In this document: in pieces, positions 1 to 36,837 of the stretch
Layout of the letters: every line of letters starts with the position of its first letter
How positions within the stretch are numbered: the first letter of the stretch is position 1
Origin: a virus
Length of the DNA stretch: 36,837 nt
Strand: one strand, 5' to 3'
IMG/VR virus record: IMGVR_UViG_3300042866_002051
Location: 1-36,837 of that record
Made by a program: the position numbers and the translations under genes
The notes under the pieces: generated by a model
Seen by the model: the letters and a program-made list of their open reading frames with translations, nothing else
The model's database searches: none
What the model was told of the DNA's origin: nothing

Positions 1-127
1 GCAGGAGCGCGAGGCGTTCAAGGCAGAGCGCGCGATCCTGGAGCGGCTCCGCAGCGGCGACGAGGACGCGCTGCGCGAGGCCATGGGCGAGGATTACTTC
101 GACCGCCTGGTGGAGAAGCGCCTGAAC
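1..127. repeat. Terminal direct repeat, left copy (circular join)
   Basis: Bases 1-127 are identical to bases 36711-36837. The repeat lies inside one open reading frame (the scaffold gene) that runs in frame through the join. A length of exactly 127 is what a k=127 de Bruijn assembler leaves on a circular contig, so this is best read as an assembly overlap that shows circularity or circular permutation, not a biological terminal repeat. Confidence 0.95.
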
Positions 128-619
128 CCGGAGGCGACCGCGAAGGAGGCGAAGCTGAAGAGCGAACTCCAGCGCCGCGACCAGGAGCTGGAGGCCCTGA
201 AGAAGCGCCTCGACGACTTCGACCAGAGCCAGCGCCAGGCCCAGATGCAACGCGAGGAGGCGGGGCTCTTGCAGTACTTCCGGGAGCTGAACGCGCCGGA
301 GCTGGACGTGCTCGACGATGAGGAGAAGCTCGACCTCGCGCGGCGCCTCGCCCCGCAACTCCGCGAAGAACTCGGCCGCCCGCCGACCTTCGGTGAGCTG
401 GGCAAGCTCCTCGTCAACATGCAGAAGCCCAAGGTCGAGCGGCTGAAGAAGCGCCTTCTCCCGCCGCCTCCCGAGGCACCGCCGCCCGGGAAGAAGAGCC
501 CGGCGGGGCTGACGAACCGCGACGCCTCGACGCCCGCGGGTGCCACGCCCGAGGAGGCCGAGGACATGGACGCCTTCCGGAAGCGCATGGAGCGCAAGCT
601 CCTGGAGAGCTTGGGCTGA
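2..619 (+). CDS. Scaffolding protein, C-terminal part (5' end is at 36505)
   Basis: This is the continuation, through the circular join, of the gene that starts at 36505; the whole protein is 274 residues (206 + 619 bases). It is highly charged, with long Glu/Lys/Arg/Gln heptad-like helices typical of a coiled coil, a proline-rich stretch, and a short basic helical C-terminus. It sits exactly between portal and major capsid protein, the usual place of the internal scaffold that guides procapsid assembly. The ATG at 83 is internal and is not the start, because the frame stays open upstream and joins the portal-coupled ATG. No sequence signature is specific to a scaffold family; the assignment rests on composition and position. 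Confidence 0.8.
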   Translation, partial: QEREAFKAERAILERLRSGDEDALREAMGEDYFDRLVEKRLNPEATAKEAKLKSELQRRDQELEALKKRLDDFDQSQRQAQMQREEAGLLQYFRELNAPELDVLDDEEKLDLARRLAPQLREELGRPPTFGELGKLLVNMQKPKVERLKKRLLPPPPEAPPPGKKSPAGLTNRDASTPAGATPEEAEDMDAFRKRMERKLLESLG

Positions 620-636
620 TAGGCTTGCCCTATCAG
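616..636 (+). other. Hairpin at the scaffold stop codon
   Basis: A perfect 8-bp inverted repeat, CTGATAGG (616-623) and CCTATCAG (629-636), has a 5-base loop and includes the scaffold stop codon. There is no clear U-tract, so it may be an mRNA processing or attenuating structure rather than a strong terminator. A second small hairpin, GCCCC/GGGGC, follows at 664-677. Confidence 0.45.
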
Positions 637-652
637 ACGGGTCTGTTAAGAT
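625..652 (+). promoter_or_regulatory. Possible sigma70-like promoter before the capsid gene
   Basis: TTGCCC (625-630), a 16-base spacer and TAAGAT (647-652) each match the consensus at four of six positions. The site lies in one of the few intergenic gaps of the late region (620-783) and directly precedes the most highly expressed virion gene. The -35 hexamer overlaps the hairpin at 616-636. Confidence 0.3.
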
Positions 653-783
653 AGACGCCACTTGCCCCTCTCGGGGCCTCGCGTGCCGGCCACGCGGACG
701 TACCCAGTCGTCAAAACCGGAGCGCCACGAGCGCGAGCCCACCCCGAGAACCAACGCCGCCAGAGAGCGGCGGGGAGCAAGCC

Positions 784-2340
784 GTGCCCGCACCTTCAAC
801 GACGTCGAACGTCGCAGAGATCCTCAAGGACGTTTACGAGCAGCTTCGCAACGAGCAGCTCTACACCCGCAAGCCCTTCTGGGACATGCTCCGGAAGAAG
901 AAGAACTTCAACGGGCTCACCCACGAAGTTCCCCTGCGCTACTCGCCGGAGCCCGGCGGGTCCGCCACCTTCTCCAGCGCGCTCGCCAACCGGGGCCCCT
1001 CGGGCTTCCGCCGGTTCGCGGTCACCCGCAAGAAGGACTACGCCACCGCCTCCATCGAGACGGAGCTGGTTCGCGCCGCGAAGGACAACACCGGCGCCGT
1101 GATCTCTGCCGTCGAGGCCGTGATCCGCGGCATGAAGAACACCGCCGAGCGGAGCATCTGCAAAGGCATCTTCGGCAACGGCGGCGGCGCCCGCGCCCAG
1201 GTCACCAGCGGCATGGCCTCCAGCACCATCACGCTCCTGAACCCCAAGGACATCGTGTGGTTCGAGGCCGGCATGGTGCTCGACGGGTCCGTGGCCGATG
1301 GCACCTCCGGCGCGGCCACCGCGGGTGGCGCTGCGGCAAAGATCGTCAGCATCAACCGCGACACCGGCACCCTCACCAACGACGCCTCCGCCAACTGGGA
1401 TGCTGCAACCGGCATCAACTCCCTCGCGGCCAACTGGTACCTCTTCAGGCAGGGCGACTTCGGCGCCACCATGACCGGGCTCGACGCCTGGATCCCCGCG
1501 ACCGTGAGCGCCACCGCGTTCTTCGGCGTGGTCCGGACCCTCGACACGGAGCGCCTCGCGGGCTGCCGGATCACCCCCACCACCACGGGCTACACCTACT
1601 CGACCGTCGAGGGCGCCATCACCGCGATCCTCGAGCGCGTCTACATGGCCGGCGGCGCCCCGGACACGATCCTCCTTCACCCGCAGAGGTACAAGCGCCT
1701 CTGCGACGAGCTGGGGGCGAAGCGGCAGTACGTCGACATCAAGACCGACGCGGGCGTGTCCTTCAAGGGCATCCTCGTGGAAGGCCAGGGCGGGCAGGCG
1801 CGCGTGGTCTCCGACCCCTGCTGCCAGCTCGACACGGGCTGGGCCCTGTCGATGGACACCTGGACGTTCAACACGCTGGGCGACCCGTTCAGCATCGTCG
1901 ACGACGACGGCAAGGGGATCTGGCTGCGCGAGGGCGACAACGACGCCATGCAGGCCCGGCTTGCCACCTTCGGCAACCTCTACTGCGACGCCCCCGCGTA
2001 CAACGGGCGGTTCTCGCTCACGGGGATCAGCTTATGGCCTCGGGCAAGGCGCAGTCTCCGGTGCGTCACGCGACGCCCGATGCGGAGCTGTTCGAAGGGT
2101 CGTTCGCTCCCGACACGGCCAACGCCCCGACGACCCTCCGGGGCTCCGGTTTCACCGTGGCCTACGTGTCCGCGGGCCGGTGGACGGTCACGATCCAGGG
2201 CATCGGCGGCGCCACCGTCGTCAAGGCCATCGCGGGCGTCCAGCTCAACGCCGCGGCGGCGAGCCCCATCGATGTGTCGATCATCGGGGCCACCGCGAAC
2301 ACCTCCGGCAACCTCACCTTCGACATCCTGTATCGGGTGA
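784..2340 (+). CDS. Major capsid protein (frame lacks the expected stop near 2033)
   Basis: This gene is probably the HK97-fold major capsid subunit, by position after the scaffold and by its size: about 416 plausible residues up to base 2031. It starts at GTG 784 with GGGGAG six bases upstream. The N-terminal part is helical and charged, as in capsid N-arms, followed by mixed alpha/beta sequence. The frame does not stop where the protein should end. It passes through TTA TGG at 2032, where the next gene's ATG (2034) begins, and stays open to 2340 with an Arg/Ser/Pro-rich translation typical of out-of-frame reading. The real C-terminus is therefore unclear: a 518-residue readthrough form, a -1 frameshift at CGGGGAT (about 2022-2027) giving a capsid-decoration fusion as in T7 gp10B, or a lost stop or sequencing error. 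Confidence 0.8.
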   Translation: MPAPSTTSNVAEILKDVYEQLRNEQLYTRKPFWDMLRKKKNFNGLTHEVPLRYSPEPGGSATFSSALANRGPSGFRRFAVTRKKDYATASIETELVRAAKDNTGAVISAVEAVIRGMKNTAERSICKGIFGNGGGARAQVTSGMASSTITLLNPKDIVWFEAGMVLDGSVADGTSGAATAGGAAAKIVSINRDTGTLTNDASANWDAATGINSLAANWYLFRQGDFGATMTGLDAWIPATVSATAFFGVVRTLDTERLAGCRITPTTTGYTYSTVEGAITAILERVYMAGGAPDTILLHPQRYKRLCDELGAKRQYVDIKTDAGVSFKGILVEGQGGQARVVSDPCCQLDTGWALSMDTWTFNTLGDPFSIVDDDGKGIWLREGDNDAMQARLATFGNLYCDAPAYNGRFSLTGISLWPRARRSLRCVTRRPMRSCSKGRSLPTRPTPRRPSGAPVSPWPTCPRAGGRSRSRASAAPPSSRPSRASSSTPRRRAPSMCRSSGPPRTPPATSPSTSCIG

Positions 2341-2411
2341 ACGCGGTGGCGACCAACATCGCCGCCAACGCCAACAACCGGGTGCACTTCTCCGTCACGG
2401 TGAGGCCGTGA
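2034..2411 (+). CDS. Small beta-rich virion protein, possible decoration protein
   Basis: The product is 125 residues, rich in Thr, Val, Ala and Asn with alternating hydrophobic residues that suggest a beta sandwich and no charged coiled coils. ATG 2034 has GGGGA about seven bases upstream. It follows the capsid gene in the -1 frame and could be translated alone or fused to the capsid by frameshifting. Small beta proteins immediately after the major capsid gene are commonly capsid decoration or head-fibre proteins; that role is inferred from place and composition, since I recognise no family. Confidence 0.65.
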   Translation: MASGKAQSPVRHATPDAELFEGSFAPDTANAPTTLRGSGFTVAYVSAGRWTVTIQGIGGATVVKAIAGVQLNAAAASPIDVSIIGATANTSGNLTFDILYRVNAVATNIAANANNRVHFSVTVRP

Positions 2412-2617
2412 AAGGCGGGCTCCTGGCCATCCTCGGGGGCAAGCCCTCGGGCGAGGAAATGGGCGACGAGGGCGACCCCTTCGAGACGGGCTTCTCCGCC
2501 TTCCGAAGCGCGCTCAAGAGCGGCGACGCGATGAAGGCGAAGAAGGCGTTTCGCCTCATGAAAGAGGCGTGCGGCGGCGACGACGAAGAAGGCGACGACT
2601 ACAGCGACGAGGAGTGA
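2408..2617 (+). CDS. Small acidic protein, unknown function
   Basis: A 69-residue protein starting at GTG 2408, which overlaps the preceding stop by four bases (GTGA). A Gly-rich hydrophobic start is followed by a central basic amphipathic helix (residues about 30-52) and a strongly acidic tail of Asp/Glu. Its place between capsid and head-tail adaptor suggests a head accessory protein. I recognise no family. Confidence 0.6.
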   Translation: MKGGLLAILGGKPSGEEMGDEGDPFETGFSAFRSALKSGDAMKAKKAFRLMKEACGGDDEEGDDYSDEE

Positions 2618-2623
2618 CCTGCC

Positions 2624-3385
2624 ATGCCGATCCCGATCTCTCAAGCGTCCCTCCGCACGAGGATCCGGACGGCCGTTCGGCAGCCCAACGCCTCGGGCTT
2701 CATCTCCGACACGGAGATCAACGCCTACATCAACGAGGGCGCGTACCGGCTGTACAACCTGCTCGTCGCGGCCCGCGGCGAGCACTACTACGCCACCGAG
2801 TGGGGGTTCAACACGACGGTGGGCGTCAAGCGCTACCCGTTCCCCGAAAACTTTTATCGCCTCGTGTCGCTGATGGTGTCGGAGACCCCCGGGGGCTCGC
2901 CCTCGGGCACGGTCCAGCCCACCGGCGCCACCTGGTACGAGCTGAAGCGGATGAACCCCGGCGACTGGGCGCTGCAAGAGAGCCTCACCGGGGACAGCAT
3001 CCACGAGGTCCGCTACGCCCTCACCGGGCGGCAGCACGAGACGACGACCTCCCAGCTCGCGGAGATCGGCCTCTATCCGGCGCCCCGCGCGGTGTGGAAC
3101 GTCCGGGCGATCTACCTCCCCACCCTCGACCTCTCCAACGAGACCAGCAGCGGTGCCCCGCTGTACGACGGCATCAACGGCTTCGACGAATACATCGTCG
3201 CCCACGCCGCGGAGCAGATCGCCGCCATGCAGGAAGACTCCACCGTGGCCGTCTGGAGGGCGAAGAAGGCCGACATCGAGGAGCAGATCCGGGGCCTCGC
3301 CAGCGACCGCGACGGGCACCAGCCCATGCAGGTCCGGGACGTCCGGTGGGGCCGAGCTCGGCGCGAGAGGTACCCCCGCCCATGA
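2624..3385 (+). CDS. Head-tail adaptor protein
   Basis: A 253-residue protein, the size and position of podovirus adaptors that bind under the portal (T7 gp11 or P22 gp4 type). It opens with a helix in which Ser-Asp-Thr-Glu-Ile-Asn-Ala-Tyr-Ile-Asn marks the start of an adaptor-type alpha-helical domain, contains a Tyr/Trp-rich central beta insertion, and ends with a long helix (residues about 195-230) and a basic tail. It follows the capsid cluster and precedes the large nozzle-like protein. The start ATG 2624 lies just after GGAG near 2610. The family call comes from the overall pattern and order, not from a diagnostic motif. Confidence 0.7.
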   Translation: MPIPISQASLRTRIRTAVRQPNASGFISDTEINAYINEGAYRLYNLLVAARGEHYYATEWGFNTTVGVKRYPFPENFYRLVSLMVSETPGGSPSGTVQPTGATWYELKRMNPGDWALQESLTGDSIHEVRYALTGRQHETTTSQLAEIGLYPAPRAVWNVRAIYLPTLDLSNETSSGAPLYDGINGFDEYIVAHAAEQIAAMQEDSTVAVWRAKKADIEEQIRGLASDRDGHQPMQVRDVRWGRARRERYPRP

Positions 3386-3696
3386 TCGACCTCCCCACCC
3401 TCGACGGCGCCCGCAGCGCAGCCGATGTGACGCGGCTGCTGGGGCAGTGGCGCGACCGGCTCACCCAGGCGCTCCGGTCGCCCCCCGTGGACCCCCGCGG
3501 CGTGCTGCTGAAGGGGATCGACCTGTCCACCACGCCCGTGGCCATCGCTCACGGCCTGCCCTCGCTCGGAGGATGGCTCGTGGTGCGCGCCCGGGGCGCC
3601 GCCGCAGCGTCCGTGACGGAAACCGCGGTGTCAGCGCGCACGCTGACGCTGGTGGCCTCCGGCGCCGTCACCGTGGACCTGTGGGTGTGGCCGTGA
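3382..3696 (+). CDS. Small tail-region protein with C-terminal beta domain
   Basis: 104 residues; ATG 3382 overlaps the adaptor stop as ATGA. The N-terminal third is a charged helix. The rest carries a pattern seen in many phage tail-region proteins: an Ala-His-Gly-Leu turn, a Gly-Trp-Leu-Val-Val strand, then strands ending in Val-Asp-Leu-Trp-Val-Trp-Pro. It lies between the adaptor and nozzle genes and is probably a virion component of the connector or tail. Its exact role is unknown. Confidence 0.6.
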   Translation: MIDLPTLDGARSAADVTRLLGQWRDRLTQALRSPPVDPRGVLLKGIDLSTTPVAIAHGLPSLGGWLVVRARGAAAASVTETAVSARTLTLVASGAVTVDLWVWP

Positions 3697-6600
3697 GCCT
3701 GGCCAAGACCGTCCTCGAAGTGCTCCCCATCGGGGGGCTCGACCAGTCCCGCGGCGAGTGGGCCACGGTGCCGGGCCCCGGGGGGCTGGCGAGCCAGTTC
3801 CACACCCTCGACAACCTCCGGTACACGAAAACCGGCCAGATCGAGAAGCGCGCCGGGCTCGTGGCGATGAGCACCGCGGTGCTGGACGGCTACGCCTTCG
3901 GGACCAGCACGGACCTCGTGGCCGTCGGGGGCCTGGAGCTGGTCGCGGTCGGCACCCGCGCGCAGGAGACCTCGACGCAGCCGGGCGAGCCCGGCGCCTA
4001 CCTCTGGAGCTACAGCCCCTCGGCGGTGAAGTGGGCGCCCAAGACCGGCGTCCCTCAGCTCAGCGTCGAGCGCTACCCCGGGGTACGCGGCGAGACGGAC
4101 CTGGACAGCGACGTGACCCAGGTGGCGCGCGTCGGCGCCGTCGAGATGATCCTCTACACCGTGGCCGGCAACGCTTACGCGCGCATCGTCGACCGGGCCA
4201 CCGGCGCCGTGCTGCTCGACAACACCCTGCTGGTGTCCTCGGCGCTGGCCGGGAAATACGTCCTCTTTACCTGCGGCGACGGGCTGTTCACGGTGGTCTG
4301 GATCACCAGTGTCAACCAGCTCCGGCGGGCGACCCTCAACCCCACCACGTTGGCGACCTCGACGGCGAGCGTCGGCGGTGCCTACTCCTTCACCCCCGCG
4401 AGCTGGGATGCGATCCCCACCATCGCTGGCAAATGGGCCATCGCCGCGCAGAGCGGCACCCCGGGCGGTGACGTGGTGGTGCGCCGGATCGACAACGCCG
4501 CCGGGACCATCGACGCCAACGCGGCGGAGCTGGGCCGGAGCGGCACGCGCCTCTCGTTGGGCTTCCGCATCGGGTACAACTTCCTGCTCCTGGCCTGGGA
4601 TGACCGCCTCGACGTGCGGGCAAAGCACTACATCGAGTCCACCCTCGTTACGGCGCTGGCGGACTGGCAGGTGGAGCCCCTCGCCACCTTCAACATTGTG
4701 CGGAACCTCGCCGCGCAATTCGACGACCAGAATCGCTCCTTCGTCTTCATCGGCGCCGAGTTCACCGGGGCCCTCCCGGCGGTGTGCCTGCGGGCCTTCG
4801 ACACCCTCGGCGCCGGCCTGATGAGCTTGCGCCGCATCTACTGGACGGGGCTCCAGACGAAACCCTTCCGGCTCGGCGGCGCCCTGTACGCGCTGGTCTG
4901 TCGGTACCGCACCGGCGCGGTCAGCATCGCCGAGAACTACGGCTATGCGCTCCTGAACCTCTCGCGCCGCTTCGACGCCATCGGCGGGGACTACCCGGTG
5001 GCGCTGGAGGGCTGCCTTGCCCCGCTCGATGGCGTGGGCCTCGACGTCGCCACGACGGACGAGCACCTTGCCTGGGTCCAGACCACCAGCGACGGCGATG
5101 CGCACCTGCCCTTGGTCATCAACGCGGCCAACGAAGAGGAGCCCGCGGGCACCCCCGGCGCCGCGGCGTGGGTGGACGTGGTGCGGCTGCGGTCGGGGCG
5201 CACGGTGGACGGGCTGTGGTCGTGGGCGCACGGGGCCCGGCTGCTCCACCTGACGAGCGCGCTCCCGGTCCAGTACGACGGCCAGGCCGCGGTCGAGATC
5301 GCGTTCCTGGAGCCCCCTCAGATCGTGGGGTCCGTGGCCCTGACGTATGGAGCCTCCGGCCCTGCCGCGGGGACGCCGGACAACGTTTACAGTTACCTGA
5401 TGATCTGGGAGTGGATCGACGCCCAGGGGCAGATCCACCGGAGCCGGCTCAGTGCGCCGTTCACCGCGACCATCAGCAGCGGGAGCGGCACCAACGCCCT
5501 CGTGGACTTCAACGTCAAGACCACGGGCATCACGCGCCGGGGCAGCAAGGCGGACGGCACCCTGACGCGCCCTCGCCTCGCGGTCTTCCGGACGCTGGCC
5601 AACGGGACGGTGTACTACCGCCTCGACGGGAACGGCGAGGTCAACGACCCCGGCGCCGCGACCATCGCGTTCCAGGATGACGAGATGGACGCGGTGCTCC
5701 TCGCCGCCGGTCGCCCCGGGCTCTACACCGCGGGCGGCATCCTCGAAAACGAGGCGCCTCCGCCGGCCCGACACGTCCAGGTGGCCGCGCGGCGCGTGTG
5801 GCTCACCAGCGCCGAGAGCGCCGAGGTGTGGCCGTCGCGGGAGATCGTCGCAGCCGAGGCCCCCGCGTTCTCGGCGGTGCTCCGGATCTCCCTCGATGAG
5901 GTCGACGAGCGGCTGGTGGGGACCGCATGGCTCGACGGCGCGCTGGTCATCTTCAGCGAGCGGAGGATCTTCCTCCTCGATGCCGGCGCCGGCCCTGGCG
6001 ACACGGGACAGCCCCCCTGGCCCTCGCCGCAGGCGCTCCAGAGCAGCGCGGGTTGCACGAGCGGGAGGAGCATCGCGGTCTTCCGGGATGGCGTGATCTA
6101 CCGCGACCCCGACGGCTTCAAGATCCTCACCCGAGGCCGCAGCATCATCGACATCGGCGGCGCCGTGCGCGACATCACCGACGCCAACCCGGTAACCCTC
6201 GACGTCCAGGTCGACGCGGCGCAGGAGCGGGTGATCGTCGTCGTCGCTACGTCAGAGACCGGCGACCCGCAGATCCTGGTGTACGACTACCGGCACACGG
6301 GCCCCGATGGCGCCGGCTCGTGGTCCACCTGGAGCACCGAGGAAGACCCGACGACGACGCGCGCCGCCATCTGGCAGGGCTCCCTCGTCACGGCCACCAA
6401 CGGCCCCTGCCTGGAGGGCGACGGCGCCACCCCGGGCTACGATGGCATCGGCGGAGGCGCGCAGTGGATCACCGGCACCCTCGCCACGCCATGGCTCCGC
6501 GTCGGCGCCCTGGGGGGGTTCCAGCGGGTGTGGCGCGCGGTCCTGGAGCTACGCCAGATGAGCGCCCACGGACTCTCGCTGGAGGTCTACGTCGATGGCG

Positions 6601-6851
6601 ACGACACCACCCCGGTCCAGACGGAGACCTGGAGCGCGGGCGACGTCGCGGCGCTCCAGGGGCTACCGCGCGAGCGCCTTGTGGTCGGGATGGCGACGCA
6701 AAAGTGCCAGTCGATCCGGCTCAAGCTCAGCGACACGGCGCCGGCGGTGTCGGTGCCCGAGAACCCCACGGGCTTTCGCTACAGCGGGCTGTCTCTGGAG
6801 GTCGGGCAAAAGCAGGGCGTCGACAAGGCGCAGAAGGCGAACACGAGGTAA
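3693..6851 (+). CDS. Large tail protein, nozzle / tail tubular protein B-like
   Basis: A 1,052-residue protein starting at GTG 3693 (GTGA overlap). The N-terminus, with a Gly-Gly-Leu-Asp-Gln turn followed near residue 45 by Asp-Asn-Leu-Arg-Tyr-Thr and Glu-Lys-Arg-Ala-Gly, is the pattern seen at the start of podovirus nozzle proteins (asparagine-valine-arginine then 'lysine-arginine-proline/alanine-glycine'). The body is almost entirely beta strand with repeated Trp/Tyr-containing blades, consistent with a beta-propeller. Its position after the adaptor also fits T7 gp12-type nozzles, although it is longer than T7 gp12 (about 790 residues). It would form the distal tube of the short tail through which DNA and ejection proteins leave. 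Confidence 0.72.
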   Translation: MSLAKTVLEVLPIGGLDQSRGEWATVPGPGGLASQFHTLDNLRYTKTGQIEKRAGLVAMSTAVLDGYAFGTSTDLVAVGGLELVAVGTRAQETSTQPGEPGAYLWSYSPSAVKWAPKTGVPQLSVERYPGVRGETDLDSDVTQVARVGAVEMILYTVAGNAYARIVDRATGAVLLDNTLLVSSALAGKYVLFTCGDGLFTVVWITSVNQLRRATLNPTTLATSTASVGGAYSFTPASWDAIPTIAGKWAIAAQSGTPGGDVVVRRIDNAAGTIDANAAELGRSGTRLSLGFRIGYNFLLLAWDDRLDVRAKHYIESTLVTALADWQVEPLATFNIVRNLAAQFDDQNRSFVFIGAEFTGALPAVCLRAFDTLGAGLMSLRRIYWTGLQTKPFRLGGALYALVCRYRTGAVSIAENYGYALLNLSRRFDAIGGDYPVALEGCLAPLDGVGLDVATTDEHLAWVQTTSDGDAHLPLVINAANEEEPAGTPGAAAWVDVVRLRSGRTVDGLWSWAHGARLLHLTSALPVQYDGQAAVEIAFLEPPQIVGSVALTYGASGPAAGTPDNVYSYLMIWEWIDAQGQIHRSRLSAPFTATISSGSGTNALVDFNVKTTGITRRGSKADGTLTRPRLAVFRTLANGTVYYRLDGNGEVNDPGAATIAFQDDEMDAVLLAAGRPGLYTAGGILENEAPPPARHVQVAARRVWLTSAESAEVWPSREIVAAEAPAFSAVLRISLDEVDERLVGTAWLDGALVIFSERRIFLLDAGAGPGDTGQPPWPSPQALQSSAGCTSGRSIAVFRDGVIYRDPDGFKILTRGRSIIDIGGAVRDITDANPVTLDVQVDAAQERVIVVVATSETGDPQILVYDYRHTGPDGAGSWSTWSTEEDPTTTRAAIWQGSLVTATNGPCLEGDGATPGYDGIGGGAQWITGTLATPWLRVGALGGFQRVWRAVLELRQMSAHGLSLEVYVDGDDTTPVQTETWSAGDVAALQGLPRERLVVGMATQKCQSIRLKLSDTAPAVSVPENPTGFRYSGLSLEVGQKQGVDKAQKANTR

Positions 6852-6855
6852 CCGC

Positions 6856-7689
6856 ATGGCCATCTGGGACACGGTGAAAAAGGTTGGTGGCGCGGCGCTG
6901 GGGATCCCTATCGCCAAGTCCTTTTACGACATCCACACGGGCAACGCGGGCACCTACACCCCGGCCACCGCGGATCAGGTCTACTGGGGCGGCGACAAGG
7001 GCGCGCAGGGTGCTCGCGTGGACGAGTACGGCCGGCGCCTTGACGAGGGTTACGGCGCAAGCCAGCGCTTCGAGCAAGCGGGCCTCGAAGGCCGCGGGCT
7101 GGAGCGCCAGACCTTCAACGCTTACGAGCAGATGAGCCGCGGCGAGGGCCCCAGCGTGGCGCGACAGATGGCCATGCAAGGCGCCAACACGGCGCAGATG
7201 CAGGCGAACCAGATGGCCGCCAGCGCCCGCGGGGGTGGTGGGAACCAGCTCCTGGCGCAGCGCATGGCCCAGCAGACGGGCGCCCAGGCCCAGCAGCAGG
7301 CCAGCGCCACCGCGGCGCAGCTCGGGCAGCAGGAGCAGCTCGCTGCCATGAGCGCCATGGGTGACATGGCCTCGCGGCTCCGGGCGGGCGACGCGAGGGC
7401 GCAGGAGATGGCCGCCGGTCGTGGGCGTGACTTCCTCGGGGCTCGGCAAGGCGTCGAGGGCGCATCGTTCCAGGGCGAGCAGCAACGCTCGCTCGCCAAC
7501 ATGGAGGCCGCGAACATGGCCAGCCAGGAAGACCTCAAGAGCAAGCGCGAGGCGAGGGCGCAGCGGGCGTCGATGTTCGAGAAGGCCGCGGGAATGGGCG
7601 CCGCCGCCGCGAAGGGCGGGCCCAGTGCCTTACAACAGCTACCGACGCGAGACGAACCCCGCCGGGGTGCCCGTCTACAACCTCTATGA
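6856..7689 (+). CDS. Internal virion / ejection protein candidate 1
   Basis: 277 residues beginning at ATG 6856, four bases after the nozzle stop. A short hydrophobic, glycine-rich N-terminus is followed by a long Gln/Ala/Met-rich helical region (residues about 80-250) made of repeated Ala-Gln segments, like ejection proteins of short-tailed phages that are carried in the capsid and injected ahead of the DNA. Its last 65 bases overlap the next gene in another frame, and that overlapped tail reads as low-quality sequence. Function is inferred from position and composition. Confidence 0.6.
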   Translation: MAIWDTVKKVGGAALGIPIAKSFYDIHTGNAGTYTPATADQVYWGGDKGAQGARVDEYGRRLDEGYGASQRFEQAGLEGRGLERQTFNAYEQMSRGEGPSVARQMAMQGANTAQMQANQMAASARGGGGNQLLAQRMAQQTGAQAQQQASATAAQLGQQEQLAAMSAMGDMASRLRAGDARAQEMAAGRGRDFLGARQGVEGASFQGEQQRSLANMEAANMASQEDLKSKREARAQRASMFEKAAGMGAAAAKGGPSALQQLPTRDEPRRGARLQPL

Positions 7690-9061
7690 AGACGACGGCG
7701 ATGCGCCCTCGCTCACCCTGCCCCAGGGTGGCGCCGCGGATCAGTTCGTCCTGACGATCCCCGAGCGCGAGGACATGCGGCTCGCGAAGGGCGGCGCGGG
7801 CGAACAGAACCAGAGCGGCGGCGACGGGATGATGAGCCGCATGGACGCGCAGCCAGCCCCACAGCCGGCGCCCGCCCCCGCGTCGACCGCGGACACGAGG
7901 CCGCCGCCCGCGCCGCCCATCCCCACCGGAGCCCCTCCGGTGCCACAGGCGCCCCCGCTCACGGGTCGCAGCGGGCAGACCTTCGACCTCCTCGGAAGGC
8001 TCAACCGGCGCGACCTGACGGCCACGCAGAGCGCCAGCGAGAAGGACACGAACGTCACCCTCGAAGGCAAGGCCATCGACCCGGCGCTGGTGGAGGAAGA
8101 GCGCGCGCTGCGGCTGGGCGTGGCCCGTGGCGAGCTGCGGCAGATCGACGAACGCGAGCGCGGTGCGGCGCTGGCGAGCTACCTGGAGCCGAAGCGGGCT
8201 GCCGCAGCCGACGAGCTGACGGCGCAGACCGGAGCCCTCCGGGGGCAGGGCGACCAGCGCCGGCTGGAGGCCATGCAACAGATCCAGAAAGACATCGACG
8301 AGGAGAACAAGAAGGGCGGCTTCTGGGAGACGCGCAACGAAGACCAGGTGCTTCGGACCATCCTCGGCGCCGTCTCCGCGGTGTTCGCCTCCCCCCAGGT
8401 CGCCGCGTCGTACTTCGATGACGTCTACAAGGGCTGGCAGGACAAGAAGACGAAGAAGCTCGCCGCGCTCGAAAAGAAACGCGGCATGACGGGTGAATAC
8501 TGGGACCTCTACCGCAAGCAGCTTGACGAGTTCGAGGGACGCGAGCTTGACCGCATCAACCGCAAGATTGCCGGTGTCGCGTCGCGGGGGTTGCCCCCGA
8601 AGGAGCAGCAGGAGTTCGCCGCGTGGTTCCAGAAGAACCAGCAGAACCCCGCCGCGGGGCTGGCACCGGCGAGCGTCGCAGCGGTGCGCCAGGAGACCGA
8701 GAAGAAGGTCCAGGCGATCACCGCGAAGAAGACGCTGACCCCGAAGGACAAGGCCGACCTGAAGCGACTGGAGGGCGACATCGTTGCCCTCGGCGCTCTG
8801 GAGGGCAAAGTTGCCGCCCGCGACGTGACCCGCGAGCCCATCCCCGCCGGTGCCCTGGGCGCCATGCAGGCCCGCGCGGGTGCGTCGCAGGGCCCCGGGG
8901 GGTTGCGCACGGCGCCCTCCGCGGGCCCCGTCGCCGCCGCACCACCACCGGCGCCCCCGGTGCGCCCCTCGATGGACCCGGCCGTGCTCCGGCAGCTCCA
9001 GGAGGAAGAGCGCCGCACCCTCCAGACCCTCCGCTCCCGCGACACAAAGGACATCCGATGA
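7625..9061 (+). CDS. Internal virion / ejection protein candidate 2
   Basis: 478 residues. The start GTG 7625 lies inside the end of the previous gene and has a GGGCGG-type site about eight bases upstream. Domains in order are a Tyr/Asn-rich head, a Pro/Ala linker (residues about 75-115), a long charged helical segment (about 120-400) and a second Pro/Ala-rich tail. No enzymatic motif is visible. The gene is one of four consecutive helix-rich genes between nozzle and receptor-binding protein, where podoviruses encode ejection proteins. Confidence 0.58.
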   Translation: MPYNSYRRETNPAGVPVYNLYEDDGDAPSLTLPQGGAADQFVLTIPEREDMRLAKGGAGEQNQSGGDGMMSRMDAQPAPQPAPAPASTADTRPPPAPPIPTGAPPVPQAPPLTGRSGQTFDLLGRLNRRDLTATQSASEKDTNVTLEGKAIDPALVEEERALRLGVARGELRQIDERERGAALASYLEPKRAAAADELTAQTGALRGQGDQRRLEAMQQIQKDIDEENKKGGFWETRNEDQVLRTILGAVSAVFASPQVAASYFDDVYKGWQDKKTKKLAALEKKRGMTGEYWDLYRKQLDEFEGRELDRINRKIAGVASRGLPPKEQQEFAAWFQKNQQNPAAGLAPASVAAVRQETEKKVQAITAKKTLTPKDKADLKRLEGDIVALGALEGKVAARDVTREPIPAGALGAMQARAGASQGPGGLRTAPSAGPVAAAPPPAPPVRPSMDPAVLRQLQEEERRTLQTLRSRDTKDIR

Positions 9062-9921
9062 GCCCCCGCGAAGACTACATGGAGTGGGCGCGTCAACAGC
9101 TCCCCGACACCCCCGCGGAGGCCCTCGGGGCGAGGTTGGCGCAGGAGGCCGTGAACTCCCCGCAGCCGCCGCCGCTCATGACCGCGATGGGCGCCCTCGA
9201 TGACCTCGCGGCACGGTCCACGGCCAACCCGAGGACCTTCGAGCCCGGGGGCTACGTCACGCCCTCGTCCTTCGAGCTGGAGCGGGCCAAGGTCATGCAC
9301 GCCCTTGCCGCGGAGCGCCTCGCCATGGCGGACAAGTACGCGATGGTTCGCAAAGAGGTCCAGCGCACCCGCACCGAGAGCAAGAGCGATTACGACCCGA
9401 TGAAACGCCTCGGGCTGATGGCCTCGACCGCCGGCGCCGCGGACACGACGGAGTTGGAGGACGTGAAGACGCGCCGCGCAGCCGAGGAGCGCAAGGCCGA
9501 GAAGTTCGGCGCCCTCGCGTTCAACTACGTCTCGCCCGACGGCAAGAAAGAGGAGCTGTGGGCGGCGCGACCCGGGACACCGGAGAAGGACGTCCAGACC
9601 CTCCGGGAGAACGCCGCCGGCCTTGCCGTCGTGGACAAGCTCCTGCGCGAGATCGCCGAAGCCCGAAGCCTTGCCGACAAGGCGCGCGAGAACGCGATCA
9701 TCACCGCCAACGTCAAGGCCATGGCCGGCGTGCTTGGCGGGTCGTTGCTGAATAGCGGCGTCGTGAACCCCTCCGAGCTGGAGGACATGAAGAAGATCGC
9801 CAACCAGCAGGGGTTCATCGGCCCCGACGGCGTCCAGGCGTTCCGGCAGCTCCGCGGGACGATGCGAACGAAGTACGAGAACCAGCTCCGGCAGGCCGGC
9901 GCCACGAAGGTTGCGCGCTGA
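9058..9921 (+). CDS. Internal virion / ejection protein candidate 3
   Basis: 287 residues starting at ATG 9058, overlapping the preceding stop as ATGA. Almost wholly helical and charged with many Lys/Glu pairs; a short hydrophobic stretch near residues 218-232 could be an amphipathic helix. No conserved motif is recognised. The tight coupling to both neighbours suggests the products are made in fixed ratio and act together. Confidence 0.55.
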   Translation: MSPREDYMEWARQQLPDTPAEALGARLAQEAVNSPQPPPLMTAMGALDDLAARSTANPRTFEPGGYVTPSSFELERAKVMHALAAERLAMADKYAMVRKEVQRTRTESKSDYDPMKRLGLMASTAGAADTTELEDVKTRRAAEERKAEKFGALAFNYVSPDGKKEELWAARPGTPEKDVQTLRENAAGLAVVDKLLREIAEARSLADKARENAIITANVKAMAGVLGGSLLNSGVVNPSELEDMKKIANQQGFIGPDGVQAFRQLRGTMRTKYENQLRQAGATKVAR

Positions 9922-12356
9922 TGGCCGAGTCCCCCGAGGTCTACGTCACCGGGCCCGACGGGCAGGAGTACCGTACCGGCGGGGACACGCTCCGGGACTA
10001 CCTCGCCAACGGGTACACGGTCTCGAAGAACCAGCCGAACTTCCGCGGCGTACCCGTGCGTCTCCCCGACGGGAGCGCGGCCGAGCTGGACCCGCAGCGC
10101 GCGGAAGAGGCCATCCGCAGCGGGGGTGCTGACGTCATCGACCGCGGCACCCTGCTCGCGGACCAGGAGCGCCAGGTCTTCGGGGGCGGCGCGGGGCAGA
10201 CGGCCGCCGCAGCCGCGGGGCTCGCGCGCGGGGCCACGCTGGGCCTCTCGGATGTCGTGGCCGGCGCCATCGACCCCACCCTCCCCGCGGGGCTCCGGCA
10301 GCTCCAGGAGGCCAACCCTGCAACGAGCACGGCCACGGAGCTTGGCGGCAACATCGCCTCCCTCCTAGCCACCGGTGGCGGCGCGGGCCTCGGGAGCCTG
10401 GCGACCCGTGGCGCGGTGAAGCTCGGCGCCATCGAGGGGGGGCTGGCCGCTCGTGCCCTGGCCGGCGCCGCGGTGGGGGCTGCGGAAATGGGCGCCATCG
10501 AGGCCGGGCGTGAGCTGAGCCAGGCCACGCTCCAGGAGCGCGAGACCTCCGCGGCGCGGGTGGCGGAAGCGTTCGGCCATGGGGCCCTGCTCGGTGGTGC
10601 CTTCGGTGGAGCTCTCCCGCTCGCGGGGGCGGCCTTCGGTGGCGTGGCGTCGGGGGCGAGGCGAGCCGCCGGCGCCGTGACCGAACGCCTGGGCGTCAAG
10701 GTGGCCGAGGGCGAGAGCTTCGTTCAAGCCGTCGCCCGGCAGCTCGAGGACGAGTTCGCGGCCAAGTCCGTCGGGGCGATGAAAAAGCAGTTCCGGGAGT
10801 TCACCGGAGAGAGCTTCGCCCGCACCGGCGCCAAGGATCGCGCCGTCGAGATGGCGCAGGAGATGGCGCTCCAGCCAATCGAGCGCAAGGTCGCCATGAA
10901 CGCGGCGGCGATGCGCGAGGCGGGCGAGCGCATCACTGCGGCGGCGGACACCCTCTCCGCTGCGGGTGTGCGGGCTGAAGTGGCGCCGGTGGTGGAAGGC
11001 ATCACGGCCAAGGCCGCGTCATTCGCAGAGCGCAGCGGGCCCCAGTTCAAGGCCGCCGCCCGCGAGGCAGAGACGTGGGTGGCGGACCTCCGCGCCAATG
11101 CCGGCGACGGAGACGTCAAAAAGCTCCTCCAGTTCAAGCGAGACCTCGGGGGAAGCACCGCGTGGGATCCCCGCCTCGACGCCTTCAAGACGCCCGCGGA
11201 AGCGCTGAAACGCGACCTGTACCACCAGGTCGATGACCTGATCGTCAGGACCGGCGAGAGCACCGGCGACGACGCCTTCCGGGACGCATGGCGCGCGGCC
11301 AACCGCGACTCTCAGGCGGCGCGCTGGATCAAGGGCTCCCTCGATGAGAAGCTCGCGGGGCAGGCCAACCGCGCCATGGGCTTGTCGGAGCAGATCGGCG
11401 GGGCTGCGGGCTTCGTCGTCGGCGGTGGCCTCAACCCGGTCGGGCTCCTCACGGCTGCCGCTGGCGCCGGTGTGCAGCGGCTCATCAAGAGCTACGGCGC
11501 CGACGTGGGCACCCTCGCCGCCAGGGCCTTCAGGACGGGCGACACGAAGGTAATCTCCTCCATCGTCGACAGCTCCATCGCGCAGGGCGTCGGAAAGATG
11601 CTCAGCGGCACCGCGAAGGCGACGAAGCGCATCGCCCCCATCGTCGCCGCGGACGCTGCCACTCGCACCGCGCTCCTTGGCCGGAGCCTCGCTCCCGTGG
11701 GGCCTCGCGCGGTGGACCGCAGGGCGCCCCCGGGTGGTGCCTCGCCACAGCAGACGGCCAAGATCCGCGCCACCATCGAGCAGAGCGCGGAGCAACAGCG
11801 CCAGGCCATCGGGGCGGCGATGGCCGCGGCGCCGCCCGAGGTCGCGGCGACGCTCCGGGGGCAGCTCGGCGCCAGCGAGCGGGCGACCACCTACCTCCTG
11901 AGCAAGATCCCCCTCAGCGGGAACCAGAAGAACACCCTCACGCCGCAAGCCGAGGCCCCGCGGCTCACCAAGGCCCAGCTTGACGAGCTGGTGACCGCGG
12001 CGCGTGTCGTCGCGGATCCCCTCAGCGTCCTGGAGTCGCTGGAGCGGGGCACCCTCCAGCGCACCGAGGTGGAGGCGCTCCGGGTGGCAGCCCCGGGGCT
12101 CTACCAGCAGATCCGCACCGAGGTGCAAGGGCAGCTCTCGACGCGCGAGGAGCCCCTGCCCTACCGCCAGGCCCTCCAGCTCTCCCAGCTCCTGGGCGTC
12201 GTCGGTCACCCGTCGCTCTCCCCGGCCTCGATCCAGGCGATCCAGGCGAGCTACGCGCCACCAGCGCAGGGAGACCAGCCGGCGCCCCCCGTCAGCGCTC
12301 CGAAGCGCACGATTTCCACCACCAAAGACTGGTCTCTGACCAGCGAGGAGCCTTGA
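9921..12356 (+). CDS. Large internal virion protein with glycine-rich hydrophobic helices
   Basis: 811 residues; ATG 9921 shares one base with the previous stop (TGATG). Residues about 1-75 form a small Tyr/Asp-rich domain. Residues about 90-240 contain several Gly/Ala-rich hydrophobic helices with GxxxG-like spacing that could insert in membranes, and a second such segment occurs near residues 480-520. The remainder is long charged coiled-coil sequence. Large proteins of this build at the end of the tail cluster are usually ejection proteins forming a trans-envelope channel. I see no lysozyme or transglycosylase motif in it. Confidence 0.6.
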   Translation: MAESPEVYVTGPDGQEYRTGGDTLRDYLANGYTVSKNQPNFRGVPVRLPDGSAAELDPQRAEEAIRSGGADVIDRGTLLADQERQVFGGGAGQTAAAAAGLARGATLGLSDVVAGAIDPTLPAGLRQLQEANPATSTATELGGNIASLLATGGGAGLGSLATRGAVKLGAIEGGLAARALAGAAVGAAEMGAIEAGRELSQATLQERETSAARVAEAFGHGALLGGAFGGALPLAGAAFGGVASGARRAAGAVTERLGVKVAEGESFVQAVARQLEDEFAAKSVGAMKKQFREFTGESFARTGAKDRAVEMAQEMALQPIERKVAMNAAAMREAGERITAAADTLSAAGVRAEVAPVVEGITAKAASFAERSGPQFKAAAREAETWVADLRANAGDGDVKKLLQFKRDLGGSTAWDPRLDAFKTPAEALKRDLYHQVDDLIVRTGESTGDDAFRDAWRAANRDSQAARWIKGSLDEKLAGQANRAMGLSEQIGGAAGFVVGGGLNPVGLLTAAAGAGVQRLIKSYGADVGTLAARAFRTGDTKVISSIVDSSIAQGVGKMLSGTAKATKRIAPIVAADAATRTALLGRSLAPVGPRAVDRRAPPGGASPQQTAKIRATIEQSAEQQRQAIGAAMAAAPPEVAATLRGQLGASERATTYLLSKIPLSGNQKNTLTPQAEAPRLTKAQLDELVTAARVVADPLSVLESLERGTLQRTEVEALRVAAPGLYQQIRTEVQGQLSTREEPLPYRQALQLSQLLGVVGHPSLSPASIQAIQASYAPPAQGDQPAPPVSAPKRTISTTKDWSLTSEEP

Positions 12357-12644
12357 ATGTCATTCCTAGCCAAGCTCGTCCCCGTCATCCGTCAGAGCGC
12401 GTCCTCTGTCCTCCTGGCCGATGGCACAACGGCCTCCGCGCTCTCCGACACGAAGAAACTCATGGTGCCGGCGCACGGGCTGCACTTCCTCGCCGCTGGC
12501 CTCGTGACCATCATCGACGAGGACGGCAACAGCTCGCAAATCCTGGGCGTGGCGGGCCAGGATTACGGCGCGCAGATCGTCCAGATCATGGCCACGGGGA
12601 CCGCGGTAAGCGCCGCCAACCTCGTGCTGCTCCGGGGGATCTGA
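12357..12644 (+). CDS. Small structural-region protein, unknown
   Basis: 95 residues, ATG 12357 directly after the previous stop. Mostly short beta strands with an Asp-Glu-Asp-Gly-Asn turn and a hydrophobic Leu-rich end. It lies between the ejection genes and the receptor-binding protein. It may be a tail-fibre attachment or capsid-surface protein; no family is recognised. Confidence 0.55.
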   Translation: MSFLAKLVPVIRQSASSVLLADGTTASALSDTKKLMVPAHGLHFLAAGLVTIIDEDGNSSQILGVAGQDYGAQIVQIMATGTAVSAANLVLLRGI

Positions 12645-12790
12645 TGGCTTTGATCCCCGCGCCCATCCCCGCGCCTCCGTTCCAGGCCCCCGCGGGCGGC
12701 GGTAGCCCCGGCCCCTCGGGCGACGCGCTGCTCCTGGAGAGCGGCGATTACATCCTCCTCGAAGACGGTTCCTACATCCTGCTGGAGTAA
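12644..12790 (+). CDS. Short protein with LLE-type beta-hairpin repeats
   Basis: 48 residues; ATG 12644 overlaps the preceding stop (TGATG). A Pro/Ala/Gly-rich N-terminal half is followed by three near-identical units, Leu-Leu-Leu-Glu, Ile-Leu-Leu-Glu and Ile-Leu-Leu-Glu, separated by Ser/Asp-Gly-Asp/Ser-Tyr turns. Such units are found at the ends of many phage surface proteins and predict a small beta stack. It directly precedes the receptor-binding gene and may be a virion-surface peptide. Confidence 0.55.
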   Translation: MALIPAPIPAPPFQAPAGGGSPGPSGDALLLESGDYILLEDGSYILLE

Positions 12791-12792
12791 TC

Positions 12793-13926
12793 ATGGCTGA
12801 CGAGAAAATCTCTTTGATGACAGCGGCCTCCGCTCTCGACGGGTCGGAGATCGTTCCGGTCGTCCAGGGTGCCGCAAATCGACGCACGACCGTCGAGGCA
12901 ATCACGGCCTTTGCGCTGACCTTTTCCCTCTTCGGGGGCGGCCAGGACGGGGACGTCACGGTAACCAGCAGCGTCACGCTGACCCGCGATATGTACTATC
13001 GCAACCTGACCATTTCAGGGGTCGGCACGATCAACGCGGCTGGATTTTCGGTCTACGTTAGCAATACCCTCGACATCTCCGCCGCTGGCGCCAGCGCAAT
13101 CCAGCGCAACGGATCGGCGGGCGGTGCGGGCGGTGCGACAGGTACCGCAGGGGCGCTCGGCGCAGCGGTCACCGGCACCACGTCGGGGACCGGCGTGGCG
13201 GGGACGGCGGGCGGCGCGGGGAATGGCACCACAGGCCTCCAGGCGACCGCGGCCAGCGGGGGCGGGGCCGGCGGATCCAGCGGGACCAGCGGCGCGGGCG
13301 GGCTCGGCGCCAGCGGCGCGGGCGGCCTCACCCGGGCGGGGGCGACCTCCGCGGGGCAAATCCCCGGGCGGCTGGAGGCTCCTGCCCTCTACTCGACCGG
13401 CGCATTTATCAGCGCGGGCTCCGGCGGCCCCGGGGGCGGCTCCGGCGGTGGCGATGGGACCACGAGCCCTGGCGGCGGTGGCGGGGGTTCCGGCGGCGGC
13501 GCGCTGTATGTGTACGCCCGTCGGATCAATCGCAGCGGGTCGACTGCGGCGGGGGCGATCTCGGCGCGCGGCGGCGCCGGTGGCAACGGAGGCACACCCG
13601 GGGCCGGAAACCGCGGCGGGGGCGGCGGTGGGAGCGCGGGCGGCGGCGGCCATCTGGTCCTGGTGTATGAGACGCTCCTGGGCTCGACGGCTACGAGTTG
13701 CCTCACGACCTCCGGCGGCAACGGTGGAAACGGGGGCAACGCGACCGGAACCGGCGTGGGTGGCAACGGGGGCGCGGGCGGCGGCTCGGGGCAGCTTCAG
13801 GTCTGGGATCTCGGGACGTGGGTAGGCACCTGGTACGCGGCGCAGGCTGCGGTGGTCGGCGGGTCGGCCAGCGGGACAACGGGCGGCACGGGCGGGACCG
13901 GCGCAGCGAGGGCGGTGAACTTGTGA
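12793..13926 (+). CDS. Receptor-binding tail protein with polyglycine-rich domain
   Basis: 377 residues, ATG 12793 with GGAG upstream. Residues 1-40 carry the common tail-fibre anchor pattern (Lys-Ile-Ser, Ser-Ala-Leu-Asp-Gly, Val-Pro-Val-Val-Gln-Gly, then Arg-Thr-Thr-Val). A short beta region (about 45-95) with a Val-Thr-Leu-Thr pattern follows. From about residue 100 to 370 the protein is extremely rich in Gly-Gly-X and Gly-X-X runs broken by hydrophobic connectors, the composition of polyglycine type II helix bundles known from T-even adhesins of the gp38 type. It probably forms the host-recognising tip, with hypervariable loops between glycine runs. Confidence 0.7.
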   Translation: MADEKISLMTAASALDGSEIVPVVQGAANRRTTVEAITAFALTFSLFGGGQDGDVTVTSSVTLTRDMYYRNLTISGVGTINAAGFSVYVSNTLDISAAGASAIQRNGSAGGAGGATGTAGALGAAVTGTTSGTGVAGTAGGAGNGTTGLQATAASGGGAGGSSGTSGAGGLGASGAGGLTRAGATSAGQIPGRLEAPALYSTGAFISAGSGGPGGGSGGGDGTTSPGGGGGGSGGGALYVYARRINRSGSTAAGAISARGGAGGNGGTPGAGNRGGGGGGSAGGGGHLVLVYETLLGSTATSCLTTSGGNGGNGGNATGTGVGGNGGAGGGSGQLQVWDLGTWVGTWYAAQAAVVGGSASGTTGGTGGTGAARAVNL

Positions 13927-14156
13927 GCGAGAAGATCCTGAGCGAAAAGATCCCGTACAAGGAGGCTCCGGCGAAGGATGCGGCAGGGCGCTCCATCACC
14001 GCGGAGACGGCGCTGGAGAGGGCCTCGGAGGAGGGCGCTCCAGACAAGCCGGTGGTGATCCTCACGGCGCCGGGGATCGTCGTCCAGGCGGATGACCTCG
14101 ACGGCGAGGGGCTCGCCCGGGCGCTCTCGACCCTCGCCGCGATGGTGCCGGGGTGA
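13923..14156 (+). CDS. Small protein after the receptor-binding gene, unknown
   Basis: 77 residues from GTG 13923, overlapping the previous stop as GTGA. It is acidic and helical, with one hydrophobic strand (Pro-Val-Val-Ile-Leu-Thr-Ala-Pro). It could be a tail-fibre chaperone or accessory factor by position only. Confidence 0.5.
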   Translation: MSEKILSEKIPYKEAPAKDAAGRSITAETALERASEEGAPDKPVVILTAPGIVVQADDLDGEGLARALSTLAAMVPG

Positions 14157-14545
14157 TCGCCCTCCGCAGCGTTCCGCCACCGCCAGACCTCCGGGAGCGT
14201 CTCGACTCCGCCGAGAACGCGGTGGCGGATGCGCTCGTGGAGATGCAGGAATCGAACGCCAAGCTCGAAGACAAGATCACCGCGCTCACCGCGGAGAACG
14301 CCCAGCTCCGCGCCGACCATGACCGGGAAATGGCTCGCGCGTGGAAAGCGTGGGGCTGGCAAACCACCCTCATCACCATCGCGATGGCGGTGCTGAACAT
14401 CATCGCGGCAAACGTATGGAGGCTCGACAAACGTGACCGATATCCAACTCCTCATCACGTGGGCGCAGGCCCATCCGCTTCAGGCGTGCGGCGCGGTGCT
14501 GGCGCTGGCGCTGATGGCACTGGCCCAGGTGAGGCTCACCCGTGA
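14153..14545 (+). CDS. Coiled-coil plus single-TM protein, XhlA-like lysis accessory
   Basis: Starts at GTG 14153 (GTGA overlap). Residues about 15-60 form a Leu/Ala heptad coiled coil; residues about 68-86 are a hydrophobic transmembrane segment containing Trp at its start. This order, coiled coil then C-terminal TM, is that of XhlA-type proteins that assist holins. The 38 residues after the TM overlap the next gene by 113 bases and look like out-of-frame sequence, but the frame has no earlier stop. The lysis role is inferred from build and neighbours. Confidence 0.5.
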   Translation: MIALRSVPPPPDLRERLDSAENAVADALVEMQESNAKLEDKITALTAENAQLRADHDREMARAWKAWGWQTTLITIAMAVLNIIAANVWRLDKRDRYPTPHHVGAGPSASGVRRGAGAGADGTGPGEAHP

Positions 14546-14738
14546 CCAGGCGCTGCGGTGGCCTCGCCTCGCGGCGCTGGTGGTCGTGGCCCACAAGGTG
14601 GCGCCGGTGCTCCGGGGGCTCCTGAAGCCCCTCGCGGGCGTCGGCTCCGCGAAGGTGGCGCTCGAGGTGGTGGACCTGATTTTCCCCTCGACGCCCAGCA
14701 GCAACCCTCCCCCTCCGTCGTCCAAGGAAGCACCATGA
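14433..14738 (+). CDS. Holin candidate
   Basis: 101 residues starting at GTG 14433 with GGAGG ten bases upstream. A hydrophobic Leu/Ala helix near residues 15-33 and a second weaker one near 47-70 give a one- or two-TM protein, ending in a Pro/Ser-rich hydrophilic tail. It overlaps the preceding gene by 113 bases and is coupled to the next by ATGA. Its size, TM content and position upstream of two cell-wall hydrolases suggest a holin, but there is no diagnostic motif. Confidence 0.5.
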   Translation: MTDIQLLITWAQAHPLQACGAVLALALMALAQVRLTRDQALRWPRLAALVVVAHKVAPVLRGLLKPLAGVGSAKVALEVVDLIFPSTPSSNPPPPSSKEAP

Positions 14739-15079
14739 AGCACCTCGATCTCGCCGTGTGGTTTTTTATCGGTCTGTCCTGGTGGTCGTGCAAGCCCCTG
14801 CCCTCTGCCTCGCCGGAGCCCAACCCCGACCCGGCGGCGAAGCTCGCTGAGGTGATCGAACGCGTAGAGCGCGTGGCCCCGGTGGCGCTGGCTGCGTGTG
14901 GCCTCGCCGCGGAGGACAAGCGGCCCGCGTGCGAGGAGGCGGCCCATGTCCTCGCCGCTGCGGCTGCGGAGGGGCGGGCGGTGCTCAAGACCCTCGACCG
15001 CTGCCGCGAGGAGCAAGACCAGGAGTGCGTGGCGCTGGCCCTGGAGCGGGCGGCCGAGCTGGTCCGGGTGCTCCGGTGA
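14735..15079 (+). CDS. Probable exported lipoprotein, spanin-like candidate
   Basis: 114 residues, ATG 14735 (ATGA overlap). The N-terminus is a signal-peptide-like hydrophobic segment ending Trp-Trp-Ser-Cys, a weak lipobox, followed by a Pro-rich stretch, then a helical domain with four further Cys residues that could form disulphides. A Pro-rich lipoprotein in a lysis cassette resembles outer-membrane spanins, though it is larger and more helical than Rz1. If correct this implies a host with an outer membrane. Confidence 0.5.
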   Translation: MKHLDLAVWFFIGLSWWSCKPLPSASPEPNPDPAAKLAEVIERVERVAPVALAACGLAAEDKRPACEEAAHVLAAAAAEGRAVLKTLDRCREEQDQECVALALERAAELVRVLR

Positions 15080-15165
15080 GCCGCGACCGGGCCACGGCCA
15101 TCGTGCTGTGCCTCGCCGGGCTGGCCCTGGCGGCGCTGGTGCTGCGGGTCTGGAGGCTCCTGTGA
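15076..15165 (+). CDS. 29-residue single-TM protein
   Basis: GTG 15076 and stop 15163-15165 are both coupled to neighbours by GTGA overlaps, the main reason for calling so short a frame. The product has a basic start, one Leu/Ala/Val transmembrane helix of about 18 residues and a basic end. It may be a pinholin-like or anti-holin peptide in the lysis cassette; this is conjecture. Confidence 0.5.
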   Translation: MSRDRATAIVLCLAGLALAALVLRVWRLL

Positions 15166-15806
15166 GCGCGGACGCTATTGGCCTCGCGGCTCACCGGCTC
15201 GTCGGGCTGTCCTGGGGCGACGAGGCGACCCGGCGCGACTACTCGCGGCTCCTGGCCCCGTGGGATAGCGAGGAGCGCGCGGTCCTGATGGCCTCGGAGC
15301 AGTCGAGCTGTGCGCTGGCCGTCGCGGCGATCCTGCTCATCGCAGAGGTCGACGGGATGGTGAGGGGCTGGCGCGGCAAGGTGGCCTGCGATCCCCTGCG
15401 CGAGCCTCGGTGGCAGCGGTACGATAGCGTGGCCTACCTGGAGCAGCTCGCCCGGCAGCGTGGGGTGTACCGGGGGGCCGGCAAAGAGCGCCCCGACTTG
15501 CGCCCCGGTACGTGGTGGACGGTCGGGAGCGGCAAAGGGGACGAGCACGTTGAGATGGTCGTGGCCGTCGATGGCGAGGACATCGTGTGCGTCGGGGGCG
15601 GCAAGCTCGACCCGCGCAACCCCAAGCCCGGCGCCAAGGGGTGTACCCGCATCGCCCTCGGGAGGCACCGGCTTACCCAGGCGCACGGGCGGTGGGTGCT
15701 CGCGGGGCGCCCGCTGCTCTACACGGCGGACGCGACGGAGCTACCCTGCCTCCAGGTGGGCGAGCGCAAGGGGATGCCCTGGGAGATGATCGGGGTGAAG
15801 CCGTGA
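15162..15806 (+). CDS. Probable cysteine peptidase (CHAP / NlpC-like) endolysin
   Basis: 214 residues from GTG 15162 (GTGA overlap). A Ser-Ser-Cys at residue 50 begins a hydrophobic helix, and a Gly-Asp-Glu-His (His129) begins a strand Val-Glu-Met-Val-Val, followed by a Gly-Gly-Gly strand turn. Cys at the head of a helix and His at the head of a strand about 80 residues later, with a preceding Pro-Gly-Thr-Trp-Trp strand, is the order of papain-fold murein peptidases and amidases. It lies directly before the lysozyme gene, so the two would cut different murein bonds. Fold assignment is from motif order only. Confidence 0.55.
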   Translation: MSADAIGLAAHRLVGLSWGDEATRRDYSRLLAPWDSEERAVLMASEQSSCALAVAAILLIAEVDGMVRGWRGKVACDPLREPRWQRYDSVAYLEQLARQRGVYRGAGKERPDLRPGTWWTVGSGKGDEHVEMVVAVDGEDIVCVGGGKLDPRNPKPGAKGCTRIALGRHRLTQAHGRWVLAGRPLLYTADATELPCLQVGERKGMPWEMIGVKP

Positions 15807-16558
15807 GCCGCGCCGTCCTCGCCCCGGAGGTGCTCGAGCACTGGATCCGCCACACCGAGCGGTATGAGGGCCGGATCCCCTGGCTCTACCTCGACATCCG
15901 GGGCCTCGTCACCATCGGCGCGGGCGTACTCGTGGACCCCGTGGAGCTCGCCATGAGGCTCCCCCTCCAGCTCGACGGGAGGCCGGCGACCCCCGGGGAG
16001 ATCGCCGACGAGTGGCGCGCGCTGAAGGCCCGCCCGTCCCTCGCCCAGCAGGGCGCCGGTGCCGCGGGCAGGGTGGCCCGGCTGCGCCTCACCGGAGCCG
16101 ACCTCGACGCCCTCACCTGGGCGCGGCTGGACTCGACGGTGAGGGCGCTGGTGCGGCGGTGGCCTGGCCTCCCTGGATGGCCCTGGCAGGCGCAGCTCGC
16201 GGTCTGCTCGTGGGCCTGGGCGGTGGGGGCGATGGCCCAGGGGTGGCCCCGATTCGAGGCGGCCTTGCACGCCCAGGACTGGACCACAACGGCCGAGCAG
16301 TGCCGGATCCGCGACGAGGACAACCCGGGGGTGACCTCGCGCAACGTCGAGAACCGGCGGCTTTTCCTGGAGGCCGCCGAGCGGGCCACGACGGTGCCGC
16401 CCCCGGAGGATCGCCCGTCGAGTCCCCCCGTCGTGATCGTGGACGACGAGGCGCCGGCTACCGACCGGATCCCTGTGGGCGAGGTCGCGGCGCTGGTGGC
16501 AGAGACCGGGGATGCCCTCGCCCGGGAACTGCTCGCGGAGGGGTACCGGCGGCGCTGA
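15803..16558 (+). CDS. GH24 lysozyme-like muramidase (endolysin)
   Basis: 251 residues from GTG 15803 (GTGA overlap). Residues 22, 31 and 37 are Glu, Asp and Thr in the contexts Tyr-Glu-Gly, Tyr-Leu-Asp and Val-Thr-Ile-Gly-Ala-Gly. The spacings of nine and six residues equal those of the T4 lysozyme triad E11-D20-T26. A helical core with a Trp-rich segment (about 125-155) and an Asn-Arg-Arg motif near 195 complete the lysozyme domain. The last about 50 residues are an acidic/proline linker and a short helix not found in the minimal enzyme. It would cleave the MurNAc-GlcNAc bond of peptidoglycan during host lysis. It is the last plus-strand gene of the late series. Confidence 0.85.
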   Translation: MSRAVLAPEVLEHWIRHTERYEGRIPWLYLDIRGLVTIGAGVLVDPVELAMRLPLQLDGRPATPGEIADEWRALKARPSLAQQGAGAAGRVARLRLTGADLDALTWARLDSTVRALVRRWPGLPGWPWQAQLAVCSWAWAVGAMAQGWPRFEAALHAQDWTTTAEQCRIRDEDNPGVTSRNVENRRLFLEAAERATTVPPPEDRPSSPPVVIVDDEAPATDRIPVGEVAALVAETGDALARELLAEGYRRR

Positions 16559-16647
16559 TCGGCTCGACGGGTCGCCGCGGCATGGTAGCCTCCCTCTCGG
16601 GTCGCCTCCTCCACCGGGTCGCGGGGAGCAGCCGGCGAGGGACGAAC

Positions 16648-16679
16648 GGGCCCGGCCTGGAGGAAGCGCCTCCGGGCCC
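16648..16679. terminator. Terminator-like hairpin between convergent genes
   Basis: GGGCCC and GGAGG on the left (16648-16653, 16659-16663) pair with CCTCC and GGGCCC on the right (16669-16679) around a 5-base loop, with a short bulge. It sits between the end of the late plus-strand series (16558) and the end of a minus-strand gene (16687), so it could act in both directions. No U-tract is present. Confidence 0.45.
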
Positions 16680-16686
16680 CTCCCAG

Positions 16687-17055
16687 CTATCGCTCCCGCA
16701 TCCCCAGCAGGGCCTCGTGGATCCCCGGCCCTGCCCCCGAGGCGATCACCCCGCAGGGCGGCACCGGGTCCAGGAGGAGCCTCACCAGCACGTCCCCCCT
16801 GGCGTCGAGGGTGAGGAGCACGGGCCCCCGGTCGAGCAGTTCCAGGAGCCCCGCGTGCACCGCCCTGTCCTCGGCGGGGTCGGTGTCGAGGCTGGCGACC
16901 AGCCCCGAGAGCCCCCCGGGGTGCTCGGCGGCGCGCTCCCGGAGCCGGGCGGCGGTCTCCGGGGGGATGCGGACGGCGATCTGCCCGGATGCCCGGCGCT
17001 GGGCGGTCTCGGGGGTATAGGTGGGTTTCCCCCCGCGGCGCTTCTTGCCGGTCAT
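16687..17055 (-). CDS. Small protein with possible ribbon-helix-helix core
   Basis: 122 residues; ATG at 17055 shares one base with the stop of the upstream gene, and AAGGGGG lies about eight bases upstream. A basic N-terminus precedes a strand-helix-helix segment (Gln-Ile-Ala-Val-Arg-Ile-Pro-Pro-Glu-Thr, then a helix), resembling CopG/Arc-type DNA-binding proteins, although the C-terminal 60 residues are unlike them. It is the last of three leftward genes that would lie at one prophage end, so a lysogeny-expressed regulator is possible. Confidence 0.5.
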   Translation of the reverse strand: MTGKKRRGGKPTYTPETAQRRASGQIAVRIPPETAARLRERAAEHPGGLSGLVASLDTDPAEDRAVHAGLLELLDRGPVLLTLDARGDVLVRLLLDPVPPCGVIASGAGPGIHEALLGMRER

Positions 17056-17270
17056 CAGGCGGCCCCCTTGATTTGCGTGAACCCCAGCGCCCCCTTGACG
17101 TAGGCGCGCTCTTTCTTGAGGGAGCCACCGGATATCTTGATCACCTCCCCATTCTCAGCGTAGCGACCGGCCGAAGACAGCACCTCCGCGACCGTTGAGT
17201 AAAACGAAAAGGCGCCGTTCTTCACATAGTCGCCGCTGATCGTGACGTGCCAGTCGTAGCGCTTGGTCAT
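17055..17270 (-). CDS. 71-residue hypothetical protein, prophage-end gene
   Basis: ATG at 17270 is preferred over an upstream TTG (17285) because GGAG lies nine bases before it. The product has a Tyr-Asp-Trp-His strand start and an alternating strand-helix-strand pattern with many Lys and Gly residues. Its DNA is visibly poorer in GC than neighbouring genes, suggesting separate acquisition. The stop overlaps the next gene's start (TGATG). No family is recognised. Confidence 0.55.
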   Translation of the reverse strand: MTKRYDWHVTISGDYVKNGAFSFYSTVAEVLSSAGRYAENGEVIKISGGSLKKERAYVKGALGFTQIKGAA

Positions 17271-17300
17271 GGTGGTGTTCTCCAACGCCTTGAGCCCCGG

Positions 17301-17321
17301 GCCCCGCGGTTTTCCGGGGGC
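17301..17321 (-). terminator. Hairpin with TTTT loop after the 17349 gene
   Basis: GCCCC-G-CGG (17301-17309), a TTTT loop and CCG-GGGGC (17314-17321) form an eight-pair stem with one bulged base. It lies in the 78-base gap between two leftward genes. It may reduce readthrough or protect mRNA ends; no U-tract follows. Confidence 0.3.
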
Positions 17322-17348
17322 GTCGGGGCGAGGATGGGGGGGCGAGGG

Positions 17349-17645
17349 TCAGGCGGCGACGGGGCAGCCGTAGGCGGCGCGCTCCTCGTCGGAGAGGCCC
17401 AGCCAGGCGTCGCCGATGCGGGCGGCGGCGGCCTCGATGGCGTCGGCCTCGGCGCCCTCGTCCTGGACGGAGAGGCCGTGCATGCGAGCCTCGCGGGTCA
17501 CCTCGACGCTGACCTCGTGGCCGGCGGCGGCGAGTTTTTCTTCCAGGTAGGAGCCCCAGGCGGTGACGGCGGCGCGGAGGGCCTCGCCGGAGAGGTCAGC
17601 GTAGGTGGAGGCGTGGGCGGGGATGGAGAGGATGATGGAGGTCAT
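17349..17645 (-). CDS. 98-residue acidic hypothetical protein, first gene of prophage-end operon
   Basis: ATG at 17645 preceded by AGAAAGAAG about seven bases upstream. The protein is acidic and largely helical, rich in Ala and Glu, with a Thr/Ser/Ile start and a Cys near the end. It is preceded by a promoter-like sequence with a palindrome in its spacer, and by attP. It is therefore placed where lysogenic conversion genes are common. No family is recognised. Confidence 0.6.
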   Translation of the reverse strand: MTSIILSIPAHASTYADLSGEALRAAVTAWGSYLEEKLAAAGHEVSVEVTREARMHGLSVQDEGAEADAIEAAAARIGDAWLGLSDEERAAYGCPVAA

Positions 17646-17689
17646 GGCGGTCTTCTTTCTGGGCGGGGTCCGTCCCCGTCTCTGAGAAC

Positions 17690-17718
17690 ACTATGCGCGC
17701 TAGGCTAGACTAGCGCAA
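17690..17718 (-). promoter_or_regulatory. Leftward promoter with operator-like palindrome in the spacer
   Basis: On the minus strand TTGCGC (17718-17713), a 17-base spacer and CATAGT (17695-17690) make a sigma70-like promoter (-10 match four of six). The spacer and -35 edge are occupied by the inverted repeat GCGCTAG / CTAGCGC (17697-17703 and 17710-17716), within which CTAG occurs three times at 5-base spacing. A repressor bound there would block the promoter. It drives the 17645 gene. Confidence 0.5.
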
Positions 17719-17732
17719 GGGGTGATTTTCAC

Positions 17733-17758
17733 GGGTACGTCGATTTTGTCTCGTACCC
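17733..17758. repeat. Inverted repeat GGGTACG / CGTACCC beside attP
   Basis: Seven-base arms at 17733-17739 and 17752-17758 enclose a 12-base AT-richer loop. A third partial copy, CGTACCCC, occurs at 17831-17838. It may be a binding site for an accessory recombination protein (IHF-like or excisionase) or a regulator; position near attP is the only clue. Confidence 0.35.
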
Positions 17759-17780
17759 CCCTAAATGCCGATGGGACCGC

Positions 17781-17804
17781 GGTCCCGATACCGGTCCCGA
17801 TAGG
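17781..17804 (+). repeat. Putative integrase arm-type site, left copy
   Basis: Two head-to-tail copies of GGTCCCGATA (17781-17790, 17793-17802) make a 24-bp element that recurs with one mismatch at 17993-18016 in the same orientation. The element ends 65 bases from the tRNA-like core on this side and begins 71 bases from it on the other. An inverted GGGACC at 17773-17778 extends the left copy to a palindrome. Confidence 0.6.
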
Positions 17805-17869
17805 GCCCCCGGGGGCATGATCTGGCATGACGTACCCCACGGTTTTGCGGCCTTTTCGTACCTGTGGAG

Positions 17870-17921
17870 GATTTAGGTTCCGACGCCTCACGGCGTGTGG
17901 GTTCAAGTCCCTCCTTGCGCA
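17870..17921 (+). other. attP core: 3' half of a tRNA-Leu(UAG) gene
   Basis: GATTTAGGTTC (17870-17880) is the anticodon loop region with UAG at 17874-17876. CGCC-TCAC-GGCG follows as the long variable arm of a leucine tRNA. The T arm with TTCAAGT loop is at 17896-17913, then the acceptor strand CTTGCGC and discriminator A (17914-17921). The order matches the 3' half of bacterial tRNA-Leu(UAG). There is no 5' half and no encoded CCA, and one T-stem pair is mismatched, so this is an attachment site that would restore the host tRNA gene on integration, not a working tRNA. Confidence 0.85.
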
Positions 17922-19123
17922 CAACCCCTTGGAATCACAGGGCAATCCCCTCCCCTCCCGGGCCCTCGACAGAGGGGCCCCGCGGGGGTTCCGGTCCCGA
18001 TTCCGGTCCCGATAGGCTGCCCCTTGCAGGCCCCGTCGAGGGCAGGGCACCGGGCGGGCGGGTCCAGCGCCAGGAGCGCCGCGCGGGCTCCTTCTGCCTG
18101 CGGGTGGAGGTAGTGATCGGTGGTGCCGGCGCTCCGGTGCCCGGCCAGGAGCTGGAGCCCCCCCCTCGTGGCCCCGGCATCGCTGAGGTGGGTGAGGCGA
18201 GCGTGGCGCAGATCGTAGGGACACACCCGCGAGGCCCGGTCGGCGTCGAGTCCGCTCGCCTTCCCGGCGATGCGAAAGAGCTTGTCGAGGCGGTACCGTC
18301 CCCACAGCGGGCCTTCTCCCAGCGGGGCGTGCTCTTCGAGTAGCTCCACGGCGCGGCGAGACAGCGGGACGGCGCGGCCCATCTGCGCCTTGTCCTGGTC
18401 GTCGCCGATCACCAGCTCGCGGCGCCCTCGATCCCAGGCCCGGGGGCGAACCAGCCGGGCGACGGTCGCGGGGCGCAGGCCCGTCTCGTACAAGAATTCG
18501 GCATAGGCCCGCACGGGGAAGAGGGCGCCGGAGCGGACCGGGCGAGGGCTCCAGGGGGGCAGCGCCGCCAGCAACCGGGCCACCTCCTCGGGGCTCAGGG
18601 GCACCGGTCGGCGGTCCCGCTGGCGGGTACCGGCGGCGCGAGCGGGGAGGGAGAGCGCGGGCACCTCGGCGAGCAGCTCCTGGTCGAGGCACCACCGGAG
18701 GAAGCCCGACAGCGCGGACTTTTCTTTCCTCGCGGTCTTGCGGCTCACCTCGCCCAGGCGATCCCGGAGGTACCCCCGGAGCGCCGAGCTGGTCAGGTCC
18801 GCGAGGCGCTCCCAGCGCAGGAGCCAGCGCCGGGCATAGCCCAGGTACGTGGCGCGGGTCTTCGGGTCGAGCCCCCCGGGGCCTTCGAGCGACGCGAGCC
18901 AGGACGCACACAGCTCCGGGAGCGGTGCCGCGGCGGTGGCTACGCTGCGCGGGTGCCGGCGCCCCTCGATGACTTCGGCGTAGACGCGCGGGGCGGCGCG
19001 TTCAGCTTCGCCAGGATCGCCCGTGCGGAGGGAGACCTTGTGACGGTGCCCCTCGTGGCGGAAACGGACGTAGAAGCCCCCGTCCTGGGCGACGATTTGG
19101 AATCCTCGCGGCTTTCGAGCCAT
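17903..19123 (-). CDS. int: Tyrosine integrase
   Basis: 406 residues; ATG at 19123 with AGAGG upstream. Residues 1-60 form a basic arm-binding domain, about 65-155 the core-binding SAM-like helices, and about 175-345 the catalytic domain. Catalytic residues seen are Arg217 (Glu-Thr-Gly-Leu-Arg), Lys245, Arg306 in Tyr-Asp-Leu-Arg-His (Asp304 replaces the usual first His), His329 (Ala-Gly-His-Arg) and nucleophile Tyr338 (Asp-His-Tyr). About 68 residues follow the Tyr, more than usual; this tail is Gly/Pro/Cys-rich and is encoded by the right arm repeat and the tRNA-like core, where the stop codon falls in the T loop. The enzyme joins attP to the host tRNA-Leu gene. The start overlaps the upstream HTH gene by 184 bases. 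Confidence 0.95.
   Translation of the reverse strand: MARKPRGFQIVAQDGGFYVRFRHEGHRHKVSLRTGDPGEAERAAPRVYAEVIEGRRHPRSVATAAAPLPELCASWLASLEGPGGLDPKTRATYLGYARRWLLRWERLADLTSSALRGYLRDRLGEVSRKTARKEKSALSGFLRWCLDQELLAEVPALSLPARAAGTRQRDRRPVPLSPEEVARLLAALPPWSPRPVRSGALFPVRAYAEFLYETGLRPATVARLVRPRAWDRGRRELVIGDDQDKAQMGRAVPLSRRAVELLEEHAPLGEGPLWGRYRLDKLFRIAGKASGLDADRASRVCPYDLRHARLTHLSDAGATRGGLQLLAGHRSAGTTDHYLHPQAEGARAALLALDPPARCPALDGACKGQPIGTGIGTGTPAGPLCRGPGRGGDCPVIPRGCAQGGT
17993..18016 (+). repeat. Putative integrase arm-type site, right copy
   Basis: GGTCCCGATT (17993-18002) and GGTCCCGATA (18005-18014) repeat the left element with one mismatch. The element is inside the integrase coding sequence and encodes a Gly-Thr-Gly-Ile repeat in the non-catalytic tail. 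Confidence 0.6.
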
Positions 19124-19266
19124 TCGAGCAACCTCTTGCGGTGGTAGAGCGGGCTCCCCGAGAGGCGCTCTGGTGGGAAGTGGGGGTCAATCTTCCGGAG
19201 CACGGTGCGCTCCGAGCAGTGGAGCAGGGCGGCGACCTGCTCGCGCGTGAGGTAGAGGGGCTCCAT
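18940..19266 (-). CDS. MerR/AlpA-type helix-turn-helix protein, probable excisionase
   Basis: ATG at 19266. Residues 3-53 are a compact HTH_17-like domain: Leu-Thr-Arg-Glu-Gln-Val-Ala-Ala-Leu-Leu, a turn, Ser-Glu-Arg-Thr-Val recognition helix, then a Phe-Pro-Pro wing and Tyr-His-Arg strand with a final Leu-Glu-Trp-Leu helix. Such proteins next to integrase genes act as excisionases or integration directors. The frame has no stop at the integrase ATG and runs 184 bases into int with a Ser/Arg/Thr-rich low-quality tail, giving 108 residues in total, so the functional part is about 54 residues. Confidence 0.75.
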   Translation of the reverse strand: MEPLYLTREQVAALLHCSERTVLRKIDPHFPPERLSGSPLYHRKRLLEWLESREDSKSSPRTGASTSVSATRGTVTRSPSARAILAKLNAPPRASTPKSSRGAGTRAA

Positions 19267-19331
19267 ACCGCCACAGCCCCCGGGCCCACGGTTCTCCGGG
19301 GCGACGGGGGCGCGGTGGCGATGGCGAGGGG

Positions 19332-19427
19332 CTACGGCCGCTCCCTCCCGGAGACGGCAAGGCTGCTACCGACCGCCAGCGCCAGGAGGGCGAGGCCGGC
19401 GAGCATTTCGAGGATGCCCTGGGTCAC
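19332..19427 (-). CDS. 31-residue single-TM protein
   Basis: GTG at 19427 overlaps the upstream gene's stop as GTGA. The product is one hydrophobic Leu/Ala/Gly helix flanked by a short polar start and a basic end. It is the last small gene of the leftward operon before the excisionase. Function unknown; gene call rests on coupling and TM character. Confidence 0.4.
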   Translation of the reverse strand: MTQGILEMLAGLALLALAVGSSLAVSGRERP

Positions 19428-19630
19428 GGGACCGCTCCTTCCTCGTGGCAGGTGGGGCACCGGTCGCACGCGATGCCCTCGACCACATCCCGGTAGACCA
19501 CGGCGACCCGGGCTCCGCAGGCGTCGCAGATCGGCGTGGGGTCCGGGTCGGCGTTGCGTTCGCGGAGGTACGCGGCCTCCAGGGGGCGAGGGTGCTGAGG
19601 GCGCCATGGGGAACGGGCGGTGCGGGTCAC
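19424..19630 (-). CDS. Zinc-ribbon protein, unknown
   Basis: 68 residues, GTG at 19630 overlapping the upstream stop as GTGA. Cys-Asp-Ala-Cys and, 18 residues later, Cys-Asp-Arg-Cys-Pro-Thr-Cys-His form a likely zinc ribbon at residues about 35-62. A basic Pro-rich N-terminus precedes it. It is one of several zinc-binding small proteins in the leftward operon; role unknown. Confidence 0.55.
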   Translation of the reverse strand: MTRTARSPWRPQHPRPLEAAYLRERNADPDPTPICDACGARVAVVYRDVVEGIACDRCPTCHEEGAVP

Positions 19631-19989
19631 GGCTTCCTCCCGGTGACCAGCGAGAGGAGGCCTGCGGGGTTGAGGCCACGCTCCCCTCGCAGGAGCCCGA
19701 TGCCCCGGTGGAGGTGTGCTCGCAGGGCCTGCGGGGCGGCGTCGCCGTGGCGTTCCACGACGCACGCCCAGTAGAGCGGGGCGTAGCGTCCGCCGAGGGT
19801 GGTCCAGGTGATCTCCAGGCCATCGCCGGGGAGCTGGTGCGTCGACGGGTCGGAGGGCACCGCCAGCGACAGGGCCAGGGCCCAGCGGCAGGGGGCGGCG
19901 AAGGTGGTGAGGCGGGTCTTTGTCCGGATCCACAGGAGCCAGGTGCGCTCCTCGGCGGAGAGGCGGAGGGTGGTGGGTGGCGCGATCAC
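19627..19989 (-). CDS. Hypothetical protein, 120 residues
   Basis: GTG at 19989 overlaps the upstream stop (GTGA). An N-terminal helix with Glu-Glu-Arg and Trp residues precedes a mixed strand/helix region containing Trp-Thr-Thr-Leu-Gly and Tyr-Trp-Ala-Cys. No motif is recognised. It belongs to the leftward early operon. Confidence 0.5.
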   Translation of the reverse strand: MIAPPTTLRLSAEERTWLLWIRTKTRLTTFAAPCRWALALSLAVPSDPSTHQLPGDGLEITWTTLGGRYAPLYWACVVERHGDAAPQALRAHLHRGIGLLRGERGLNPAGLLSLVTGRKP

Positions 19990-20393
19990 AGGCGCCTCCC
20001 ACGAGCGCAGCCACAAGACCGCGTGTTGCCGGAGCGGAGGGCGGTGGTCGTGATGACGGCCTCGGCGCCGCAGTCGCAGAGGCAGCGCCACGCCACACGG
20101 CTGTGGCCGTGCCGGTCGGGGGCGCGCTCTCCGACCAGCAGGCGGCCGAAGCGCTGGCCGGAGAGGTCGAGAGGCTTCCGCCCGGTCTTCCCCCGGCGCC
20201 CGCAGCCACAGGACCGGATCTGCCCCGAGCGGAGGTTGCTACCGGTGACGTTGGTGCGGGCCCCGCAGTCGCAGAGGCACCACCAGGCGGAGCGCCGGCC
20301 GGAGAGGAAGTCGCGCACCGGCGCCGGCTCTTGGACGGTGAGACGACCGAAGCGCCGGCCGATCATGTCGATGGGCTTTCGTCCGCGCTTCAC
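19986..20393 (-). CDS. Tandem CxCDCG zinc-binding domain protein
   Basis: 135 residues, GTG at 20393 coupled to the upstream gene. It consists of two copies of one domain (residues about 3-68 and 71-131). Each has Gly-Arg-Lys-Pro, Gly-Arg/Gln-Arg-Phe-Gly-Arg-Leu, Cys-Leu-Cys-Asp-Cys-Gly, a Leu-Arg-Ser-Gly segment and Ser-Cys-Gly-Cys. This Cys-rich unit is widespread in phage proteins, often next to AP2 or HNH DNA-binding modules, and is thought to bind zinc and nucleic acid. Two intact copies with no nuclease motif suggest a DNA- or RNA-binding factor rather than a homing enzyme. Confidence 0.65.
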   Translation of the reverse strand: MKRGRKPIDMIGRRFGRLTVQEPAPVRDFLSGRRSAWWCLCDCGARTNVTGSNLRSGQIRSCGCGRRGKTGRKPLDLSGQRFGRLLVGERAPDRHGHSRVAWRCLCDCGAEAVITTTALRSGNTRSCGCARGRRL

Positions 20394-21291
20394 GACGCCC
20401 TCCTGACGAGCACCAGCCCGCCGTCGCACCGCTTGGGGCAGTAGAGCAGCGTCCCTTCTCGGCGGCGGACGGTGCCGCACTCGGGGCAGGGCGAGGCCAC
20501 CGGCGCAGGAGTAGCGGCGGGACGGGAGCCCCAGTAGCGAGCCCGGTTGTATTCTCGCCGGTATTGCAAGACCTCCTCGCGTTTCGCGTCCTCGCAGGCG
20601 TCGCAGTGGCGGCGGCGGCGGTCCTCCGTCTCGACCGCGGCGGCGCATCGGTGGCAGGTGATCTGCGGGAGCGGGGGCAGGTCCTCGGCGGCCAGGGCCA
20701 CCAGGCGTGCGGCGCGCTCCGGCGGGATCGGGTGCCCCGCCAGGACGTCTTCCACGTCGCACCGGGGGACCCCGGCAAGGCTCGCCACGGCGGCCGTGCT
20801 GGTGCGCCGGGCGCGGGTGCGGAGGCGCTCGCAGGCCCCGGGCTCGACGGGCACGGCGCCGGGTCGGTTGAGGCGTCGAGTAGATCGGTGGCCCATAACT
20901 TCCTCCTCCAGAGTCCGGGGGTGGTCTCGATGGCGACGCCCGCGGCGCGCAGCTCGGCCAGGGCGTGGGGGACGGACCGGCGCAGGATGCGAGAGCGCGT
21001 GGCGATCTCGTGGGGGGAGGTGCCGCGGCTGGTGGAGAGGATGGCGAGGGCCGCGGTCGCGTTGGGGGACAGAGACGGCGGAGGCTCCGGTGGGGCGGTC
21101 TTGGCGAGGGCGGCGGCGAGCTGGTCGCGCTCGGCGGTGACCTGGGCGAGGCGCGTCTCTGCCGCCTCGATCCTGGCCTCCATCGCGGCGAGGTCGGACC
21201 CGTTGACGCCCCACAGCCGCTCCCAGGAGAGGAGGGCCTCGGCGAGACGGGTGCACTCGGCGCAGGGGGCGGGCTTGCGGGCGGCGGTCAT
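20239..21291 (-). CDS. Winged-helix protein with CxxC and coiled coil; frame not closed at the next start
   Basis: ATG at 21291 overlaps the preceding gene as ATGA. Residues about 8-13 hold Cys-Ala-Glu-Cys, about 35-65 an Ala/Glu coiled coil, and about 78-132 a winged helix with Ser-Pro-His-Glu-Ile-Ala, Val-Pro-His-Ala-Leu-Ala-Glu-Leu and Gly-Leu-Trp. The plausible protein ends near residue 133, where the following gene's ATG begins (20896). The frame reads TTA TGG there instead of a stop and stays open to 20239 with Arg/Pro/Ser-rich out-of-frame sequence. The full open frame is 350 residues; the functional unit is probably about 133. Confidence 0.55.
   Translation of the reverse strand: MTAARKPAPCAECTRLAEALLSWERLWGVNGSDLAAMEARIEAAETRLAQVTAERDQLAAALAKTAPPEPPPSLSPNATAALAILSTSRGTSPHEIATRSRILRRSVPHALAELRAAGVAIETTPGLWRRKLWATDLLDASTDPAPCPSSPGPASASAPAPGAPARPPWRALPGSPGATWKTSWRGTRSRRSAPHAWWPWPPRTCPRSRRSPATDAPPRSRRRTAAAATATPARTRNARRSCNTGENTTGLATGAPVPPLLLRRWPRPAPSAAPSAAEKGRCSTAPSGATAGWCSSGGRREARTKAHRHDRPALRSSHRPRAGAGARLPLRPALRLVVPLRLRGPHQRHR
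20390..20896 (-). CDS. HTH and double zinc-ribbon protein, possible regulator
   Basis: 168 residues; ATG at 20896 with GGAGGAGG upstream. Residues about 33-75 resemble a helix-turn-helix (Ala-Ala-Val-Ala-Ser-Leu-Ala-Gly-Val-Pro). Cys-His-Arg-Cys with Cys-Asp-Ala-Cys, 14 residues between the pairs, makes one zinc ribbon. A C-terminal Cys-Pro-Glu-Cys with Cys-Pro-Lys-Arg-Cys makes a second. The combination suggests a nucleic-acid binding early protein. No named family is recognised. Confidence 0.55.
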   Translation of the reverse strand: MGHRSTRRLNRPGAVPVEPGACERLRTRARRTSTAAVASLAGVPRCDVEDVLAGHPIPPERAARLVALAAEDLPPLPQITCHRCAAAVETEDRRRRHCDACEDAKREEVLQYRREYNRARYWGSRPAATPAPVASPCPECGTVRRREGTLLYCPKRCDGGLVLVRRAS

Positions 21292-21566
21292 GGGGCCCTC
21301 CCGAGGGCAGCTTCCGCGGCCTTCTTCGCGGCTTTGAGGGTTGGGGCGGCGCCCACCTTGCCCCCGGCCTCCCAGTTCCATCCGGCTCGCCCGGTGCGGC
21401 ACAAAGGCTTGCTGGCATAGACCACCAGGGCGTCTGGCTCACCGGGGTCTCCGAGGCTTCCCCATGATCCGTTACGCAGCTCCATGGCGAGGGGCGGATC
21501 CGGTGGGAACAGCAGCCGTAGCAGCCACCAAATCCAATCGATGAAGCGAGTCGTGAGGCTGGTCAC
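21288..21566 (-). CDS. Small protein with Trp-rich hydrophobic N-terminus
   Basis: 92 residues; GTG at 21566 overlaps the upstream stop (GTGA) and its own stop overlaps the next ATG (ATGA). Residues about 7-24 contain Trp-Ile-Trp-Trp-Leu-Leu-Arg-Leu-Leu-Phe, an amphipathic or membrane-surface helix. The remainder is a small strand-rich domain with a Lys/Ala helix at the end. Function unknown. Confidence 0.5.
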   Translation of the reverse strand: MTSLTTRFIDWIWWLLRLLFPPDPPLAMELRNGSWGSLGDPGEPDALVVYASKPLCRTGRAGWNWEAGGKVGAAPTLKAAKKAAEAALGRAP

Positions 21567-21628
21567 AGCAGCCCCCGGAGCCAGGCAAGGGCCCTGGCGA
21601 TACGGGCGAGGTGAGGGTGGTGCATCAT
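21563..21628 (-). CDS. 21-residue mini-protein
   Basis: ATG at 21628 and the stop at 21563 are both locked to neighbours by 4-base overlaps (ATGA upstream, GTGA downstream). The product starts Met-Met-His-His and continues as one amphipathic, Trp-containing helix. It may be a genuine micro-ORF or only a coupling device that carries ribosomes to the next gene. Confidence 0.35.
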   Translation of the reverse strand: MMHHPHLARIARALAWLRGLL

Positions 21629-21912
21629 GGTGCCTTCGGCGGGGGCGGGGCCAGGTCGGTGTCGTGGCGAGCGCGCCATGTGTCGAGGGCGCGGTGGACG
21701 CGGCCCGGGAGCGGCGCGTCGTCGAGCTGGACGACGACGGCCCGTGCCGCGCTGGCGAGGGTGTTGTGGCCAGCCACGCCGGGGGCTTTCGACGGGCGGT
21801 GCCCGACCTGGTTGACCACGCAAAGGCTGAATTTCCCGCGATCATCTGTGAGGATCTGGAGCGCGTGTCCCGGCGAGATGGCGCGGGCGAGGTCTTCGAT
21901 GGGATCAGTCAT
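21625..21912 (-). CDS. Hypothetical protein, 95 residues
   Basis: ATG at 21912. An acidic start is followed by strand-helix sequence (Gly-Lys-Phe-Ser-Leu-Cys-Val-Val-Asn), an Ala-rich helix and a C-terminal Trp-Arg-Ala-Arg-His-Asp-Thr-Asp-Leu motif followed by prolines. The last motif also ends the neighbouring 21905-22081 product. It overlaps that gene by eight bases. Function unknown. Confidence 0.5.
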   Translation of the reverse strand: MTDPIEDLARAISPGHALQILTDDRGKFSLCVVNQVGHRPSKAPGVAGHNTLASAARAVVVQLDDAPLPGRVHRALDTWRARHDTDLAPPPPKAP

Positions 21913-22081
21913 GGTCGTGGGCCTCCGGTGGTGGCGTCAGGTCGGTGTCATGCTCGGCGGTGCGCCACTCGTTCAGGATGGCGGCGCGTCGGGTGGGGGA
22001 GATCACCCACTCCCCGGACTCGGGAGGGGCGCAGGGGGCGGTGTCCCGCGAGGGCGGCGGGGGCGGGATGCAGGGCCTCAT
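21905..22081 (-). CDS. Hypothetical protein, 58 residues, shares HDTDL-PPP tail
   Basis: ATG at 22081 overlaps the upstream stop as ATGA. A Cys/Pro-rich start precedes a helix-turn region (Glu-Trp-Val-Ile-Ser-Pro-Thr-Arg-Arg) and the tail Glu-His-Asp-Thr-Asp-Leu-Thr-Pro-Pro-Pro. The tail matches that of the next gene, which suggests duplication or a common docking peptide. Function unknown. Confidence 0.45.
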   Translation of the reverse strand: MRPCIPPPPPSRDTAPCAPPESGEWVISPTRRAAILNEWRTAEHDTDLTPPPEAHDHD

Positions 22082-22380
22082 GGGGCCTCCAGGAGCTTGC
22101 GGAGGGCACGGATGGCAGGAGCGCTGCGGATGTCCTCCGTGCGACTCGTCGGGAGGTCGGCGGGCGGGTTCGCCGCGCACTCGTCGCAGGCGTACCAGCA
22201 GCCAGCGAACGGAGGCGCAAAGGTGCAAATCTTGGTGGCGATCGTGAGGTACTCGTGGCGGCGCCCAACGCATGAATGCGCGTCAAACCGGAGCGTATCC
22301 AGCAGCGACGCCGCGGCTTCTCGGAGGGCTCTGTGCTCGGCCTTCAGGGCGGCCAGGGCTTCGATTTGTGGGGCGCTCAC
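22078..22380 (-). CDS. Cys-containing hypothetical protein, 100 residues
   Basis: GTG at 22380 overlaps the upstream stop as GTGA. An N-terminal coiled-coil-like helix (residues 3-30) is followed by Cys/His residues and a Cys-Trp-Tyr-Ala-Cys-Asp-Glu-Cys cluster near residue 65, a likely metal site. The C-terminus is helical and basic. It joins the series of probable zinc-binding proteins of this operon. Confidence 0.5.
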   Translation of the reverse strand: MSAPQIEALAALKAEHRALREAAASLLDTLRFDAHSCVGRRHEYLTIATKICTFAPPFAGCWYACDECAANPPADLPTSRTEDIRSAPAIRALRKLLEAP

Positions 22381-22697
22381 GACGTCATCTCCAGCCAGAG
22401 CGCACGGCCGGCGCCGGTGAGGGTGTAGATCACGGGTTCGTCGTCCTCCCTGGAGAGCAGGCCCCGGCGGACCAGCGAGGTGGCGGCCGAGGCTTCGTTG
22501 CGGTTGACGGATGCGGACCCGGCGCGGGCGACCATTTCGAGGGCGCGGCACTGCGGGACGCTGAGGCGCTGAGCACGAGCGCAGGGACAGGGGGTGACGC
22601 GGAGCACGCCACAGCGGGCGCACCGGCGCAGGGGGATCCCCGGGGCCTCGTCGGCGCGGTCCGCGTGGGGGCTGGCGAGGGCGTAGGCGTCGGTCAT
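22377..22697 (-). CDS. Zinc-knuckle winged-helix protein, probable DNA-binding regulator
   Basis: 106 residues, ATG at 22697. Residues about 26-40 carry Cys-Ala-Arg-Cys and Cys-Pro-Cys, a likely zinc site. Residues about 45-104 form a winged helix: helix Gln-Cys-Arg-Ala-Leu-Glu-Met-Val, helix Asn-Glu-Ala-Ser-Ala-Ala-Thr-Ser-Leu-Val-Arg-Arg-Gly-Leu-Leu, and a wing ending Ile-Tyr-Thr-Leu-Thr. This resembles MarR/PadR-type folds. Its targets are unknown. Confidence 0.6.
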   Translation of the reverse strand: MTDAYALASPHADRADEAPGIPLRRCARCGVLRVTPCPCARAQRLSVPQCRALEMVARAGSASVNRNEASAATSLVRRGLLSREDDEPVIYTLTGAGRALWLEMTS

Positions 22698-22975
22698 GAC
22701 ATCCTCCCAAGCTCATCAAGAAGCGCACTCAGGGCGCGCGCCTCGGTGTCGCTGACGAGGTCGCGGTGCTCTCGGAGCAGCTCCGCGGCGATGAGCCGGA
22801 CCGCTCCGTTTGCGTCGTGGTCGGGGAGCCCGGTGATCGTGACGCGGTAAGCCGTCCCGGCGCCGTCCACGATGACGACGCGGAAGTGCGGCTCGCCGAA
22901 CGCAGGGGCGATGGCGCGCAGGTAGACCTCTCGATCCGGGAGGGCCCTGGCGAGGGCTTGCAAGGCGGCGCTCAC
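22694..22975 (-). CDS. Hypothetical protein, 93 residues
   Basis: GTG at 22975 overlaps the upstream stop as GTGA. A short helix, a beta meander (Phe-Arg-Val-Val-Ile-Val-Asp then Tyr-Arg-Val-Thr-Ile-Thr-Gly-Leu) and two Ala/Leu helices suggest a small alpha/beta fold. No family is recognised. Confidence 0.5.
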   Translation of the reverse strand: MSAALQALARALPDREVYLRAIAPAFGEPHFRVVIVDGAGTAYRVTITGLPDHDANGAVRLIAAELLREHRDLVSDTEARALSALLDELGRMS

Positions 22976-23400
22976 GCGGCCACCGCCGGGGCGTCGAGAC
23001 CGTACAGGGCCAGCTCCGCGCGCTCGCGGGCCAGCGGCAGGGGGTCCGCCGCGAGGATCTGCTGGCACCGGCGCCGCACCGCGGGGGCGACACCGCCGAC
23101 GATGGCGCCGCGACGGGCGAGCATGACCAGCTTGACGAGCGCCTTGGCTTCGTCGAGGTGCCGGAGGTCGAGGGCGTGGCGCTCTTCGCGGAGGGCCACC
23201 GGGAGCGCGGCGGCGCTGGTGCCGTGGAGGTCGAGCAGCTCGGCGGCGCGCATGGCTGCGGCCTTGACCGCGGGGGGTAGGCTGGCGTCCGCGGGGGTGC
23301 CGGTGAGGGCACGGGCGGCGCGGATGGGGGCGCCGTCGTAGAGGCGGTCTTCGTCGGAGGCGAGGGTGCGGAGGATGGTGCTGGGGAGGATCGTGGGCAT
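22972..23400 (-). CDS. Helical hypothetical protein, 142 residues
   Basis: ATG at 23400 with GGAG about ten bases upstream. The product is all helical, Ala/Leu/Arg-rich, with no TM segment and no catalytic motif. It is the second gene of the leftward operon, 84 bases after the first, and coupled to the next gene. Function unknown. Confidence 0.55.
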   Translation of the reverse strand: MPTILPSTILRTLASDEDRLYDGAPIRAARALTGTPADASLPPAVKAAAMRAAELLDLHGTSAAALPVALREERHALDLRHLDEAKALVKLVMLARRGAIVGGVAPAVRRRCQQILAADPLPLARERAELALYGLDAPAVAA

Positions 23401-23484
23401 GGTCGTGGTCTCCGTGGTGGGTGGGCTCGTGGGCCCCGCACTGCCCCCGCTCCGAGGAGGAGAGGCAGAACGTGGCCGGCGAGG

Positions 23485-23883
23485 TCAGGCGACCCGGCGC
23501 ACCGGCAGGCGCTCGTCACGCAGCGCCCGGGTGCGGCAGCGGAGTTCCACCGCGAGGTCATCGAGGGCGGCGGTGTCCTGGACGGTGGCCTGCCGCCAGT
23601 CGGCCGAGTCCCAGTCCTCGCAGCCGTGCTCCATGCGGAGGTCGCAGATCACACGGTCGGCAGCGTCCAGGAGGGCCCAGGGGAGGCTTCCGCCATCGAG
23701 GGCGATCCCGGCGGCGGCCAGCAGGGTCGCGGCCGAGAGGAAGGGGTTGGCGACCCCCAGGAGAGAGGCTGCGGCGTGGGCCTCGCGGAGGTCCGCGTCG
23801 AGGCTGGCGGCGGCCTCCAGGTCGTCAGACGGACGGGCGAAGGCGAGGAGCGAGGGGATGTTGGCGGTGTGTCGGCTGGGCAT
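23485..23883 (-). CDS. First gene of leftward early operon, unknown function
   Basis: 132 residues. ATG at 23883 lies only seven bases beyond the -10 element of the leftward promoter, so translation is probably leaderless. The product is helical and acidic with Asp-Asp-Leu-Glu and Asp-Ala-Asp-Leu-Arg segments, a Trp-Asp-Ser-Ala-Asp-Trp motif near residue 100 and a basic tail. Its place corresponds to the promoter-proximal gene of a lambda pL operon, where antiterminators or host-interaction factors are often found, but nothing in the sequence shows that role. Confidence 0.55.
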   Translation of the reverse strand: MPSRHTANIPSLLAFARPSDDLEAAASLDADLREAHAAASLLGVANPFLSAATLLAAAGIALDGGSLPWALLDAADRVICDLRMEHGCEDWDSADWRQATVQDTAALDDLAVELRCRTRALRDERLPVRRVA

Positions 23884-23890
23884 GTCCAGT

Positions 23891-23919
23891 AAACTAAACC
23901 GAACCACCCTCATGGTCAA
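23891..23919 (-). promoter_or_regulatory. Leftward early promoter (PL-like) with operator
   Basis: Minus strand TTGACC (23919-23914), 17-base spacer, TAGTTT (23896-23891). The end of the spacer and the start of the -10 read TTCGGTTTA (23903-23895), the same nine bases in the same register as the rightward promoter at 24869-24897. The first start codon is at 23883. Confidence 0.6.
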
Positions 23920-23936
23920 GTGCAAATGTTCAGAAA

Positions 23937-23949
23937 ACCGAACTTCGGT
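23937..23949. promoter_or_regulatory. Operator-like palindrome ACCGAACTTCGGT
   Basis: A perfect 13-base odd palindrome with ACCGAA / TTCGGT half-sites, the same half-sites as in the left and right promoters. It lies between the leftward promoter and the rightward membrane-protein gene at 23968 and could regulate either. Confidence 0.55.
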
Positions 23950-23967
23950 GGTGTTACAGAGTGAACC

Positions 23968-24357
23968 ATGGGGAAGACCCTGCTTTGGCTCATCTTGTGC
24001 TGGGTGGCGTTTGAGACGGGGGGCCCTATCGGCACCGCGGCCATGGTCGGGCTGTGGGTCGTGGTCGCCTACCTGCCGCAGAGGAGGCGCCAGGCCAGGG
24101 AGGCGGCGCGCACCTTCCACGAGAGCGACGCAAGCCACCCCTTCAAGTTCACCTCCACGACGGTGGACTTCGAGGAGATGACCCTCACCCGCAAGGTCTC
24201 ACGAGCGGGCGAAGAGGATGAGGAGGACTCGTGGACTCTGAGCCGCAAGGGCGAGGGCGCCTGGCTCCAGTGCGAGGCCGGCGAGTGGACGCCCCTGGGG
24301 GCGCACTTCGCAACGCGCCTGGAGGTCGCCTACCAGCGCTACCTCAGGACGCTTTGA
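23968..24357 (+). CDS. Membrane protein in the immunity region, superinfection-exclusion candidate
   Basis: 129 residues, ATG 23968. Residues about 3-37 are two closely spaced hydrophobic helices with a Gly-Gly-Pro-Ile-Gly turn, followed by a basic stop-transfer Arg-Arg-Arg and a soluble domain rich in Glu, Trp and Thr. It is transcribed alone, convergent with and overlapping the repressor gene by 14 bases, and preceded by an operator-like palindrome. Genes beside a phage repressor that encode small inner-membrane proteins often act in prophage-mediated exclusion; this is an inference from place. Confidence 0.6.
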   Translation: MGKTLLWLILCWVAFETGGPIGTAAMVGLWVVVAYLPQRRRQAREAARTFHESDASHPFKFTSTTVDFEEMTLTRKVSRAGEEDEEDSWTLSRKGEGAWLQCEAGEWTPLGAHFATRLEVAYQRYLRTL

Positions 24358-24817
24358 GGGCGCCGGGTGTGGGGGGTGCGCTCTCCAGGACGTGGTGCCA
24401 CCAGTCCACGAGCTGTTGCACTTGAAATTCGTCCAGGATCAAGACCTGCGGCGCCGGGGTGTTGCCGGCGGCTCGCCAGGCGGCCTCGCTGTAGAGGCGA
24501 CCCCGGGGGGTCATGGCGACGTTCTTCCGGATCTGCTCCCAGCCCGGGATCTGCCGGAGCAGGTAGGCTGACAGGGGGGTGGCCCCCTCTGCCTCGGCGT
24601 GGAGCTGCGCCGGGGTTTTGCCCAGGGCCTTGGCGAACCCCTGGACGGTGCGGAACCCCCCGCCGGCGCCCTTGTTCTTGATGGTGTTGATCGTCGCCTT
24701 GCTGAGCCCCGAGGCTTTGGCGAAGTCGACCTCTGTTCGCGTCGGATCCTCCGCCAGCCAGGCGAGGAGGAGCCGGCGGAGATGCGCGCTCATGCTCTCG
24801 TCGGGTGGTTTCGGCAT
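24344..24817 (-). CDS. Phage repressor, Cro/C1-type HTH (CI-like)
   Basis: 157 residues. ATG at 24817 (an in-frame TTG lies two codons upstream). Residues about 27-75 form an XRE-type HTH: Glu-Val-Asp-Phe-Ala-Lys-Ala-Ser-Gly-Leu-Ser then Ala-Thr-Ile-Asn-Thr-Ile, with Gly-Phe-Ala-Lys-Ala-Leu-Gly after it. The C-terminal half is a small alpha/beta region without the Ser-Lys catalytic dyad of LexA-type self-cleaving repressors, so induction may differ from lambda. It is divergent from a Cro-like gene and flanked by shared operator motifs, the standard arrangement of a lysogeny switch. Confidence 0.8.
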   Translation of the reverse strand: MPKPPDESMSAHLRRLLLAWLAEDPTRTEVDFAKASGLSKATINTIKNKGAGGGFRTVQGFAKALGKTPAQLHAEAEGATPLSAYLLRQIPGWEQIRKNVAMTPRGRLYSEAAWRAAGNTPAPQVLILDEFQVQQLVDWWHHVLESAPPTPGALKAS

Positions 24818-24845
24818 GCCCAATCCCTAGCGTTTCCGGCGTTTG

Positions 24846-24854
24846 GGTTTACCG
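24846..24854. promoter_or_regulatory. Operator half-site GGTTTACCG upstream of the repressor
   Basis: GGTTTACC recurs at 24888-24895 in the right operator, and GGTTTA-GTTTAC occurs on the minus strand in the left one. This copy is in the repressor's own upstream region and may allow autoregulation. Confidence 0.4.
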
Positions 24855-24868
24855 ACGTGGACAACCCC

Positions 24869-24903
24869 TTGCTTTTAGGCTACGTTCGGTTTACCTTACC
24901 GAA
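24869..24903 (+). promoter_or_regulatory. Rightward early promoter (PR-like) with operator
   Basis: TTGCTT (24869-24874), 17-base spacer, TACCTT (24892-24897). TTCGGTTTACCTTACCGAA (24885-24903) is an inverted repeat TTCGGT / ACCGAA covering the -10. The ATG of the Cro-like gene is eight bases after the -10, so the transcript would be nearly leaderless. Confidence 0.6.
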
Positions 24904-24905
24904 TC

Positions 24906-25187
24906 ATGGCCCGCCCGACACCAGCCCTCATCGCCCTGCGGAAGTTCATCCGCCGCCAAAGCCTGCAAAATGTACAGGTTGCCCGGGGGGTTGGCGTGTC
25001 CAAGGGGCTCGTCACGGGCTGGCTCTCTGGCGAGGGGCTCCCGGGCCCCCTGTTCCGCGTGCTGCTGGAGCGATGGACCGGCGGCGAGGTCCGCGCCGAC
25101 GAATGGTTCTCCCTGGAGGAGCGCGCCCAGATCGCACGCCAGGCCCCGTACCGCGCGGAGACCTCTGCCGCCGTCGAGGCCGCGTGA
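24906..25187 (+). CDS. Cro-like HTH regulator
   Basis: 93 residues, ATG 24906. Residues about 20-60 are a helix-turn-helix: Asn-Val-Gln-Val-Ala-Arg-Gly-Val-Gly-Val-Ser then Gly-Leu-Val-Thr-Gly-Trp-Leu, followed by the Pro-Leu-Phe-Arg-Val-Leu-Leu-Glu-Arg-Trp helix. It is the first gene of the rightward series and divergent from the repressor, the usual position of Cro. It is expected to bind the shared TTCGGT operators and to shut off repressor synthesis. Confidence 0.75.
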   Translation: MARPTPALIALRKFIRRQSLQNVQVARGVGVSKGLVTGWLSGEGLPGPLFRVLLERWTGGEVRADEWFSLEERAQIARQAPYRAETSAAVEAA

Positions 25188-25414
25188 CGGACCCCCTGGA
25201 CCAGCGCACCGCGCTCGCGGCACCGGCGCCCCTCTCGGCCACGGACCGCAGCACCCTGGAGTGTGCCTCGCGCATCCTCGCCATCGAGGCCCGCGAGTGC
25301 ATCGACCGCGCCTCGCTGGCGACGGGCGGCCCCGGTGACCTGGCCAGGGCGCTGGAGTGCTCCCAAGCTGCCCGGGCGATCCAGGAGCTGATCGCGCGTC
25401 GGGGTGCCCGGTGA
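25184..25414 (+). CDS. Small early protein, 76 residues, unknown
   Basis: GTG 25184 overlaps the Cro-like stop as GTGA. Two amphipathic helices with three Cys residues and Ala/Arg-rich surfaces; no motif recognised. It belongs to the rightward early transcript. Confidence 0.5.
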   Translation: MTDPLDQRTALAAPAPLSATDRSTLECASRILAIEARECIDRASLATGGPGDLARALECSQAARAIQELIARRGAR

Positions 25415-25728
25415 GCGCGCGGGTCTACGTCTGGCCCCGAGGGGTCGCGAAGGTCCCGCGGGGACCTGCCGCGAGCTTCTCCTGGGGCAGCGACGACGTG
25501 CCCCCGACCCCGGCAGAGGCCGCCGCGTGGTGGCGTGACCAGGCCCAGACCGCGCGGGACGAGGCGGCGCGGCTCTCCGGGGAGGTGCTCCGCGCCCTCG
25601 CCCGTGCCCAGAGCTGCGACCGCTTTGCCGCCCGCGTCGAAGAGAATTCCACCTGCCCGCCCCCTCGCGCCAACGAGGAGACGGGCTCTCCCACCTGCAC
25701 TGAAGGAGACCCCGATGAATCAGCATAG
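25411..25728 (+). CDS. Small early protein, 105 residues, unknown
   Basis: GTG 25411 overlaps the previous stop (GTGA). A strand-rich start (Val-Tyr-Val-Trp-Pro-Arg-Gly) is followed by a Trp-Trp helix, a coiled helix and a Pro/Cys/Glu-rich tail which overlaps the next gene by 14 bases. Function unknown. Confidence 0.5.
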   Translation: MSARVYVWPRGVAKVPRGPAASFSWGSDDVPPTPAEAAAWWRDQAQTARDEAARLSGEVLRALARAQSCDRFAARVEENSTCPPPRANEETGSPTCTEGDPDESA

Positions 25729-26230
25729 CACACCTATCGTCCCTGTCCCCGTCCCTGTCCTGGAGACCGTCGAGGTTTCTCTCCAGGATTCCCGTGGGCG
25801 TCTCGCCGCCCTCGCCGCCATCGCTCTGGACCGCTGCCCCGCGGAGCTGGTGGCGCGTCGCACGGGTCGCAGCCAGGCCACCGTCTACGGCTGGCGCCAC
25901 GAGGCCACCGTGGGCGGGCTCCGGGTGCTCGACCTGGTGCTGGCGCCCCGCCCCTTCGGGGTCATGGTGGCGCGCGGGCTCGTGGCGTCGATGGGCGCCC
26001 CGCCCCCGGATGGCCCCTCGCGCTCGGCGCTGGCGGCGGTCCTCGCGCGCATCGGCGGGCTGCTCCTGGTGGTCTCCCAGGAAGACCCCTCGCGGCTGTC
26101 CGACGAGGCCCTCCGCGATCGGCTCAAGACCCTCGACGAAGCCGAGGATGCGCTGAAGCGGGAGCGCCGGGCGTACGACATCGAGGCGATGCGCCGCCGG
26201 GTCCAGGTCCAGAAGGACGGTGGACGGTGA
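25715..26230 (+). CDS. HTH protein, CII-like regulator candidate
   Basis: 171 residues, ATG 25715 with a strong AAGGAG site seven bases upstream. A Pro-Val repeat start (residues 8-16) precedes a helix-turn-helix near residues 40-62 (Glu-Leu-Val-Ala-Arg-Arg-Thr-Gly-Arg-Ser-Gln-Ala-Thr-Val-Tyr-Gly-Trp) and a long C-terminal helical region rich in Asp/Glu/Arg (about 115-170). Its position between Cro and replication genes matches lambda cII. The role as activator is inferred. Confidence 0.55.
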   Translation: MNQHSTPIVPVPVPVLETVEVSLQDSRGRLAALAAIALDRCPAELVARRTGRSQATVYGWRHEATVGGLRVLDLVLAPRPFGVMVARGLVASMGAPPPDGPSRSALAAVLARIGGLLLVVSQEDPSRLSDEALRDRLKTLDEAEDALKRERRAYDIEAMRRRVQVQKDGGR

Positions 26231-26688
26231 GCGGCAAGACGTTTGCTGAGGGCATGGCCGAGAGGTGCGTCCAGGGACACGTTGACCCGCGAGGGGCGGA
26301 CTTCGTTCACCTGCGGGACAAGGCCGGCAGGGCGGTGCTGTCCGTGGCCCCCCGGGAGGTCCACTGCCCCCTCGGTTCGGCGCTGGGTTTCGTCCGCGCC
26401 GCCGTCGCCGAGCTGGTCGAGGCCGGCGTCGAGGAGGGCCGGCGCCAGGCTAGCGAGCCCTCCCCCGAGGCCCTCGCCGCCGCGCGAGCAGAAGGCCACG
26501 AGGCGGGGATCGCCGTCGGCTGGACGCGCGCCCTCGCGGTGGCGATCCGGGAGGTCGAGGCGCAGCAGGAGGGCGTGGATCTGCTGAGGCGGTCGCTGGC
26601 CCGGGGACAGGATGACCTGCGGGTGGCCGAGGCCATCCGCAACGCCATCTCCGAGGCGTCTCCGATCCAGGGGGGCTACGATGAGTGA
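26227..26688 (+). CDS. Early protein, 153 residues, unknown
   Basis: GTG 26227 overlaps the previous stop as GTGA. A beta-containing N-terminal part with His/Cys residues (Cys-Val-Gln-Gly-His, His-Cys-Pro) is followed by a long Ala/Glu helix from about residue 55 on, interrupted by Gly-His-Glu-Ala-Gly. No family recognised. Confidence 0.5.
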   Translation: MSGKTFAEGMAERCVQGHVDPRGADFVHLRDKAGRAVLSVAPREVHCPLGSALGFVRAAVAELVEAGVEEGRRQASEPSPEALAAARAEGHEAGIAVGWTRALAVAIREVEAQQEGVDLLRRSLARGQDDLRVAEAIRNAISEASPIQGGYDE

Positions 26689-26830
26689 CCTCGCCTTCAC
26701 CGTGGTCTTCAAGCGGCGCCGCGTCGGGCCGTTCCGGACGATCCGCGCGGCCGTCGAGGCGCTGCGCGCGGCTCGCGTCGAGGCCGGCGCCCCCCACGAG
26801 GGGCACATCAAGGCTGAGGTGGCGTCGTGA
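26681..26830 (+). CDS. Small basic protein, 49 residues
   Basis: ATG 26681 lies eight bases inside the end of the previous gene. A strand (Ala-Phe-Thr-Val-Val-Phe-Lys-Arg-Arg-Arg) followed by an Ala/Arg helix gives a compact basic protein. It is coupled to the RNase H-fold gene by GTGA. Function unknown. Confidence 0.5.
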   Translation: MSDLAFTVVFKRRRVGPFRTIRAAVEALRAARVEAGAPHEGHIKAEVAS

Positions 26831-27234
26831 TCGCTGAGGTCTACGTGGCGATCTGCCAGGACCGGGGCGACCAGCAGGCCCGGGTGGTCTTCCATGCCTA
26901 CGACGAGGACGGCCGGTGCAAGGAGGTTGCCCGGTACGTGCCCGCGCTCTCCACGTCCAACCAGACGGCGGCGCAGGCCATCTTGACGGCGCTGGAGAGG
27001 CTCCAGAAGCACGGCCACACGGGCACCGTCGTCTACACCAACCTGAAGGCCGCGGTGCCGCGCCCCGATCACCGGACCTACTCCGGCGCCGAGGGGTTTC
27101 AGGCGCTGGTGGACCGCATCCACCTCGCCTCCGTCGAGAGCGGCTGCGAGGTCGCGTGGTGCTCCTCGGGTCACCCGAGGATGGGCGCCGCCCGCGCGGT
27201 GGCCCGCGACGAGAGGGAGGAGGCGAGCCTATGA
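26827..27234 (+). CDS. RNase HI-fold protein lacking the catalytic acids
   Basis: 135 residues, GTG 26827. The order of elements matches RNase HI: an opening strand (Val-Tyr-Val), a helix after Ser-Asn-Gln-Thr (residues 43-60) at the place of the Glu-bearing helix, a strand Val-Val-Tyr-Thr-Asn (68-72) at the place of Tyr-Thr-Asp-Ser, and near the end Ser-Gly-His-Pro (114-117) followed by an Ala/Arg helix as in the Gly-His segment. The positions of Asp10, Glu48, Asp70 and Asp134 of the E. coli enzyme appear to be Ala/Val, Ala48, Asn72 and Arg123. If the alignment is right it binds nucleic acid but cannot cut. It directly precedes the primase-helicase. Confidence 0.5.
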   Translation: MIAEVYVAICQDRGDQQARVVFHAYDEDGRCKEVARYVPALSTSNQTAAQAILTALERLQKHGHTGTVVYTNLKAAVPRPDHRTYSGAEGFQALVDRIHLASVESGCEVAWCSSGHPRMGAARAVARDEREEASL

Positions 27235-29417
27235 GCGCCGCCGCCGCCGTTGACACCGTGGCGATCACCCTCTGGGAGAGCCTCACGAACCCCCGCGGGC
27301 GCCGGCTCGCCGCCGACTGGAACGGCGTGCTCGACCTCCCCGAGTGGCTGGCGCCGCCGGAGCTGCACGAGAAGCACGCCGGAAGGGGCTGGTCTCCGGC
27401 CACCTTCGCCGATGACCGCCGCGTCAAGGCCGGCGTCGAGTCTGTCTGCGCCCTGGTGCTCGACTACGAGGCCACGGAAGGACAGCTTCCCACGGACCCC
27501 AGCGAGGCCGCGGTGCTCTGGGGGCAGGTCCGGGGCTGGCTTCACACGACCTACTCCCACACCCCCGAGACGCCCCGGTTCCGGGTCGTGGTGCCCCTGT
27601 CCCGGAGCGTCACCGCCGAGGAGCACGCGGTCCTCTGGCGCTGGGCGGCGACCCGTTGCGCCGAGGCCGGGCACCAGATCGACGAGTCTTGCCGCGACGC
27701 GAGCCGGTTCTGGTTCCTGCCCGCGGTGCGCCCCGGGCGAGGCGGCGAGTACACCATGCTCCCCCTCGACGGGGAGGCGTGGCTCGAGGTCGATGCTGTG
27801 CTCCAGGAGCAGCGCGCAGCCGAAGCCCCGCCCCCTGCCCCGAAGCGCCAGGCGAGGGCGAGCCAGCCCGACGAGACCGGCGCCGCGCGGTTTGTCCGCA
27901 AGGCCCTTGACGGGGCTCTCGATGACCTGCGCCGGGCTCCCAAGGGGACGCGCCACAACACGATCAGGGTGAAGGCGTACCACCTCGCGGCCTACATCCA
28001 CACCGGCGCCATCGACGCGGACACCATCGAGCGCGAGCTGATGGCGGTGGCGAGCGCGGCGCGGTGGGAGAACCTCGACAAGACCCGGGCGACGATTCGC
28101 CACCAGATCCAGGCAGGGAGCCGCATGCCGAAGGACGTACCCCCGCGGCAGCACCCGAGCCGCGACGAGCAGCCGGCGCCCTCGTCTCCCCGCGGCAGCG
28201 GCTTCGCTCCTTCTCCTGCTCCCGAGGCAGAGGCCGCGACCGATGACGAGAGCTGGCACAGCCTGCTGATCTCTCGCCGGGGCGAGGTCACCAGCGATCT
28301 CGCCAACGTGGCGACGATCCTGGAGCACGAGTCCACCTGGCGCGGGCGCCTGCGGCTCAACGAGGCTCGCCAGCAGATCGAGGTCAAGATCGAGGCCGAC
28401 TGGCGCACCTGGCAGGACACCGATGACACCGACGGGGCGATCTGGCTCCAGCGCAACTGGAAGCTCCGGGTGCGCCCCGACGCGGTGTGTCAAGCGGTGG
28501 CCCTGTTGGCACAGCGCCAGCGCTGCAACCCCCTGGCGGTCTGGCTCCGCTCCCTGCGCTGGGATGGCGTGGCCCGCATCGACACTTGGCTCACCACCTA
28601 CGCGGGGGCCAAGGACAGCACCTACACCCGCGCGGCCGGCGCCTGCTGGCTCCGGTCTGCGGTGGCGCGGGCGCTGGTGCCTGGCGTCAAGGCCGACGCC
28701 ATGCTCGTGCTCGAAGGGCTCCAGGAGGCCGGCAAGAGCAGCCTGTTCCGGGTGATCGGTGGCGACTACTTCACCGACGACGTCCACGACCTCGCCTCGA
28801 AAGACGCGGTGATGGCCATCGCTCGGGCCTGGATCGTCGAGCTGCCCGAGCTGTCGTCCCTCGGGCGCGCCGAGGTCGAGCTGGTGAAGGCGTTCCTCTC
28901 GCGGCAGGTCGACCGGATCCGCCCTCCCTACGGGCGCGCCATCGTCGAGCTTCTCCGTCGGTGCGTGTTCGGGGGCACCACCAACCGCGCCGACTACCTG
29001 AAGGACGACACGGGCAACCGGCGGTTCTGGCCGGTGGCCGTGGGGCTGGTTGACCTCGACGCCCTGCGCCGCGACCGCGAGCAGCTCCTGGCCGAAGCCG
29101 TGGCGAGCTGGGATGCGGGGGGCCTGCTCTACCTCCCGACGGAGGCGAGGGAGGCCCATGCCGAAGCCGTCGAGGGGCGCCGGCAAGAGGACCCGTGGGA
29201 GAGCGAGGTCGGCCGATGGCTCGCGGGCAGGACCTCGGTGACCAGCGCCGACGTGCTCGGGTCGGCTCTCCAGATCCCCACCGACCGGTGGACGCGAGGC
29301 GACCAGATGCGGGTCGGGCAGGTCCTGGCGCGGCTCGGGTGGCGAAAGAGACGGGTGCGGGTAGGTGCCGACCTGGAATGGCGGTACCTGAAGGGAGGCG
29401 ACGATGTTCCAACCTGA
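27231..29417 (+). CDS. Primase-helicase: archaeo-eukaryotic-type primase with VirE-like SF3 helicase
   Basis: 728 residues, ATG 27231 (ATGA overlap). Residues about 70-180 resemble an archaeo-eukaryotic primase module: strand Leu-Val-Leu-Asp-Tyr-Glu (Asp78, Glu80), a Phe-Arg-Val-Val-Val-Pro strand and a Ser-Arg-Phe-Trp-Phe-Leu-Pro segment. Residues about 215-300 are a helical linker domain. From about 430 the VirE/DUF-type ATPase follows: Gly-Leu-Gln-Glu-Ala-Gly-Lys-Ser-Ser (Lys502) as Walker A, Trp-Ile-Val-Glu-Leu-Pro-Glu (534-540) as Walker B, and Gly-Thr-Thr-Asn-Arg with Gly-Asn-Arg-Arg-Phe-Trp-Pro (581-601) as arginine-finger region. It would start and unwind phage DNA replication, probably at the iterons directly downstream. 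Confidence 0.85.
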   Translation: MSAAAAVDTVAITLWESLTNPRGRRLAADWNGVLDLPEWLAPPELHEKHAGRGWSPATFADDRRVKAGVESVCALVLDYEATEGQLPTDPSEAAVLWGQVRGWLHTTYSHTPETPRFRVVVPLSRSVTAEEHAVLWRWAATRCAEAGHQIDESCRDASRFWFLPAVRPGRGGEYTMLPLDGEAWLEVDAVLQEQRAAEAPPPAPKRQARASQPDETGAARFVRKALDGALDDLRRAPKGTRHNTIRVKAYHLAAYIHTGAIDADTIERELMAVASAARWENLDKTRATIRHQIQAGSRMPKDVPPRQHPSRDEQPAPSSPRGSGFAPSPAPEAEAATDDESWHSLLISRRGEVTSDLANVATILEHESTWRGRLRLNEARQQIEVKIEADWRTWQDTDDTDGAIWLQRNWKLRVRPDAVCQAVALLAQRQRCNPLAVWLRSLRWDGVARIDTWLTTYAGAKDSTYTRAAGACWLRSAVARALVPGVKADAMLVLEGLQEAGKSSLFRVIGGDYFTDDVHDLASKDAVMAIARAWIVELPELSSLGRAEVELVKAFLSRQVDRIRPPYGRAIVELLRRCVFGGTTNRADYLKDDTGNRRFWPVAVGLVDLDALRRDREQLLAEAVASWDAGGLLYLPTEAREAHAEAVEGRRQEDPWESEVGRWLAGRTSVTSADVLGSALQIPTDRWTRGDQMRVGQVLARLGWRKRRVRVGADLEWRYLKGGDDVPT

Positions 29418-29634
29418 AGGTAGGAACACTCGGAGGTTGGAACATGGTAGGAACAGCCTATTTTCTGGCTGTTGTGCCAACGTTCCGGCCACGAACCCGG
29501 GAAACATTAGCCAAACCAGTAACCATCTAATCTTCTTTAAGGTTGGAACAGTAGGAACAGTAGGAACAACAGGGAAGAACACCTGTGTTCCTACCCTGTT
29601 CCGACCTCTCGCCGGGGAGCCGGTGGTTGGAACG
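29405..29634. other. Iteron cluster, probable replication origin
   Basis: About eleven copies of a 10-base element GGTNGGAACA occur in 230 bases. Forward copies are at 29419, 29435, 29446, 29541, 29550, 29559 and 29625 (the last ends in G). Reverse copies are at 29405, 29586 and 29597, with a weaker one at 29481. The first pair and the 29586/29597 pair are inverted relative to neighbours. Between the two groups, 29456-29540 is the AT-richest stretch of the region. It lies at the 3' end of the primase-helicase gene, whose stop is inside the cluster. Bases 29418-29622 hold no convincing gene. Confidence 0.75.
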
Positions 29635-29811
29635 TCCTGCCCCCGGCGCCAACGCTGGGCCCAGGTCACCTGCCCCCTCGACCGGAGCCCCCGCAGCCTG
29701 GGCGGCATGTGGCTCGCGTACTACCTCGACCAGGGCGCCACCCTGGACGACGCACGGGGCCTCGCCCGGAGCACCTGCCGCGCCCTGTACCCGGAGACGT
29801 TCCTGTCATGA
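29623..29811 (+). CDS. Small protein after the origin, 62 residues
   Basis: GTG 29623 with GGGGAG just upstream is preferred; the frame is open back to ATG 29404, but that part is iteron DNA with no protein character. The product has Cys-Pro near the start and middle, a Met-Trp-Leu-Ala-Tyr-Tyr helix and a Cys-containing end. Coupled by ATGA to the RusA-like gene. Function unknown. Confidence 0.5.
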   Translation: MVGTSCPRRQRWAQVTCPLDRSPRSLGGMWLAYYLDQGATLDDARGLARSTCRALYPETFLS

Positions 29812-30386
29812 CCCTGCGCCTCTCCGAGCTCGCCCAGGACGAAGCCCTCGCCACCGGCGCCGTCCTCGCCAGCCCCCACCACAGCGCCGCGGCGCTCTCC
29901 AAGGCCCAGGCCAAGGTCCGCACCCTCCAGAGCCAGCTCGACGCCACCAGGCACCAGCTCCAGGACGCGCTACGGGAGCTGGACGAGCAGGCCCCGCGGT
30001 GGCGCCAGCTCTTCGTCCTGACGGCCCCCATCGCCACCGTGAGCGAGGCCAACCAGCGCGACCACCATCAGGCCAAGGCGAAGCGCGCCGCTCGCCAGAG
30101 GGACGCCATGACGGCTGCCCTCCGGTGCCTGTCCGTCGACCCCGAGGAGATGCCCCGGCGCCTCCGCGTCACGTTCACCCGGCTCGCCTCGGGGACGCTG
30201 GATGACGACAACCTGGCCGGCGCCTTCAAAGCGTGCCGCGACGCCGTGGCCGCCTGGCTGGGCGTCGACGACGGACCCCGAGGCCCCATCACCTGGAGCT
30301 ACGCCCAGGAACCCCACAAACGCCACCGCAACGCGCCAGGGATCCTCGTCACCTTCGAGGAGCCGGCGCCGAGGAGGACCCCTTGA
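29808..30386 (+). CDS. RusA-like Holliday junction resolvase
   Basis: 192 residues, ATG 29808. Residues about 25-100 are a charged coiled coil absent from E. coli RusA. Residues about 118-185 carry the RusA core: strand Leu-Arg-Val-Thr-Phe-Thr, then Leu-Asp-Asp-Asp-Asn-Leu (Asp132-134, Asn135), Lys141, Asp145 and Gly-Val-Asp-Asp (154-155), matching the acidic metal-binding set and lysine of RusA. It would resolve branched DNA before packaging and recombination. It lies just after the origin and before the packaging genes. Confidence 0.75.
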   Translation: MTLRLSELAQDEALATGAVLASPHHSAAALSKAQAKVRTLQSQLDATRHQLQDALRELDEQAPRWRQLFVLTAPIATVSEANQRDHHQAKAKRAARQRDAMTAALRCLSVDPEEMPRRLRVTFTRLASGTLDDDNLAGAFKACRDAVAAWLGVDDGPRGPITWSYAQEPHKRHRNAPGILVTFEEPAPRRTP

Positions 30387-30757
30387 GCGAGAAGAACGAC
30401 GACCAGGAGCACGTCCCTGTCCCCGCGTTGCGCAATCGATGGCGCTGGTACGGGGAGCAAGACTGGGCAAACCGTCCAGACGAAAGCCCGGTTCACTTCC
30501 ACGGGACGTTCAGGATCATCGAGGTCGTAAAAGAAGAGGGAGCCACCTGGATCAAGAACGACCACGATGAGAACTGGCGGGCCGTCGTTCACTTCCACCC
30601 GGATGTCCCGGCGATTGGAAGCGAGCTTGTCCACGAGGGCGGCACGGTCACCGTCGCGGACATCGAGGACCACAACCTCACCGTCTTGACGTGCGCTTCC
30701 CCGACCCCTCCCAAGCTCAGGTACGGCGATGTCCTGGCGCCCCGGGTGACCCCATGA
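30383..30757 (+). CDS. Hypothetical protein, 124 residues, beta-rich
   Basis: TTG 30383 overlaps the previous stop as TTGA and has GGAGGA nearby. Many His, Trp and Asp residues and alternating strands (Thr-Phe-Arg-Ile-Ile-Glu-Val-Val, Val-Val-His-Phe-His, Val-Thr-Val-Ala-Asp-Ile) suggest a small beta-barrel. Its DNA is less GC-rich than neighbours. Function unknown. Confidence 0.5.
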   Translation: MSEKNDDQEHVPVPALRNRWRWYGEQDWANRPDESPVHFHGTFRIIEVVKEEGATWIKNDHDENWRAVVHFHPDVPAIGSELVHEGGTVTVADIEDHNLTVLTCASPTPPKLRYGDVLAPRVTP

Positions 30758-30945
30758 CCTCCCCCGCCCCGTCCCTGACCTGCATGGGCCTCCCCGCTCG
30801 CGTCGTCTCCAGCAAGGCCCGCGACGTCGCCCTGTTCTTCCCCGACGAGCCGCCACCCATGCACTACCGCGCCTGTGTCCTGGAGGACGGCCGGTGCGTC
30901 GCCGTGCCGGCCTCGTGGGTCCAGCGCGCAGAGGAGACCCCATGA
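30754..30945 (+). CDS. Small protein, 63 residues
   Basis: ATG 30754 overlaps the previous stop (ATGA). Short strand-rich sequence with Cys and Pro residues (Ala-Leu-Phe-Phe-Pro-Asp-Glu-Pro-Pro-Pro) and a Trp near the end. Function unknown. Confidence 0.5.
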   Translation: MTSPAPSLTCMGLPARVVSSKARDVALFFPDEPPPMHYRACVLEDGRCVAVPASWVQRAEETP

Positions 30946-31232
30946 GCTGCCCCGTCACCACCATCGACTTCGGCGAACTGGTCCGCTGCACCCTCCCCGA
31001 GGGCCACACGGGCCTCCACGAGTCCGCGCCCTACCCGGTGCCAGGGCCCTACAGCGAGAGCACGCCCCCCGACGACCTCGCCGCCTGGCGTGGCCTTGCC
31101 ATCGCCCTGCGGGGGCGCCTCACCGCGACCCAGGAGGCAGCGCGGGCCTACGTCGACGCGAGGGAGCGGGTCGACCCGGACGGGGAACGCGAGGCGAAGG
31201 CAAGGCTGGAGGAGGTGCTACGTGACCGCTGA
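30942..31232 (+). CDS. Small protein with possible Cys/His metal site, 96 residues
   Basis: ATG 30942 overlaps the previous stop (ATGA). Two Cys residues near the start and His-Thr-Gly-Leu-His at about 25-29 could bind zinc; a Pro-rich linker and a long Ala/Arg/Glu helix follow. The end overlaps the next gene by 11 bases. Function unknown. Confidence 0.5.
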   Translation: MSCPVTTIDFGELVRCTLPEGHTGLHESAPYPVPGPYSESTPPDDLAAWRGLAIALRGRLTATQEAARAYVDARERVDPDGEREAKARLEEVLRDR

Positions 31233-31509
31233 GGACGCCATCGCCAGGGCTCGCGCCATAGCCTACGGGGTCGCCCTCGATGGCCTGGGTGTGGCCTTCG
31301 ATCCTGACGCCAGCCCCCTGACCCTGCTCCTTCTGGTCCAGCAGGAGACCGCCCGGGCCCGCGAGCTGGGGGAGGCGGTAGCCGACTACCTCAGCGCCCT
31401 CGACGCGGCTGGGGAAGACGACCCGCCCGGCGTGGCCCGCCTCCGGGAGCTGTGCCCGGTGATGACCCTCAAGGACGCCTTCAAGGCGCTGAACACGGTG
31501 GAACCATGA
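31222..31509 (+). CDS. Helical hypothetical protein, 95 residues
   Basis: GTG 31222. Entirely helical with Leu/Ala-rich segments and a central Leu-Thr-Leu-Leu-Leu-Leu-Val; no TM segment long enough to be certain. Coupled to the next gene by ATGA. Function unknown. Confidence 0.5.
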   Translation: MTAEDAIARARAIAYGVALDGLGVAFDPDASPLTLLLLVQQETARARELGEAVADYLSALDAAGEDDPPGVARLRELCPVMTLKDAFKALNTVEP

Positions 31510-31796
31510 GCACGCCCCCACGCTTGCCCCCCGAGCTGACCCTCAAGATCCGCGCTGCGCGTGACCACCACGTCATGAAGGTCGCCGGGCTCCTGGCACA
31601 GCACTTCCCCGGGGGTGGTTCACGAGAGCCCGCGGCCCTCGCGGGAGCCCTCCAAGACCTCACCCTCGATGCCCTCCTCGCCATCGCCGAGGCGTCCTAC
31701 ACGCAGGGCCTCGCCACCGCGGGCGACGCTCGCCAGGCCATCGACGATCTGGCCACCCTGCGCGCCGCCGCTCGCATCCTGACGGGGGGACGATGA
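31506..31796 (+). CDS. Helical hypothetical protein, 96 residues
   Basis: ATG 31506 overlaps the previous stop as ATGA. Consists of three or four Ala/Leu helices with a Gly-Gly-Gly-Ser loop near residue 36; no motif recognised. It lies between replication and packaging genes. Confidence 0.5.
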   Translation: MSTPPRLPPELTLKIRAARDHHVMKVAGLLAQHFPGGGSREPAALAGALQDLTLDALLAIAEASYTQGLATAGDARQAIDDLATLRAAARILTGGR

Positions 31797-32020
31797 CCCG
31801 CATCGAACGGCGCCGCCGTGCTCGCCTGGCCGTGGCCTACCGCCGCTATCACCGCGTCCAGCGTGACGAGATGGGCCAGACCCGGCGCCCCGTCGCCTGC
31901 GGCTGCTCGATGGCGGTCCTCACCGCCCTCTGGGGTCTGGTCGATGCAGAGGTCCGGGCCGGCGAGAAGCTCTGGCCCAAGGTCATGACGGGCGGAACCC
32001 TGAAGGTGTACGGCCGATGA
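31793..32020 (+). CDS. Basic small protein, 75 residues
   Basis: ATG 31793 overlaps the previous stop. An Arg-rich helix at residues 4-28 (Arg-Arg-Arg-Arg-Ala-Arg) is followed by Cys-Gly-Cys and a hydrophobic helix with Trp. The basic helix could contact nucleic acid. It is directly coupled to the terminase small subunit gene. Confidence 0.5.
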   Translation: MTRIERRRRARLAVAYRRYHRVQRDEMGQTRRPVACGCSMAVLTALWGLVDAEVRAGEKLWPKVMTGGTLKVYGR

Positions 32021-32508
32021 CCACCCGCGAGGGGACCGCCGCCGCCCGTTCCTCGGGCCGTTCGGGGAAAACCATCCGACTGGTCGGGGACGACACTCGG
32101 CCCGCTCCCGAAATCGGGGAAGCGCGCCCCATCGCAGGCATCCCCCTCGCGTCAGAAAAGGCCGCGTACATCCTCGGACTGAAGCTCTCCGGGGTCTGGA
32201 ACTCCAACCACCGGAACAAGCTCGCCGCGGAGTGGGGTTGCACCCCCGACGGCGTGGACAAGGTTGCGGAGAAGGTCAACGCCGTCCTCGCCCGGATCAT
32301 CGGCGACGACCCCACCCGGCGCCTCGTGGTCTCCCAGCTCCTGCTCGCGCTCCGGGAGGTCGAGACGGTGGCCGACCCCGCCAAGCGCATCCCCCTGCGG
32401 GTCAAGGTGGTAGCCGAACTGTCGAAGGTCACCGGCCTCGTCAAGAGTTCCTTCAGCCTCACCCCCTCCGGCGGTCTCTCCCTCGACGCCCTCAAGGGGG
32501 GCTCGTGA
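32017..32508 (+). CDS. Terminase small subunit candidate
   Basis: 163 residues, ATG 32017 (ATGA overlap). A disordered, Ser/Arg-rich start is followed at about residues 56-80 by Ser-Asn-His-Arg-Asn-Lys-Leu-Ala-Ala-Glu-Trp-Gly-Cys-Thr-Pro-Asp-Gly-Val, a helix-turn-helix of the kind terminase small subunits use to bind packaging sites, and then long oligomerisation-type helices. It lies 1.1 kb before the large subunit gene. The call comes from fold pattern and order. Confidence 0.6.
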   Translation: MTTREGTAAARSSGRSGKTIRLVGDDTRPAPEIGEARPIAGIPLASEKAAYILGLKLSGVWNSNHRNKLAAEWGCTPDGVDKVAEKVNAVLARIIGDDPTRRLVVSQLLLALREVETVADPAKRIPLRVKVVAELSKVTGLVKSSFSLTPSGGLSLDALKGGS

Positions 32509-32849
32509 GGGTTGCCGATCTCCAGCCCGAGACGCCCCCGCCCGCGTGGCTCCTGCACAAGCCCACGTTCAGGCTCACCCGGGAGCGGGTCGAACTACTC
32601 CACGTTGCGGTGACCGCGGCGCACGTCGCTGGCGTGGTCAACGGCGAGACCCGAGGAGCCCCCGACCCGGAGCGTTTCCGCATCTGGCTCTTCGGGGCAC
32701 AGTACGACCCCGCAGACGCCGTGGTGGCCATCGCCCTCAGGATCGCGGCCCACCCCCCGGAGCTGCAAGACCGCCCGGTGTTCCAGCACCTCCTTGGCAA
32801 GATGGAAGACCTGGCCGATGCGTGGCCCTGGTGGACGGTGAGGTCATGA
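32505..32849 (+). CDS. Hypothetical protein between terminase genes, 114 residues
   Basis: GTG 32505 overlaps the previous stop (GTGA). Helical with several Trp residues and a His-Val-Ala-Val-Thr-Ala-Ala-His segment; ends Trp-Pro-Trp-Trp. Function unknown. Not obviously a nuclease (no HNH motif). Confidence 0.5.
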   Translation: MRVADLQPETPPPAWLLHKPTFRLTRERVELLHVAVTAAHVAGVVNGETRGAPDPERFRIWLFGAQYDPADAVVAIALRIAAHPPELQDRPVFQHLLGKMEDLADAWPWWTVRS

Positions 32850-33103
32850 GCGCCATCGTCCAGATCCACTGGCCCTCGATGCGGGTCGACACCCTGCCCT
32901 CCGGCAGCCCGGTGCCTCGCGTGGGCGAGGAGGTCACCGCCCTCGACCTCCAGCCCCTTTCGGGAGGGCGCCGGGGGGTCCGTCGGGTCATGCGCCGCGG
33001 CATCGTGGCCAGCGTGGTCTACCTCCTGGAGCGCGACGAGATGCTACCCACGACGGAGCACCGCCTCTGGGTGCAGGTCACCATGAGGCGCTGTGGCCGC
33101 TAA
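32846..33103 (+). CDS. Small beta-rich protein, 85 residues
   Basis: ATG 32846 overlaps the previous stop. Short strands (Ile-Val-Gln-Ile-His-Trp, Val-Val-Tyr-Leu-Leu, Leu-Trp-Val-Gln-Val) with basic loops suggest an SH3-like barrel. It overlaps the terminase large subunit gene by 11 bases. Function unknown. Confidence 0.5.
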   Translation: MSAIVQIHWPSMRVDTLPSGSPVPRVGEEVTALDLQPLSGGRRGVRRVMRRGIVASVVYLLERDEMLPTTEHRLWVQVTMRRCGR

Positions 33104-34667
33104 GAAGAAGGCCCCCGCCGAGTCCTCGGGCCCGCCGAGCCTGGAGGACCTGTTGACCTCGCCGCTGGGGTTCCGGCTGGTGACCGCGACCCCGGTACAG
33201 CGCGCCGTCTGTCGCGCCATCGAGGGGCGTCCGCTCGGCGACCTCGCCAGCGAGCCCAACGTGCTCCGGGCCTTCGGTGGCGCCGCTGCCGTCGAGGCGC
33301 TGCCCCTTGCTCGCCCCCGCGAGGTCTACCTGATCGCCGGCATCCGCGCGGCGAAGAGCCTGATTGCTGCCGCCGCCGCGGTGCTGTCCACGCAGACGGT
33401 CGACATCTCCCAGCTCGGCGCTGGCGAGATGGCGCGCGTGTCGGTGGTGTCGCTGAGCATCGACACGGCCAAGGTGGTCTACGGCCACATCCTGGGCAAC
33501 GTCCAGGCAAGCCCGGTGCTCCGGCAGCTCCTGGTGGGCGAGCCCACCGCCGACACGGTGACGCTACGCCATCCGTCCGGGCGCCCCATCGAGATCAAGG
33601 TCGTCGCAGGCAGCAAGGCCGGCGGCACCCTCGTTGCTCGCTGGTCGGCAGGCGTCATCTTCGACGAGGCCCCGCGCATGAGCGGCGATGAGGCCGTCGT
33701 CAACTTCAGCGACGCCCGCGCTGCGGTCCTCGGCCGTCTGCTCCCCGGCGCCCAGCTTCTCGCCATCGGCTCGCCCTGGGAGGCCGAGGGCCCCGTCTAC
33801 GAAACCGTCATGGCTCGCCATGGCGCCCCCACCGCGAGCCTCGTGGTGGTCCGTGCGCCCGCGGACGTCATGAACCCCGTCTGGTGGACGGCGGAGAAGG
33901 TGGACGAGTTCCGGCGCGACAACCCCGAGCTGGCCCGCACCGAGATTGATGCGGAGTTCGGCCTCGTCAACGGCGCCTCGTTCTTCGTGGCCAGCGACTT
34001 CGAGCTGCTCTTCAGCGACACCGCGCGGCGCGACGCGGGGCCCGGCGACCTGATCTCGTCGGCGGTCGACCTGGGGTTCGTTCGGAACTCCGCGACCCTC
34101 GCTGTCCTGTCGGAGCGCTCCGGCGTGGCGGACGCCATCGACCTCCAGGAGCTACGCCCCGAGCCCACGAGGGCCCTCGTCCCGTCGGTCGTGTGCTCCT
34201 CCTTCGCCGCCGCCCTGAAGGCGCGTCACTGCGGGATGGCGGTGGCGGACGGGCACTATCGCGAGACGCTCCGCGAGCACACGGACCCCGTCGGCGTGAG
34301 CCTGTACGACGGCCCCGGACCCGGCGAGCGGTTCCTGGCGCTGCGGCTCCAGGTGCGCGCCGGGACGCTGCGGGTCAACCCCGCGCTGCCCGAAGCCCAA
34401 CGGCTCCGGCGTCAGCTCGGGCAGGTGCGCCCCCGCCTCGCCCCCGGAGGCGTGCTCTCGGTGGTGCTGCCCGAGGACACCGACGGATCCCACTGCGACC
34501 TTGCCGACGTGCTCGCGCGCGCCGCGTGGGGTCGCCAGCGCTACGGGGGCACGCCGGTGCCTGCTCCCGTCAACCCCATCGACGCCCTGGAGGCGTCCCT
34601 GATCGCCAAGCTCGAAGCCCGCGCGAACGAGGAGAAGAACAAGCCATGGTATCGAAGGCAATCCTGA
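33093..34667 (+). CDS. terL: Terminase large subunit
   Basis: 524 residues, GTG 33093. The ATPase half has Ala-Gly-Ile-Arg-Ala-Ala-Lys-Ser (82-89, Lys88) as a variant Walker A and Val-Ile-Phe-Asp-Glu (Asp191, Glu192) as Walker B plus catalytic Glu, with Gly-Ser-Pro-Trp (226-229) as the coupling motif. The nuclease half has Asp326 (Ala-Val-Asp-Leu-Gly), Asp386 (Val-Ala-Asp-Gly) and Asp469/Asp472 (Cys-Asp-Leu-Ala-Asp) as the RNase H-like metal ligands. It pumps DNA through the portal and cuts the concatemer. It overlaps the portal gene by 22 bases. Confidence 0.92.
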   Translation: MAAKKKAPAESSGPPSLEDLLTSPLGFRLVTATPVQRAVCRAIEGRPLGDLASEPNVLRAFGGAAAVEALPLARPREVYLIAGIRAAKSLIAAAAAVLSTQTVDISQLGAGEMARVSVVSLSIDTAKVVYGHILGNVQASPVLRQLLVGEPTADTVTLRHPSGRPIEIKVVAGSKAGGTLVARWSAGVIFDEAPRMSGDEAVVNFSDARAAVLGRLLPGAQLLAIGSPWEAEGPVYETVMARHGAPTASLVVVRAPADVMNPVWWTAEKVDEFRRDNPELARTEIDAEFGLVNGASFFVASDFELLFSDTARRDAGPGDLISSAVDLGFVRNSATLAVLSERSGVADAIDLQELRPEPTRALVPSVVCSSFAAALKARHCGMAVADGHYRETLREHTDPVGVSLYDGPGPGERFLALRLQVRAGTLRVNPALPEAQRLRRQLGQVRPRLAPGGVLSVVLPEDTDGSHCDLADVLARAAWGRQRYGGTPVPAPVNPIDALEASLIAKLEARANEEKNKPWYRRQS

Positions 34668-36508
34668 ACAGGCTCGACCGCCGCTGGTGGTTCGTCGACA
34701 AAGACGACGTCCATGGCACCCTCACCACCGCGCTGGATCTGGCGATGGCCCACGACCGGCAGAGGATCGACTACTACCGGATCCTCGCGCTGCTGCACGA
34801 TGAGCACGACCGCCAGTGCATGTGGGGCGGGCGCACCATCGACCGGGAGCAAGACTACCGGGTGCCGCGCAACGTCCTGCGCCGGCTGGTGTCGACGGCG
34901 CACGCGCGCCTGATCTCGACCATCCCGCGCCCCTTCTACTGCTCCGATGGGGGCGACTTCGAGCTGAGGCAGAAGCTCGAGGAGTTGAACACCGCGGTCC
35001 ACGGGCTGTTCCTCTCCAACAAGGTCGACAGCTACGCCAACCTCGCGCAACGCCACGCGCTCACGTTCGGCGACGGATTCGTGAAGGTGAGCCCGCTCCT
35101 GCACACCAAGAACCCCCGCGTGTGTGTGGAGAGGGTCTACCCCTGGGAGGTCTACGTGGATCCTCTCGACGGGCTCTATGGCGAGCCCCGCTGCTACTAC
35201 CAAGTCCGCTGGATCGACCGCGCTCACCTGATCGCGCTCTGGCCCAAGCACGCCAAGGACATCTTCGACGCGACCACGGACCGTCCCGAGTGGGCGGGCT
35301 GGCTCGACGGGATGAGCGACCCGGTGCGCGTCATTGAGGCATGGTACCTCGACCCGGACGGCGACATGGGCCGGCACGTGGTGGCCGTCAGCAGCGCCAC
35401 GCTCATCGATGAGCCGTACCTGTACGACGTGCCCCCGCTGGTGAGGTTCCAGCACGCGGCGCCCCTGTCGGGCTTCTGGGGGGATGGGCTCGCCCACGAG
35501 GTCGCCGGCCAGCAGATGGAACTCAACGACATCATGAGCGCCATGAGTGAGACGGTGAAGCTGGGCGCGTGGCCGACGCTCCTGGTGGAGAAGTCGTCCG
35601 AGGTCGAGGTGGGGCAGATCGATAACTCCCCGATGAAGATGCTCAAGTACCGGGGCACCCCTCCGATCATTCAGACGGCGCAGGGCCTCACCGCCGAGTC
35701 CTCGCGCTACGCCGATGGCATCGCTCAGTCGATGTACGACACCAGCGGCGTCAGCCAGTACGCGGCCAGCTCGACCAAGCCCGCGGGGCTCCAGAGCGGT
35801 CGGAGCCTCCGGATCTTCGCCGACCAGCAGGAAGGCAACTTGCGCGAGGGGAGCGACCTCCGCGCGCAGAGCTACCTGGCCTTGGGGATGGCGCTGGTCC
35901 GTGCTCAGCGCGCCGTGGCCGAGGTGCGCCCCGACGTGAGGGTGATCTTCAGCGACCCGCGCGAGCGCAAGGTGGTGAGCCTCCGCTGGAAAGAGATCGA
36001 CCTCCCCGACGACGGGCTGGAGATGGTTGCGGCGCCGGTGTCGATCCTCCCGAGCACCCCCGCAGCGAAGGCCGCGGCGCTGGAGGAGCTGATGAACGCT
36101 GGCGTCCTCTCCCCCGAGGAGTTCCGGGAAAACCTCGACCTGCCCGACGTCAAGGCGCTGAACAAGACCGCGACCGCCCCGCGCCGGGTCATCGAGATGC
36201 AGATGTTGGAGATGATCCGCGATGGGGTGCCCCAGTCGCCGGAGCCCTTCTTTCCCCTCGACCTCGCGCTCCAGCTTGCCGGCCAGCACTACTGCCAGGC
36301 GGTGGTCGATGGCGCCAGCGAGGACCGCCTGGAGCTGGTCCGCCGGTACATCCAGGCGATCACCGACCTCCAGGCCCCGCCGCCACCCCCCGAGGGCGGC
36401 GCACCCCCGCCCACCGAGATGCCCGCCAAGGAGATGCCGCCCGTCGAGGGTGAGCTGCCTCCCGAGATGATGCCCGAGATGACCCCTCCCCAGGAGATGA
36501 TGGCATGA
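34646..36508 (+). CDS. Portal protein
   Basis: 620 residues. ATG 34646 lies inside the end of the terminase gene. The N-terminal 250 residues form the wing domain (Trp-Trp-Phe-Val-Asp, Asp-Gly-Phe-Val-Lys-Val, Tyr-Pro-Trp-Glu-Val-Tyr-Val-Asp-Pro). Asn-Asp-Ile-Met-Ser-Ala-Met-Ser and a Lys-Tyr-Arg-Gly stem/crown region follow, and the C-terminus is helical with a Pro/Met/Glu-rich tail. Length and pattern fit portals of short-tailed phages, and it directly follows terminase and precedes the scaffold. It forms the dodecameric vertex for DNA entry and exit. Confidence 0.88.
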   Translation: MVSKAILNRLDRRWWFVDKDDVHGTLTTALDLAMAHDRQRIDYYRILALLHDEHDRQCMWGGRTIDREQDYRVPRNVLRRLVSTAHARLISTIPRPFYCSDGGDFELRQKLEELNTAVHGLFLSNKVDSYANLAQRHALTFGDGFVKVSPLLHTKNPRVCVERVYPWEVYVDPLDGLYGEPRCYYQVRWIDRAHLIALWPKHAKDIFDATTDRPEWAGWLDGMSDPVRVIEAWYLDPDGDMGRHVVAVSSATLIDEPYLYDVPPLVRFQHAAPLSGFWGDGLAHEVAGQQMELNDIMSAMSETVKLGAWPTLLVEKSSEVEVGQIDNSPMKMLKYRGTPPIIQTAQGLTAESSRYADGIAQSMYDTSGVSQYAASSTKPAGLQSGRSLRIFADQQEGNLREGSDLRAQSYLALGMALVRAQRAVAEVRPDVRVIFSDPRERKVVSLRWKEIDLPDDGLEMVAAPVSILPSTPAAKAAALEELMNAGVLSPEEFRENLDLPDVKALNKTATAPRRVIEMQMLEMIRDGVPQSPEPFFPLDLALQLAGQHYCQAVVDGASEDRLELVRRYIQAITDLQAPPPPPEGGAPPPTEMPAKEMPPVEGELPPEMMPEMTPPQEMMA

Positions 36509-36837
36509 GCGACTTTGAAGCCACCCCCGTTGACGAGACCACCGAAGCTGCGCCCCCCGTCGAGGGCGAGGCCCCACCGCCCGCACCGGAGCCCGAGGAG
36601 AAGGAGCCCAGTGATGAGGCCCTGACCAAGGCGTTCACGGCGCTCAACCGGAAGAAGAAGGCCCACCAGGAGAAGCTCGCCGCCCTCCAGAGCGAGAAGA
36701 GCGCGTTGCGGCAGGAGCGCGAGGCGTTCAAGGCAGAGCGCGCGATCCTGGAGCGGCTCCGCAGCGGCGACGAGGACGCGCTGCGCGAGGCCATGGGCGA
36801 GGATTACTTCGACCGCCTGGTGGAGAAGCGCCTGAAC
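36505..36837 (+). CDS. Scaffolding protein, N-terminal part (continues at base 2)
   Basis: ATG 36505 overlaps the portal stop as ATGA. The 111 residues visible here are acidic and proline-rich for the first 35, then a highly charged Lys/Glu/Ala coiled coil. After removal of the 127-base duplicated end, the frame continues without interruption at the start of the window to the stop at 617-619. See the other part for the role. Confidence 0.8.
   Translation, partial: MSDFEATPVDETTEAAPPVEGEAPPPAPEPEEKEPSDEALTKAFTALNRKKKAHQEKLAALQSEKSALRQEREAFKAERAILERLRSGDEDALREAMGEDYFDRLVEKRLN
36711..36837. repeat. Terminal direct repeat, right copy (circular join)
   Basis: Identical to bases 1-127. Removing one copy gives a circle of 36,710 bp. 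Confidence 0.95.

Follow-up and report, generated by a model that had tools for sequence, protein, structure and literature searches.

The iteron array at 29405-29634 is, as judged from sequence comparisons, likely to be the replication origin of this phage, with the product of the preceding gene, a VapE-type helicase, acting as its initiator; we put the probability of this reading at about 0.86. The first-pass annotation had proposed an iteron origin recognised either by the primase-helicase itself or by a small neighbouring protein. The former is the best supported, given the conservation of the sites, the arrays 3' of many vapE genes and the co-variation of the iterons with the winged helix of the helicase, whereas the latter is not favoured because vapE and the array remain paired across lineages in which the adjacent gene changes.

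The phage genome

The window, i.e., the whole stretch of DNA that was analysed, is a record of 36,837 bp with a GC content of 0.71. An exact 127-bp direct repeat is present at both termini (1-127 and 36711-36837), so this is probably the whole genome of the phage, ~36.7 kb in length and assembled as a circle. Since genes for a portal, a major head and an internal virion protein are carried together with an integrase, the element is a full temperate tailed phage and not a satellite. PICIs are satellites without their own full virion gene set, which is not the case for this genome; the module is PICI-like and the element that carries it is a phage. A megablast search of 20000-36837 against phage records returned zero matches. 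At the 3' end of the integrase gene there is a direct repeat, CGGTCCCGATWCCGGTCCCGATAGG (17780-17804 and 17992-18016; 96% identical), the two copies of which are possibly integrase arm sites or the attachment region.

Organization of the iteron array

Of the eight exact copies of GGTNGGAACA in the genome, seven fall within 29405-29606 and the other is at 21502; allowing one mismatch raises this to 10 in 29405-29634 and two elsewhere. Exact GTNGGAAC is found 14 times genome-wide, with 10 of these copies, on both strands, in 29400-29640 (sites 29406-29633), where 0.03 would be expected in a 240-bp stretch at the local composition (Poisson P ~2e-22). This is the densest cluster of short repeats in the genome, with no comparable cluster elsewhere. 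Two additional degenerate sites bring the total to 10 exact plus two (Table 1), in agreement with the earlier count of about eleven elements in both orientations. The first iteron had also been rightly placed inside the coding end of the replication gene, where it encodes the C-terminal residues VPT and is directly followed by the TGA stop codon (29415-29417).

Table 1. Positions of the putative origin, its predicted initiator and associated features.
Feature	Position	Strand	Remarks
Integrase gene	17903-19123	-	
VapE-type replication helicase, 728 aa	27231-29417	+	Proposed initiator; Pfam PF05272, E 4.9e-71
C-terminal winged helix	29193-29393	+	Proposed iteron reader; residues 655-721, from model secondary structure
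Iteron 1, GGTTGGAACA	29405-29414	-	Inside last codons of helicase gene; conserved in L009 and L079
Iteron 2, GGTAGGAACA	29419-29428	+	Without mirror partner
Iteron 3, GGTTGGAACA	29435-29444	+	Mirror partner 29597-29606
Iteron 4, GGTAGGAACA	29446-29455	+	Mirror partner 29586-29595
Inverted repeat, ACAGCC-TATTTTCT-GGCTGT	29453-29472		8-nt spacer; left half, between iteron 4 and the degenerate pair
Degenerate iteron, GTTGGCAC	29474-29481	-	Mirror partner 29560-29567; identical in three phages
Degenerate iteron, GCCGGAAC	29482-29489	-	Mirror partner 29551-29558; 7/8 bases identical in three phages
AT-rich region	29495-29540	.	Presumed melting region; lowest-GC 60-mers; contains symmetry axis
Iteron, GGTTGGAACA	29541-29550	+	First in 9-bp-phased triplet
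Iteron, AGTAGGAACA	29550-29559	+	Second in 9-bp-phased triplet
Iteron, AGTAGGAACA	29559-29568	+	Third in 9-bp-phased triplet
Iteron, GGTAGGAACA	29586-29595	-	Mirror partner 29446-29455
Iteron, GGTCGGAACA	29597-29606	-	Mirror partner 29435-29444
Iteron, GGTTGGAACG	29625-29634	+	Mirror partner iteron 1

The AT-rich stretch that the first-pass annotation saw flanked by repeats in a GC-rich genome is real and coincides with the genome's lowest-GC 60 bp (60-mers starting at 29502-29503; GC 0.37 vs 0.71 for the genome). The sites are also arranged as mirror images around this stretch, a feature absent from that annotation. Five pairs (29482-/29551+, 29474-/29560+, 29447+/29587-, 29436+/29598- and 29406-/29626+) have coordinate sums of 59032-59034, agreeing within 1-2 bp, and place the axis at ~29520, inside the AT-rich stretch. 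Five mirrored pairs among 12 sites correspond to P = 0.00025, but the symmetry requires the two degenerate sites and is not significant with the ten exact sites only (P 0.78), so that it is weak in this genome alone and rests on the comparative set described below.

Cumulative GC skew, which had been proposed as a check for an inflection at the site, does change slope near 29.5-29.8 kb, but it reaches its genome-wide extremes elsewhere, at 24.8 and 13.1 kb, and to the right of the site the strand has more C than G. The skew is not decisive, neither supporting nor excluding an origin here.

Conservation in close relatives

Two close relatives were compared with this phage (L009, the helicase of which is 77% identical, and L079), and all 12 sites keep their position and orientation in both. 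Across the three phages the iteron cores are identical at 83/84 positions, as against 13/46 bases in the AT-rich centre, which diverges in sequence while keeping its AT-rich composition, and 48/88 positions in the other spacers; the N position of the iteron is identical in 6/12. On sequence grounds, this pattern reflects selection that acts on the iterons as sites for a protein. The inverted repeat in the left half has identical arms, is almost fully identical as a whole in the three phages and exceeds the other spacers in conservation, which iteron binding does not explain.

The VapE-type helicase

The 728-aa protein has a weak primase-like N-terminal part, a helicase core and a C-terminal winged helix, and its PHROG matches are to DNA helicase (E 2e-106) and, at residues 74-193, to DNA primase (E 5e-15). 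In the AlphaFold2 model, residues 340-725 mostly have pLDDT > 90, and the elements of the winged helix (helices 655-664, 672-679 and 689-701, and a wing at 704-721) have a pLDDT of about 95. The best PDB match is 7pds, PriRep1 with dsDNA (Foldseek E 4e-27; sequence profile E 2e-103), a structure known to us from PDB titles and annotated as 'similar to D. nodosus vapE'. VapE genes are common in phages, this one having 859 matching records in the phage collection, and their annotation usually goes no further than primase, helicase or 'virulence-associated'. The earlier statement that no iteron-binding initiator of a known Rep family is present was wrong, as the nearest solved fold to this VapE helicase is that of PriRep1 and the Reps of islands bind iterons directly 3' of their own gene by means of the C-terminal domain (PMC7581432).

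Arrays at other VapE loci

Two samples of loci were collected, one from DNA and the other from protein alone. In the DNA-only scan, viral contigs were queried with three tandem 9-mers and 77 contigs were returned, in 23 of which vapE adjoins the cluster, almost always at no more than ~275 bp from the vapE 3' end. A second group comprises 11 linked proteins beside GTNGGAAC arrays, mostly DUF927 helicases, several of which have an HTH_56 domain or a DnaG zinc ribbon; other contigs have one-directional arrays near neither VapE nor the DUF927-type group.

At the VapE loci gathered by protein, a count of GTNGGAAC only gave 0/80 loci, but this result was overturned as a refutation by a de novo search, in which most loci were found to have their own iteron in the same layout (e.g., TGGTGACA, GTGGGACA, GTAGGACA, TGGGTACA, GTTGGAC, CCGGACC or ACTGGAAC). 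Arrays with 8 or more sites and 3 or more mirrored pairs lie just 3' of vapE at 44/77 of these loci, a figure that is no estimate of prevalence as the sample over-represents one Pseudomonas-type group with many close relatives. The same thresholds gave no array in control segments upstream (0/74), inside vapE (0/80) or further downstream (0/67; 0/221 altogether). Different iterons have one common geometry across lineages, including the cultured phages RcAqua (6 mirrored pairs), APSE-1 (5) and PS3 (5). Arrays are also present in cultured phiFL4A, QT1, Bacuni_F1, LWP01, S-LBS1 and vB_Pae_U5, those of Gram-positive phages having a related but different geometry, and no recognisable array was found at some VapE loci (e.g., L089, Mica, ep3 and ctHz2215). 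In Staphylococcus phage QT1, repeat regions marked by the depositors at the 3' end of the VapE-type helicase gene (L175:3804-4162) coincide with the array.

Co-variation of iterons and the winged helix

The iteron sequence differs between lineages and, in these sequence comparisons, tracks the C-terminal winged helix and not the motor core. In 47 dereplicated loci, with relatedness partially controlled, the partial Mantel correlation between iteron and winged-helix similarity given the motor core was r 0.26 (P < 0.0005), as opposed to -0.12 between iteron and motor core given the winged helix. Among 41 Pseudomonas-type loci, the best-correlated columns for the three variable iteron positions were winged-helix residues 688, 701 and 702, although the winged helix holds only 38 of the 362 variable columns. 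At these loci the position-3 variants fall into two non-overlapping sets according to whether residue 701 is K or R, the fraction of G at iteron position 3 being 0.56-1.0 in the 31 loci with R701 and 0-0.22 in those with K701 (n=10).

These results bear on other explanations of the array. The site could be an origin at which recognition of the iterons and loading of the helicase fall to a separate small protein, with a gene that lies, for example, just 3' of the array (29620-29811) or 5' of the helicase gene; a short reading frame that follows the array is indeed partly conserved between this phage and L009, and in the 11 DNA-scan contigs with a DUF927-type or other helicase at GTNGGAAC arrays one iteron is common to two helicase families. 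We nevertheless regard this as improbable, as the neighbour that varies beside the constant pair of vapE and array is RusA-like here and a VRR-NUC nuclease in several Gram-positive phages, Pseudomonas phages have another ORF between vapE and the array, none of the neighbours tested has a Pfam match, and it is the winged helix of VapE that tracks the iteron sequence.

The repeats could instead be operator sites for a regulator of replication or of downstream genes and not an origin. Short sites clustered on both strands beside genes are typical of operators too, and some initiators autoregulate. Such a role is very unlikely for at least 10 sites spread over 230 bp around the most AT-rich spot of a genome that has no comparable cluster elsewhere, especially as the arrays are 3' of vapE in many lineages, were never upstream in the survey and co-vary with the helicase's own winged helix. 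A third alternative, in which the repeats would serve a plasmid-like prophage as a partition (centromere-like) or incompatibility site, is scarcely credible, since, although such sites can have iteron arrays, this phage encodes an integrase, no partition protein was found among the subset of proteins scanned and the array is associated with a helicase.

Comparison with known origins and proposed mechanism

The proposed origin and its VapE-type helicase resemble, feature by feature, the rep-ori of SaPIs and PICIs (SaPI1/SaPIbov1 Rep; EcCICFT073 pri-rep-ori), and by this analogy a self-loading helicase origin like theirs is the most likely reading of the site. As in those elements, the gene for a helicase-initiator is followed by two iteron sets around an AT-rich region, the predicted initiator is a PriRep1/VapE-type AAA+ helicase (PF05272, 7pds) with a C-terminal DNA-binding domain (the predicted winged helix, 655-721), and the origin is immediately 3' of rep, its first iteron overlapping the last codons. 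The differences are that this is a full temperate phage and that it has its own iteron, GTNGGAAC. Every PICI origin has an AT-rich region with an iteron set on either side, and the PICI rep-ori supports the replication of a plasmid (PMC6092414). The same study stated that no other known bacterial replicon has this organisation; the phages described here share this layout. As only open-access papers were searched, earlier descriptions in phages are possible.

In SaPI Rep and the SCCmec helicase Cch2 it is the C-terminal domain that recognises the iterons, which lie directly 3' of the respective gene, and the proteins have been proposed to bind as two hexamers (PMC7581432). Cch2, with its putative origin, resembles the present case in the position of its iterons, but is of the D5/Primase_Cterm type and has AAGTG iterons; no primase-polymerase pair was seen in this phage.

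Iteron plasmid and lambda O origins also have short repeated initiator sites beside an AT-rich region, as does the array here, but in this phage the proposed initiator is the helicase itself, and its gene does not carry the iterons in its middle. A classical iteron plasmid replicon was rejected, as no plasmid Rep family was found among the subset of proteins scanned and there is no DnaA box near the site, the only one genome-wide being a one-mismatch box at 17218.

The iterons, their conservation and mirror geometry, the predicted helicase and winged-helix fold and the iteron co-variation are all sequence-based, and we infer a mechanism in which the C-terminal winged helix of the helicase would read the GTNGGAAC iterons, with the two mirror half-arrays (~6 sites each, including the degenerate ones) gathering two oppositely facing helicase assemblies, putatively hexameric rings, around the AT-rich centre. 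The duplex would melt at this centre, the helicases would self-load with no need of a loader from the host, and replication would proceed outward in both directions from primers made by the primase-like N-terminal part or by the host. More tentatively, and at slightly less than even odds, the island-type origin could be a general class in tailed phages, each VapE having a mirror-symmetric array of ~6 + 6 iterons specific to its lineage, with one site for each subunit in a pair of facing hexamers, and with winged-helix residues 688, 701 and 702 (Pseudomonas-type numbering) setting a readable DNA-specificity code. If the main reading of the site is right, the origins of many VapE phages could be located from the sequence immediately 3' of vapE, the natural pairs of winged helix and iteron would be a ready experimental system for origin recognition by self-loading helicases, and ordinary phages would share a layout that had been regarded as peculiar to phage-inducible islands.

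GTNGGAAC arrays beside other genes

Several phage contigs have DUF927 (Cch-type) helicase genes, some with HTH_56, at the 3' end of which lie GTNGGAAC arrays that, as here, combine 9-bp triplets with a long gap (L020, L023, L024, L028, L033, L036, L038 and L047). These helicases are of a different family from VapE, and hhalign detected no homology between their C-terminal domain and the VapE winged helix (probability 2%). One-directional GTNGGAAC arrays, with 13-21 copies in ~300 bp, are present in L012, L016, L043, L049 and L050, and VapE was not found within these loci. In L025, L030, L040 and L076 a common ORF of ~230-300 aa, without a Pfam match (members L025 and L030), overlaps the GTNGGAAC array and in L030 is placed after a DnaG/DnaB-type primase-helicase; it is possibly an initiator with sites inside its own gene.
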